Source: Trachythela sp. YZ-2020
Taxonomy: Eukaryota > Cnidaria > Anthozoa > Malacalcyonacea > Clavulariidae
DNA: 64,000 nucleotides
NCBI GenBank assembly: GCA_016169945.1
Contig: JADLSH010000367.1
Span: 7,034,501-7,098,500 of the forward strand
Direction: 5' to 3'
The notes beneath the pieces are model-generated. The model was not told where the DNA came from. It searched no databases and worked only from the letters and a program-made list of their open reading frames with translations. A program made the translations under genes and the position numbers. How positions within the stretch are numbered: position 1 is the stretch's first letter; the number at the start of each line of letters is the position of its first letter. Positions 1 to 64,000 of the stretch are shown here, piece by piece.

Positions 1-83
1 CTGCAGATTTGTAATCTATCTCTGCAGATTTGTCATCAGATACCATCTTTACTTGCTGTTTTCGTTTCAACTCATTACAGACA

Positions 84-509
84 GTTCTGAACAAATATTT
101 TATTCCAATTTGTAGTTGGAAATCAGTAAAAAATTTCGAATTATATCGCAAAAACAATGTAGTTTTTCCGGATAAGAATAAATTTAGCTTCCTGTACAAT
201 AAGTTTGCCATAAAGTATTTAATATGTAGATTATAACAGGCAACAGGCAACTGGCAATATTATGGTTCTATTTCAGCATTTACAGTGCTTCGATCAGTGC
301 TTCTGTAAATATTCAACATACGCACGCCACATACAGTATGAGTGATATGACATTCTAGAAGAACGCTTTACAACAAAGATTGAAACAGGATATTCGGCAA
401 ACTTTATATTTTAATTAATGCAACGATTGAAGTCGGTCTCTGAAACTATCTAGCCAGTCTCGCATAGCATTGCGTGGCACAATGCATCCAATTTAACAAT
501 GAATATCTT
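84..509 (-). repeat. Dispersed hAT-like repeat, partial copy
   Basis: This stretch is, with small differences, the reverse complement of 54718-55122, which lies inside a hAT-type element with intact ends. Both copies contain the same CAACAGGCAACTGGCAATAT-like core and the GAGACCGAC motif near one end. The copy here has no recognisable terminal repeats, and the first 83 bases do not align. No coding potential is visible. It is a truncated or rearranged member of the same non-autonomous family. Confidence 0.75.
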
Positions 510-1494
510 GAGACCGACTGCACATTTTGAGACCGACACCCCCCCTGCAAGTGGGCTATTTTCGTCGGTTTTATGAATATTTTGAAGAAAAGGTAGGCGA
601 CTTTTTCTTTGTCAAGTCTGGTAACGTAAAAATATTTTTTTCTGGTACAATTTAGCTGCGATTTGTTCGGGAGTATGAGAGCTCATACAAATGTTTTACT
701 ACAAACTGTCTTACAATCCCACATAGACTCTCTCTCAGGTTGAAAATTTTCTTTGTTTTAATTTGCCCAAATTATTTCCTGGACGGGTTATTGATCATTT
801 TTATTACGTATACGGTATGCAAAGTATTTTCTGTCTAGTATTTAAAAGCAGCCAAAGCAGGTACTATACGAATGATCAATGGCGAAATTATCATTGTTCG
901 ACTCAACGTGTCTTTAATCAACGATATTTTTGTAATTCAAACTCCAATAATTGGGAAAGCAAGAATAAATAGCGTTTCAAAACAACTGCTCCATGAAATT
1001 GATATGTCTAGCTATTTAAATGTGTTACTATCGAGTAGTCATGGGTATGCACCCCCCAACCTCCCCCCCCCCCCAGAAGGCTCACAATTTCAGCATTTGC
1101 TAGACCCCCAACACCAAAATCGACATTTTGCCAGCACATTTTAAAATTTTTTTTGCGGTCGTAGGCACACAAAAAGTTATCGAAACTTTTTGCAAAACAA
1201 TTTTGAAGTTGAAAGGATGACGAGTCATCTGGTTTTAAAATAGTGCATTACAACATTGGAAGTTATTTATTGCTATGCCTGTGTATTCTAAACATAGAAG
1301 TTATCTAGTTGTGCCTAAAATAGCAATTGTAAGAAATGTGTAAATAAGAGTCAAGTACATATGTAAAAGATATAAATAAAATTGTTTTCATTTTCATTCG
1401 AAGCAATTGAAGGTAGTACTCTCTTGTAACTGATCAATAAGTGTGTTTTCATAAAATAAATTATTATAATGTATTAAGGTTCAGTGTTATTCTT
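510..1494. other. No gene seen
   Basis: AT-rich sequence with a C-rich run near 1063 and T-rich runs near 1150. Short open frames here show no recognisable domain. It may contain the 5' end of the P-element-like transposon that follows, but I could not find a terminal repeat pair. Confidence 0.5.
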
Positions 1495-2239
1495 ATGATG
1501 AAGAAAGGTAAAATAACAGGCTCTCGTTGGTGTTCTGCAGTCAACTGCTCCAACGGGACAAATTACGGGACAAACCCCTAAGCTTTTCTCGATTTCCCTT
1601 GGGTGCTGAAAGGTAAGAAAATTTTTCAAAAATAGGATGGTTTTAGTTTCATAAATTAAGTGAATTTGTAATTATCAACAAACTTTTAGTTCTATTTACA
1701 TCATTGCAGGATATCTAGATTTCTTTTTGGGCATGTTTAGGAGAGGGATTCTAAATTAATATAAACTAAGAAAATTTGTAATAAGGCAGGTGTAAAAAAG
1801 GGGATGGAGAACTTATTTTTATAAAATTATCTTATTGGAAGGGAAATTAAAGCATGGGCTTGTGGCTTGTTTATGGGTCTTATTAGAGAGGAGACTAAAT
1901 TTATAGAGAATGTTACTAAATATCCAGTTGTATTGGCCGGCTTAAATCTCTTTATGCAAAATACATTTAATAAAATAAAGTGAATGCATTTACTTATTTT
2001 TAGATGAAAGAGATCGGTAGTCAACTGCAGGCGACAAGACCTGGAAAAGAAGGATCCGAAATATTTATATAACAATTGCCGGATTTGTTCCAATCATTTT
2101 GAAGACTCGATGTTTCGTGGGAAATTAAAAAACCGTTTGAAAGAAAATGCAGTGCCTACTATTTTTTCAGTGCCGAATCCGCCTAAGTCAGTAGGGTCAA
2201 AACGCCGCCTTCTATTTCTAAATACAGCAACGACACATG
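1495..2239 (+). pseudogene. THAP zinc-finger exons 1-2 of a P-element-like transposase
   Basis: Two exons together form a THAP domain, the C2-CH zinc finger that binds transposon ends. Exon 1 (1495-1612) starts with two Met codons, has the first zinc pair in WCSAVNCSNG, and ends at a GT donor (GGTAAGAAA). A frameshift lies near 1575, before the FSRFP motif. Exon 2 (2004-2239) follows a TTTTAG acceptor and holds NCRRQDLEKKDPKYLYNN, the second zinc pair CRICSNHF, and AVPTIF, the usual end of the domain. An in-frame TGA sits at its start (2005-2007). The order of motifs is typical of THAP9/P-element transposases, and the gene continues downstream to the catalytic region. Confidence 0.8.
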
Positions 2240-2568
2240 GTAACTAGTTTAATAAACAAAACTACTGTTGAACAATTTTTCCAAACACTTTTGTTACTAA
2301 AACGTAATTGTTATAGTGTAATAATAATACATGCTATATATATTAAGATTGTTATACTTTCACTTAGGTAAGAGACGAAAAACAGACACTGACAAAGGTC
2401 AACCACTGATGAACTTGGTGGGTACATAGAAACAAACCTTGCTATATTTTTACATGTGAATGAACCACTTACTGTAAGAAACAGGGTTTTGTTGGTGTCA
2501 CCCTAGCTCCCTTTCGTTCAAAACAGGTAATCATCCACAAAAAAATCTAACTATATTTATACCTTTAG

Positions 2569-4499
2569 GTGAAGGCACATCTTTGTTGGTAACTGAAGAC
2601 TCCTGTGAAGCTATGGAGACCAATGAAGCGTTGCAAAATGAGGATGAACCTCATAATCAGCCAGGTATTGAGCAAACAGAGCAATTGAAAACACATGTAT
2701 AAAGTGACATAAGGGAGGCATTAAAAACATTTTAACTTTGTTTACAGGCAGCTCTGAGTCAGCAATCCAACAAAGTGAAGCTTGTCAGACGAGTTCATAT
2801 CTTACTCAAGGTACCCCCAGAAAAAAGAAAATGCAGCGAAAACTTGCGAATCAGCGTAAACAATTGGTAAGATTGAAAAAGAAAGAAGAAAAGTGCAGTG
2901 AGAAAAACCTCTATCCACCCTAAGAGAATTGTTTCCCAAACAAATAGTGGACTTTGTTGAAATACAGTTAAAATTGCACAAAAAAAGGAGGGAAATGGAG
3001 ACGATATAGCCCAGAAGTAAAATCATTTGCTTTGTCACTGTACCATGTTAGTGGGAGGGCATACAGGTTACTCTCAAAGTTTTTCTATCTCCCATCAAAA
3101 AGGAGTCTACGCAGGTGGGTTTCTCAGTTACCGAGAATACCCGGAATTACAGAAGCTGCAATGAATGTCATTGAAACTAAAGTAAAAGTAATGAATAGCA
3201 TTAGCAAGATATGTACCATCTGCATAGATGAAATTTCTTTAAAAACCAACCTTATTTATGATATTTCTGCAGATGAAGTCTTGGGGTTTGTAGATTTAGG
3301 TGCTAGTAAGAAATGTGAGCTCAAAGCAACATCTTAACTTGTGGTTATGGCATGTGGCATCGCTGACAAGTGGAAGCAGCCACTTGGTTACTTTCTGGTG
3401 CATCAATCTTGCAAAAGTATTGATGTAAAAAGAATATTGTTTGATGCCATTGACAAACTCGATTCTATTGGTCTGAAGGTTGTCTGTGTTATCTCTGATT
3501 TGGGCTCAAACTTCCAACAACTAGTGAGGGAGCTAGGAGTGACACCAACACAACCCTGGTTTCTTACTAAGTCTGGGAAAAAGATCATCGTTCTTTATGA
3601 CCCACCACACCTAATTAAGGCAGTCCGAAACAATATTATGAAATATGACTTCCACTTTGGTGGCAAAGTAGCTAGTTGGCAAGATGTTAAGAACTTGTAT
3701 GATAGAGACTCTTCATTGTCTATTCGCTTTTGTCCAAAGTTAACTGACAAGCATATCAACCCTAATGGGTTTACAAAAATGAAGCTAAAACTAGCCACGC
3801 CTGTATTAAGTCACACTGTTGCTGCAGCTATTTCCACTTATGTAAGCTTAAGGCAGATTTTAGTTCGCAGATTTTAGTTCGATGTTGGTAGGAGCACCAT
3901 CTCAGAATGTGTTGTCTTCACTCAGTAAAACCGTTCCTAAAGCTGTTGAGATAGATGTCAATGATTATCGCTCCTCTTCTGTACAAAACAGCTCAATTGG
4001 AGCAAATGCTGTGGCTTATGTGCCAGTTTACCTTCTAAAAAAATGCTTGTTAAAACATGACTGCGAAACATGTAAAGGTAAACTTGTTAGCCAAGAGCTT
4101 GATGACAGTAGCAAGCTGTTTTGTTTCTTTAAGGCATACCAATCTCAAACTGGACCATTTGGAGGGCTTTTGGCACCTGCAAGCAGTTTCATGGACTATG
4201 TTGTTACTCTTGAGGACATGTTTGTTGCATCACTTCCTTCTGTTGTCTTCAAAGTTGGTGTTGGTAAATCTTTGCTTTCTCAGCTCCCTCAGTTCTCTCT
4301 TCCTGAATGTTCTGAATTTCCTTCTTTGTTTCTTCTTAAGCTTTTCATTCGGATGAGATTATATTATCCTTTAAAGTTTAGAAATAGACAGCTAGTATCC
4401 GGAAATAAAAAATGCAAAAAATATTTTATACCCAAAGGTTTCAAAAGAGTTATACTGCAGCTTGTATTTAAACTATCAAATAGCATGATTATAAACTAA
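2569..4499 (+). pseudogene. P-element-like (THAP9-type) transposase, catalytic part
   Basis: A possible small exon (2569-2663) is followed by a basic coiled segment (about 2748-2920, with TPRKKKMQRKLANQRKQL), which in this family precedes the RNase H-like transposase domain. The catalytic region runs 3032-3877, broken by one in-frame stop (TAA at 3335-3337). Visible family motifs are CIDEISLKTNLIYDIS with an acidic pair, [16 protein letters not shown], and [18 protein letters not shown] short duplication around 3856-3880 (GCAGATTTTAGTTCG repeated) shifts the frame. The C-terminal part (3882-4499) has NAVAYVPVYLLKKCLLKHDC and ends with LIRMRLYY-like and FIPKGFK sequence. Coding is recognisable over about 600 codons but several frame breaks make it non-functional. 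A domesticated THAP9 gene is unlikely given the decay. Confidence 0.85.
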
Positions 4500-5102
4500 A
4501 AAACCCAGTTAACCAAAACTGTATCATTATTTTCCATTGGACTAGTTTTATCACAGGTTTTATAGATTGTTTAATTTTTCAATAGTACATTTTTGAAAAT
4601 ATCATGCATGCATGAGTTATTGTTTTTCCTTACTACCCTTGATACAGTATTTTTGAACAAGATATTGCATCAAATAAATATTGGAAACTACACTGTAGCT
4701 TTATTGAAACTTTAAAAGGTATAATTATATGAAACTTTGTGTACGAATAATCGAATAACAGAGCTTAAATTTTCAGTATTCCTGAGTACTATATTTGAAT
4801 AACAGGGCTTAAATTTTCACTATTCCCGAATACTTCAAAATCCAATTTTCTAATACATGCACAAGATCATATTAAGACTCCAAATTCCAAGCCCTGATAT
4901 AAAGTAGATTGACAATATAATAATGTATCTGCCTAGCTAGGAACAATTTTTACACGAATGAATCCTGATATTCAATAATGTACCATAAGGACACGTTATA
5001 TAAAAAAGTGTAATACAAGTTGTTACATAAATTAAGATATATACCTTTGACATTTGAATTTTATATTTGCTACTTTGTACGGTATTTGGTTCACATTCGA
5101 TG
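4500..5102. other. No gene seen
   Basis: AT-rich sequence between the P-element-like gene and the Polinton. A degenerate direct repeat of about 58 bases around 4745-4835 (CAGAGCTTAAATTTTC and CAGGGCTTAAATTTTC) is the only structure noticed. Confidence 0.4.
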
Positions 5103-5456
5103 TGATTCTTTTATTATCGTTAGCCGACAGTGCGATCTTGTTAACTCTTTCCGTATAAATCTCATGCATCCGGCTCCTAAATGTGTTTATTCTCTTAACA
5201 TGTTTTCCTAGAGTTTGCTCATCATCTCTAATTCTGCTTGAACACAGTATACTATTATAGAGAGATGATGTATACCTTTAACTTTACCGACGGTTTTTAG
5301 TGTAAGCTTTGAACTTCCATTAACCAATACTGGTTTATAGATTTTAAGGTTAACCATATCCTCACCATCGCTTACATATGTTACGGGTCCTAAGTCAACT
5401 TCCTTTACCAGAATCTGAAACCCAACTCTTCGCAAATCCTTACTTATTGAGATTAT
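5103..5456. repeat. Left copy of a 354-bp inverted repeat
   Basis: This is the reverse complement of 31650-32003. Within the shared protein-coding stretch I found only a couple of substitutions (for example AACC against AGCC in the VNLKIY/VSLKIY codons). It encodes, on the minus strand, the last 75 codons of the small protein seen complete at 31533-31898, followed by a fragment of the polymerase C-terminus. Similarity stops sharply at 5103. Confidence 0.9.
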
Positions 5457-5489
5457 ACATTATATACTTACTTATCTTTTTTAAAAGTC

Positions 5490-7748
5490 TTACTTCGTCC
5501 GCCGATGCCCTAAGGCTATTGTGTTGACTCCATCCGGCAATATGATTATTTTATCATCGTTAGCCGACAGTGCGATCTTGTTAACTCTTTCCGTATAAAT
5601 CTCATGCATCCGGCTCCTAAATGTGTTCATTCCTCTTAACATGTTTTCCTTTGTGAACAGACATCTTTTATAATCCTTGAACGTTATCTCTTTTTCAATC
5701 ACCCCCTTCTTAACCCCCTTACACTTCTTCTCCTCCTTTGTACTACGGTCCATTTTGTCTGCGTACAACTTACTTCTTAATCCTACAAACTCTGATATTT
5801 GCTTCCCACCGGCCTCATCCTCCATCATCCCTATTACCTTTTTGTTAACCCCAGTAGGAATTCCCGACGGATGGTTCTTATCAAAATTACTGGTGTCGAA
5901 GTGTGTGTGAACGTCTTTAGAGATGTCCTTATAGAAGTCTTTTGTTTTAATCTCGTAACACAGACTGTCGGTATCTGTAAACAGTAACTGTGCATTGTCT
6001 CCATAGTTTTTCTTAATGTAGTTGTAGTGAAAGTCGTACATAGTGTCTTGCTGATGTCTAGGATACTCATTCCAAGGTATATTGGTTTGTTTAGTATTAT
6101 AGTTGTCCTCTCCATATGTACCGCAACTAGGTTTTCTGTAAAAGTATTTACACCCTTAAAGTTTACTTTCTTAACTAACTTTTCCAACAGTTTCTCACTA
6201 GTAACTAGTCTAACATCTACCCTATTTCTAATATTTTTCATGGTTTTCCCAAACACACTGTTATTCATTAATTTGAAGAAGTTTTTCTCAAAGTCTGTTG
6301 TTCCTTTAATTCTTAGATCTGTGTTTAGTTGGATGTAATTCTTCAACCACGTACTTTCATTAAATTTTATACCCTTATATACTTTTGTAAGTTTTAGTCC
6401 TAGTGAAAGGTATTGTTTAAGATTCTTGTGGTGAACAACATACTTTTCCTTGTTGTTTAGATGTGGAATAAGTTTTTCGACGTTCCCGACTTTTACCCTT
6501 TCCGCTGCGAGAGGGTACTCATTATGTGTGTCATGCAACTCATCAGGATACTCTAGGTCTACCTCCAGGATACATCCCTTTCCTTTCTCAAGCTTGCCCC
6601 ACCGTGTTAGTTCTTCCTCAGTCATCCACTCGAATTCATTCACGGGTAATGGATCGCTCATTGCGTAACCATACAGATTAATCTCGTTCACCACCTCAAA
6701 CTTACTAATATCCTTCACCTTCATAGGAAACTCTATTCCATCCGAGTTTAACATTTTCGCTTGCTTTTTTAAGATTTTAGTAACCCTCTCACCATGTCTC
6801 TCAACAGAGTTTAGCGCTCTGACAACAGCCCACTTGAAACACTGATCATCATTGTTTTGCATATTAATGACAGCCTTCTTCATCATTATATCTTTTGGGA
6901 GAGGTTTGTAACTTTTTCCCTTCAATGGTTTATAGTTTGTGATGAAAACCTCTAACTCTTCCACAGACAGCATTCTCCATCAACTACCAAGTTTCTGAAA
7001 CTTTGCGAGTGATTCTAGCATTTTGATGCGCATCTTTTCATACTCTGTAGTACAATCCTCTGAGATTATTATGCTGTGTGTGTTGCTACGGAAATGTGCT
7101 ATGGTTATTACATTTTCACCGGTTTTAGGGTCTGATCTAATCATCTTACAAACAAGAACTGTATACACCTTTTTTCCAACACTATCTGTGTTGTTAATTA
7201 ATGTCTCAACCATCTCTGTGGTGCCGTTTAAAACACTCTTGGATCTTTAAGACCGCTACCGGCTATGCTCCACTTGCTGGTATTCTTCTTAATGGTACTA
7301 GAGACTAGTCTTTGGCTCTAAGTTCTTTAAGATTTTTTGTCTTCTCTCCTCATCCTTAAAAAGTTTTCGTAACTTGTTATTTAACTTGTTTCTCATCTTC
7401 CCCAACTTCTTTGATCCCTTCCACCTCTGGGCCTCTACCTCCTTTTGTCTCTTCCTTTCATCTCCTGCAATCTATTGCTCCCACTTCTTTATCTCCCTTT
7501 CTCTAACTTTCTCTAACTTCCTTTAACTTTTGTTGTAATTTTTGCTTGAGTCTCTTTGCTTGTTCTTTAATTTTCTCTTCACGCTGCTTTACCGCTTCTT
7601 TAATTTTCTCTTCACGTCTTTTTGCTGCTTCTTTAATTTTTTCCTCACGTCTTTTTGTTGCTTCTTTAATTTTCTCTTCGCGTTGCTTTGCTTGCCCCTT
7701 TTGCTCCTTAAGTTTTTGAATGTATGCACCGATAGTATTATTCCACAT
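5490..7748 (-). pseudogene. polB: Protein-primed-type DNA polymerase B, degraded
   Basis: This is the element's replicative polymerase. Motif A reads VDLEYPDELHDTH (about 6540-6565), motif B NFFKLMNNSVFGKTM (about 6240-6285), and motif C LLFTDTDSLCYE (about 5950-5985), so the palm core is recognisable. The C-terminal part after the palm is also present, ending at the TAA at 5490-5492. Breaks: a TGA at 6980-6982, a one-base frameshift just before 6041, a frameshift near 7228 in a T run, and further breaks upstream. The first part (7503-7748) encodes a highly charged coiled coil with four repeats of about 11 residues based on REEKIKEA. This continues as basic, coil-like sequence up to the polymerase, so it is either its N-terminal extension or a separate gene. 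Full-length relatives are usually longer, so the exonuclease region seems largely missing. Confidence 0.9.
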
Positions 7749-7797
7749 CCTTTCTTTATTAATACAGTTTCTTTTAAATAAAAAAATGAAAAAAAAA

Positions 7798-7858
7798 TCA
7801 TCGACACAGCAAATAGCGATGTCCATTAAATTCCATTGGTTTCTTTGTTTTTATGTAG
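7798..7858 (-). pseudogene. 3' end of the SAP-like Polinton gene, cut off by the 10.4-kb insertion
   Basis: The minus-strand frame here ends in KPMEFNGHRYLLCR and a TGA at 7798-7800. It is the continuation of the gene whose 5' part lies at 18259-18491: when the insertion and one copy of the 9-bp duplication are removed, the reading frame runs through without a shift. The next gene downstream, the coiled-coil/polymerase frame, begins 50 bases later on the same strand, which suits a compact viral-type operon. Confidence 0.8.
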
Positions 7859-7953
7859 CAACCTCGTACCCAGGGCCCGCCCGCCCGATTTTTTTGAGTC
7901 TGGCCGAGGTAGCGGGCGAGGCCCTGGTAAAGGCTGGTCACGTGATAGCAAAA
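7859..7953 (+). repeat. Left terminal inverted repeat of the 10.4-kb transposon
   Basis: GC-rich 95-bp sequence identical to the reverse complement of 18164-18258. It also contains an internal imperfect palindrome (CCCAGGGCCCGCCC against GCGGGCGAGGCCCTGG) and a GTCACGTGA box. Beyond 7953 the two ends diverge at once. Confidence 0.9.
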
Positions 7954-9215
7954 ATCTAATAGCATTACGTCATACAAAGTTGTTGTTACCGGGGGGGATA
8001 AATATTGGCCGACAAAACTTACAAAGTTCTCACAAGAAATGATGAGATTGCACATTTATATTAATTCGTGAATGTTTATGTTAGTATTAAAAGCAAAGAA
8101 AGAATATAATCTACTATTCTACTGGATGAACATTTATCCTAAATTTATGGCCCAACGAAGTCATGATGAAGGCCAAAGCAAATGGAAGTTAGATTCAATA
8201 TGATGTGTTTATATATTATTGAGGAACTGAGTCAACTGACAGAATATAATGCATATATACGCGAGTAAGTTACCAATAGTGTTACAATTGAATATATACA
8301 TGTAAATTTGTAAGAAATAGTTCTCAATATATATTTGATGCCTCGTGTCGCAGTTAAATACGTTCATGTAATTTTATGTATGCTGGTTTATAATACTATT
8401 AACACTATATACATCAATACATGTATAACCTCCAAGTGTAGAGTCAGTAGAGAGCTTCTAGACAGCTCCAGCTCTGAGAGGCTATTTTATTGCGACTAAC
8501 ATTTTCGTCTTTTCATATATACTTGGCCCCTTGTAAATGTTTTAGTATCATTAAGTTAATCACTGGCTCTAAAGTGTGACCAGGCATGGGAGGTGTTTTT
8601 TTTTCTCTGGGTTCAAATCCCAGTTCACACTTTTATAATATAAATACAAAGCCTTTAGCATGCATTCTGAATTTTGTCTACTACTATTTTGCCAATCTTC
8701 AATTCACACAATCACACAACAACATCAGCTATTTTATGCAGGTTCCTTAAAATCCATAAGTTTCCCCTGGGTACATACTTTGTTTCAATATTCTGACTCT
8801 ATACTGGTAGGTAGGTAGGTTGGCAATGTTATGAAGCAACTTACAATATCAAATACACTCTAATTGGGGCCGCAGTAATTGGCAATAGCTGTTGCGGTTG
8901 CCCACCCAATTGTCCAAATGTTTATGTTATTGTTTAAAATGAAATGTAATGTGTACGTATGATGGCAAAGTTAATAAAAAAATAAATACCTGAGGGTTTG
9001 TCTTGTAGACATGGATTGAGATTGAGTAATAAATAAAGAAGCATTGCAAAATTATGTGTTAGAGTCAAGAAAATTCAGTTGGTATTAATGAACCCTAAAT
9101 ATTCTAAACTTGTGGGCAACAATTTTTCACTTGTTGCCCAGCAGGATACATAATTTGCATTTATCTAAAGCCATTTGACCACAATATATACGCATATAAC
9201 TAGCCATATATCTAA
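7954..9215. other. No gene seen (interior of the 10.4-kb element)
   Basis: AT-rich sequence with no recognisable coding region. At 8574-8631 there is a tRNA-like fragment: a perfect T-arm (CTGGGTTCAAATCCCAG) closed by an acceptor-like pairing of GTGTGA with TCACAC, but without room for D and anticodon arms. A short GTAG microsatellite lies at 8807-8820. Confidence 0.5.
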
Positions 9216-9451
9216 GGGACTGGTCATTAAGTAGAGGAGGGGGGAGGTCTGTATACACAAACTATTGTAGGAGGGCAGTACAGTTTCAAGTGCATTATTA
9301 ATACAATATATGAAATAGTCTTCCAAATAGTGGGTGGAGGGGGGGAGGGGTTCAGCCCAAACTATGCTCCACTTTGGGGAGGGTCAAAAAATATTGAACA
9401 AGGTATATCTCATTTGCACCAGCCCTCTCCCCTCAATTAATGACTGTTCCC
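9216..9451. mobile_element. 236-bp MITE with TAA target duplication
   Basis: The left end GGGACTGGTCATTAA and right end TTAATGACTGTTCCC are imperfect inverted repeats, followed inwards by G-rich and C-rich tracts that also pair (AGGAGGGGGGAGG against CCCTCTCCCCTC). TAA flanks it on both sides (9213-9215 and 9452-9454). A 3-bp TAA duplication fits PIF/Harbinger-derived MITEs. There is no coding capacity. Confidence 0.7.
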
Positions 9452-9665
9452 TAACTAGCACAAATATCACTGATAATTTTGAAGAAGGCATGTGCATGTG
9501 TGATGTTCCATATTTCAAATTCAGAAAACAAGTCCTCAGCAGACTCAATTGCATGACATTTCAAGACAATGGAGTCTATAAGTTCCATTGTAACTCCTGT
9601 ACTAAGGTTGATTCCTCCAAGCCTATTACTTCCCAATTTACTCCTGTATGCCATTAGCATCTCTC

Positions 9666-11930
9666 TGATGATATGATATGATATGATATGATACTTTAAT
9701 GATATGCTCCCAAGTGGGCTCTTCAGCATAAAATTACAACAATTTAAATATTAATATAACAGCTAATTTAAAATGTTATGTTAAGATAATTTAAACTATA
9801 ATATATCTATAGGACTTTCTAAATTGTCAATTTATGATAAAAGGATAAAAATTATGGATTCGAATAAAACGTATCTAGAATATGTGATTTAAGTTTCTTC
9901 TTAAAACTTCTTACTGTAGGAATGTTTTTAAATTTGTCTTCTCAATCGTTCCAGATTTTCGTTCCTCTGTAGGGAAACGTTCTCTGTCCTGCTGCCGTTC
10001 TGTAAAATGGAATGTGGAGCAGATCTTTATAGCGCATTGGATGATCGTGTAACTCAACACGTTTACTAAACTTGTCGCACAAATAATTGGGGGCTAGGTT
10101 GTTAACGCACTTATAGGCCATTACTGTATCTCTAAACAATAACAGTTGTTCGACAGGTAGCCGTCCAAGTTCTTGTAAAACTGGTGTAATATGGTCAAAC
10201 TTTCTGGTATTTGTGATGACTCTACACGCAAAGTTCTGTACTGCCTGGAGTTTTTTCAAATTCACAGAGGAAGTATTAGACCAGATGGAGGAGCAGTATA
10301 AAAGCTTGCTAATAACAAGAGCTTCAATAACTAACAAGAGCGTATCACTGTCGAAGCTGTCCTTGACTCGGTACATTTGAACTAATTTGGACATACATGA
10401 TGAAACCAGTTTAGTAATGTGACAGTCATATGATAGGTGTGAGTCAAGAAGTACCCCTAGATCTTTGACGGATGGGACTGGCGTAATGGTTTTTCCCAAG
10501 AGGTTTAACGATATATCAGGGGGGATGGTTCCCATCAGTTGACTTGTTCCAACAAGGAGGAATTTAGTTTTTTCTGGGTTAATAAGCAATTGGTTCGCAG
10601 AACACCACTTTACGACCCTGTTGAGATCTGATTCCAAATTATGAGTCGCTTGTTCTATGTCTTTGATGGAGAACGACAGAAAAACTTTAGAATCATCTAC
10701 GTACGAATCAAGGTTACACGATTGAGTGGTTGATGGTAGGTCATTTGTGTAGATACAGAACAATAGAGGTGATAGGATTGCACCTTGTGGTACGCCATGG
10801 GTAATGGGGAGTGAAGAAGACATTTGTGATCCAATACGTACAGATTGAGATCTACCAGAGAGATAACTGTCGAACCATTTCAATGCCTCAGGAGAAGCAC
10901 CAATGTAACTTAGTTTATGCAACAAGATTGAGTGGCTGACGCTGTCAAATGCTTTGGATAAATCTAACAAGATCAAAGCGGTCACCATCTTCTTGTCCAT
11001 AGCTTCCAGAATACAGTCGCTTACCATAATGTTGATGGTTTCAGTGGAATGGTATTTTCTATTTCCACTCTGATGAGAGGATAAACGATTATTGTTAGAT
11101 AAGTAAGCACCAAATTGATTAAGGACAACTTTTTCACAGATTTTTGAAGCAACGACAAGAAGTGAAAGGGGTCGATTATTCAATGCCAACTCGTGATCGC
11201 CTTCCTTCAGCAATGGTATTACTTCGGCTAATTTCCAAACATCAGGAAACGTCGATGAAGCGAGTGAACAGTTTATTATGTCCGTGAGGGGGCTAATATT
11301 ACAGGAAGGCTGTCTTTAATAACACGAAGGCTTATCTTATCTAGTGCAGGGGACTTGTTAGTGGGCATAGCGAGGATAATACGTTGCACCTCGGTGCAGG
11401 TAACTGATTCGAAGTAAAATAGCTCACTTGTTGGGTAAGAAATTACAGTAGATAATGGACTAATTAATTCAATGTTATTGTCTTCAGCTACACGTCTTGC
11501 TGCTTCAGCGGTGTTCTTTCCCAGCGAGGTGAAGTATTGGTTGAAATCATCAGCCACTACTTTTTGATCTTTGGCATATACTTGCGATTCCTTTTCTTTG
11601 GTTGGAATATATCGATTTATTGTCTTCCAAAGAGAGCTGGGGTTGTTCTTATGTTTCTGAACTTCATTAATTGCGTGGATTTTGGCAGCACTTTTTAGTG
11701 TAGATTTGACTTTGTTACGATAATCTTTGTAATGATTCCAATCATTATTGTCGCGGGTCTGTAGGTAACGGCGGTGAAGTCGATCTCTACCTCTCATAAG
11801 GTTTTTAATTTCGTGCGTGACGTACGGGCATGGTCGGCTACGAACTTTCACGGTCTTTATTGGTGCATGTACACCAAGGACAGAGTGAAGTATGTCGTTG
11901 AAGGTTTTTAACTTCGAATTCACGTCTCTG
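9666..11930 (-). mobile_element. LINE 1: 5'-truncated L2/CR1-like retrotransposon
   Basis: The minus strand carries the end of a linker domain and a complete reverse transcriptase domain. The 3' end, in minus orientation, is an AGCCCACTTGGGAGC hairpin and a short tail of ATCAT repeats (9666-9693), the tail type of the L2/CR1 group. The 5' end lies inside the RecQ-like helicase gene at about 11930, where the translated sequence changes from helicase C-terminus to LINE linker without a frame change. Confidence 0.85.
9942..11213 (-). pseudogene. LINE 1 reverse transcriptase
   Basis: This 423-codon frame copies the element's RNA at the target site. Visible RT motifs: NNRPLSLLVVASKICEKVV, LLDLSKAFDSVSHSILLHKL with the first catalytic Asp, HGVPQGAILSPLLFCIYTNDL, and SYVDDSKVFLS with the YVDD catalytic box. 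The C-terminal thumb region follows (YCSSIWSNTSSVNLKKLQ, then ITPVLQELGRLPVEQ). Upstream, 11276 to about 11930 in another frame holds the linker (VHAPIKTVKVRSRPCPYV and FNQYFTSLGKN). A frame break at 11214-11275 separates them, and the endonuclease is missing, so the copy is dead although the RT itself is open. Confidence 0.9.
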
Positions 11931-13440
11931 ATCCTTGCTCTTTGCCCATCAGAAACATCACGAACTGGTATTTGCTCTGCGACTTCCTCTACATCATCAC
12001 ATGTTATTTGGAAAAATTCCTGACTTGTTGTGCAAGATAGGCATTGACAAGATTTGGAACAGTTACTGCAGCAAGAATGTCCCTTATTATTTATTGCATT
12101 AGATGAAGATCCCAAATAGATCATGAGTTCCTTTCTCAAGCAACTGGTTTCTTCCCTGCAAAAAGTCCTCATCGCTTCTGTCATACCTGGTTTAATTTGT
12201 TTGTTGCAATATCATTACCATTAAAGAATAGTGAGGCATCTGCTGGCTTGCCATCTCGCCCTGCTCTACCAATTTCTTGTTAGTAGGATTCTATGGTCCT
12301 TGGTACCCCAATGTGTACAACATGTCTTATATCATGAATGTTCACTCCAATTCCAATGGCAATTGTGGCAAAAACGACACGGATCACTCTATCTTCATTC
12401 TTGCCAGTCAGTTGTTTCATGATCTCATGCTTCATCCTTTCAGTTTGTGGTGCATAACAGGCAATTTTCCGGTTTCTTCTCAGACTCGGGAAAATAGCAT
12501 CTCTCTCCAATTTCTTCCATAAATAGTTTAAAAGCATAACCACACCACTTCAGTGGCAAATATACCAGAGTGAGTGGATATGCTGTTAAACTATTCTTTA
12601 AATCTTTGGCAATTGGAAGAAGTATTGCGTCCTCTCCATAAGACGACGTTTTTCCTTTTTAATATATATATTTGGTCTATTCAAATTTGCTATCACGAGT
12701 ACAGGCTTGTCCAGTATAAGGGAATTGGTTAGTGTTTCTCTAACATGTTTCGGTGCGGTCGCAGTCAGGACTAGGAAAGGTGCGGATGGAAAAATGGAGC
12801 CTAACTGAGATAATTTACCAAAATCAGGGCGAAACTCAAATCCCCACTCGTCTATAAGGTGTCCGTCGTCAATGACACATGCAACAACACGTTGAAAAAC
12901 CTCTGACAGAAGTATTTTCCTGCCTTCTCTGCAAGAAATAAATGCTTCTGTGTGAGCAAAAGCTAATTTTGAATTTCCTTCTTTTATGTTTGTTTCGGTT
13001 TTGTTTGATAGTGATAGCATTTTCAGACCTCTCTCTTCTTCGTCACTGTCACTATCTCTTTCGCTTTCTATTCCGTCTTCCTCTTCACAACCAAGAATGT
13101 TTTTCTGTGTTACGCTAATTTTTAAGACAGCAGCTTTGATACCATGATGTTTTAGACATGTCATTTGATCTTCAAACAGTGCGTTTAACGGCGTGATGAC
13201 TAAAACGATACTTTTTCCCTCTACATCTCTGTCTCGTGCGTTCAAGAAATCGAATATGAAGGGGAGCAAGTGGAATAGAACTGAATTTCCATAGCCTGTT
13301 GGAGGGACTGCGATGGTGTCTCTATTAAGAACTAACGACTCTAACATTTTGTACTGTTTCACTTTAAGAAACAAATTATGATAGTTTGACGCATCTAAAG
13401 CGTTCCGGACCGCGTTAATAAAATAGTTCAATGAATACAT
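11931..13440 (-). pseudogene. RecQ-like DNA helicase, degraded and interrupted by LINE 1
   Basis: A superfamily 2 helicase of RecQ type. From the Met at 13440: motif I PPTGYGNS (residues 46-53, with the Walker A Lys replaced by Asn), Ia VITPLNALFEDQ, II VIDDGHLIDEW (where DEAH is usual), III LTATAP, then the second RecA domain with VVFATIAIGIGVNIHD (motif V) and QEIGRAGRDGKP (motif VI). A zinc-binding tail follows (CREETSCLRKEL, then CCSNCSKSCQC). An acidic insert (residues 119-137, DSDSDEEE) lies between Ia and II. Breaks: a frameshift near 12590, a TAA at 12280-12282 just before motif VI, and a frameshift near 12190. The gene is transcribed away from the zinc-finger/DUF6589-like gene, with 400 bp between them. 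Loss of the motif I Lys argues that this copy was inactive, perhaps before the frame breaks. Confidence 0.85.
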
Positions 13441-13842
13441 TTTTCAACTAGTGATTGTCGTTGACTGTGGAATATATCAGAACAACAAACTAGCAAAGTC
13501 ATGTATATGTATATCTATGTTATAAAAATAGCGTGATCGGGTTTCCCCTACTTTGTCAGGAAAATCCGTATTACCGAGGAAAATCCTCATACCATTTGAA
13601 TAAAATCTAAGTTTGGGAAATTCACGTGCATTCCCATGCAGGATGGATGGGCGTTGTCTTTGTTTTACTGTTCAGTGTTGTTTTCTTTTATATTTAAAAT
13701 GTTTAGTGTCAAACGATCAAAAAAGACTTAATATTTAACTGTTAATCTGCTCATTTTTGTCTTACAATGCTCCAAAAATAGTCATTTTCCCTGGCCTCAG
13801 TCTCAGGGAAAACTCGTTACGGAGGGCAACTCCCATTTACAG
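13441..13842. promoter_or_regulatory. Divergent intergenic region between helicase and zinc-finger gene
   Basis: A 400-bp region separates the two divergent genes and is the only place for both promoters. It has GGAAAATCC-type repeats (13559-13590) and ends with a splice acceptor (CCCATTTACAG, ending 13842), so the first exon of the plus-strand gene must lie in here. No defined promoter motif could be assigned. Confidence 0.4.
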
Positions 13843-14346
13843 GTTATATAATTGTAAAACTGACATCCACTTTCGTTTCTAAACATGTCTTCAAACGAAA
13901 GATCCCCTCGGAAAAGTTACTACAAAGGGAAAGTAATATATGCTGTCTTTGTGGTGACGACAAATATTCTGGCAAGTTTACAGATATTTTTAGTTCGGTT
14001 GGTATACGAAAACGGATCGCTGAAACAATAGAGAACGTAATCGGCATAGTTTACGAAGAAATCGAAGGACAGCCTACGAAAGTATGTCGCAGTTGCCAAG
14101 GAAAACTTGAAGGTTTCTCCAAATTTAAAACGTCGGCACTAAATATGTACAAGAGTATTATTGGAAAAGTAACGTCAAAGAGATGTCTTGTATTCTCTCC
14201 AAATGAGTCTGGTCCAATCACGAAAGCAAGTTGCACCTCCGACGTGGAGACCTCCTCCCTAGAGCTGACAGAAGAAAGAACCTCAAATATAGTTTCTTTG
14301 GATTCCACACATACCGAGTACATACCACACATACAGTATTTATGTT
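13843..14346 (+). pseudogene. ZAD-like C4 zinc-finger exon of a DUF6589-type gene
   Basis: From the acceptor at 13842 the open frame contains CCLCGDDKYSGKFTDIF and, about 45 residues later, KVCRSCQGKLEGFSKFK: two C-x2-C pairs spaced as in ZAD-like zinc-binding domains, which are known for protein pairing and DNA-associated roles. A CLVFSPNESGP segment follows, the usual linker seen after such fingers. The frame ends at a TAA (14344-14346), probably intron read-through or a decayed junction; the next homologous exon starts at 14865. I infer one gene with the DUF6589-like exon from order and strand, not from a proven splice. Confidence 0.65.
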
Positions 14347-14864
14347 AAAATATGCCTTGTACGTACCTATATGAACAGGCTTTGTGATTGGTTGGTTATG
14401 ACTGAATAAAAGACAATAAACTATAGAAATCGCTTTTCTAAAGAACGAGTCATAAACACTGATCACTTTTGTTTCAGAAGACCAATCACAAAACATGTTC
14501 ATATTAGGTAGGTACTTGCCGTGAACTTTGCAATATATAAAGGGAATAAATATGTGGTATGCACCCTAGAAAATTTTGAAATCTAAAAAAATAACATCTC
14601 CTGGGTTACCAACTCTGCATTCATTTTAATTAAACATTTTAAACATAAAATCACCATCAGCCCCAAATGCGGGGGGGAGGGGGGCTCACACCGACCAGTT
14701 TTAAATGCATTTCTAAAGTAGAGACAGGCAATCTAGCTACAAGTACTCTCTACCATGATGCTGAGTGCTATATACAATCTGTCAATGATGCAAAGCAGAT
14801 GTCTTGCACAACAGATAGTGTGATGTTAATCCTTTTTACACTAAAGTTATATGTATATTTCAAG

Positions 14865-15148
14865 GTGATGGAATAAGAAATAACATCAACAAGAAGCGAC
14901 TCCTCCTATATTTCAAGTCATCAGGTTCTTTCCATAATTATTCTGTTGAGATGTTCACCAGCATTGCACAAGTAGAAGCTTTGTGGTCAGAGGAGATGGC
15001 TCACAGGCTCACACGGGGACAGTATGTTAACTGGAATGGTGGTCAGGGCAAAAACATTGCTTGTGATATGGCTCAAGAGATCTGCAAGGATGTTGTTACT
15101 TTGTCACATTGTTATGGAATCGTTGAGTGTGTTTACTCTTGTAGATAA
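14865..15148 (+). pseudogene. C-terminal exon similar to DUF6589 proteins
   Basis: After a TTTCAAG acceptor (14864) the frame reads GIRNNINKKRLLLYFKSSG, then NYSVEMFTSIAQVEALWSEE, MAHRLTRGQYVNWNGGQGKN and IACDMAQEICKDV. The RTKYA-like/NGGQGKNI(A)CD pattern is what I recognise as the conserved C-terminal end of DUF6589 proteins, which are abundant in cnidarians and some fungi and are suspected to be transposon-derived. The stop is at 15146-15148. Middle exons of the protein were not found between 14347 and 14864, so this copy is either deleted internally or too decayed to read. Confidence 0.65.
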
Positions 15149-15785
15149 ATAGAGTAAACACATTGAAGGATTCGATAACAACGTGATAAAGTCAGTTGTT
15201 TTATTAAGTTCTTATTGTTTACATCACTTTAAACTAAAATACAGTAACACTTAGATGTTATATATATATATATATACAGTATATATGATTTTTAAAACAC
15301 TCCAAGCCTGTGGTATAAAGGGTACCATTGCATGGCTAAATATTTTTGGGTACTATGCTTGATGTAAATATGTATGTAGTTTTCATGGTTTAGTAGCTCA
15401 CCAAGATAAGTTCATATTAACAGACTTTATTGGGCTAAGCAACAAGAACATGCCTTTAATATTACTCTCAACATTTCAAAATTTACTTCCACTTTTGTAT
15501 ATATTGCATGTAATATAAATTGTATATCAAATTGTATAATATATATATTGTAGTGTATAGATATAAAATATATATCCCTTAGTTAATGCCAGTGTTTCAT
15601 ACCAAAACTATGTTGAATGATATGATACTGTATACTATAAATGCATATCAATTAAAAGTGTACAAACACAACTTAGTCGAAGATGAAATTGTTTCTTCAT
15701 ATAGCAACAAATACTGGCTACAACAGGAAATTTGTGATCTCAAATTGTAGACACCTTTTCAGGAGCCCTTTTTATATATATAAAC
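15149..15785. other. No gene seen; AT-rich
   Basis: AT-rich stretch with TA dinucleotide runs near 15258 and 15535. It ends at the insertion point of the 1952-bp element, whose left target copy is TATAAAC (15779-15785). Confidence 0.5.
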
Positions 15786-17737
15786 CACAGGAGGCCCAGG
15801 CTCTATTTGCCCGCGCCCGCCTGCGACTTCCTTATTACGAGGGAAGGAAGGAAACATTGAGACCAAAATAGCCCAGACTTGGCATATGTTACACGAAACT
15901 ATCCTCGATTTTTCGCCTTTAATGCATTTATTTCGAGATTAATCGATATCCCCTGCAAGAATGATACCGTACAACTCTCAAAACAACGATGCTTTAATCA
16001 AAGGGCTTAAATTCGCTCTAAAATCCGTGAGGGAATGACAAAATTTGGCAAAAATATATCCGCGTGCCCGGTTTGCTGTTAGAAACCGGAAGTCGTTGAA
16101 CAACTCAAAATACACTTCAAACCTGATTGGACAACGAATATCAACAAAAATTTCAAATATTTCTCCACTGGGAGGGGGACAGTAAGAATTTGAATCAAAA
16201 CAATCGTTGTCGGGGGAAAACCAAAACCAGTGCAAATTTATTTCTTTAAAATGTTATCCACATTAAATTCTAACGTTTTGGATCGTGAACCAGTGAATAA
16301 GAAGCGTAAGCGAGTTGGTCATTCTGATTCGTTTTATGTGTCGTTAAAAACATGGTATAAGATTGTTATTTTATATACAATAACACTTTGATATATTACA
16401 AAGTCTAATGCAAGTCGATTATATGTGTTATATATATAAACTGTAGTATGTTATTATATAAAATATGTATAATAAATTCGTATTTCACATTGCGTTTATT
16501 ATAGGATTCTCCTGAATTATCATCCATCTATAAATCTCGATGCATTTTGTTTTCGTGACGATATTTTAAAACATGCATTAGCTGAGAGTGTTTATATGGC
16601 TTATGGTTGGACTGAAACTTTAATTAAAGGCTATTGAATTCACCGTTAAAAACCTACATGCTTTGCTATAGTATTGTCATATTAACTTTATTTAAAAATA
16701 GATCTACTGTATTTATAGTTAATAAACGTGAGGGCGGTGGCTATTATTGCATTTAATGTCTTTAATACAATGTCTTGTTTACCGTTCGAAGAATAATATT
16801 CAATAAATTATGTCACAATTATAGCTATTGTTTTATATATCAAGAAAATTATTACGGTAAAAGTATATTTACTGTATTTCAAAATCTGTTTTGCCCACTG
16901 AATATTTATCCACTAACATATTTTACCATACAAAAATAACAAAAGAATTGTTGTCAAACCGCATCTTGCTTAATAATATATGTCAAAGGTACTAATACAC
17001 ATGATACTGTGCAAGAAGACAAACGTATAATCGGTAAACAATCGTATATATCAGCAACACAAAAACATATGACTATTAAATAATTGATAAGTGACTAAGG
17101 CTGAGCAGTTTAACTGTTCGATTCGATGTTCATATGAACAAGGCCATTCTTTCAATGTCCTTTTAACGTTTATATGAAACCACAATGAAAAACTGTTCAG
17201 TGACCATAATTTTACGCTGAAACATCCTACTAAATAGGGTAAACTAGCCATATTTACTGACTAAAATAAATTTGCACTGGTTTTCCCCACTGATCATCAT
17301 GGTTTTCCCCCGACAACGTTTGTTTTGATTCAAATTCTTACTGTCCCCCTCCCAGTGGAGAAATATTTGAAATTTTTGTTGATATTCGTTGTCCAATCAG
17401 GTTTGAAGTGTATTTTGAGTTGTTCAACGACTTCCGGTTTCTAACAGCAAACCGGGCACGCGGATATATTTTTGCCAAATTTTGTCATTCCCTCACCGAT
17501 TTTAGAGCGAATTTAAGCCCTTTGATTAAAGCATCGTTGTTTTGAGAGTTGTACGGTATCATTCTTGCAGGGGATATCGATTAATCTCGAAATAAATGCA
17601 TTAAAGGCGAAAAATCGAGGATAGTTTCGTGTAACATATGCCAAGTCTGGGCTATTTTGGTCTCAATGTTTCCTTCCTTCCCTCGTAATAAGGAAGTCGC
17701 AGGCGGGCGCGGGCAAATAGAGCCTGGGCCTCCTGTG
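15786..17737. mobile_element. 1952-bp TIR element with 7-bp target duplication
   Basis: Long inverted repeats of about 460 bp (15786-16241 and 17266-17737) start with CACAGGAGGCCCAGGCTC. TATAAAC flanks both sides perfectly (15779-15785 and 17738-17744). The arms are nearly identical; the right arm carries an extra short segment near 17285-17305. Both arms contain the same GGGAGGGGGACAGT box and GC-rich ends. The 1-kb centre is AT-rich and holds a possible spliced gene of 78 codons on the plus strand. A 7-bp duplication fits no superfamily that I can name with confidence. It is inserted inside the 10.4-kb transposon. Confidence 0.85.
16251..16637 (+). CDS. Possible two-exon gene inside the 1952-bp TIR element
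   Basis: Exon 1 is 16251-16354 and starts with an ATG nine bases inside the left inverted repeat's inner edge. It encodes NKKRKRVGHSDSFYVSLKT, which includes a basic cluster resembling a nuclear localisation signal. A GTATAAG donor at 16355 and an ATAG acceptor ending at 16504 define a 150-bp AT-rich intron. Exon 2 (16505-16637) joins in frame and encodes HPSINLDAFCFRDDILKHAL and YGWTETLIKGY, ending in TGA. The total is 78 codons. No homologue comes to mind. The clean splice sites, the continued frame and the central position in the element are the only support. It could be chance. Confidence 0.4.
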
Positions 17738-18163
17738 TATAAACAACATCACATATTCATTTATACAAACTTTAATAGTACTATTCGATATTCAGTGTCA
17801 CAATTGACACGACCACTACGGCAGAATATCAAAATAGAAAGAAAATATATTCTTACATAAATACTGAGTATCAATTTACCTTTTATACTTGATCTTCAAT
17901 TCCCATCACATCCCCGCTCTTGACTATCGAATAATTATTAATTCTAGCGAATACTCCGTCTTTTACACCTCAACCAACATCCGCAGTCATCAATGAATAC
18001 AAACGTATTTTTGTTTAATATTTTTTAACATTTTGAGTTCGAACTTTCATGTCCTATTTGGTGTTAAAATATTGACGACTGACGAGTTTACAGTGAAGCT
18101 CCCCCCGATATTGAATTCGCTTCAATACATCACGTGACAAAATAATCCAAAAATTTTGGATTA
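17738..18163. other. No gene seen (right interior of the 10.4-kb element)
   Basis: Sequence between the nested TIR element and the right terminal repeat. Near the right end (18131-18178) is a hairpin: CACGTGAC, then AAAATAATCC paired with GGATTATTTT, and CACGTGAC again. Confidence 0.5.
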
Positions 18164-18258
18164 TTTTGCTATCACGTGACCAGCCTTTACCAGGGCCTCG
18201 CCCGCTACCTCGGCCAGACTCAAAAAAATCGGGCGGGCGGGCCCTGGGTACGAGGTTG
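18164..18258 (-). repeat. Right terminal inverted repeat of the 10.4-kb transposon
   Basis: Exact reverse complement of 7859-7953 over 95 bases, ending CCCTGGGTACGAGGTTG, next to the TTTAGGTAG target copy. Confidence 0.9.
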
Positions 18259-18491
18259 TTTAGGTAGTAGGCGATTGATCCAGTGTTTCTGTCAAGGTTT
18301 ATTGCCGCATTGTTAATACTTGGAAAACGTCTCCTCGGACGATATGTTTTAAGGACGACTGGGGTGGCGACGCATCTACCAGGCTGATAGTCAATGTTGA
18401 GAAATTCACACAAGTCCTTGTTTAAGAGTTTGCGAAATCTCTTCACTCCCTGTTGTTTTGCCATTACTTGTAGTTCTATTAATGTTATCAT
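18259..18491 (-). pseudogene. SAP/Rho_N-like Polinton gene, 5' part
   Basis: The minus-strand frame from the Met at 18491 begins with ITLIELQVMAKQQGVKRFRK and LLNKDLCEFLNI, a short helix-turn-helix pattern like SAP or Rho N-terminal domains that bind nucleic acid. About 77 codons are native; beyond that the frame runs into the right inverted repeat of the 10.4-kb insertion. The missing 18 codons lie at 7798-7858. The uninterrupted protein would have been about 95 residues. Its role is unknown; small SAP-like proteins are common in Polinton-type elements. It would be intact but for the insertion. Confidence 0.65.
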
Positions 18492-18599
18492 TCTTTATTA
18501 ATATAAATGTTTATTTTATATTAATATTTGTAGCACTTTACATAATGGCTCTCATTATCAGCTTGTAACTACCCCATCCTCCGCCGAGTCCGAGTAATC

Positions 18600-18944
18600 T
18601 TACCGCAAGGTGTTGGTCAGATGGTTTATAATAATCTGATATATTAGGTTCTCTCGTGAATGTTCTCCGTTGTAGTTAATAACCTGTAACGCGTCTAATG
18701 CTTTGTTTGTCGCGTTTATATCCGCATTTGCATCAGACAGTTGTTGTCGTAACTCTTCTATTCTGTTTTTACTTTTCACTTGGTTTTCATACCATTTTCC
18801 CTTTGCACCGGCTAGCTTCTCTAGTGCTAGATTATGTCTTCTTATCTCACTCTCGTATCCCCCACGGTTTAATCTGCTGAATAGAAACCCAGCGCCTGCA
18901 AAGGCTACTGCGTTAAACAGCCCACCGGCTACTACACTTGTCAT
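18600..18944 (-). CDS. Small Polinton protein: N-terminal membrane segment and coiled coil
   Basis: A 114-codon frame. Residues about 4-22 (VVAGGLFNAVAFAGAGFLF) are hydrophobic and glycine/alanine-rich. A charged helical region follows (YESEIRRHNLALEKLAGAKG and RIEELRQQLSDANADINATN) that predicts a coiled coil. This looks like a virion or membrane-associated accessory protein of the element. It is on the same strand as, and ends 4 bases before, the gene that follows it upstream (stop of that gene at 18949), which points to one transcription unit. No enzymatic motif is present. Function unknown; undamaged as read. Confidence 0.65.
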   Translation of the reverse strand: MTSVVAGGLFNAVAFAGAGFLFSRLNRGGYESEIRRHNLALEKLAGAKGKWYENQVKSKNRIEELRQQLSDANADINATNKALDALQVINYNGEHSRENLIYQIIINHLTNTLR

Positions 18945-18948
18945 TTAT

Positions 18949-19185
18949 TTATGATGCTTTTTCATTCAAGGGGTTTTCTGGGAGGACCTTTTTGTCTTGA
19001 AGAATCTTTACACTGAATGTACTTACTCCAAAGGCGACGGCAAGTTTTGCTGCTCCGTTGAGTGTTGTCGGCAGACCTAGTTGTTCGCCCGTTATCTTTT
19101 TACTTAGGAATGAAACTGCAACAGCCCCTGACGTAAGGAGCGCTGCATCATAGAGTTCCTTCATTACTTCCTTCTGTGTTGTCAT
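18949..19185 (-). CDS. Small Polinton membrane protein
   Basis: A 78-codon frame starting MTTQKEVMKEL, with an alanine/glycine-rich hydrophobic stretch at about residues 15-26 (ALLTSGAVAVSF) and a second at about 45-57 (AAKLAVAFGVSTF). It is tightly packed between its neighbours on the same strand (13 bases to the gene before it, 4 to the one after), as expected for a compact viral-type gene set. No known domain. It has an open frame and no frame breaks. Confidence 0.6.
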   Translation of the reverse strand: MTTQKEVMKELYDAALLTSGAVAVSFLSKKITGEQLGLPTTLNGAAKLAVAFGVSTFSVKILQDKKVLPENPLNEKAS

Positions 19186-19198
19186 ACTTTATTATAGG

Positions 19199-19534
19199 TT
19201 AATTATCAAAACTAAGTAGGTTTTTTGATTGATCTTGTTTGCTGACTTCGTTGCTCTCGCTAGCGCTTGGTTGTTCAGATTTTTTATCCTCTCTCTTATC
19301 TTGCTTGTATGAGTAGTAAAGGCATACCAATCCGGCAAAGACTCCTACTCCAGTAACATACAGTGCATAGTTCGTTGTCTCCTTCTCCTCATCATGATCC
19401 TCACATCTCTGTTGCTCTCGTACCTTCTTTTCCTTAGCAGCTCTTGAAAGCATACCGAGTCTTTTTCCAGCCTCTACCCTTCTTGGATCATTTTCCTTCT
19501 CTACCTTTGTAATCCTTTGATTATCTTCACTCAT
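19199..19534 (-). CDS. Small Polinton protein with basic N-terminus and one transmembrane helix
   Basis: A 111-codon frame. The N-terminal half is strongly charged (DPRRVEAGKRLGMLSRAAKE). A single transmembrane helix at about residues 56-74 (NYALYVTGVGVFAGLVCLYY) is followed by a polar tail rich in Lys, Ser and Asp. The DPRRVEAGKRLG motif recurs, to my knowledge, in small proteins of cnidarian Polinton-like elements. Its role is probably structural or membrane-linked, which is inference. The frame is intact. Confidence 0.65.
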   Translation of the reverse strand: MSEDNQRITKVEKENDPRRVEAGKRLGMLSRAAKEKKVREQQRCEDHDEEKETTNYALYVTGVGVFAGLVCLYYSYKQDKREDKKSEQPSASESNEVSKQDQSKNLLSFDN

Positions 19535-19550
19535 CTCTTTATTACTTACA

Positions 19551-19800
19551 GGTAAATTTAAGTAACTTTCAAGTAACTTAGATTCTACTTAGATTTACTT
19601 TCAAGTAAATTTAAGTAACTTTCAAGTAAGTTTTAAGTAACTTTAAGTAACTCTTGGTTTTACTTAGATTCTACTTAGATTTACTTTCAAGTAAATTTAA
19701 GTAACTTTCAAGTAACTTTTAAGTAACTTTAAATAACTCTTGGTTTTACTTAGATTCTACTTAGATTTAGTTCCAAGTAACTTTAAGTAACTTTCAAAGT
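19551..19800. repeat. Degenerate tandem repeat, AAGTAACTT type
   Basis: About 250 bp built from overlapping copies of AAGTAACTTTCAAGTAA and TTACTTAGATTCTACTTAG. A block of about 107 bp is repeated once (19576 and 19663 onwards). It overlaps the 3' end of the next minus-strand gene, whose last codons may derive from it. Confidence 0.75.
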
Positions 19801-20119
19801 ACACCACAAATCTTGAAACTAGTGCTCCGCTAACTAGTGTAACGGCTAAAAGGTATAGCTCTGATGGGTATGATGTATTATCTGGTATAGTAGTAGTATG
19901 ATCGACGGTATTAGTATTTGTATTTGTACTGAAGTAGTTAACTTCATCGTTCTTACCAAACTTCATTCCACCCTCAACTAAGGTAAGGACATTGTTATAA
20001 CCCGTCACCATCTTATCAAGTATAATCATGTTGGATGGGAATAATATTATCCCAGGTGAGTAGTACCGATCAACCCCCTTTTTTGGGGTGCCGCAGGGGG
20101 TGCCGCAGGGGTGCCGCAC
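19757..20119 (-). pseudogene. Small Polinton protein with C-terminal transmembrane helix, 5' end disturbed
   Basis: The native part seems to begin at the Met at 20029 (MIILDKMVTGYNNVLTLV). It has a Thr/Asn-rich middle (YFSTNTNTNTVDHTTTIPDN) and a hydrophobic helix (ELYLLAVTLVSGALVSRFVV). Codons upstream to 20119 run into GC-rich GGGGTGCCGCA repeats and do not look native. The last codons overlap the AAGTAACTT tandem repeat. It shares strand and spacing with the three small genes before it. Function unknown. Confidence 0.5.
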
Positions 20120-20150
20120 TAATTAATATACGGGGTGCCGCAGGGGTACG
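20084..20150. repeat. GGGGTGCCGCA direct repeats at the LINE 2 5' boundary
   Basis: Four copies of GGGGTGCCGCAGGGG-type sequence in 67 bp, marking the boundary between Polinton sequence and LINE 2. They may be the start of the LINE 5' UTR. Confidence 0.6.
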
Positions 20151-21940
20151 TTCATTACGAAAGGTTAAAGATGGCGGTAAGAGCTATTAAACAAGCTCTG
20201 TCTTTGCCAAACTATATGACATCTCATTTCGTTTCCAGAGTTATTCTACTGTTATTTGTGATCTATATTGTCGAAAGCGTAGCTAATAGAATCGGTAACG
20301 GAGTTGTTCGAGGCAATGAATCACTTTCGTGTATTGATTCTACTGCACGATCAACGTTCCAGTGGAAGTGGAACTCTAGAACCCGGCGTTCGTTCTCAAA
20401 GGCCAGGAACATTTACTACCCGAATTCGACAGCTACGTTTTCTTTCAGTCGAATAATTTTGAGCGGCGATGTCGAAGTAAATCCCGGAATGGATGGCGGC
20501 GGAGACGAGGGCACAAAATCTAACAAACGACAAAGTCAAAGAGCTCGAAATATTAAAATCGCTCATTTGAATATTCGTTCTCTTAAAGATAAAGACCACT
20601 GTATTTTAGCGAACGAGTTAACAATGAAGCATAAACTTGATATTTTTACCGTGTCAGAGACTTGGTTGAATAGCTCTGTTGCGGACGTTGAAGTGGAATT
20701 CCCTGGTTATATCCTATATAGACTTGATCGAAACGATAAAAGAGGTGGCGGTGTTTGTGCTTTTGTGAATCAAAGTTTTAAGGTCGAACGGTTGAGTGAA
20801 CTCTCTTACATTTCTGAAAGTGGGCTACATCAGTTATGGTTAAAAATCCAAGTGAGAAACTTTAAATCGTTTATAATATGTACAGCATACCGTCCACCGA
20901 AAACCCCTTTGTCCTGTTTCGAAACGGATTTTAGCGATACGTTAACCACAGTCATGACGCTGGACAAGCCGATCTATATCTTGGGTGACCTAAACGTTGA
21001 TGTCCTCAACATAAGTAATGATCAATCAAACGTACTTTTGGACTTTTGTGCTAGTTTTAACTTATCCCAAACGATCGATAAACCTACAAGAATAACTCAA
21101 ATTTCTAGAACACTTATTGATGTTATACTTGTTTCTAACAAGAAATTTATTAAGGAAACAAAAGTTATTCCAAATTCGATTAGCGATCATGACATGGTTG
21201 TTGCAGTTCTAAATTTGAAGAAATGCCGTTCGAAACCCTCCTATATTTCTATCAGGAGTTTTAGACATTATAATAAAGATCGGTTCTTGGAGGACATATC
21301 GAAGGCCCCCTGGTCAGTTATAGACAATTTTGACGATGTTGATGACTGCTTGAATGCTTTCAACTTATTATTTAATCAAATCCTAGATCAACATGCACCC
21401 ATCAGAACTGTTAAACTTAGAGCTCGGCCCAACCCGTTTGTTACTGACGAGATTCGTGACTTAATGAAACTAAGAGATCGTTGGCGAAAACTAGCTAGAA
21501 CCTCAAATAACTCAAGTGCTTGGCTGAAGTATAGAGATTTGAAACGTGCAGTCAAAAGCGAGTTACGGAAAGCCCAAAACGATTTCGTGACCCAGCGGAT
21601 AAATGATAACCCCAATGATGCCAGAAGCCTCTGGAAAACAATACGTTCGTGTATACCAAAAAAATCTGTCGGCAACCGAAGTTTTGACAAAGACGACATA
21701 GTTGTAGCAAACGAATTTAATGAATTTTTTACATCTGTCGGGAAAAGAACAGTTGATAAGATAAAGCAATTAGCTAGCGAGTGTAATTACACGCCATCAC
21801 AGCCTTTTGTGGCTAGAAGTTATGCACCCTCAGAACAATTTGCCTTTGAAACTGTGGAATGCTCCTTTGTTGAAGATATTGTCAACTCCATGCAAAAGAA
21901 CAAGGCTCCTGGAATCGATAAGATAACTCTCGGTCATTAA
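20135..21940 (+). pseudogene. LINE 2 ORF: 2A-like motif, APE endonuclease, linker
   Basis: The 601-codon frame starts with a hydrophobic stretch (VSRVILLLFVIYIVESVA). Residues 111-119 read GDVEVNPGM, matching the ribosome-skipping 2A consensus except that the essential final Pro is Met. The endonuclease follows: IKIAHLNIRSL, DIFTVSETWLNSSV (catalytic Glu), FIICTAYRPP, YILGDLNVDV, TLIDVILVS and SISDHDMVVAVLNL (catalytic SDH). The linker has HAPIRTVKLRARPNPFV and EFNEFFTSVGKRTV. The frame breaks at 21938-21940, at the start of the RT finger motif. The start could be the Met at 20135 or 20171. Confidence 0.9.
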
Positions 21941-21959
21941 GGACTGCTTACCAGCTATT

Positions 21960-23399
21960 GTGCCATGGGTTACTAAAATCATTAACGCTTCCTTTGTTAG
22001 TGGAGTTTTTCCATGCGCTTGGAAGTTGGCCGAGGTATGTGCGATTACAAAGGTCGGTGATCACGAATTAGCAAACAATAATAGACCTATTTCCCTACTA
22101 CCAGTGTTATCTAAAGTATGTGAAAAAATTGCGTTTATCCAACTATCATCGTATCTAGATATGCATCAAAGACTCTCCACAAGACAAAGTGGCAATAAGA
22201 AATGGCATTCAACAGAGACTTCGCTAATCCATTCAACCGATGCGATCTTTAAGGCTATGGATGAAAAGAAAATAACTGCGATGGTACTGCTAGATATGAG
22301 CAAAGCGTTTGATAGTATTGACCATTCTATATTATTATGCAAATTGCAGGATGTTGGTGTCTCATTCGAAGGTCTGTCGTGGTTTAGAAGTTATTTATTT
22401 CAGAGATACCAGGCTGTTCGAATAAACTCGGTGTTGTCTGAAAAGTTGCCAGTCGTCAGTGGTGTCCCACAGGGGAGTATTCTCGGACCCCTGCTCTTCA
22501 GTGTGTATGTAAACGATCTACCTTCCGTGAGTCAAGATTGCTTATCGGAATGTTATGTAGACGACACTAAACTTCTGAAGTCGCTTTGTGTAAAGGATTC
22601 CAACACTGCCATTACCAAAATAAATGGTGATCTTCTAAGAATACGCAATTGGAGTTTTGACAACTGCCTCCTGCTAAATCCTGACAAAACAAAATTAATG
22701 GTTTACGGCAGCCTGCAAATGTTGTTGAAATTAACGGATTTTAAACTATTCTTGCTTGGAAAAGAAATTGCTCCATCTGATTTTGCCAAAGACCTAGGAG
22801 TCAAATTTGATTCAAACTTGTCTTTTGACAAACATACTGTTGCGACTGTATCATCATGCATGTCAAGTTTAGCTCAGATTAGTCGGGCAAAGCATGCATT
22901 TAGCAAAGACCTATTAATTAAGATTGTTAATGCTTTAGTTTTTAGCAAGTTATTTTATTGTTCGTCAGTGTGGTCAAACACTTCAAATAGCAACATACGC
23001 AAATTACAATGTGTTCAAAATTTTGCAGCTCGCATCGTCAGTGGCACACGCAAATTTGAACATATTACTCCGGTGTTGAAAGAGTTGCGTTGGTTGCCAG
23101 TTAAATCACACTTATATTATCGTGATGCCACGTTGGCCTTTAAATGTATGACGGGTTGCGCACCTTCATACTTACGTTCTCAATTTATATCTAGAGGCGA
23201 AATTACAGGCCGTGAAACACGTAGCTCTCAGAAATTAAATATACCATTATTTAAGAGTGCCTCAGGACAAAAAACTTTCTACTATAGAATTGTTAGCTTG
23301 TGGAACAACATTGACGCGCAGTTGAAGTTATGCACCTCGATTCCCAGCTTCAAGTACAATCTAAGAAATCAGCTCAGAAATCAGCTTGAACTATCTTAG
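21960..23399 (+). pseudogene. LINE 2 reverse transcriptase
   Basis: A 479-codon frame continuing the polyprotein after one frameshift. RT motifs: NNRPISLLPVLSKVCEKIA, LLDMSKAFDSIDHSILLCKL (first catalytic Asp), SGVPQGSILGPLLFSVYVND and CYVDDTKLL (YVDD box). The thumb and C-terminal part follow (FYCSSVWSNTSNSNIRKLQ and TPVLKELRWLPVKSHLYY). The whole RT is open, and the element is the best preserved LINE here, so the insertion is comparatively young. The stop is at 23397-23399, about 110 bases before the 3' tail. Confidence 0.9.
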
Positions 23400-23544
23400 A
23401 GTAATAACAGTATAATTTTAATAATATTTTAGCCTTAGTTCATATAGTTTATATGTTGTACTGTATATTGTCACTGAAAAGCCCTAAATGGGGAGTTGTC
23501 AATAAATTCTCTATACTCTATACTCTATAATTAATATTCAGGGT

Positions 23545-23800
23545 ATGCGCACACATGACGTCATCATGCTATGCGCACAAGGGGATGTGCGCACTTAGGG
23601 TATTAATATTTAGGGTGTGCGTACAAGGGGTGTGCACACTTATGGGTGTGCGCACAAGAGGGGGTGTGCGCACTAATGGGTATGCGCACAAGGGGGAGGG
23701 AGTGTGCACACTAATGGGTGTGCGCACAAGAGGGGTGTGCGCACTAATGGGTGCGCGCACTTAGGGTATTAATATTCAGGATGTGCGCACATGACCTCGT
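23545..23800. repeat. GTGTGCGCAC minisatellite
   Basis: About ten degenerate copies of a 17-25-bp unit of the form GGGTGTGCGCACAAGGGG, with the self-complementary core TGTGCGCACA. AGGGTATTAATATTCAGG sequence occurs on both sides (23540 and 23765). Open frames in it on both strands are products of the repeat. Confidence 0.85.
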
Positions 23801-23969
23801 TTGTTCCCACTCTTTTAGGAGCCCGAGTATTTTGTGAATGATTACCATAAAAAAGTAATTAAATTAAATATTGGCACAATTATTCATTACCTTAAAATGT
23901 CGAGTTAGTAAAGGTGATAGGCGGAAATTTCATACTTAAATATGATTCTGATGTTTAGTAAATCGTTAA

Positions 23970-24052
23970 GCCAGGATGGCTGAGTTGGAAGGCGTTAGAC
24001 TTAAGATCTAGTGTGTGTTTACACGTCGGGGGTTCGAATCCCTCTCCTGGCA
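23970..24052 (+). tRNA. tRNA-Leu (anticodon TAA)
   Basis: The acceptor stem pairs GCCAGGA (23970-23976) with TCCTGGC (24045-24051), followed by discriminator A. The A box TGGCTGAGTTGG and B box GGTTCGAATCC match the RNA polymerase III consensus. The anticodon loop CTTAAGA carries TAA at 24002-24004. A long variable arm (TGTGTGTTTACACG) fits a class II tRNA-Leu. CCA is not encoded, and a T-run terminator begins at 24059. All structural parts are intact, so this is probably a functional nuclear gene, or a recent copy. Confidence 0.88.
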
Positions 24053-24183
24053 AAATACTTTTTCCTCTTTTATGTCACAGTCCGCTTAGACATATTCTCG
24101 TATCTAATATCACCTTATACGAAACGACTTAGACAGCTAATATAGCGACGCTTAACCTAGTAAAATATTATTGCCTTATGCGA

Positions 24184-24340
24184 AGTAATAACAAGCAGAA
24201 AGATAGCTTTCTAAAACGAGGCATAGTAAGCGTTGTTTAGGTCTTATAGAGCAATACAAATATATGTTTACCAAGCGATTGTATTAACATAGTTCTTACA
24301 GGGATTTAAACCTTACAAAGTTTCAAGCGTTTTAGATGTA
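24184..24340 (+). repeat. Dispersed repeat, copy A (similar to 53185-53350)
   Basis: Contains TATAGAGCAATACAAATATA, TGTTTACCAAGCGATTGTAT and AACAAGCAGAAAGATAG-like sequence, also found in the same order at 53185-53350 with scattered differences. In both places a 20-bp GATATCCTAAGATACTGTAT satellite lies downstream. Confidence 0.7.
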
Positions 24341-24584
24341 GCAGTATATACAAACATTGTATATAAACATTTAGCGCTTGTTAGGTAATTACGGGCAATT
24401 AAGATTTTCTAGCTTAAAAATTTGAATAAATTTACAATATATTATTATCGGACGGGGAAATATTGTACAATGTACATACCACGCACACAGAATTAATTTT
24501 TAAAACACATTTATTGATTATAATTTCTTTTACAGTGAATCATTGAATCCTAAAATTGAATAATTGAATATCGAGCGAGCCAAC

Positions 24585-25110
24585 CTCCGTATAGAGCGAG
24601 CTTAGCTTCGAGCCGAGCTCTAAGACGTAAGGATAGGCCCGAGCCGAGCTCTAACATATAAGGATAGGCCCGAGCCAAGCTTAGTATATATCTCCGATGA
24701 TATCCTAAGATATTGTATAATATCCTAAGATACTGTATGATATCCTAAGATACTGTATGATATCCTAAGATACTGTATGATATCTTAAGATACTGTATGA
24801 TATCTTAAGATACTGTATGATATCCTAAAATGATATCCTAAGATGCGGCATGATATCCTAAGATACTGTATGATATCCTAAGATACTGTATGATATCCTA
24901 AGATACTGTATGATATCTTAAGATACTGTATGATATCCTAAAATGATATCCTATAAGATACGGCATGATATCCTAAGATACTGTATAATCATGATATCCT
25001 AAAATGATATCCTAAGATACTGTACGATATCATAAGATACTGTATGATATCCTAAAATGATATCCTAAAATACGGCATGATATCCTAAGATATTGCATGA
25101 TATCCTGAAA
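24585..25110. repeat. Satellite array, 20-bp GATATCCTAAGATACTGTAT unit
   Basis: Starts with two copies of a CGAGCCGAGCTCTAA unit of about 42 bp (24611-24690), then about twenty copies of a 20-bp unit with the GATATC palindrome. Variants include TACGGCATGATATCC and truncated units CCTAAAATGATAT. The same unit forms arrays at 54475-54673 and 55907-56645. Confidence 0.9.
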
Positions 25111-26748
25111 TAAAGAAGATAAACATAAGGAAGATAAATTCCACTCCTCCCTCTACCTCTTTCTCTAACCCTAACTCTCTAAGTCTAACACTAATTTATT
25201 TACTCTAACACTTGTTCTACTTTTAACCCTAACCCTCGATCTAACTCCAACCCTTTCTCTAACCTTAACCCTAACCCTAACTCTGATACTTACGCTAAAA
25301 ATAAAATTTTCAAAACCACATATCTGTTGTCTTTGCATGGGCGGGGAGCGCCCCGATATCTTATGACTTATGACTTATGACTTATGACTTATGACTTATG
25401 ACTTATGACTTATGACTTATGACTTATGACTTATGACTTATGACTTATGACTTATGACTTATGACTTATGACTTATGACTTATGACTTATGACTTATGAC
25501 TTATGACTTATGACTTATGACTTATGACTTATGACTTATGACTTATGACTTATGACTTATGACTTATGACTTATGACTTATGACTTATGACTTATGACTT
25601 ATGACTCATGACTTTATGACTCATGACTCATGACTTATGACTTATGACTTATGACTTATGACTTATGACTTATGACTTATGACTTATGACTTATGACTTA
25701 TGACTTATGACTTTATGACTCATGACTTATGACTTATGACTGAGGACTTATGACTTATGACTTATGACTTATGACTTATGACTTAGGACTGACGACTTAT
25801 GACTTATGACTTATGACTTATGACTTATGACTTATGACTGACTGACTTATGACTTATACTCATGACTTAGTGACTTATGACTTATGACTTATCTATACTT
25901 ATGACTTATGACTATGACTTATGACTTATGACTTATGACTCTATGACTGACTTATGACTCTATGACTTATGACATGACTTATGAGTCATGACTTATGACT
26001 CCGCAGTTATGACTCATGACTTATGAGCTTATGACTCTATGACTATGTTATGACTTATATGACTTATGTCTTATGACTTGACTTGTGACTTATGACTTAT
26101 GACTTATGACTTTATGACTTTATGACTTATGCAGTCTGCGACTCATGACTTAAGTCTATAGTCTCCATGTCATAAGTCATAAAGTCATGAGTCATAAGTC
26201 ATAAGTCATAAGTCATGAGTCATAAAGTCATAAAGTCATAAAGTCATAAAGTCATAAAGTCATAAAGTCATGAGTCATAAGTCATAAGTCATAAGTCATA
26301 AGTCATAAGTCATAAGTCATAAGTCATAAGTCATAAGTCATAAGTCATAAGTCATAAGTCATAAGTCATAAGTCATAAGTCATAAGTCATAAGTCATAAG
26401 TCATAAGTCATAAGTCATAAGTCATAAGTCATTAGTCATAAGTCATAAGATATCGGGGTGCTCCCCGCCCATGCAAAGACAACAGATATGTGGTTTTGAA
26501 AATTTCTATTTTTAGCGTAAGTATCAGAGTTAGGGTTAGGGTTAAGGTTAGAGAAAGGGTTGGAGTTAGATCGAGGGTTAGGGTTAAAAGTAGAACAAGT
26601 GTTAGAGTTAATAAATTAGTGCTAGACTTAGAGAGTTAGGGTTAGAGAAAGAGGTAGAGGGAGGAGTGGAATTTATCTTCCTTAATTTTATCTTCCTTAT
26701 TTCAGGATATCATGCAATATCTTAGGATATCATGCCGTATCTTAGCAA
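25066..26748. repeat. Large palindrome: inverted arms with a 7-bp satellite core
   Basis: The left arm begins in the 20-bp satellite, runs through a unique segment of about 230 bp (25105-25350, with CCCTAA-type repeats and TGGGCGGGGAGCGCCCCG), then a TTATGAC array of about 800 bp. The centre is near 26155. The right arm mirrors it: a GTCATAA array of about 285 bp, the same unique segment in reverse (26448-26690), then two satellite units. The two arms are close to identical in the unique part. The sequence could extrude a very long hairpin. It lies directly upstream of the capsid gene block. Confidence 0.9.
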
Positions 26749-26772
26749 TATCCGTATAAAGTAGCAATATCC

Positions 26773-27039
26773 ATGGCTGGAATAATAACGACAGTGGTCA
26801 TTGGTGCGAGAAAAGCGTTAAAACTTCGTGCGAAGGCTACGTCTAAGTTTGGTAAGGCTGTGGCAAATCTAGCAAAGAAGTTTGGACCAGTATTGGCAGC
26901 TGTAGCAAACATTCTCTCAAAGGTTCTAATGTTGGGAGCAAACGGAATTATGTTTCTCTCCAAAAACCTTTGGCTCCTTGCCTTAGTACTAACCTACTTC
27001 ATCTACAACGAGTACAAGGACTACCGAAGAAAAGTATGA
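26773..27039 (+). CDS. Small basic membrane protein upstream of the capsid gene
   Basis: An 88-codon frame: a basic N-terminal third (ARKALKLRAKATSKFGKAV), then two hydrophobic stretches (VLAAVANILSKVLMLGAN and LWLLALVLTYFIYNEY). The stop overlaps the capsid start in the sequence ATGA (27036-27039), so the two were probably translated from one transcript. A short basic, hydrophobic protein next to the capsid gene recalls minor virion or core peptides of Polinton-type elements; the exact role is unknown. The frame is intact. Confidence 0.65.
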   Translation: MAGIITTVVIGARKALKLRAKATSKFGKAVANLAKKFGPVLAAVANILSKVLMLGANGIMFLSKNLWLLALVLTYFIYNEYKDYRRKV

Positions 27040-28271
27040 CCACTAGAATGAACGAACTTATTCCAGGTTTTGAAAAGATTAAGATGACTGAAATTAAGGG
27101 TGTAAGAACATATAACACAGTTACCTTTAATCCAAACAAAGCCAATCCAGGTGAGGAAGTATACGTTACAGTACCAAAGCTGAGGCCAAATGTATGTCTG
27201 GTACCTAATACAATTAGCCTTTCAGCCAGATTTAAGAACAAGAACGCGAAGTCGTGGTTTCTAAATAATCTAGGAAGATTTTTGTGTGAAAGACTCACCA
27301 TCAAAGTTGGAGGTGAAGTAGCCTACGACAATACAGGTGAAGGTCTGTATGGTGTATACGGCGATCTTTGGAGATCTAGTAAGGAAAGAGCGAACATGGT
27401 GGAGTATGGTGTTGCCTATGAAAACACAAGAAAGTTGTTGTCTGAGGATGACAGTGCTGATCCAACAGAGTACTCTGACAGCTATATACACAAGGTCTTT
27501 GATGATAGGATAAAGATTAAGTTGGGGAAGATCTTAAATGATCAGGGACTATACGCTCCATATGGAATGAATAGCGATATACAGTACAAGATCACATTAC
27601 CATCAGCCGACAAGATTATGGCAGCACAAAGTGGACAAAAGATTGAGGGTTACTCTCTGGAAAACATTGAGCTAGAGTATGAGACTATAGAGAATCCAGA
27701 GCTCGCAAGTCAGGTCCCTGAGGGATATGATATTGGAAGATCTCTCTCCTATGAGCATGTAACACTAATGAAGACAACAGAGTGGAGAAAGGACACTACA
27801 CTGATTAACGAGGCAATCAATCTCCCAAGGAAGAGTATGAAGGCCATTGTTCTACTTTTCAGACATAAAGACTCAACAGATAGTGAGAGCTATGTATTCC
27901 CTTCAAGCAAGAATGTGAAGGTTACAATAGAAGGGATGCCTAATGCCGTCTACAGCCAGGGCATGCATGTGTCTAAGTTCTTCAATGAGGCAAAGAGGTT
28001 CTTGCTGAACAGAAAAAGAGACACCCTGTCAATCAGAGACTACTTCTATGGAAACAAGTTCGCGTTCATTGTTGACCTCAGATCATTCAATGATAATAAC
28101 ATTACAGGAGCTGGTTTGATGGTTCTTAACGCGCAACCCGGAATTCTCTTGGAGATAGAAAAGACTCAAACGGGTAAGGACGTCATGTGTAGCATCTTCG
28201 TAGCATCTGACGGACTCATTAACATTGTTAACAAATCTCTACAAGGTATTAGCTACCAAAAAACTACTTAG
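27036..28271 (+). CDS. Major capsid protein of a Polinton/adintovirus-like element
   Basis: A 411-codon frame with no stop or frameshift. I chose the Met at 27036 because it overlaps the upstream stop (ATGA) and the sequence from there (MTTRMNELIPGFEKIK) fits the family start; the longer frame from 26970 overlaps the neighbour in another frame. The sequence belongs to a large family of uncharacterised cnidarian proteins found beside A32-type ATPases. Family features: TFNPNKANPGEEVYVTVPKL near the N-terminus, KSWFLNNLGRFL, LSYEHVTLMKTTEWRKDTTL in the middle and GAGLMVLNAQPGILLEIEK near the end. It is predicted to be a double-jelly-roll virion subunit; this assignment rests on context and memory of the family, and no structure could be computed. 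Confidence 0.8.
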   Translation: MTTRMNELIPGFEKIKMTEIKGVRTYNTVTFNPNKANPGEEVYVTVPKLRPNVCLVPNTISLSARFKNKNAKSWFLNNLGRFLCERLTIKVGGEVAYDNTGEGLYGVYGDLWRSSKERANMVEYGVAYENTRKLLSEDDSADPTEYSDSYIHKVFDDRIKIKLGKILNDQGLYAPYGMNSDIQYKITLPSADKIMAAQSGQKIEGYSLENIELEYETIENPELASQVPEGYDIGRSLSYEHVTLMKTTEWRKDTTLINEAINLPRKSMKAIVLLFRHKDSTDSESYVFPSSKNVKVTIEGMPNAVYSQGMHVSKFFNEAKRFLLNRKRDTLSIRDYFYGNKFAFIVDLRSFNDNNITGAGLMVLNAQPGILLEIEKTQTGKDVMCSIFVASDGLINIVNKSLQGISYQKTT

Positions 28272-28308
28272 TTTTGTATGTATGTATACATAAAATTTTT
28301 TTAAATAA

Positions 28309-28911
28309 ATGGAAACACCGTTCAATATGATGATTCTAGGTATGACTGGATGTGGGAAGACATACTAGTTACTCGAAATGTTAGAGAAAGATTACAAAAA
28401 CCACTTTGACTATATCTTTCTTATTTGTCCAACCTATGAGTGGAATCAAACCTATCAAAGTTGGAAATACAAGGACGATGAAAACTTTATCCCTATACCT
28501 TGCGATCAAGATAGAGTGGACGACTATCTAAAAGACATTCTGAGTGTCTTTAGTGGGACAAATAGTCTAATCATTCTCGATGACTGTGCTAGTGGCCAAT
28601 CCGTTAAGAACAGAACAAGTGAGTTAGTTAAGCTTGCATGCTCGGCAAGACATTATAACCTGAGTACCATTGTAATTACGCAACAACTAACATCCATCGC
28701 AAAGCGATACAGAGAGATCATATCCAAGTTGGTAACGTTCTACAACCCTAACAGAAAGGTTATGCAGATAATTATGGATGAGTCCCTCAACATTTCAAAG
28801 GTTGAGGAGAAGGAAATTGTGGGAAAGTTAAAATATAATAAGAGAAGATTAAAAAAGACTACGACAGAAAACAAGTTAATGAAGTTAACGAGTTCATCTC
28901 AAACAGCCTAA
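28309..28911 (+). pseudogene. A32/FtsK-like genome-packaging ATPase, one internal stop
   Basis: From the ATG at 28309 the Walker A motif reads LGMTGCGKT, then a TAG stop at 28366-28368 interrupts; the frame resumes immediately (LLEMLEKDYKNHFDYIFLIC). Walker B is SLIILDDC with two acidic residues, followed by a sensor-like STIVITQQL. These are the motifs of the ATPase that pumps DNA into the capsid. The C-terminus may be frameshifted at the A run near 28850. The gene starts 37 bases after the capsid stop on the same strand. The ATPase-capsid pairing supports the element identification. Confidence 0.85.
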
Positions 28912-28931
28912 TCTCAAAGTTCACAGAGTTA

Positions 28932-28982
28932 ATGAAAAATCTAAACATGGTTGAAGACTCTACCGAGATGGAAAAAGAGCTG
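28932..28982 (+). pseudogene. Small Polinton membrane protein, 5' part
   Basis: The frame MKNLNMVEDSTEMEKEL starts at 28932 and is cut by a 1.1-kb inverted-repeat element. The same frame resumes at 30106 in LTDNQLLKKDLKSIVGYI. The split copies meet in phase if one CTG triplet is counted as a 3-bp target duplication. Confidence 0.55.
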
Positions 28983-30105
28983 GGGCCGGTTGTATCAAAG
29001 GTGGATAAATCGCTATCCGGTGGATAAGTCGCTATCCAGCGGATAAATTTTATCCAGAGTAAAAATCGCGTTGTACGAAGCTTGGATAGCGTTGCCCGGC
29101 GGATAAAAATGTACTATCCGTCAGATAAATTTATCCGAGGTCCGGAGGTAGTTTAAATCCACTATCCAGCGGATGAACCCGAAGTTCCAAGACAAAACAG
29201 TAAATATTTCGGATGAAAGAGGGTCGGATTGAGACAGAAAGGCGATAATTATGTTTATAAGTCAACATCCTTAATGCAATAAACATAAGTACTCACTTTT
29301 GTTGTTTTTTATATTTTTTTGACTGAATATCCCATGTCGGTGGCAGTGTCGACCGGCATTCTTCTTCAGATCCTTCTCTTTTATATAGTTTGAAAACAAG
29401 CAGTAAATTTCTCACTTTTAGACAGTTTAAAAACACGATGAACGTACCGAGGATACTACTTGGAAAACCAAACAAATTAGGCAATAGAAAACAAGACGGC
29501 GAATTTTGTTCGTTCGCTTTGATTAGCCAATCAAAACTTGAGAGAAAATGTCCTTAAAATTGTTATGAAATGTGTGCAAGGTCAAGGAACAAAATATTTA
29601 ATGTATTCTACAGGAAAAAGTATACTCAACTCATATACTAAACAGTTTCTGCCTCTGCTGTTGTCTTCGCATAAACAAATATCGTGAAATGCTAGCTAGT
29701 GAATAAAAACACCAGACGTACTTCACGTACTATGAAAATGTACAACAAAATCATACAAGTCTGACTATATTAATACTAATGACGACGGACTGAAAAAGAA
29801 CAATACAACCAACAACGGGAAATTTATCGCAAGTTAATTCAAGATATGGATGGATTTTATACAAGTTAAATTATAAAGTTCACAAAAGCTCAGCAACAGC
29901 TGACGTTGAGGTAAGAAATTTCAGGAAAATCCGGTTTTTTGCGGTTAAATTTAAGCTTATCCGACGGATAGCTATCCACCCTGCTATCCGTGCTTCGTAC
30001 AACGCATTTATATCCAACGGATAACTATCCATCGGATAGAAGATTTATCCATCGGATAGGACTTATCCACTGATAACTTATCCACCTTTGATACAACCGG
30101 CGCCC
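28983..30105. mobile_element. 1.1-kb non-autonomous inverted-repeat element
   Basis: The left end GGGCCGGTTGTATCAAAGG and the right end CCTTTGATACAACCGGCGCCC are inverted, and the subterminal regions are full of GGATAA/TTATCC motifs in both orientations (about 28999-29170 and 29955-30085). TTGTACGAAGC and GCTTCGTACAA also mirror each other. CTG flanks both sides (28980-28982 and 30106-30108). The interior has no recognisable gene; the small frame at 29293-29484 (minus) shows no domain. Confidence 0.75.
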
Positions 30106-30249
30106 CTGACCGATAACCAACTGTTAAAAAAGGATCTGAAAAGTATTGTTGGTTATATCACACCATACATCACACTTGTTGGACTTCTCTGTGGAGGAGT
30201 TATTGTTGGGAAACATATGTTTAATGGAAAGGCAAAGCAAGATGAGTAA
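30106..30249 (+). pseudogene. Small Polinton membrane protein, 3' part
   Basis: Continues the frame begun at 28932. It encodes a polar segment, then a hydrophobic helix (ITPYITLVGLLCGGVIVG) and a short basic tail ending KHMFNGKAKQDE with TAA at 30247-30249. A membrane-anchored virion protein downstream of the ATPase is plausible but not shown. Confidence 0.55.
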
Positions 30250-30432
30250 TTTTTCTAAAAAATATATTTTTAGAAAAACAAATTATCTGACTAGGTGTGG
30301 ATATAAAGGTGGTGCTGACGCTATTTCAGCTTGATCAGTTGGTGGTCTTTGTGATGAGATTGTGTTAATAACCTCTCTAGCTGTCCTTCTACTAGACACC
30401 TCTCTGTCTAGCCACCTCTCTTTCTTATATCA

Positions 30433-30684
30433 CTAACACCCCTCCTTACTCCTTTGTTTCCTCCAACAAGTGCCGCTGCACCACCCACACGCGGCTAATA
30501 CTATTGGAGATGGAAATATAATGGCAAAGGCTACACCTCCTATGATTAGGGTAGATGATAGAAATGTCTTACCAAGTACCTTAAGTCTCTGCATATTTAG
30601 CTGTTTCTTCGTTGATGATAGAGACTTTATAATGCTGTTCCTTAGATTTATAAGTTCTTCTTCCGTAAGTATACTACTACTCAT
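30433..30684 (-). CDS. Small Polinton protein with a hydrophobic C-terminal segment
   Basis: From the Met at 30684 (MSSSILTEEELINLRNSIIK) the 83-codon frame has an amphipathic helical first half rich in Lys, Leu and Ser. A hydrophobic segment follows (LSSTLIIGGVAFAIIFPSPI), then a Cys-rich basic tail (CGWCSGTCWRKQRSKEGC). The tail may be altered by decay. No known domain. It lies on the strand opposite to the capsid block, just downstream of the zinc/SAP gene. Confidence 0.5.
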   Translation of the reverse strand: MSSSILTEEELINLRNSIIKSLSSTKKQLNMQRLKVLGKTFLSSTLIIGGVAFAIIFPSPIVLAACGWCSGTCWRKQRSKEGC

Positions 30685-30712
30685 GTTGGTTACTTTATTT
30701 AGATGCTTATGT

Positions 30713-31032
30713 CTATCTCGCATCGACTATGAGCTTCTCCAGCAAATGCTTGGTGGCTGTCTTGTACTTACTGAACCCAGGTACTCCAAGCTCCTTTGCC
30801 TCCTGCTTAAGCATTGTGAGTGTAACCTTCTTATCTTTCTTCACCTTTCTAAAATGAGTGAATCTATAATCTGTATCACAACTAAAGGCATAAATCAACT
30901 CCCGATGCATCTCTCCATACGTCATACAAATCCTATACCCCGCATCATGTTCAAAGTTATTATGTCCACAGTCTTCCTCCCCCTCTGAGATTTTCTTGAT
31001 ATTTCCTGAATATATTTATTTGCAAGATCCAT
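30713..31032 (-). pseudogene. Zinc-binding and SAP-like Polinton gene, copy 1
   Basis: Starts at 31032 (MDLANKYIQE) with one frameshift near 30985. It then contains EEDCGHNNFEHDAGYRICMT, a C-x2-H and C-containing arrangement like a small zinc ribbon (the last Cys appears as Tyr), followed by a SAP/Rho_N-like helix pair (LTMLKQEAKELGVPGFSKYK). The open portion is 30713-30925. The copy next to it (31075-31396) still has the C-x2-C pair. The domain mix suggests a DNA- or RNA-binding late regulator, which is inference. Confidence 0.65.
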
Positions 31033-31074
31033 GTTTTATTAATGGTGTTGTTTTCTATAAATGCTGCTTGGCTC

Positions 31075-31396
31075 CTTTGCTACTGCATTGACTATGAGCT
31101 TCTCCAGCACACGCTTTGTGTCTTTCTTGTACTTACTGAAACCAGGTATGCCGAGCTCTTTCGCCCTCTACTTAAGCTTTGTAAGTGTCATCTTTCTTAA
31201 ATGGTTGAATATATCATTCTCGTAATAACTAAATCTATAAATCAGCTCCTTCTCTTGTTTACGATAACATTCTCCACACGACATACAAACTAGAGATCCC
31301 CTATAATTTTCAAAGTAATCATGTTCACAGTTTCCTATGCCACTTTATCTGAGGTTTTCTTGTTATTTTCATAATATATTTCTTTGCAGGTCTCAT
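31075..31396 (-). pseudogene. Zinc-binding and SAP-like Polinton gene, copy 2
   Basis: A tandem duplicate of 30713-31032 with the same upstream sequence (TTAATGGTGTTGTTTTCTATA, in plus orientation, on the promoter side of both). It shows NCEHDYFENYRGSLVCMSCG, with the complete C-x-H and C-x2-C zinc set, and AKELGIPGFSKYKKDTKR. A TAG stop lies within it (about 31172-31174), and its start is damaged. The duplicates differ at many positions, so the duplication is older than the inverted-repeat homogenisation at the element ends. Confidence 0.65.
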
Positions 31397-31432
31397 GTTT
31401 TATTAATGGTGTTGTTTTCTATAAAATAAAGT

Positions 31433-31594
31433 ATGATAATGCTGCTTGGCCTGGGTATCGGTGCAATCATGATACGCAACTATATACGTCATTGCGAAAC
31501 CTGTAATAAAGAGGTTAAAACACAAAACAAGGATGAATTACCACCGTTCTCAACCACTACGGGCACACTTCTCATTAAAAGTGGTGGAAAATGA
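31433..31594 (+). CDS. Small possible membrane peptide
   Basis: A 53-codon frame: MIMLLGLGIGAIMIRNYI is hydrophobic, followed by HCETCNKEVKTQNKDE and a Ser/Thr/Gly-rich end. It overlaps the start of the next plus-strand frame. Support is only its position and the hydrophobic N-terminus. Confidence 0.35.
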   Translation: MIMLLGLGIGAIMIRNYIRHCETCNKEVKTQNKDELPPFSTTTGTLLIKSGGK

Positions 31595-31898
31595 GAAATG
31601 GGAGATACAGCATCCTAACCTTCAAACATTCAACATAGTGTTAATTAAGATAATCTCAATAAGTAAGGATTTGCGAAGAGTTGGGTTTCAGATTCTGGTA
31701 AAGGAAGTTGACTTAGGACCCGTAACATATGTAAGCGATGGTGAGGATATGGTTAGCCTTAAAATCTATAAACAAGTATTGGTTAATGGAAGTTCAAAGC
31801 TTACACTAAAAACCGTCGGTAAAGTTAAAGGTATACATCATCTCTCTATAATAGTATACTGTGTTCAAGCAGAATTAGAGATGATGAGCAAACTCTAG
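31533..31898 (+). CDS. Polinton terminal gene of unknown function
   Basis: A 121-codon frame of which the last 75 codons are repeated, inverted, at 5208-5435. The sequence alternates hydrophobic and polar residues (RRVGFQILVKEVDLGPVTYV and SKLTLKTVGKVKGIHHLSII), as in a beta-rich protein. No family recognised. Its N-terminal part (MNYHRSQPLRAHFSLKVVEN) is unique to this end. The two copies of the shared part differ at only two residues, far less than expected from the decay of the neighbouring genes. Confidence 0.5.
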   Translation: MNYHRSQPLRAHFSLKVVENEKWEIQHPNLQTFNIVLIKIISISKDLRRVGFQILVKEVDLGPVTYVSDGEDMVSLKIYKQVLVNGSSKLTLKTVGKVKGIHHLSIIVYCVQAELEMMSKL

Positions 31899-32072
31899 GA
31901 AAACATGTTAAGAGAATAAACACATTTAGGAGCCGGATGCATGAGATTTATACGGAAAGAGTTAACAAGATCGCACTGTCGGCTAACGATAATAAAAGAA
32001 TCATATTGCCGGATGGAGTCAACACAATAGCCTTAGGGCATCGGCGGACGAAGTAAGACTTTTAAAAAAGAA
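31650..32072. repeat. Right copy of the inverted repeat plus polymerase C-terminal tail
   Basis: 31650-32003 is the inverted partner of 5103-5456. From 31899 on it is derived from the polymerase C-terminus (SRMHEIYTERVNKIALSAND) and continues past the repeat to the polymerase stop (GVNTIALGHRRTK, TAA) and the CTTTTAAAAAAG that follows the polymerase at 5475-5490. The window thus has three copies of the polymerase 3' end: the gene itself, and one fragment in each inverted repeat. Confidence 0.85.
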
Positions 32073-32356
32073 ATTTTTTGAAAGTGAGTCAGAAAACGTT
32101 GCCAGGATTTCCCTACCATCCTGAAACTGAAAATGTTGGTGGTGGTAGGGTCCGGACGGCGCATTTGGAAAATGCGTTAGAACCGGTATCCTCATACTAC
32201 TGGCCGCCTTGACCGGGTAAGACTGGGGAGAACAACGGCGGCGTCTTGACAACAAAAGTGATTAAGATTTCAAATTGATACAACGCGCCATCAGCGTTTC
32301 AATTGTTTTCATCGGAGTTGTTTATATATTTTTTTATCTTATCCATCTTTAAAGCG

Positions 32357-35031
32357 ATGACTTCTTTTAGAAAAACTCGAAACCTTCTCGCTATTGCACT
32401 TGATGCGGGTTATATCAACGAGGAAGAGTTTTTGTTGTGGGATGAGAACACATCCAAAAATCCCGACTTTCCCGTTGACATTTATCCATGGTTCAACTTG
32501 GATGAAAAAAACGCCACCGAAGTGAAAGCTGAGTTTCGTTTTGAGAAGAATGACATTCCTACTTTGCAGCAGGTGTTAAGAATTCCCGAAACATTTACAT
32601 GCCGGCAAGGAACAGTTTAAGACGGACGACGGGTTTGTGTGTTGTCTTGAAAAGGCTAACATATCCATGTCGATTTAGTGATATGATACCAACGTTTGGT
32701 TTATCGGTTCCGGAATTATGTACGATTTACAACATTGTTGTGGTATATATTTTTACTGAACATGGTCATCTAATCAGTCGCTGGAATGAGCCACTTCTTA
32801 GTCCCGAAAACCTAGAACAATATGCCGAGTCTATTGCTGCTAAAGGAGTCCCTTTGAGGAATTGTTTTGGCTTCATCGATGGAACTGTTCGTCCTATTTG
32901 CCGTCCGAAAAGCAACCAAAGATCTGTGTACAATGGCCATAAACGGGTACTCAGTATCAAGTTCCAGTCTGTTGTCCTGCCAAATGGTTTGGTTGCTAAT
33001 TTATACGGCCCAGTCGGTAAGTTTTTATTAAAACACTCTTTTACTCGTCAGCTGACAATGATATCGGGTCTTATGGACTTATACTGGCAAAATAATCATG
33101 CATACCAGATTGGTATGATAAATGAGCTAAAGCTATGTCTAAATTTGCTAAGGTGGTCATACCCCTTTAAATCATTTTTTCTCATTTTGCATGAAACAAA
33201 ATAAATTTTACCATTTTCTGAAAGGGTATGGTAAGGGAAACTAATTGGTGTGGAAAAAATTTCACATTCTCATTAATTGTGCTAATTAGCCAATATGGCG
33301 GCCGGTTAATTAGCAAAAAAATTATGGTACGCGGAACACGATATCTTGGGATAGAATAACTTTAATATCACAAATTATATATTTTTGGAAAGCTTAGAAC
33401 AAAATCTAGTGCCTGACATTCTTTATTTTTTTATAAATCCTTTTTTAAGAAAAATCTGTACGAAAATGTAAATCTTACTCAAAATTTCACATTTTTACTT
33501 GCTAATTAACAGGTAAATATGCTATAATTAATTACTTATTAAAAATCTTGATCATGACTTTTGAAAAACGTCAGGCACTAGCTTAAGGTATATACAATAT
33601 GTATGCCAAGTATCAATCCTCTACTTCAAATACTAAGAAAATTATGGTGTCACAAAAACTACCCATTATTGTAAAATCGCTAAATACGCAAAAATGCAAT
33701 TTAAAGTTTCGTGTTACTTCCACATTCAGGGCACTTCAAAACATCATCAAACACGACAAATAACACCGATACGTCCATGAATATTGTGCCTTCCTTCACA
33801 ACGTATATTTTCTTCATTAATACCTCTATAATGCGCACATTGGGCACCTATTTTGACACCAGAAGGACCAAGGTTTTCATCATTGAGAGTTGTGACCGCC
33901 ATCTTTAAATTTCTTCGCCGGTTTTCTAGGTGTCATTTTTACTCTTTTTCTGCCTCTATTGCGAGGATTTCCCATTTTTATGATCAGAATAACAAAATAA
34001 AACAAATGCGAAATACCAAAGATTATTGAAGAAAATTGACGCAGTTGTGAAGTTTAGAGTTGCCGATCGCTCACGCTGTTGTTTATAGCTATGTAACCTC
34101 CCCCAAACGGACCAATCACAATACAGCAAACCGAAAGGCCTTTAAATAACATACATCAAAAGGAGAACTGAAAACTTTTAGGGCATTTTTTGAAGCGAAT
34201 TGGGTTGAAAACTCGTTGCTAAGGCGTTGCTAAGGCGAAAATGTTATGATGAAATTTGTTTTATAAAATAACATGTATATAACGCGTGCTCTGATTGGTC
34301 GAAACCCGTGTTTGGATCAGGCCATCCAAACACGGAAGACTATCGTGTTGTTGTTATTTTATAAAACAATTACTTTATGGTTTCCGTGTTTGGATGGCCT
34401 GATCCAAACACTTGGGAATGTTGCTCGAGTTAAGAAAAGCTCGCAAAATCACTCGCCTTCGGCTCGAGATTTCGCGCGCTTTTCTCAACTCTCGCAACAT
34501 TCCCGCGTGTTTGGATCAGGCCATCCAAACACGGAAACCATAAAGTAATTGTATATTACCCTGGAGATGGCCATGCTTTTGTTTTCAATTGAGTAATGTA
34601 TTTTATTTACAATATTCAAATTATCTTACTGTAGAAGGAAAACGGCATGATGAACTCAATAATCTTGAAGAACATGCATTCTCTCCAACTGTGAAGCCAT
34701 GTGCCTTTATGGAGATCCCGCATATCCACTCAGGGTCCACATGCAAGCTCCATTCAGAGATGCTCCCATTACACCAGAATTGGCAGCGTACAACCAGAGT
34801 ATGAGTAGTGTGCGAGTGTCTGTGGAGTGGATTTTTCGAGACATTATCAACTATTTTAAGTTTATGGACTTCAAGAAAAATCTGAAGATAGGCCTTAGTC
34901 AAGTAGGCAAAATGTATATAGTCTCTGCCCTTTTAAGAAATGCAATTACATGTCTTTATGGTAACACAACCTCAAAGTTCTTTGAATTAGAGCCTCCAAC
35001 ATTGCAGGAGTATTTCTCTTCAATTAAATAA
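32357..35031 (+). pseudogene. PIF/Harbinger transposase 1 (DDE_Tnp_4 nuclease), spliced
   Basis: Exon 1 starts at 32357 (MTSFRKTRNLLAIALDAGYI), has a frameshift near 32600, and reaches NCFGFIDGTVRPICRPKSNQ, the first catalytic Asp block, and ANLYGPV. It ends at a GT donor (33017). A 1.6-kb intron with repeats ends at TACTGTAG (34634). Exon 2 continues with GKRHD, then a frameshift, then MCLYGDPAYPLRVHMQAPF (second catalytic Asp), MSSVRVSVEWIFRDIINYFK (Glu) and the end LEPPTLQEYFSSIK. Function: nuclease that cuts element ends. Two frame breaks make it inactive. Its partner Myb-like gene lies downstream on the opposite strand, a common Harbinger arrangement. Confidence 0.88.
33205..34620. other. 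Harbinger intron with palindromic repeat
   Basis: No coding sequence. At 34300-34545 there are three alternating copies of a palindrome with arms CCGTGTTTGGAT and ATCCAAACACGG around a CAGGCC-type loop. TTTCCGTGTTTGGATGGCC next to ATTACTTTATGG recurs inverted at 34368-34400 and 34515-34550, so this is a small foldback element inside the intron. Confidence 0.6.
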
Positions 35032-35371
35032 CCACTGCTTGTTGAAAGTAACACAAAATTTCTTGTCTAATTCAAGAAGCTTTGAGGTTATTAAATGCAA
35101 ATAATAAACTATGCACTTATCAATGTTAAATCCAATGGGTTTTATTAATATTATACCATCTCAAATAATTTTGTATAATATATATAATGTTTATGAATTT
35201 CAACTTGACAAATTAAATTATATTGTAATTATGATCACTTTGATTTGTAATTAACCCATTTTCATCAATTCAAATTATTATAAAATATGTTTCTTAATAA
35301 ATTTAATAATCAAACATTGCTTCGTCAATAAAAATGTTTGAAAACATTATCCAAGATATATTAATGGAGAA

Positions 35372-35722
35372 TTAAACATAATAATACCATGGCATTTTGG
35401 AAAAATGGTGATTAAGTTTCCTCTCAAGCCTCGGGAGGATTTGTTCCTCCAAGATCACATCAAGCTCAGTCTGCTCTGGGCTTATACCACTGGCATTCAG
35501 CTCTTCTCGCACCTTTCTCTTGTACTTTGCAACCAACTTCTTGTAATGGTCTCTCACAGATCTTTGGTCGACACGGAAAGTTGGCTGTTTCATGTCGGAT
35601 AACTTGTCAGCAATCGACTCCCAAACTTCCCCTCTTTCTGTTGATGACTTCCTTGTACTAAAAAGGTTTGATACCATTATTTCTCGACAAAATATCACAT
35701 CTCTGTCCGGTGTCCAAGACAT
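35372..35722 (-). CDS. Harbinger 1 Myb/SANT-like DNA-binding protein
   Basis: From the Met at 35722 (MSWTPDRDVIFCREIMVSNL) 116 codons are open. The Trp-rich trihelix pattern (W-x-P-D-R-D, GEVWESIADKLSDM, and FRVDQRSVRDHYKKLVAKYK) fits the Myb/SANT-like domain of Harbinger accessory proteins, which carry the transposase to element ends. A basic/acidic helical tail follows (ISPEQTELDVILEEQILPRL). I prefer this start to the longer frame (to 36001), because 5' sequence there belongs to LINE 3 on the other strand and because Harbinger 2 starts at the same residue pattern. Intact as read. Confidence 0.8.
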   Translation of the reverse strand: MSWTPDRDVIFCREIMVSNLFSTRKSSTERGEVWESIADKLSDMKQPTFRVDQRSVRDHYKKLVAKYKRKVREELNASGISPEQTELDVILEEQILPRLERKLNHHFSKMPWYYYV

Positions 35723-35786
35723 AATCGGGTTTTTTGCGGACCTATAATAAAATCGAACAGTCTTTTTTTCCACATCATGGGAAGTA

Positions 35787-36599
35787 TTGCCGCCCCCCAG
35801 TATGGCGAGATCACCCAGACCTTGTAACACAACTAACAACATTAGTATAACATTATTAGAACAAACGAGACATGCAAGCTCAAGTCTCCCACGCGTAATT
35901 CCACGCTGTTTAGTATTAAACGCTAGATCCATTGTCAAACCAGTTGCCTTACCTGCCTTGTATGCATATCTTAAGTGTAACAACATTGACCTTTGCTTCA
36001 TCTCTGAAACATGGTTAAAACCGGATGTACCTAACTCCCTTGTTTGTCCTGCTGGATTTTCTATTGTTAGGAAAGACAGAATAAACTGTCGTGGTGACGG
36101 CGTTGCAATTATCTGTAGGAATGATTGGAAAATGCAAACATTACTTAATTTGGATAATACATTTGAATGTTTATGGACAAAATTTTTTACTGGAAACTCC
36201 GATTATTATGTTGCAACTATATACCACCCACCTGATAATGACTACAATGACCAAGATTTAACGGAATTCCTGATTGACTCGTGTGAACAATTATTGTCTT
36301 CGAAACCAGACTCGAAGATAATAGTTGCTGGAGATATCAATAAGTTGAACATTCGAAATGTTCTTAATCAGCTATCATTTGCCCAACTTGTGAAGGTTCC
36401 TACAAGAGGTCAAAATATATTGGACGTTTTTATCACAAACGTCCCACATTATTGGAAAAATATCAAAGTGGCCAAAAGGTTGGTGAGATCCGATCATGAC
36501 ATGATAATAACCTATCCCCGTGACGTAATCAAAGCGAGAACAGATTCGTACTTTAGAGACGTAAGAGAACACAAAAAATTGAATATGTTGAACTCTTGA
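35787..36599 (+). pseudogene. LINE 3 APE-type endonuclease
   Basis: A 270-codon frame. Endonuclease motifs: LVLNARSIVKPVALPALYAY, LCFISETWLKPDVPN (catalytic Glu), YVATIYHPPDNDYND, IIVAGDINKLN, and VRSDHDMIITYP (catalytic SDH). The first residues up to about 45 are low in similarity to such proteins and rich in Ser/Thr/Asn. The frame stops before the linker, which continues at 36640 in another frame. Confidence 0.85.
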
Positions 36600-36639
36600 T
36601 TTCGACATAATAACTGCAGATGGACAAACTCCAGATGAA

Positions 36640-38117
36640 ATGATTGAGAAATTTTATGCAATGATATGGCCAATATTTGAAAAATGTTTTCCATTAATGA
36701 AAGTAAGAACTTCTTCACGTGACACACTGTTTATGTCTCCTCTCGTAAAATATCTGTTGAAACAAAGAAAAAGGGCTATCCGGACTCAAAATACAGAATC
36801 TAATGTAAGGTTGAAGGAGAAGATCAATAAATTAATTCGAGACAATCAATTGCGTGCTGTTAAACACGAGATGAATAACCATAAAGCTGGAACAAAACGA
36901 TGGTGATCGAATGTAAATAATATTACGTCGAGGAAAAGTCGGAATGCATCTGTCAGTGCTCTCATTGATCCCAACGAAATAAATGTATATTTCCAAGGCA
37001 TAAACACTGACCCTAATTATATAACCCCGGAGCTTTTGCAAATCTCAGAAGGCACAAGAATTCCATTTTTGTGCACTAACACCGTCCATGATCTGGCCCT
37101 GAAGATCTCCCAAACTGGTTCTTGAAAGAATATGCTATAGAGTTGGCACCTGTCATCACAGAAATCTTTAATACGTCACTGAGAGTTGGCAAGGTGCTTA
37201 AAATGTGGAAGCTTGCTAATGTTTTACCACTGCCCAAAGAAGCTCCCCTGAATTCATGTAATCACTAAGGCCAATCTCATTAACGGATATTATCATGAGG
37301 TTATTTGAGACAGGTGTGTATAAAACTGAATTATAAAAAGTTTGCATATAAAAAGGGACACAATTCAACTATGGCCTTGATCAAATGTCAACATGCATGG
37401 CTAAAGTGGTTAGACAGTGATGCTAATTATGTAAGAGTACTCTCGTTTGATTTCAGCAAAGCATTTGATAATGTGCCCCATGACATTTTAATTGAGAAGA
37501 TTAAAAAGCTACCAATCAATCCGTATGTTGTGAATTGGATAATCAGTTTCCTCAAAGGCAGAAAACAGAGAGTAGTGGTCGATGGAATTACAACAGAATA
37601 CCTGAATATAAATCGAGGTGTGCCTCAGGGAACTGTGTTGGGTCCTGTTCTCTTTTCTATAATGGTGAATGACATTAAGGCTGTTGATTCTTCCAACCAG
37701 TTAGTGAAATTTGCGGATGATCTGACGTTAGAAATACCTGGCACAGAGGCTGGAGACACAGCAGGTGCTGAAGTCAACAGTATTCAATTGTGGTCGGAAC
37801 AAAATAGGATGCCCTTGAACATGAAAAAGACATACGAAATGGTTGTGCGGGAAAAGACATCTGCGCCCCTCCCGAATCCCTTCCCTTCAATTGAGCGTAA
37901 AGAATGGTTGAAGATCCTAGGAGTCACTCTACAAGATAACCCGTGCAAGTGGGACTTGCACTTCGACGAAATGCTTAAGAAAGCTGGCGGAAGAATGTAT
38001 ATTATGCGAGTGTGTAAATATTATGGCCTGCCTAGGAAACAATTAGACATGTTGTTCAATAGCTTAATTATGTCAATATTTACTTATGCAATTGAACTAT
38101 GGAGATGTGCATCATAA
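36640..38117 (+). pseudogene. LINE 3 linker and reverse transcriptase
   Basis: The linker fragments (36640-36906 and 36905-37080, with SALIDPNEINVYFQGINTDP) are broken by stops. The RT frame (37305-38117) has VLSFDFSKAFDNVPHDILIE (first catalytic Asp), NRGVPQGTVLGPVLFSIMVN, and LVKFADDLTLE (FADD catalytic box). LKILGVTLQDNPCKWDLHFD and the thumb region follow. At least three frame breaks are present between linker and RT. 38187-38393 encodes the C-terminal tail (KRSRILRPRRHNFELPLVKT). Confidence 0.85.
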
Positions 38118-38602
38118 AGTAAATATATTAACGAAATTGATAAATTACTTAATCGTGCACATAGAAATGGTTACATAACTAAAAAGTTGAACATTTTGGA
38201 GATAAGTAACAAGAGAGACAAAAAATTGTGGGACAAAATAACTCTTAATGAAGGTAATGCATTACAGGAACTACTGCCAGAAAAACGAAGTAGAATTCTT
38301 AGACCTAGGAGACACAACTTCGAACTACCATTAGTGAAAACGGAACAATACAAGAACGCGTTCATAAACCGGTGCTTGTTTAACTTTATATAATAACTAT
38401 ACCAATACTCACATATAAAATAATTATATATTTTTATATATTTCAATACATTTTTAACAATTAGTGCATGCAAAATTTATATAAGATTGCAAATAGTTAT
38501 ATATTTTAACATAGTAATAGTTTATCTTCTTTATCCATTGATGTAAACTCAGACGTGTGTTTTTGAGTCCTTAATAAAGACCTTTATTATTATTATTATT
38601 AA

Positions 38603-39161
38603 GTTGCATAAAAAAAACAAAAAACATTAGCTACCGCAAAACAAAAAGTTATGAAGCTAAAATGCATTTTAAAAGCATTGGCAAGACAAATAAATGCAAT
38701 ATTGTAAAATATAAGGCCTTTATTTCTATTCCCAAGCAAAGTTTCACACAAGGTTTCAAGACACGAAAAACAACCATTCATACGAAAGGTTTACGAAATG
38801 TCAAAAGGAGAAAAGACAGGTCAAGTAAGGTCAAGTTCAATGCACCCACTTCCGTTTTGAATTAAAAATTAACCAATAGTTTGTCAGAGTAAATTGAGTA
38901 CTTCACGCAACAAATTATATAAGTAACTGAATAATTATTACTTACTTTTGGCTTGTGGAAGGTACGAGTTCGGCCATTTCAACAAGAAACAAAACGAATG
39001 TCAAAATATTTTACGACGCCGTGAAATTTGCAAAAGTACGTCGTCGACGAGGTGACGACGCGCTTGTCTTGTAGCGTACGCATGCGCAGTCAGCTAAAGT
39101 TGGAAAAATTACTTCCGGGCAGCCGCGTCGTGACCGCGCGTCGTCGCATCTTAAGCTCGCA
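38603..39161. other. No gene seen
   Basis: AT-rich up to 38990, then a GC-rich stretch with several copies of GACGACG/CGTCGTC (39010-39160) just outside Harbinger 2; this may be part of its left terminus. Confidence 0.4.
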
Positions 39162-39301
39162 AGTTTACGATTGACGACGCGGTGTGCGAAGACGCCGCAA
39201 GAGGACTGGAGAGTAGCGCGGTTGGGGTGTCTTGACTTGTTCCCGCGGCGTCTTATTGCACTACGAAACGCAATTTTTCTAATTTTACGTCGTGTTGACA
39301 A

Positions 39302-40356
39302 CGTGGTATGTTTTAAGGTGAGTTTTCATATTTTTCTCTTTGAAATATAAAATTATAGTGCTTGTTTTGCTTACTTGATCACCCTGGCATAACCGTGTAA
39401 CCGTTTTGTGTCAGCTTGTGCAGTAATATAAACAATTCCCATATAGCCATGTTATGTATTTAGAAACAAGATATAGAGTCAAAGGCAGCAGGAAGCCGGC
39501 AAGGCCAAAAGACTCCATTGTAAGTAAATTTAACATAAAAATTATATTCTATGTTTGAAGTACAAAATAATCTATGAACATTTGCATAAATTTCCACATT
39601 TCATTTCATTATTAAATATAAAACCCTTGCTTTTGTTTACGTTGTTGACCTGTTGTAGCAGGCGAAAAGTTCCTAAAAGCTATAAAATAATTTTGTGTTG
39701 TCATAGTAGTACTCATTGTGGAATTTTACAATGTCAAGCCTTCCAAAAGTTCCAATGGATTAAAGCAAAAGGTCCTCTATATACCAGAGCATGGAAGAGT
39801 GAACTTCACAACACATGTTTATTTTTCAAATATAAACCTTAAATTGGGTCAATATCTCCTAATAAGAAATTTTTGTACTTAGTAATTGTGTTCTGTTTCT
39901 AAAATTTCATGTGTGTTAATTAAATTTCCAAGGAGAACAATCGCATGGCCTACACCCTTCATTAGCACCTGAATTTGTGTTACTATTTATAAGTACATGT
40001 AATGTAGCTACAATCCTAGCCAAAACCATTGACTACACTCCAATAAATTTGTCGCCTTTGACGTTCCTAATTATAAAACGTCTACGTTTTCTTATCGAAA
40101 GACCCCCCTCACCCCCAAGATAATGTTGAGTCTATGTTAAATGCTTTAAACATGTTATGGGACACCATTCAACATTGATCGGTGGGGGGAGGGGAGACTC
40201 TTTACTTTAGTTGCGATTCACATAAATATGATGAGATATTGTATGTGTCGTTAATGTTTTAACCAGGATTGTAGGTCTAAGCATAGTGGTCAGAATATGT
40301 CTAGGTATAATAGATTCTTGTTACATGCTTTGTTTTAACCTTTTTGCAAACGAAAA
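39302..40356. other. Harbinger 2 left internal region, no gene
   Basis: AT-rich, no coding features recognised. C-rich CCCCCCTCACCCCC and GTGGGGGGAGGGGAG at 40103 and 40181 form an imperfect inverted pair with a shared AATGTTGA near each. Confidence 0.4.
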
Positions 40357-41152
40357 ATGTTATGGACCACAAGGCATGACATTTTACTATGCCGGGAAAT
40401 CTTGATGGAAAAACCATACAATTTTAAGCATGGTTCAAGGGAAAGAGGACATTGCTGGGATACAATATCAGATTATTTAAACCACATAAACAAAGAACAC
40501 ATTTTTGTTGACCAAAGGTCAGTACGTGATCGATTCACAAAGCTGGAAAAGCATCATAAGAGAAAAATGAGAGGAAAAAGCATCAGGTATCAGTCCAGCA
40601 TTTACAGAACTTGACCAGGCTTTGGAAAACATTGTAGAAAGGGCACAGGAAGCACAAGACGAGCTTTCATTAGAGAGTAAAAAGAATGAAAAAATGGCTG
40701 AAAAGAAAGAGGGTAACAGCATAAGATGTATGAAAAAGATTAATGGAATGCCTAGGAGAGACCAAGGAAAGAGAAGAAGGAAATAAGAAACCCCAGAAAA
40801 AAAGCAGTTGCTTGAAATATTTCAAAAAAAACATGAGAAAGAAATGGAATTAAGGAAAGAAGAAATCGAGTTAAAGAAAAGGGAGATGGCAATTAAAGAA
40901 AAGAAAGCGACAGGTGCATTGGAAATTCAATCAAAAGAAGAAGAAAGAAAAGGTAGAGAGATAGAACTGAAAGAAAGAGATGAAGAAATGCATGCAAGGA
41001 ATGAAAGTAATATGATTGCTACATTACAACAACAGCTACAGCAGCAACAAGCCATGTTTACACAAGTGCAGCAACAAAATAAGCTGTTGGAATTGTTCAA
41101 CAATTTGAAATATTATTGTTTTTTATATGTTACATATTGTTGTTACAATTAA
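40357..41152 (+). pseudogene. Harbinger 2 Myb/SANT-like protein with coiled-coil tail
   Basis: The frame from 40357 (MLWTTRHDILLCREILMEK) resembles the Harbinger 1 Myb-like protein residue by residue (GHCWDTISDYLNHI, FVDQRSVRDRFTKLEKHHKR). A frameshift near 40585 is followed by TELDQALENIVERAQEAQDE in the next frame, a stop near 40785, and then a long charged coiled coil (40808-41090: ELRKEEIELKKREMAIKEKK) and a Gln-rich stretch (LQQQLQQQQAMFTQVQQQNK). The tail is longer than that of Harbinger 1. Confidence 0.8.
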
Positions 41153-41436
41153 TTTATTTTCAATAATAAATATAAATATTTTCAGTAATAAGAATAATTA
41201 TTAATTGTACATTTAATTACTATCAATAATACTAATTTATTGCCTTAATAATTTATTGGAGATTTATTTAAAGTTAAGCTGACAATATACTATAAAAACA
41301 TTCCAGAAGGACATGTTTGCTTTACAATAGTATAATTATGTTGTGTTTTCTGTAAAATTATTTGACCTGAAATCTAATTATTTTAAACTTTCAGTGTAAT
41401 AAATTAGAGTGTTTGGTGTTGATTAATGTTTATTTT

Positions 41437-42849
41437 TTACTGGAAATACTCATTCAGGCTTGATGGAACCACCTGAAAGTATGTTGATGTGGTGTTTCCA
41501 TTCAGGCATGTGAGAGCATTTCTGAACAAAGCACTTACAACATAGAATTTACCAGCTGCAAGTTCTTTTTAAAGTCAATGAACTTAAAGTAGTTTTCTAT
41601 GTCCTCAAATACCCATCAACAGCCACTCGGACCCTGCTCATTGATCGATTGAACTCTTGCTCATTTAATGCCAAGACACCTCGTTTTAAAAAGGGGCGCT
41701 GAAGGTAAACTCGATGGGGATAAGCTGAATCACCAAACAAACACAGTACCTCACCAGTAGGTGAATAAAAATGCTGTTGAAGCTTTTCCAAAAGACCCGA
41801 CATTGCAAGCATTCTGCTGTCATGTCTCTTTCCCTCAACGGGGCCAAACAAGTTTGTTATCAAGCAATTTGCAGCCACAACAGATTGATATTTCAAAGCG
41901 TTAACTTGCTTGTTGGCATTGTAAACTTCCCTCTGATTCTGCTTTGGTCGACAAATTGGTCTAACCGTTCCATGAGGGGCTTCGGTGGCGCGGTCGTCAG
42001 GGCAAGCGCCTTTCACCTCTGAGTTCGTGGGTTCGATTCTCGCAACGGACTGATATGAAAAGACTGGGTCAACGCTCTGCCGAAAGTCGTGGGTTTTCTC
42101 CGAGCACTCCGGTTTCCTCCCACAGGGAAAGTTGACAGGGTGGGTTAGGATAAACACAGTTAAAAAAGTAATATCACAATCATTGTAAAGATAAAATAGT
42201 CTAGGCTAAGTATGTAACTAGGTAAGCGTAGCACTTGATGTAAGTATGTAACTAGGTAAGCGTTGCACTTGATGTAAAGCGCATTTGATCATATTCACAA
42301 GTAAATTTGCGCTATATAGAAATGTTAATCGTTAATCGTTAATCAATAAACCCCCAGCAGTTGTCGAGTGCAGCACCTTTATTATGAACGGCTGTTGCAA
42401 AGAGTTGAAGGTTTTCTGGGGATAACAATGGTTGGTCAAGGTCGTGTAACAGACGTGAATACCTTTCATACAGGTCTTTAACTATAGTGTTTGTTATCAT
42501 ACACAATTGTGGTACAGGTCGACCGAACCTGGGAATTAAGTCAGCATATCTACATAGATATGCAAAACGCTTTAAGCAAATACAAAGAGCTTCAACAGAA
42601 TCAACAATCAAACCGTTATAGCACGGTAAACTTCAGGCAGTTTCAAAACACAGGCCAAGTTGTAAATATCGATTTTCTTGAATCGCATTTTAACTTCACA
42701 CTCGTCTTCTCTCATATCTTCAAGGCTAAATATATCATATTTTCAGTGCGGGAGACCAATGTGCAAGTTATTGGGTTTACTTTCTTTTAGCAAGAAGAGA
42801 ATTCCTCATTATCAATCATATTTTCCTCATACATCATCAAAATTTGTTC
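41437..42849 (-). pseudogene. Harbinger 2 transposase (DDE_Tnp_4), split by a SINE
   Basis: Read on the minus strand: the N-terminal part near 42850-42620 with stops (REDECEVKMRFKKIDIY), then 42611-42347 (RYADLIPRFGRPVPQLCMI to NCWGFID). SINE 1 interrupts exactly after the first catalytic Asp. The gene resumes at 41973 (GTVRPICRPKQNQREVYNAN), with LCLFGDSAYPHRVYLQRPF (second Asp). A frameshift near 41603 follows, then VFEDIENYFKFIDFKKNL and the end VPSSLNEYFQ (stop 41437-41439). All three catalytic blocks are recognisable, but the copy is dead. Confidence 0.88.
41976..42346 (+). mobile_element. SINE 1, tRNA-derived, inside the Harbinger 2 transposase
   Basis: The head GGGGCTTCGGTGGCGCGGTC, CGCCTTTCACCTCTGA and B box GGGTTCGATTCTCG resemble a tRNA, with TTC in the anticodon position (tRNA-Glu-like). 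The body has GTGGGTTTTCTCCGAGCACT and CCGGTTTCCTCCCACAGGGA, also in SINE 2. It ends in a short ATCGTTA tandem tail (42322-42345). Only AT is repeated at the junctions. Confidence 0.85.
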
Positions 42850-43003
42850 CTCCATATTTGAAATTCAAAATATACATACATCGTGGCTTGTCGTCTTGAT
42901 TCGTAAATCGATTTTATACGAAGACGACGACGCTCTGACCGCGCTAGTTACCAGTTTTTTCTACGGCGTCTTCGCACACCGCGTAAATCGTCAATCGTAA
43001 ACT

Positions 43004-43295
43004 CTCTACTAATCTCGAGCCGGCGCGAAGCGCCGTGCGAGGGTATTAATTCCGCTCGGATATTTACACCCGGATGTGTGAAAACATTGTGGAATGCCGA
43101 GTCGTCTGCCATTTTTTTTGTTATGGACTGGACGGTTTTTTAAGTTATGGGCATGCGCGAGTTAAAGCCGAGAGAAAACTGGTAACTAGCAACATCATGC
43201 TTGGCTAAGACAACGATTTTGTTTTTATATGTTACGTCAGAAAAATAACGGCCATTTTCGCATTTTATTTTTGGCATTTATATGAAACCTTTTTC
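43004..43295. other. No gene seen
   Basis: GC-rich at the left (GAGCCGGCGCGAAGCGCCG, a short palindrome), otherwise featureless. Confidence 0.4.
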
Positions 43296-43503
43296 AAAAT
43301 TGTACTCTGGAGTCGGGACATATTAATTCAAACAACTATTAAGTCTCCAAAACAAGATAAATGAAAAATTGTTAAAGGACTTTCATTTACTAAAGTCAAC
43401 AAGAGAAGAAATCAGTCGAAAGGCCGAGAAAGGACAGGATTTTCGAGTTTAAAACGTTTTAAACGGGAAATTGTTTATTCTTCATACTCCAGAGTACAAT
43501 TTT
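43296..43503. repeat. Short 208-bp inverted-repeat element
   Basis: AAAATTGTACTCTGGAGT (43296-43313) is repeated, inverted, as ACTCCAGAGTACAATTTT (43486-43503), an exact 18-bp match. No target duplication or gene was seen. SINE 2 begins 6 bases downstream. Confidence 0.6.
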
Positions 43504-43508
43504 AAAAT

Positions 43509-43869
43509 GGGGCTTCGGTGGCGCAATTGTCAGGGTACGCGCCTTTCACCTCTGATATCGTGGTTTCGAATTCCGTTGGGGACGACTTATGATAGCTATG
43601 TGAAATAAGTTAGTCAACGCTCTGCCGAAAATCGTGGGTTTTCTCCGGGTACTCCGGTTTCCTTCCACAGGGAATGTTGACAGGATGGGTTGGGTTTAAC
43701 CCCTAACTGGCCCTTTCACCGTAGCTGTGCTCCGTGATGGCGAGAAAAAGATGACCGCCATATGCGCGCCTAGAAAACCTTCAACTTGGTCACGTTGAGC
43801 TGTGTCCTTCGCATTTCAGCTTAGCTCTCAACTGCAAGTAAGAATAATAAGCACACTCCCTTACTTACC

Positions 43870-43926
<57 letters not shown>

Positions 43927-43928
43927 GC
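43509..43928 (+). mobile_element. SINE 2, tRNA-derived, with CTTA tail
   Basis: Same family as SINE 1 but longer: the head GGGGCTTCGGTGGCGCAATT, the B box GGTTTCGAATTCC, the body CGTGGGTTTTCTCCGGGTAC, then a 3' part with CCGTAGCTGTGCTCCGTGAT and CTTGGTCACGTTGAGCTG. It ends in a (CTTA)n microsatellite of about 70 bp (43858-43928). SINE 1 lacks most of the 3' part. Confidence 0.85.
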
Positions 43929-44084
43929 TTTTGCAGTTTTGCCGTCAATTGGCATGCACTATAGTTTGTGGTTTCGAAAATGCGTAGTTTACCCTGTGTG
44001 GTCAATACAACATTGACTAATCTTAAAAATTGTTTTAGTATTAATTCAAATGCATTATATAGAAAACAAAAAACATATTTTATT

Positions 44085-44270
44085 TTGCACCACACGACAA
44101 TCACCTGACGACCTGACAATCTTACACCATCTGATACATGTTGTGTGTACGATTGGACAATCTGACACGAATATACACCACAGGACAACCATCCGACAGT
44201 CTGACACCACCTGAAACTATCTTTACCATCTGACAACAGACGGCTGTATTGGACATAACTCCTTCAGACC
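44085..44270. repeat. Degenerate minisatellite, ACAATCTGACACCATCTG type
   Basis: About nine diverged copies of a unit of roughly 20 bp with CTGACA/CCTGAC cores. No coding sense on either strand. A C run follows at 44279-44289. Confidence 0.6.
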
Positions 44271-44599
44271 ACAGACCACCCCCCCCCCCAGTCGACAGCA
44301 TGCATATACGTCTCCTGTACCAGTAGACGCAAAAATGGTGACTTTTTGTTTTGTATTTTATGCAGCCTAGAATCTGACACCTTTATATTAAGTTCTTCCA
44401 CTTTGATCATTTTTTGCGTGTTAGCTCTACCCTTTTTCTCATCTACGTTTAGGGGCAGAGGTATAGCCCCAGCGCCGCCCCTGGGCCAGTCCCAGACATC
44501 TCGCAAGCAATGTGTATACTCAACAGAATTGGAATCAATTTTCCTCTTACCCTATAAAGAAAATAACGTCACTATTAATGCTTTTGTATGCTTAATATT

Positions 44600-47500
44600 T
44601 TGATGACATTTTAAACTATATAACAACAATGATACTAAATTTTGCAGTCGATTACTCAATAGTAAAGGCAATGCAATGTGTATATCCTCATACTAAATAC
44701 TAAATGTCATCGTCAGTCCCGGGCCGGTATACATGGATGATTACTTGGTTGGACACAAAGGAATGCAGCACACCACTGCAGTCCAGTTGTGAGAAAACTG
44801 GCAATTCTTTATATCACCGTTGGTTAAGACGAGTTGATAACGACACTTCATAAACCAGACGCACGTTCCAGATAATTGAAATTTACAATTCAACACCCAT
44901 TTGTTCGGACTACATGGCACCTTCGTAGTTTTTACTGACTGTATCGCTTCTGGGCATAGCTGAAAACTACTTATTGCGCGTTTTCTTCCACTGGCAGTAT
45001 CTACAATGTTGAAACAATATATACATATTTCACGTAGTTATTTTAATCGTATAATGTATCGCCCTTTTGCATGTGAGGAAATTGTTGAAATCAACACATT
45101 TGAAGATTTTTTTGAACTTTTAGCTAGTTATTTTAGCCAACGGTTGTGACATCCAACCGAAAATTTAATAAAGTTTTGAAATCTTTTTTCGGTTTTGGTT
45201 TTAATTTTTGTTTTACTAGAGTCGTGATGGACTTTCGCTAATATATTATCTCCAAATATTACCTCATAAATTCTAAATTCATAATGATACCTATGGTAGT
45301 TAGGCTAATAGTGTGTGAAGATTGGAAACGTCCGTAAATAAATGTCTGGGTGATCTTGAGTTGAATGCATAAATATTCAATATCAGCAAATCAAAATATG
45401 TGTGGCCAGGCCTACTACACACATCAAATTTCGAAATTTACAAGGTCGTCGTAGTTAGTTTGGCTCATTCACTCCAACTTCTGTTCTGCCTCACCTACTG
45501 TAACCAGTTTAAATGGACTTTTGTCGCAGTTTTCTTATGGCATTTGGGCTTACATGCGCCCTACGTATTTAGCAGTGGTACGTCCTAGCAGCTAAAAGGC
45601 CAATTGCTACTGCTCTTGATGATCACCGAGACATTGAATCAGGTATGGATCCAATCATTACACATCATTAACCTAACTACTCTATTTCAATATGAGGAAA
45701 TTGCTTTTATTTATAATTTTTGAGGAAATATTGTATGATGGGGGGGGGGGGGGGGTATTTTTGACGTGTTAATTTTCTATAGCTGTTAAAAACAGTTGAT
45801 GTCACATGTACTACCTATACAAAAAATATTTGTTCATTCCCTACCATTGCCTCGCACAACCTCCAAGCTATCTTTGGTAACTTCTTTCAGACGGTAAACA
45901 GGCAGACCAGCACAAAATTTGGTCACTGTCGGTTTTAAATCTTTTGTTTTCAGTCGCTTATCAAAGGTCCATTCAGAAGAACTCACCAACACACTATGTT
46001 TTCGAATTCGAACATTTTCATTCTTTATCTTAATAACCAAGGAAAAATCTTATTGATTAAAATTAATTATATTTGTAATCCACGTACAATTCAGCTGCAT
46101 TTGAATAGTTATTGTGTTTTAATAGTTATTCTTAGCAGGTTTGGTAAAGTTAAACTTATCATTCGAAAAAAATGTACATTACATTGCTTGAAGAATTACA
46201 CAGGGTTAGGGTCCTACACCTACAATAATCTACAGATTCGTATTACTTTATCTTACTTAACCTGAGCTTGTCTTTGACCTTGATCCTAGTGCTACGTCCT
46301 ACCCTATCTTTACAGGATATTTTTAACTTAACCATAAAACACGGAATTTCTATCATTCGTCCCGGCTGAATTTGCCGTCGGAATTGTGTTAGATAACTTA
46401 ATAATAAGAATTGCAGTCAAAATTTCAAACAATCAAGGAGCTTTCAAAGATATATTGGTTTAAGAGAGCTCCTCATTTGAAACATATTAGTGCTTGTTTC
46501 ATCGAAATTGGTCAAGGAATAGAAAGTTATAACAATTTTGAGCCAATTTTTACAAGGTAGACACAATACATTAGTTACGGAACAGTTTATTTCGAAATTT
46601 AACCATTTAAAATTTTAGTCTTGCTTTGTAATCCATATCTTGGGTTTTCAAGATGTTTTCATTTTATAGGTTCATGTTTTATACTTTAAGTATAAAAGTA
46701 TATCGATACTTCCCGCTGGTAATGAATTTAGCTGAAGAAAAATTTGTCTTCGGAATTTGCCGAATCAAAGCCGAACGCCTTTCGAGATATTATATTAAAA
46801 ATAATTTTATCGGATAATGCTCGTAACAGGTTGCTAAGAACATAGCCGTTGCTACGAACATTTATTTGGCATTTATTAACTATGATTTATAGCATAATTA
46901 AGACGATTAGAAAAATAGATGATGGCTGAACGAAATTTACATCACGAAATCATCATCAGCATCAAGTCGAAATGTAAGTAAATACAAAACAACGGTAACT
47001 CCATAATAATAAATGTAAGTAAAGTTAATTTAAATATTTCACATTGAATCATAAAGCACTTAATACACAGTCTTGCTTACACAAATAATTAATGCACAGA
47101 TAAATTTTAATTATAAATTCTGTACACAGAATTTCCTGGCTCATCGTAACTGTATTTCACACATTCTGAGACGAGTTCTGAGCAAAATCATAACCAAGAA
47201 AAAAGCTTTTTATTGCATTGTTATTCTAAACATTGCACCCTCCCCCAACTTTCTGCCCGGATTTCAATTTTTCAAAAAAACAGTTTTGGAGAACCCCCTC
47301 TCCCTTGGCTACGCCACTGATAAAGAATATAAATCCTTCAACTTTCTATACCTTACCAACTCTCCAAGCAGATTTCAAAATTACACAGTCCAGAATCACA
47401 GTTCACCTCATGCATGTTGGAATATGCAATTCATGTGTGACAAAATTTAGAAATTTCTATGCATGACAATAAGCTGTTGATAGAATAAGCAGATATAGCC

Positions 47501-50500
47501 ATATAGGTCATAGCGCCCAGCCCCAGGGATTGACATATGGTGAAACATTCTTAAATGTAACGCTAACACATAAACACACATCAAGGATTGAGATCTTTAG
47601 CATTGGGCTTAATTGATGTATAGCGTGGTTGATCAACTATGGCATGGTTTGATGGCTTTGATATTTTATGAAAATACATATGGTAGCAATATATAAGTTG
47701 TTGAAGATTTTTAATGAAATAACTTAACACTACTACTACCATCGTGTAAAGAACAATATCTAAACTTGCATATTCATTATTGACTATTTTCCTCTTAATG
47801 TTTGATTGTGGAAGGCTTCAAAACATTCACAATCTTCTTTCAAATTTGTATTGTCTTAAATACACCAGAAATACAGCGTAAGAACTATTTTGAATAATTT
47901 TTTACAGATATTTTCAAAACAACTTTGGCCACAAAATATATGGTACACATTTTTTCTCGCATTCCATTTCAAACAAACTCAGCATGAAAGTTTCGAAGAA
48001 CCAAAATACCTTCAATACTAAAAGCTTGGCCATAAACAAATTTGCCAGCCGAAGCATATGTCATGTTTAAAGTTTAAATCACAGTATTAAATGAATGCAC
48101 TGCAATCGGCCTTGTGCACGCTTAATAAACCTGCCTACTCGCTCAAAAAGGCTTAACAATTAGTGCTGTAGTACTGTAAGTACTAACTGCTTGTTCTATT
48201 ATACAAAAATAATTGCATTACTTTGTTTTTATTTAGCCTAACTGTAAATCCTTTTATTGCTGTTTATAAACAAATTTATAAGTTGAACTTTAGAAAAATT
48301 ACTTTAAAATAGAGTCTGCTGTGTTCTTTTGGCCCAACGCAAAATATTTAGTACTTCTTCTAATAAAGAATGACGAATAGTGAGACTTGTACAGGTGAAA
48401 GTGTCAAAGTTTGACAAACAATTTTCACACAATTTATTGTGGAAGCAGCTTTGCTAAAAAAAGAGCATATAGCTCAAGATAAAGTGAACATTGACCTTTC
48501 ACGCGAGTGACCTAAGGCTTTGCAATGAGTCATCCAAAGGCGTATGATAATCGGTTAGGTAATTTGATATTACGTCATCAAAATATTCATTCGCTAACTT
48601 TTTTCTAAAACTAGTTAAATTAATCAAATGGATTTTATACTTTATTTTATACAGTATAAGATAAGTCAAATTACGAATAATCTAAATAAGTTTAAATTGA
48701 GCTTTTAAACAGATTTGGGTTAGTTGACGACGTCTTAAATTAAAGGAACATCAAGAGAGCTGGAACGACGGTTCAGTGGTAGGCCAAGTGATTGGCTGAA
48801 GCGCGTGCTCAATTACTCGCTTGACCACAGAATTAAGCACGCGGGATGCTGCTTTTTGGCAAACATTTCCTAGGGCATTTTCACAAACATTTTCATTGTT
48901 TTAATCAATAAAATATAATTTGTTGAATAAAAACACTCAGCCACTTTCTTTTGACAGAGAACTGACCTTATTTTAACTAAATTATGTGTAAAAGCCAAGT
49001 TTAATGCCGCTATAATCGTGATTCAATTGCCATGTTTACCATAAAGTTACTGTAGGTAGAAAAATTATATTTTAGAAAAACTCACTTTGAAAACGGCAAA
49101 ACCCGTGAACTGATTTTGGCTACGTTAAAATGTAGTACAGTTTGCAGAATATTTAAAATCAGTGCAAAACAAACGAACAATTCAAACAAGAAAAATATAA
49201 ACAGAAACCAAAACACCAGAATTGGATTCGCCTTGTATAAAAACAAAACTGTACAAACAAGCAATTACTAAAATAAATTTGAAATAAATACCCTTAGCTG
49301 TACGCTCCAATTTTATCAATAAAGTCAACGCCTTAAGGCGTTAAAATAATAATGAAATTTCCATTATTTTATGCTTTTGAAGCCCTTCTTACAATGCCTG
49401 GTAAACTAGCTCGGCCCACTTTCAAGCGACCAATCATTAGCGTTTTAACATTTTGCTTGGCGTTAAGGGAAATTGAAATTTCATTAGGAAGAAAAAGCTA
49501 GTATTTTGATAAAATTCTATATTTTTAAAGAATACTTTTCGTGATTTTACGTGCTCAATCGGGTTATTGTAAAAGTAATTTATCATATATGTCTGGTAAA
49601 TATTTCCATATTTGACTGGTAATAACCTAGTAACTACCGATTTTTGCATTTAAATTTATATGATTTTTGGGACGTTTAACCATATTTGTTTTCTAAAAAA
49701 ATAGCGAAGATGTTATAGTTTTACTACAATACTTTAATAAATATACATCTATGTTAACTATATATATGATACAATACAATATGTAAGATTATTTTTGCTC
49801 AAACTAGTTCTTTGTATATCACAGTTGAAGTCTGTAATGGAAATGAGAAATAAAGTTACCTTGGTCGTTTTTATACAGTGGTGTGCGAAGAATTAGTTAC
49901 TATGGGTGAACTAGAACTCGGTTCTGGTCAGTTAGCTCTGGCCAGAGCTCATTTCTTGCCAAACTTAAAATATTAGTGGTGCACCACTATACTCCTGCAC
50001 TTTGAAGATAAAATAGTCAGGTTATTCCGGAAATTATCCAAACCCCAACTCTTTGAGGAAATTTCTGCCATCCAATGCCGGAAGTGGGTAAATCCATTTC
50101 TATATAGTAGTAGGATGTCTGTTTATGGACTGTTCATTATTTATACCCTACGGTGGGGTGGGACATTCTTGATCATATATAAAAATCTCATGGAGCCCCT
50201 CCTTTTTGACGCTCTGAAAAATAAATACCCCCTAAGAAAAACATTTAAAATTAAACAACCCCCCAGACATATATACATGATGCAACTTTTTATTAATATT
50301 AATATTCTTTGTTTATGCGAATGACTGACTATGGAGAAAAACTGACATTTTAAAGCTTAATGATTATTACGACAATCACTTGCTAATGCATTATCACAAA
50401 TTCTTATTTATAGGCAGAGACTACGCAGCATTTTTTGCAGGACATCAATTAACTGACTTTTATGATGGTGCTGAAAGGGTGGGTGCCAAAAGCCTAGAAG

Positions 50501-52026
50501 AACTAGCAACTTTGCCAAGGACAATTTGCCAGTAGACGGCAATGGTAAGTGTAAAGACTCTGACACCATAATCTGTATTATGAAAAGATTGTAAAAGATC
50601 ACCAAGTATAAATTCAATATATATAAACATTTGAAACTCAGTTAATGCAATAAAAACACAAAGACCCAAGCATGGCCAGTGCTGGAATAAAACAACAAAA
50701 TTTATGTACACAATTTTCGGCCATTCAAAACGATTTTGATCGTATAATTTGTTGATATATTTGGCATATTTACTGTTTATAATAACATACGTTTTTGACA
50801 TAGACATAGTATATAATTCACACATTTACAAGCTATAAATATTTCTTACCGGTGAGAAAATATTCTTCCTTTAACAAAAAGCCAATCTTTCCTCGACGTT
50901 GTGAAACAAGCAAAATGGGAGAAAAATATCACGATTTTTAGCTCAAAAACAATATTTGTGCAAAAACAAGGAGGGTGAAGGACTTTGTTTAAAGCTTAGG
51001 ATTGCGATTGGTCAGTGGCAATTACCATGGGGATTTCGGACCAGTTGTCATGGAGATGGCGTCAAATCCGACATGTTTTGGCTTCACTTTTCACTGCCGT
51101 GCACTTCCTCCAGTAATATAGTATAGCTCAGTGATCGTGTTGCTATGACTACAGTGCTTCCACCACTTGAAACAAAATTTCCATTGTTTATCCTTCCAAA
51201 AATCCTTAAACCAAACTAAATTTCCCAAAATATCAATATTTACTTCTAGTTTTTCTTCCGAACTATTACAGTACTATGATTAAAATTTTCATCGCACATT
51301 TAAATTTGAGATGAAGGAAACACTTTTTTTTATGTCATGTAGTGCATTCATATGGAGATAGCCTTGAGTGGCTCGTGAAGAAAGGGAGGGGGGGCGCTTG
51401 GATTTCCCAGCCAAACTTTTGTTTGAAACCCAGATACCCGTGTCGGCCACTGCTTTACAAAGTCCCTTTTCCAGTTGGTGCAACTGCCATTTTTCCAGAA
51501 TTAAGGAATCCCAGCTCTTGTAGTCTCGTTTTACCACTTCACGATCCTATTCTGACAAAGTCTATTCTTGTTTCGAGCAAATCATCTTTTGTATAGCAGA
51601 TTTTGCGACGAAAAAGCTTAGTAGTTGTTTAGCTGTGGCAAGGGTTGCTGCATGCATGTATTTCTAGTTAAGAGCACGAGACAGAGTAACAAACTCAAAA
51701 TGTATGTGTTCGGTGAATCGTCGATTTACATGCAGGTAGGTCATTGCTTCATTGGCGTTATACGAAACGAATTACGCATACATTTGTTTATACGTTTGCT
51801 TATCAGTTTCTGAAATGTTTCGGTTCTATAATTTGAGTTCTCCAGAGAATTGTTGCTTTTACATGGAGTGCAAATTTCGAGTTTTTCCAGTATATACATC
51901 TACATATGGATTGATTGTCGCGAGTCAGTATAATATTGACAAATATATTGCGACCTTTGAGGTCGTAGATGTAAGTGCGTTCATAATGTTTGGAATGAAG
52001 ATTGTTTACTATTTTCAGTTTATATA
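44600..52026. other. 7.4 kb without a recognisable gene
   Basis: AT-rich unique-looking sequence. Open frames do not exceed about 125 codons and none shows a known domain or a repeat pattern. The only local features are a G run (45741-45757) and poly-A/T tracts. It could be intergenic or intronic sequence of a host gene; I cannot tell which. Confidence 0.55.
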
Positions 52027-52861
52027 CCGGGTGTCCCAAAAAAAAGTATCGCTGTTTGAGTTAATATTTCGTAAAAACTACAACACGTATTTTACTTAAA
52101 TAAATTTCATTATATTTAAAGAGGGCTAACTTAAATTTTCGTATATAACATTTGAATTTTGATGCAATATTGACCGAGATACAGATGTTTGAAGTTGAGT
52201 AAGCATTTTTGAAATTGCTAAAATTAGCATAAAACGGCCCCATCAAATGTCTATTTGGTTAGACTTGATAAATACTTCTATGTGGTCAAAAGAACGCGCA
52301 TGTACAACGATATTGTTCCAAAGATCAAGATTTGATCATCTGGAAATTTTCGTCTTTGCGCATGAATACACCGTCTTGCTCTGGAAACCATGCCAAAAGA
52401 ATTTTGGATCAGTTCTTCATCCAAAGTTTCACATGCCAAAACAATTGCCTCATGCACAAAGCTGTCTTCAATGTTTTTAATTAAATTTTATTTCAATGTG
52501 TATTATTATTCCATTTTTATTCCCAAGGGTTACAAAAGACTAGCAAAATAGTAAATCTACTAGGAAATAATGTGAAGTTAAAGTTAACTTTATTGAAAAT
52601 GACAATACTCGTGATAAAATGACAACTGTTTTCAAATCAATTTAATAAGCCGTTTTTTCTCGATTTTTCACTAATTTTAAAAACGTACCGCAACTTGCAA
52701 CATCTGTATCTCGGTCAATATTGCATCAAAATTCAAGGGTTATATACCAAAATTTAAGTTAGCCCTTTGTGAATACAGTAAAACTTGTCTGAGTGAAATA
52801 TCTGTTGCAGGTTTTGCGCTACATTAAATCAAACACCGATACTTTTTTTTGGGACACCCGG
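52027..52861. mobile_element. Mariner-type non-autonomous element, 835 bp
   Basis: The ends CCGGGTGTCCCAAAAAAAAG and, inverted, TTTTTTTTGGGACACCCGG are flanked by TA on both sides (52025-52026 and 52862-52863), the Tc1/mariner target duplication. Inverted homology continues inwards for about 180 bp (ATCTGTATCTCGGTCAATAT and AAATTTAAGTTAGCCCTTT pair with the left side). The 250-bp centre has a short open frame (52247-52480) with no transposase motif. Confidence 0.85.
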
Positions 52862-53039
52862 TAGTACTTGTAGCTATAGTTCATATCAAATCTAGTAATC
52901 TCGGATTCGGTTTGTGTTTTCAATTCTAGAATACAGTATTTGACAGCTAAAGCGCGCGTTTATAGCTACATGTTGAATCTTAAATTTACAAATGCTAAAC
53001 AGAATTAAAACATAATACTTCGTTTTTCGGAATATGTTA

Positions 53040-53165
53040 CGACCTGTTATTAGCTGGAGGTAAGCCGCGGGCAGAGCAGACCCAAGACGCGGACGCTCTG
53101 GAGGCAGGATGCGGGCAGAGCAAACGCAAGACAGGGCGTTATGGAGGTAGAACGCGGGCGGACGC
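53040..53165. repeat. GC-rich minisatellite, GCGGGCAGAGCA type
   Basis: Three degenerate copies of a unit of about 48 bp (GGAGGTAAGCCGCGGGCAGA, GGAGGCAGGATGCGGGCAGA, GGAGGTAGAACGCGGGCGGA). Confidence 0.7.
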
Positions 53166-53184
53166 AGTGTTTAGTTATTTCTTG

Positions 53185-53350
53185 GCAGTACTAATACCAA
53201 GCAGAAATATAACTATCCAAAACGAGAAGATCTTAATGTTTATCGGCATAGTTTATGCAAGCGTTGCTAATGTTTTATAGAGCAATACAAATATATGTTT
53301 GCCAAGCAAATGTATAAACATAACTCTCAAAGGTATGAAAGTTAAAGCTT
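53185..53350 (+). repeat. Dispersed repeat, copy B (similar to 24184-24340)
   Basis: Shares TATAGAGCAATACAAATATA and TGTTTGCCAAGC with copy A, with the same order of shorter matches on both sides. Confidence 0.7.
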
Positions 53351-53380
53351 TCATTCTGTTACCAATATAGCGAATGCGAC

Positions 53381-54222
53381 GCTTATGCACCAATCATTGG
53401 AAAGCCCCACACCCCCTACCCGGAACATGCCGGGAAACAGCGGGATCTATTTGCAGATTAGCCTATCTGTTATGCCTGGGTACTCGGGGCATTTGACAGC
53501 GTACATTAGATATGTGTCATGATGGCCAGGGATTATGGGCCGGGAATCAGCGGGAATTCGTCTGTTATTCCGAATCTTAATAATAAGCCTTGTTCATGGA
53601 CATACCTATATTCTGCTTGCTTGCACGTCACTACGTGTCATTAAGAGCGCCGTCTTGGTTGATTTTAAAAGTTTTGTCCAGCCCGCTTACATCAAAGAAA
53701 TTGTTGAGTTAACTTTTAATTTTGGTTTTAAACGAAAACGTCTTTACTGTATTATGAATGATATACGATTTCTGGCACAATACGACAAGAATGAAGAATA
53801 TAGATTTTTAGTTGCTACGAAAATCAACCAAGATGGCGTCGATTGCAAACAGGCAATACTCTAGACATTGTTTAAATGGCTTTATGGCTTTTACAGGATA
53901 ATGTATTGACTTTGTATACATTTACCCAGACACAACTAACAGACAAAATGTTAAAATATTACCTCACTTTAGCCAGAAGTTTTGACAAACTGGATTGATC
54001 AAAAATCAAAAGATCAAGTGGAAATTACAGATCAGTTTGTTGAATTTTAAAGCAATTATTATGGTAGCCTTTGCCCAGGTAGCAGGGGACTTTAGTCATG
54101 TTTAGAATAGTAAGAAGGCCATGTATGGCGGGGTTAGAATGACTTAGAACACAACCTTTATCAAATGCCCGCTGTTCTCCGGGTAGGGGTGCAGGGCTTT
54201 CCAATGACTAGTGCATTAACCC
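53381..54222. mobile_element. Short TIR element with an internal open frame
   Basis: Left: TTATGCACCAATCATTGGAA then AGCCCCACACCCCCTACCCG. Right, inverted: CGGGTAGGGGTGCAGGGCTT then TCCAATGACTAGTGCATTAA. The inverted similarity extends over about 50 bp. GGGAAACAGCGGGA/CCGCTGTTCTCC also mirror. Exact ends and target duplication were not resolved. An open frame of 109 codons lies inside. Confidence 0.65.
53535..53864 (+). CDS. Open frame of 109 codons inside the short TIR element
   Basis: The frame starts MGRESAGIRLLFRILIISLV (hydrophobic) and continues with VDFKSFVQPAYIKEIVELTF and KRLYCIMNDIRFLAQYDKNE, which has an even mix of charged and hydrophobic residues, as in a folded protein. It fills much of the space between the two inverted ends. 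No known family. It may be an exon fragment captured by the element or a chance frame. Confidence 0.3.
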   Translation: MGRESAGIRLLFRILIISLVHGHTYILLACTSLRVIKSAVLVDFKSFVQPAYIKEIVELTFNFGFKRKRLYCIMNDIRFLAQYDKNEEYRFLVATKINQDGVDCKQAIL

Positions 54223-54474
54223 TTGACGTTGCCAACAATAATACATTTAACATTAGACTATGTAAAAGCAGCGAGACATTTATACGACAAATTTAAAACA
54301 GAAAGCTAACACAATTCTATTGTTAGGTAAAAGTAATTAAGTCTAGTTTGCATAGTACATTTTGTACTTTAAATCATTAAACCGGTCATTAACAGAACCA
54401 AACAGTCAACTCCCCAGACATGCCTGAGCGAACACGACTCAGATAAGAATAAGCAAACTGATTTTACTTTTGTA

Positions 54475-54673
54475 AGATACTCCATGATATCCTAAAATAC
54501 TGTAAGATATCTTAAGATACTGTATGATATCCTCAGATACTGTATGATATCCTAAGATGCTGCATGATGTCCTAAGTATTGTATGATATCTTAACATACT
54601 CCATGATATCCTAAGATATTGCATGATATCCTAAAAAGAGTGCATGATATCCTAACATAGTGTATGATATCTT
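54475..54673. repeat. 20-bp GATATCCTAAGATACTGTAT satellite, left block
   Basis: About ten units of the same satellite as at 24.7-25.1 kb, split from the right block by the hAT insertion. Confidence 0.9.
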
Positions 54674-55906
54674 CAGGGGCGTAAATGTGGGGGTATTGGG
54701 GGATCATGATCCCCCAGAGATAATCATTGTTAAATTGGACGCATTATGCCACGTAATGCTATGCGAGACTGACTAAATAGTTTCAGAGACCGACTTCAAT
54801 CGTTGCATTAATTAAAATATAAAGTTTGCCGAATATCCTGTTTCAATCTTTGCTTTAAAGCGTTCTTCTAGAATGCCATGTCACTCATGACTGAAGCACT
54901 GTATATGCTAAAACAAACTACTTTGAAATAGAACCATTATATTGCCAGTTGCCTGTTGCCATAACTGCTATATAATCTAGATATTAAATACTTTATGGCA
55001 AACTTATTGTACAGGAAGCTAAACTTATTCTTATCCGGAAAAACTACATTGTTTTTGCGATATAATTCGGAAATTTTTACTGATTTCCACCTACAAATTG
55101 GAATAAAATATTTGTTCAGAACGCAGGAAATCGTGTCTACGAGGTCCTAGATTTCAAAATTTCCCAGAGGAGGATTGCCCCGACCCCCTGCGAATGGGTG
55201 TCCTACTGCATCAGCCGTCCTATTCTGCTGGATCTGCCCATGTGTACATGAGTTCAGTAGAAATATGAAATATAACTTACGCAAGTTGAATTGTGCGGAT
55301 ACTCATGCGCAAATTATTGCATTCTATTGTATTATAAGAATAAGTAATAGATAATTAATCGAAACTAACAAAGCGCGGACGCTTGATAAATATATGACTA
55401 TATTGATTAAATTTAATAATTCATTAATTCACACCAACGAACATATGAAAGATAAACTGTCTTGATCAGCTTCCAGTCAAAATTTTCATTATGACACTAG
55501 CGACACCACTCAAGTTTGTGAATCCTGCCCCTAATAATTTTAGCAACTAAGAATTTTAGAACTGACGCACTGTGTACGTAATTTCTAAAAACTAAAGGCA
55601 GTATGACACGAACTCTCATGCGCAGTACTCAATGTTTCTGAAAGTCAGACAACAAGTTTCTGCTCAATTTCCAATTAGTGTAATCAGATATAAAAACGTT
55701 TTTCTTGTACAAGGTGGTCATTAGTATGTCTGTACATCTTTTGTTTATTGAATTGTGTTGCCATTCAACTTATTGGAGCAGCACACGTAATTTTTCGATT
55801 TAGAATTGGGAGAGAGGGGGGGGGGGTGAAAGATCGGTCTGAATTGTTGAGTCGGTCTCATTTCGTAACTTCACCCCCACAGCCAAAATCGATATGTACG
55901 CCCCTG
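54674..55906. mobile_element. Non-autonomous hAT element with perfect 8-bp target duplication
   Basis: The ends CAGGGGCGTA and TACGCCCCTG are inverted; GTGGGGG/CCCCCAC pair just inside. GATATCTT occurs on both sides (54666-54673 and 55907-55914), an exact 8-bp duplication, the hAT signature. The element is inserted in the satellite array, which supplied the target. The 1233 bp contain no transposase frame. Part of it (54718-55122) matches the inverted repeat copy at 84-509. Confidence 0.92.
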
Positions 55907-56645
55907 GATATCTTAAGACACTACATGATATCCTAAGATACTGTATGATATCCTAAGATACTGCATGATATGCTAAGATACTCCATGATATCTTAAGATA
56001 CTGTATGATATCCTAAGATATTGCATAAGATCCTAACTTACTCCATGATATCCTAAGATACTGTAAGATATCTTAAGATACTGTATGATATCCTAAGATA
56101 TTAATTGCATGAAATTTTAACATTCTCCATGATATCCTAAGATATTGCATGATCTCCTAAAGAGAGTGCATGATATTCTAAGATACTGTATGATATCTTA
56201 AGATACTCCACGATGTCCTAAGATACTGTAAGATATCTTAAGATACTGTATGATATCCTCAGATACTCTATGATATCCTAAGATACGTACTGCATGATAT
56301 TACAAGTTATTGCATGATATCGTAACATACTCCATGATATCCTAAAATATTGCATGATATCCTAAAAATAGTGCACGATATCCCAACATACCGTATGATA
56401 TCTTAAGATACTCCGTGATATCTTAAGATACTCCGTGATATCCTAACATAGTGCGCAATATCCTACGATACTGCATGATATCCTAAAATATTGTATGGTA
56501 TCCTAAGATACTGTATGATATCCTAAAACACTTCATGATATCCTAAGATACTATATAATATCCTACGAAACTGCATAATATCCTAAGTTACTCTATAATA
56601 TCATAAGATACTGCATGATATCCTAAGATACTAAACGATATCCTA
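55907..56645. repeat. 20-bp GATATCCTAAGATACTGTAT satellite, right block
   Basis: About 36 diverged units, with TCCATGATATCC and TGCATGATATCC variants. Confidence 0.9.
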
Positions 56646-56835
56646 ATACTGAATCCTTAAATCCTCAGATTGAATCATTGAATCCCAAAATTGAATCATT
56701 GACTCTTAAGATTGAGTAATTGAATCACTAAGATATTGAATCATTGAATCCTAAGATTGAATAATTGAATCACAAAATTGAGTCATTGAATCCTAAGATT
56801 GAATCATTGAATCATACAATTGAATCCTATGATAA
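56646..56835. repeat. Minisatellite, TTGAATCATTGAATCCTAAGA type
   Basis: About nine copies of a 21-bp unit (ATTGAATCATTGAATCCTAA, with ATC variants). The unit contains TTGAATCATTGAATCCTAA, also present singly near 24540. Confidence 0.8.
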
Positions 56836-56939
56836 AGGTAAAGAAGATAAAGACAAGGGAGATAAAGATTTTTACCTTAATCTTAAGATTCAACGATATG
56901 ATTCAATGATTCAATCTGATTGATATATTTTCATTGTGA

Positions 56940-58410
56940 AAAGTTTATGCATCAGTCAATGTACATCCATAATGCTCTCATGCTGCCGATAAGTGGAGAT
57001 TTACTACGTCCAGGAATATTCTCCCAGTTTACACAAAAATGACTTGCAAAAAAAGTTGATCATAAATATTAAATTTATTATGCCTATATGTTCCAAGAGC
57101 TGCTGTATAATTATGTGGCTGCGTACAACATATCTATTTCTCACTAAGTCTAAAATCCTGCTTTCTGGTCTGCCGCATTTTAATTATGTTGTCGCAAGAG
57201 CACTTTGAGTACGATTTCAAAATATTTACCCCCTGGCAATGAAATTAACACAATTGGAATCCTTACAAAACAAGACGCTCTATTGAGCATTTAGTCGATG
57301 GGGTAATGATATAGGCTTTTTCGTAAGTAACACACTTTGACAGTCCATGCTACAGCTTCGGCAAATATTTTTCTAAGTGTGATTGTAACATACTTGGCTT
57401 ACATGACTTACATTCTTACACGAGCTTGACAAAAGCCACAAGCACGCAACTGCATTTGCGATTATCGTCGATTAATTATGATCAATATGAAAAACAGGTT
57501 TATGTACTATTGTCTTTAATTCTATACATGATGAAAACCCAAAATATAGTTGTTCACAGTAAACAAAACAGAATAAAAAATAACAGTGAGTACTGTATTA
57601 ATGTCTGTTGGACAAAATATATGATAAGTTTATCTTGGTAAAATTGTCGATAATCCTTCATGACAAAAATCAATGAGTTAATATATTTGATACTGTATCT
57701 AGTATGTTCCCAGCATAATGCTATTAGCTGGAACCGTAGCCGTGCAGGCTACTGGAACAGTTGACGTGAGATCTGAAAAAGGCCAAGACAACTACTACTG
57801 TTTGTTGAGAATTGCCCATTTGCCCGCACAGCCCGCACAGCCCGACTCTAACCCTTACATCAAATCTACCACGAACGTAACCCAAACGTAACCCTAATCC
57901 TCCGTTCGAAATCGCTCAGCATCTTTAGTGTAGGCCTCACCACGAATATGCATAGGTTCATGCGAGGTGAGCGTATTTTCAAATAAAACATGTACTTACC
58001 GTAGACATCTTCGCGCTGAAGGTACTTTTTTCTTTCACGTAAAGATAATTTTGAAATTACGACCTGAGTACGTTTGCGAAAGTCGCTTTTTCAACGGTAG
58101 ATTCCATAAATGAACACCATTGGAATCCTTACAAAATAAGCTTTTTAACAGTGGGTTATGTTGCCGACTAAACATTACAGAATCAAAAATACTAAAAGTT
58201 TAATCCCAAACATACCTCCAGTTCAACTCAAACAATCTTTAATTGGATTTGACAATAGACGTCTCCATTCGAAACTTTAGCTTTTTATCTGTGTATTTCT
58301 TGTAGAAAGTTTTGCTTCGATACGACGAGTAGAAGTATTTATTTTGATTTTTTTTATTTAATTATCGGGTATTTTCCAGCATGTGCTTGCCGTAGTTTGA
58401 CTACATATGG
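56940..58410. other. No gene seen
   Basis: AT-rich; short open frames without domains. A CGCACAGCCCGCACAGCCCG repeat lies at 57824-57843 and GTAACCC-type repeats at 57878-57895. Confidence 0.5.
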
Positions 58411-58416
58411 TTTGCC

Positions 58417-58435
58417 CAACCTCGTACCCAGGCGC
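58417..58435 (+). repeat. CAACCTCGTACCCAGGC terminus, shared with the 10.4-kb element
   Basis: The first 16 bases match the termini of the 10.4-kb transposon; further in the sequence differs. A CCCTGGGGCGAG sequence 140 bases downstream (58559) may be the diverged opposite end of a small element. Confidence 0.45.
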
Positions 58436-58939
58436 TTTGGCTTGCTACACGGTTACGTCACGAGCGCTCGGGAAACCCGTCCCGCTGTTGCTACGCACTA
58501 CAACAGGTGGGCATTTTGCACAGCGCATGCGCTAGTTGATAAGCAAAACTTGGCGCAATCCCTGGGGCGAGTTAAAGAATTCAATATGGCGACGCATGGA
58601 AGGAGTGTTTCGTGGATTTCGCTGCTTTTCAAGTTGATAAAACAGCATTGTAATCAAAGAAAACTTTGCAATAATTAATGGAAAACATTTAGCAATGCTT
58701 TCCAAAGGTTTTAAAATGAGAAATAAGTCATTTTGCTCCGTTATTTCTCTTTTTATGCTTTGAAAACAGGCACGCTCACTCTTTTTGAAAAATCCCACCA
58801 ACATTCCCAAGTTACTTCCCCATCATTTGTTTAAACCATAGTTCATAGAGACAGGGTTTGGAAGCTGGGGGTGTGGCCAAATTATGTTATTGTTCTATGT
58901 CACGTGACAATACGAGTGCATTGAAATTCGAGATGTACA

Positions 58940-61308
58940 GCCATGAGCGATCATTTTCCAGTAATTGTTACCTTGAACTTAAAGAAGCCACGAACCCAAG
59001 CCATCAATATTAAAACTAGAAGCTATAAGCAGTATGACCCTACAAAATTTTCTGGGACAGCTTAGATGATATAAATGGTGTAGACGATAAAGTCAAACTT
59101 TTTAATTCCCTTTTTGGCCAAGTTGTTGAAAGCCATGCCCCTATAAAGGAAATTAATTTTAAACACAAGGGTAACCCTGCATCACACCGGTACTTCGGGA
59201 AGAAATGAAACTACGTGATCGGTTATTAACTCGAGCTAGAGCTACAAATCTGAATTCTGATTGGATAGCTGTTAAAGCTAAGAGGAGAGAGGTGAAAAAG
59301 ATGCTGAAAACTGCAGAAATAAATTTCGTCAAGAGAAAAGTTGAAAAATGTAATGGTAAATCTAACCAATTATGAAACTTATCCGTGGCATTACTCCCAC
59401 ATCTCAGGGCTGACACCCACATTACAATACACTAAAGATCTTGTGATTGTTGCCAATGATTTTTAATAAATATTTCACATCGGTGGGTCAAAACGGTAGA
59501 AACCGTAAAACAGTTATCTTCGGACTATAATGCCGTTATGATGCCAATTGTTTCTCCTCCAAATAATTCGACTCAAGAACAATTTTATTTTGCACCTGTT
59601 ACTGTTGCTGATTTAGAAGAGTGTATTCTCAAGATGCCTGGAAACAAATCTCCTGGCGCCGATAAGATCCCAGTTAAAATTCTGAAAGATTGTTTGGCCA
59701 ATATTTCAATGCCGCTAACAAATATCATCAATCGATCCTTTGAAACATGTACTTTTCCAGAAAACTGGAAGTTAGCAGAAGTTATTCCACATGTTAAAGA
59801 GGGGGATCACGAACTAGCCGGAAACAACCGCCCAATATCCTTGATACAGTCGGCTGGTAAAATTTGTGAGAAAATAGCTCTAAAACAGTTCACAGATTAT
59901 TTGAAGGAAAACGATCTCCTTACTAGACACCAGAGTGGGAATAAATCAAATCATTCCACAGAAACCCTGAATATTATGGTCAGCGATTTCATTCTTAATG
60001 CGATGGACCGCAAGCTAATCACAGTTCTTGTACTGGTGGACTTTAGTAAGGCTTTCGATAGTATAAATCATAATATACTCATTGCAAAATTAGAAAAAAT
60101 TGGTGTATCAGCAGCCGCAGTAAATTGGTTCAGAGCTACCTAAACGGAAGGCAACAGTTTGTACGTATTGGTTCGACCCTTTCAAATAGCCTACCGTTAA
60201 AGCATGGTGTTCCCCAGGGGTCGATTTTGGAACCCTTACTCTTCAACATCTATATAAATGACTTACCTACAGCTAGCAAACATTGTAAAACTGAATGCTT
60301 TGTAGATGATTCAAAATTATTTTTATCATTTCACTTAAATGAACTGGATGATGCAGTAAACAAAGTTAACGGTGATCTTCATTCGTTGTTTGAATGGTGC
60401 TGTTCAAATTATCTCCTTATAAATCCAGACAAAACAAAGATAATGGTCTTCGAGTACCCCAGCTGCTTTCACTTTTACCCGATGTAACATTTACCCTGAT
60501 GGGTAAAGAGTTAAAACCGGCCATAAACGCAAAGGATCTTGGTATGACATGGGATTCGTATATGGCTTATGATAAACACGTGACTACCGTAGTCTCATCA
60601 TGTATGAATATGCTGTTACAGATAAATAAGTGCGACATCTTTTCGGTCGTGACTTGTTAGTAAAATTATTAAAAGTTTAGTTTTCAGTAAATTATATTAT
60701 TGTTCTTCCGTATGGGCGTCAACCTCGCAGGGCAACATTAAGAAGATGCAGTGCGTACAAAACTTTGCTGCACGAATCGTTACTGGAATACATAAGTATG
60801 ATCACATCACCCCATGTCTGAAGGAACTAAATTGGCCTCGGTATCGAAAGAACTTTATTTACGCGATGCGGTTATGACTTTCAAGTGCATAAAAGGAACT
60901 GCCCTATCTATCTAACGCAGCATTTTTGTAGTAGATTTTCAATAAGTGGAAGAATCACAAGACAATCAAATGATATTCAAATTCCTAGATGTAGAACTGC
61001 CACCGGACAAAAGTATTTTGCTTACAGAGCATCGGTTATATGGAATTCACTCTGCCCTTCACTTAAACAGGTTGAGTCGCACAGAGTTTTTAAAAATCGC
61101 CTAAAGAAACAATTATTGGAAACTTTCTTAAACACAATGTGACTTTTGAACACGTTTTTATGACTAGTTTACTATTCAAATTTTAAATATAACTTTCTTG
61201 TAATTCTAAAATTATTAGTAATTTTCTTATAACAGTTTTGTAAATTAGTTATGAAAAGCCCGCATATTGGGATAACTAATAAAATTGTATCTATGTATGT
61301 ATGTATAA
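58940..61308 (+). mobile_element. LINE 4: 5'-truncated L2/CR1-like retrotransposon, decayed
   Basis: It starts within the end of an endonuclease domain (FPVIVTLNLKKPRTQAIN) and runs through linker and RT to a 3' end with GAAAAGCCCGCATATTGGGA, then AATAAAATTG and a TATG-repeat tail (61288-61308). At least six frame breaks. It lies inside a THAP-type exon. Confidence 0.85.
59538..61142 (+). pseudogene. LINE 4 reverse transcriptase in three main frames
   Basis: Frame 1 (59538-60143): NKSPGADKIPVKILKDCLAN, NNRPISLIQSAGKICEKIAL, and VLVDFSKAFDSINHNILIAK with the first catalytic Asp. Frame 2 (60125-60487): KHGVPQGSILEPLLFNIYIN and ECFVDDSKLFLSF with the FVDD catalytic box. Frame 3 (60394-60660): TFTLMGKELKPAINAKDLGM. 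A C-terminal fragment lies at 60885-61142 (RCRTATGQKYFAYRASVIWN). The closest relatives in this window are LINEs 1 and 2, which share the RT motif spelling. Confidence 0.88.
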
Positions 61309-61391
61309 GAGATCGAGAGATATACACAAGCAAATCGATCAACGGTATCGTATTTGTGAAAGACACTTCGAAAAGAACCTTATCGAAACAT
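61309..61391 (+). pseudogene. THAP-domain exon, truncated by LINE 4
   Basis: Directly after the LINE tail the frame reads HKQIDQRYRICERHFEKNLI, the second half of a THAP zinc finger (C-x2-H in RICERHFE). It ends at a GT donor (TGTAAGTTTC, 61392). The first half of the domain (C-x2-4-C) was not found upstream of LINE 4, so the exon was cut or lost on insertion. Confidence 0.65.
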
Positions 61392-61865
61392 GTAAGTTTC
61401 TTTTCTTATCAGTTACCGATAGATTCTGAATATGGAATTATTGATATTTGAGTATTAACGCTTGAAGTTATCGCTCGTTGCGAGAAGTTTGTATAATTCA
61501 ATATGGTGTTTCAATTGTAGGGCATATGGAAATTTAATACTGATTTACATAATACCTTCAGTAATTATGCATGTGGTTCAAACCATATGCTCAAATTCTA
61601 CCGGAATACAGAAATTCAGGATAAATCACCAAATCATACTTTTCTTTAACATGTATTATAATATTAGTAAAGTGCAATTTCAGAGAGTTATATCATTTAA
61701 TATATGCCCAATTGCTTATGGATTGATATGAGCTAGTAGTCAGAATATAAGATCTACAAGATAATTTTTATTTTCCTATATACAATTCATTGAAATGGTG
61801 GTAGACTGGTAGTACTTGTGTAAAATATACTTGTATATTAACAAGGTTTTTGGTCATGTTTATAG

Positions 61866-62058
61866 TTCCCACCTGCAAAAGACTTGGAGCTGTTCCTGGT
61901 GCCTGGAGCTGTTCCTTCCTAAATTTACCAGAGAAAGCATACCTTCCACCTCCATAACTGCACCCAGAAGTGAACTTGTTCGACACAAGCCCAAACCAAA
62001 ACAATACCATTCAAGCCTCGAATATTTTAAAAGAAGGTTGAGAAATTTGTGGTTGTAG
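61866..62058 (+). pseudogene. Possible next exon of the THAP gene
   Basis: After a TATAG acceptor (61865) the sequence encodes LELFLVPGAVPS, then, after a one-base shift, LNLPEKA, the LxPGAxPxLNLP sequence found just behind THAP domains. A Pro/Lys-rich stretch follows in another frame (ITAPRSELVRHKPKPKQYHS). It ends at a TAG (62056-62058) in that frame. Confidence 0.5.
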
Positions 62059-62405
62059 GACTTGGAATTATTAACCTCAAATATGACTGAAAAAGCCCTC
62101 CTGGCTTAATAGAAAATTTATGGTTATTTATTCTGTGCAAGACAGAATATCTGTAAAGATGGACTATACAGATCAAGCAAGCATTGGATAAACTATAAGA
62201 CTAGAATATTATATCAAGAAACACAGTATTTGTATTTATATTTGTTTGGGTTTGTTATGTTGAAATCATTTTAAATTGATTTCATAATTTTTTAATTGAA
62301 CAAAAGTCTATATCTACAAAAATCACTATCAGATACAATTTTGGTTGACTCCTTCAAGAAAGAGAACAAATAATATGCAGAAATTAGTATTTACATTGTG
62401 GGTAG

Positions 62406-62478
62406 GCTCAGATTCAAGCTGTTGGGGTTCTCCGTGCATGCTATGGTGCATGCGAGAGCCCCAACATATAGAATCCGA
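62406..62478. repeat. Hairpin, 73 bp
   Basis: GTTGGGGTTCTCCGTGCATG (62418-62437) pairs with CATGCGAGAGCCCCAAC (62450-62466) around a short loop, and the outer AGATTC/GAATCC bases pair less well. It resembles a tiny MITE or a terminator-like hairpin. No gene is attached. Confidence 0.5.
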
Positions 62479-64000
62479 GTTACATTGAAGAATAGTGTAG
62501 ATATTATTTACAGCTGAAGTTCTCTGTCAACCTTTAACTGTTTCCTCAAAAGCCTTCTTTTTCTTTTTCAAGTAATTTATACTTGTTAAGGATATCTCGT
62601 GCAAAGGAGAATCCTCTGACGGTTGCGTATAGTTTGATAAGTTTGAACAAAAATTGTACAACATGCATGTTTGTAGACTTTTCAATACTTTTTTAATCAT
62701 TTTATAAGGCTGATATATAAATACAGGATTATTTGTGTTAAACACATGGTATAAATACAATAAAAGTCAAATTTACTTAAATTATTATTCTAAAGTTTGA
62801 AAACACACCAGGTCTAATTCACATAAATACTGTTAGTTTCTCAAAACAATTTGTATAATCATGAAATTTGGCTAACATTACCAAGTGCACTATGAATGAT
62901 TGATAGTAAGCACTGACATAATGACCTCAGACCACTGTTTTGAATAAAGTAAGCACAATTGCCATACAAATGTCATGTGTGGCCATTTCCTCATAATTTT
63001 GACCCAAGATGATTAATAAGAGCCTTTTACTAGACTTGACTGCATTGTATCAACAACATGGAGGAATTTATCTGCAAGAAAGAAAAAAAATACTAAATCT
63101 TTGGACAAATGGCCAAAAAGAGGGAAATTGTAAGGCAAATGTAAGCCAATAATGGCCAAGGTGTATTTAAAATCCAAGCCAAAGTAGAAAATGATATGCC
63201 AGTTATTCTACCAATAATTTTGTAAACACAAAACAGTAAGATATGAATCAATACCAAATTGCTATAGCATTTTCTTAAGGGGGCTGCAGTCAGTGATGGC
63301 TGACATACCCATATTCAGAGATAAAAATTTACATCTTGCGCATTTTTCCCAGCATACCCACTAATTTTTCTATGAAGCCTGACTAATAAAGATAATTTTA
63401 AGCCATATTTCAGAGAACGGCAAGGGGCAAAATCTTAAGATATGTTTATTTATATGCCATATCACCATTGAATTTGACAAAGCAAGCACCCCTATATTTA
63501 AGACAGCCACAAGACACTTAAACTCAAACAAATCAATGCGGCATTTCCTGACTCATAACAACCAATACTTGAGCAGCCTCAAGAAAGTTTTTGCATCTAT
63601 ATTTACTTTATAACAAAGCAACACAGGAGCAATTTCATAAGCATGTGACAACACGACATTTTCACTGCATAAGTGCATTTGACAATTATAACATCTAGCA
63701 CATTTTTCCTATTAATGTTTCAAGTTTTAATAAAACAAAGTATGATTTAACTTTCATAAAATACCTTTTTCTAGCTAAAGGCCACGGCAGATTTTGCAAA
63801 ATTTAAAGAGCAATATGTGTGATTTTCTTCCAAATGTGTATTTTAAGACACTTGTAATTCCTGATAAGGAAGGACAAACAAATTATTGAACATACCTGTG
63901 GAAACAACAATAACTCAGCTTCCATTAACAGTAAAATAAGGACACTTGCTTGTTTCCAGATTGCTATATCCTGCTTCTTAAATTCAGACAATGAGTGAAA
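62479..64000. other. No gene seen
   Basis: AT-rich unique-looking sequence. Small frames (62527-62760, 63803-63991, both minus) lack recognisable domains. It may be intron or intergenic sequence. Confidence 0.5.

Follow-up and report, generated by a model that had tools for sequence, protein, structure and literature searches.

Several DNA transposons carrying a RecQ helicase are already known: KolobokH, a rhodophyte Kolobok and AcademH. KolobokH, as an excerpt of its description puts it, combines a transposase with a RecQ helicase encoded downstream and is known from fungi only (PMC9587614), while the rhodophyte element Kolobok-1_CCri, a member of the Kolobok superfamily, is recorded in part of its source with the helicase on the complementary strand; Kolobok elements, as excerpts describe them, duplicate TTAA and have 5'-RR/YY-3' termini. 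AcademH, judging by the title of its report, is a lineage of DNA transposons that encode a helicase and occur in both animals and fungi, and an extract from a fungal survey ties DEAD and Helicase_C domains to AcademH, KolobokH or Helitron. For MuDR and IS256, target duplications of 4-10 bp are given in an excerpt of a further paper (PMC10045372). Among titles on zf-AD, RecQ and transposase together, no such element appeared except Kolobok, and in the literature searched DUF6589 had no match by name, its accession numbers leading only to irrelevant physics.

The 64,000-nucleotide stretch of the anthozoan Trachythela sp. YZ-2020 analysed here (the window) holds what is probably a decayed, non-autonomous copy, about 10 kb long, of a large cut-and-paste family in which DUF6589 is the most likely putative transposase and a RecQ-like helicase its partner. 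The copy lies between 95-bp terminal inverted repeats at 7859-7953 (plus strand, first letters CAACCTCGTACCCAGG) and 18164-18258 (minus strand), which agree at 95/95 positions, as the initial annotation had it, with similarity ending at the repeat boundary; the termini are CA...TG. The 9-bp target duplication that it also described, TTTATGTAG at 7850-7858 and TTTAGGTAG at 18259-18267, stands as the best flank agreement among lengths 2 to 15 (the runner-up is 5 bp, 4/5), and the two copies match at 8/9 positions; a match this good or better has a chance probability of 1.9e-4 at the local composition. At shorter lengths the flanks agree at 1/3 (3 bp) and 1/4 (4 bp, GTAG/TTTA). The hairpin within the 95-bp end is unremarkable (z -1.9, 12/200 shuffles), no RNA family in Rfam matched positions 7800-18300 at gathering thresholds, and in the literature longer words of the end had no match and 11-base words none with a transposon in the title.

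A search with the 95-bp end against the window's own 578-Mb genome gave 45 matches. Among the independent insertions with intact CAACC at both termini, four of five have a 9-bp duplication at 8/9 or 9/9 (window and its copy C237, C390 and C222, 8/9 each; C231, 9/9; C351, 5/9), and in the three imperfect ones the mismatch falls at position 5, 5 or 6 of the nine. Inverted ends with a duplication of fixed length in independent insertions are those of a cut-and-paste transposon bounded by such repeats. Gene content was scored by tblastn in the interiors read behind the end matches; the helicase, zf-AD or DUF6589 was found behind six ends (two at C189, two at C237, one at C164, one at C110). The recurrence of both genes between such ends, which the initial annotation proposed as a check, was partial: C164 carries RecQ, zf-AD and DUF6589 beside a related end, C110 carries a DUF6589 remnant behind an independent end, but 39/45 ends have neither gene in the stretch read. 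C164, whose outer flank is unlike that of the window and for which a second end was not found, is the only insertion besides the window's with both genes. C237 contains all three domains as well; its outer flanks are those of the window, so that it is the same insertion, and its candidacy as an independent transposition was rejected.

It is highly improbable that there is no single transposon here and that two small inverted 95-mer repeats came by chance to surround host or Polinton genes. Very small back-to-back elements of two such ends do exist in the genome and speak for it, but the target duplication flanks the entire segment, and C164, an independent copy in which a related end again has the helicase, zf-AD and DUF6589 behind it, largely refutes this explanation. 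Because the gene set recurs at that independent locus, RecQ and zf-AD/DUF6589 are best taken as native to the transposon, in agreement with the earlier view of one insertion with these genes as its own. The back-to-back elements themselves are 63 and 108 bp long, with duplications of 9/9 and 8/9.

The element shares with KolobokH and Kolobok-1_CCri the presence of a RecQ helicase, and with the latter its position on the complementary strand, but the 4-bp flanks and the CA...TG termini differ from the TTAA and RR/YY of Kolobok, and the mismatch with Kolobok claimed earlier therefore holds. Academ elements have a target duplication of 3-4 bp. A tenable though less probable account places the copy within AcademH as a typical animal element, DUF6589 being simply the Pfam name for the known transposase of that group; it overlaps our main reading in that DUF6589 would remain the transposase. 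The helicase encoded here, the title placing AcademH in animals as well as fungi, and the link drawn in the survey extract between DEAD/Helicase_C and AcademH, KolobokH or Helitron all agree with it, while the poor flank agreement at 3 and 4 bp and the recurrent 9 bp argue weakly against it.

The helicase gene occupies the minus strand, where Pfam recognizes DEAD (1.1e-10; 12598-13443) and Helicase_C (6.2e-6; 12280-12549), the latter followed directly downstream by a stop (ESY*QEIG) that is missing in both C237 and C164. Beyond it lie a zinc-binding part (11925-12211; RecQ_Zn_bind E 0.035, under the cut-off) and, downstream of an inserted LINE, the C-terminal extension (9454-9669), found by tblastn with the relatives P0001 and P0022 at 69-71% identity. 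The LINE (RVT_1; about 9670-11924, minus strand) has an ATGAT-repeat tail and an 8-bp duplication, TCTCTGAT, at 9662-9669 and 11925-11932; it is present in C237, and the C164 copy is without it. Since Walker A reads GYGNS and motif II DDGH, the window helicase, split by the LINE, is predicted to be inactive and so dead; at C164, where a script search for a PTGY..S Walker-A motif found none, the helicase may not be intact either. Membership of the RecQ family rather than of other SF2 helicases was found with P0022, whose best solved-structure relatives are RecQ and WRN and which matches TIGR00614 at 1.2e-51, yet at 176 bits against a cut-off of 219.8. Helicase paralogues have diverged within Paramuricea clavata (P0001 and P0019, 57% identical) and on one contig (P0002 and P0010, 55%), and in the helicase tree the members of each pair are separated by a starred split. 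Scans with the helicase turned up four remote RecQ relatives (26-28% identity) in viral contigs. A scan of genome contigs matched at least 591 stretches, the 80 listed bearing bacterial titles.

Across a gap at 13444-13781, by its position the presumed promoter region, the second gene runs on the plus strand: a ZAD-type zf-AD finger (PF07776, E 3.3e-8; 13782-14348; 92% identical in C237), probably its first exon, and a DUF6589 remnant of 74 residues (PF20231, E 2.4e-9; 14819-15148; profile positions 288-360 of 410), which we infer to be exons of one gene. The divergent RecQ and ZAD/DUF6589 pair claimed earlier is thus there, both members being recognized by Pfam on opposite strands, but with DUF6589 as a remnant only and the helicase split. 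DUF6589 exceeds its gathering threshold of 27 bits in all three copies (window 36.8, C237 37.9, C164 43.7), and profile positions 7-163 are present in C164 (1.9e-11) and 23-163 in C237 (1.1e-9); no intact DUF6589 protein was recovered from the copies examined. Relative to C237, which retains DUF6589 exons, the window copy has lost about 3.86 kb (6611-10467 of the joined C237 stretch) at 14317-15034, where it has 716 bp absent from C237; C237 6594-9231 is common to C164 at 96%. In a protein search with the two open window pieces joined by X, not one of 922 candidates reached E 0.001; the remnant region of such a query gave two candidates, neither of them at E 10. Scans of viral contigs with the end, the remnant and the long C164 exon found no related element; a single 19-mer turned up in L001, which is otherwise unlike the window. 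AlphaFold without an alignment gave a mean pLDDT of 37.7 for the 84-residue window remnant and 36.6 for the 301-residue C164 exon, both too low to be of use. Judged by eye, candidate acidic residues for a catalytic triad are the aspartates in GDNWD and GGDQMT together with a glutamate close to HNYSVE or DMAQE.

A further element with 438-bp perfect inverted repeats and a 7-bp duplication (TATAAAC) is nested at 15786-17737 and is absent from C237. There is modest support for a Polinton as the host of the whole insertion, a Pox_A32-like ATPase frame lying at 28369-28911. The initial annotation had a Polinton gene return to frame on removal of the segment, which we could not confirm: by frame arithmetic alone, with the flanks not joined, the right-flank frame enters the left flank for 16 codons and then meets a stop.

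C237 probably arose by copying together with its Polinton. Its right flank is broken by about 1.1 kb of other DNA, and that it is an allele of the window is unlikely, since two 3-kb stretches outside the Polinton, placed approximately by colinearity, do not match the window. The two copies differ by 53/6548, 5/756 and 2/521 substitutions (110, 2 and 0 gap positions), a divergence so low that the 190 bp of ends should have gained no more than about one change since the duplication; the puzzle of identical ends around broken genes is thereby eased. The Walker-A K to N change, DE to DD and the LINE are common to both and so predate the duplication, while mobilisation in trans would require damage older than the insertion into the Polinton.

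Mutator-like elements typically have long inverted repeats and 9-bp duplications. These features of the locus, the 4-10 bp given in excerpt for MuDR and IS256, and the many ends with neither gene behind them would suit a Mutator-like or other element whose true transposase was lost from these copies, DUF6589 and RecQ being accessory or captured. We consider this quite unlikely: DUF6589 and RecQ set the locus apart from MuDR, Pfam matched no Mutator-type transposase domain in any of 16 frames taken from the window copy, C237 and C164, though a deleted gene would escape such a scan, and C164, about 92% identical by BLAST to C237 in the main helicase-side block, retains both genes. DUF6589 as the putative catalytic transposase is the simplest reading, as proposed earlier, although neither a fold nor a triad was obtained and 39 ends speak against it as above.

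In the cut-and-paste family that we favor, fuller members would hold the two divergent genes between ends of about 95 bp. The zf-AD finger/DUF6589 protein would most likely bind the ends and catalyze cleavage and joining with a spacing of 9 bp; the RecQ-type helicase would most likely aid DNA unwinding or repair during excision or gap filling. It is rather unlikely, but conceivable, that DUF6589 proteins are transposases and define a separate superfamily, marked by CA...TG ends, a RecQ partner and 9-bp duplications whose two copies tend to differ centrally; if so, target joining or gap repair would include an unusual step, possibly involving the helicase.

We infer that copying of the Polinton took the element with it, and the locus appears to show a Polinton duplicated together with a nested 10-kb transposon. 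DUF6589 has no assigned function, and a link to animal transposon ends would give it a testable one; it would also make the presence of RecQ in several transposon lineages a testable question.

The element at 7859..18258 had been annotated initially as bounded by identical 95-bp inverted repeats, and this was borne out: 7859-7953 and 18164-18258 agree at 95/95 positions and the likeness ends at those borders. The 9-bp target duplication reported with them is present as a 9-bp flank repeat, agreeing at 8/9 positions (given the composition, a match this good has a chance probability of 1.9e-4). The further claim that excision restores the reading frame of a Polinton gene was unsupported, as frame arithmetic gives 16 codons and then a stop. 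An inverted pair at 5100-5456 and 31650-32006 (354/357 identical, with part of it again at 5475-5650) may represent either the Polinton's ends or an internal inverted duplication; a second LINE, with endonuclease and reverse transcriptase, lies between the two at 20123-23399.

Pfam places a helicase on the minus strand and zf-AD and DUF6589 domains on the plus strand, all above thresholds, as in the proposed divergent gene pair, but DUF6589 is represented by just profile positions 288-360 of 410. An imperfect 42-bp inverted duplication (15098-15192) sits at the end of this remnant, with inverted matches also in the copies on contigs C237 and C110 of the same genome. A nested element at 15786-17737 (438-bp perfect inverted repeats, CACAGG ends, 7-bp duplication TATAAAC) is probably recent, since the C237 copy lacks it. 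By sequence the helicase is of RecQ type and its C-terminal extension is conserved; the nearest named relative is a protein of the octocoral Paramuricea clavata (67%), so a related anthozoan is the probable host. Its Walker A motif reads GYGNS (a script recovered the motif from 21 of 39 relatives, all 21 with K at the variant site), motif II reads DDGH, and the gene also carries frame changes, a stop and a LINE of ~2.26 kb bounded by copies of TCTCTGAT; the helicase gene of the window copy is thus broken and predicted to be dead.

The C237 copy is the same insertion as that in the window, because the outer flanks are common to both and the Polinton matches on both sides, with identities of 95.8% (counting gaps) on the left, over window 6315-9403, and 98.7% on the right, over 17738-18519, beyond which ~1.1 kb of other DNA intervenes. 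Two 3-kb stretches outside the Polinton, placed by colinearity, had no match to the window, so the Polinton and its passenger element were probably copied together, and we judged it less likely that the two copies are alleles. At its two ends C237 matches the window end with 98.9% and 97.9% identity. Across the element, BLAST aligned 6548 columns with 53 mismatches and 110 gap positions, 756 with 5 and 2, and 521 with 2 and 0 (helicase part alone, by MAFFT, 21 substitutions in 1274). C237 retains 3.86 kb missing from the window copy, including DUF6589 exons (profile 23-163), and the window copy has 0.72 kb missing from C237. The Walker A N, the DD motif and the LINE are common to both and are therefore older than the copying, and only the window copy has the stop and an 11-base gap.

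Contig C164 holds an independent insertion: its outer flank had no match to the window flank beside the insertion, and three further segments of that flank correspond to repeats at other places in the window. The helicase gene here lacks the LINE and is accompanied by zf-AD and DUF6589 (profile 7-163, 1.9e-11), with BLAST identity to C237 of ~92% in the helicase-side block and 96% in the DUF6589-side block. Its motif II is DEGH, and the PTGY..S motif was not found in its helicase by script; a minisatellite fills part of this copy, and its second end was not found. On C110, where the outer 1.5 kb had no match to the window, a right end at 93% is followed ~15 kb further in, after other DNA, by a DUF6589 remnant with 83% protein identity.

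A search with the 95-bp end, proposed initially for cnidarian genomes, gave at least 45 matches in the 578-Mb assembly that contains the window (C189:7034501-7098500), a lower bound with 40 of 48 candidates scored. Helicase, zf-AD or DUF6589 (tblastn, E 0.001) occurred at six of the 45, which correspond to four elements (two ends each in the window and C237, one each on C164 and C110). The interiors of all other listed ends were read, mostly for 4-10 kb (~0.6 kb at C310:3933420), and neither gene was found in them at the same threshold; C250 and C370 resemble the element past the end at the DNA level only. One complete 5.2-kb element, on C390, has by eye only LINE-like long frames. Family ends at two loci (L111 and L110) have a Gypsy-like retrotransposon and transporter-like reading frames in their neighbourhood, as judged by eye from the frames.

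Among independent two-ended insertions with CAACC termini intact on both sides, the 9-bp flanks agree at 8/9 positions in the window/C237 insertion, C390 and C222, at 9/9 in C231 and at 5/9 in C351. Where termini were altered, the 9-bp flanks were unmatched (C40, 1/9; C253 and C296, whose flanks are common to both, 3/9; C385, 3/9; C170, 2/9). The single mismatches of the imperfect duplications fall at positions 5, 5 and 6 (n=3, noticed post hoc), a lead only. Two tiny elements, L103 (108 bp) and L107 (63 bp), are each made up of a back-to-back pair of such ends, and L107 has a perfect 9-bp duplication, ACACACTTG; three others (L104, L105 and L106) resemble them without a clear duplication. The anatomy of the large element is consistent with cut-and-paste transposition in which the cuts are staggered by 9 bp, and DUF6589 is the sole candidate transposase found in the window, C237 and C164 copies (single-sequence structure models of it had pLDDT 37.7 and 36.6).

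At 58417 the outermost 16 bases of the end appear again, ahead of otherwise different sequence, which suggests that other families may share this terminus; the 17-base end has three matches in the window versus 0.02 expected. This further end (58417-58433) begins CAACCTCGTACCCAGG and is followed by unrelated sequence, and no partner was found up to 64000, allowing up to 3 mismatches. The palindrome TCACGTGA, noticed post hoc, occurs five times in the window versus 0.7 expected, at 7938, 18130 and 18172 near the element's ends, at 58900, ~480 bases inside the third end, and at 36715; it is possibly a protein-binding site.

AcademH, compared here by description only, has a 3-4 bp duplication, in contrast to the 9 bp of this element. 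It is likewise helicase-encoding, in animals and fungi, according to a title in reference lists. According to PMC9587614, RecQ is carried by KolobokH in fungi and lies on the complementary strand in Kolobok-1_CCri, as it does here on the strand opposite to DUF6589, but Kolobok duplicates TTAA. In the literature searched we found no mention of DUF6589. A transposon carrying RecQ is already known as a kind, and we regard the combination of zf-AD/DUF6589, an opposite-strand RecQ, 95-bp CA...TG ends and 9-bp duplications in an animal as a variant of it, possibly within AcademH. The helicase relatives fall into at least two lineages that coexist within the same species or contig, which would fit a helicase carried along by the transposon family, despite the dead gene of the window copy.
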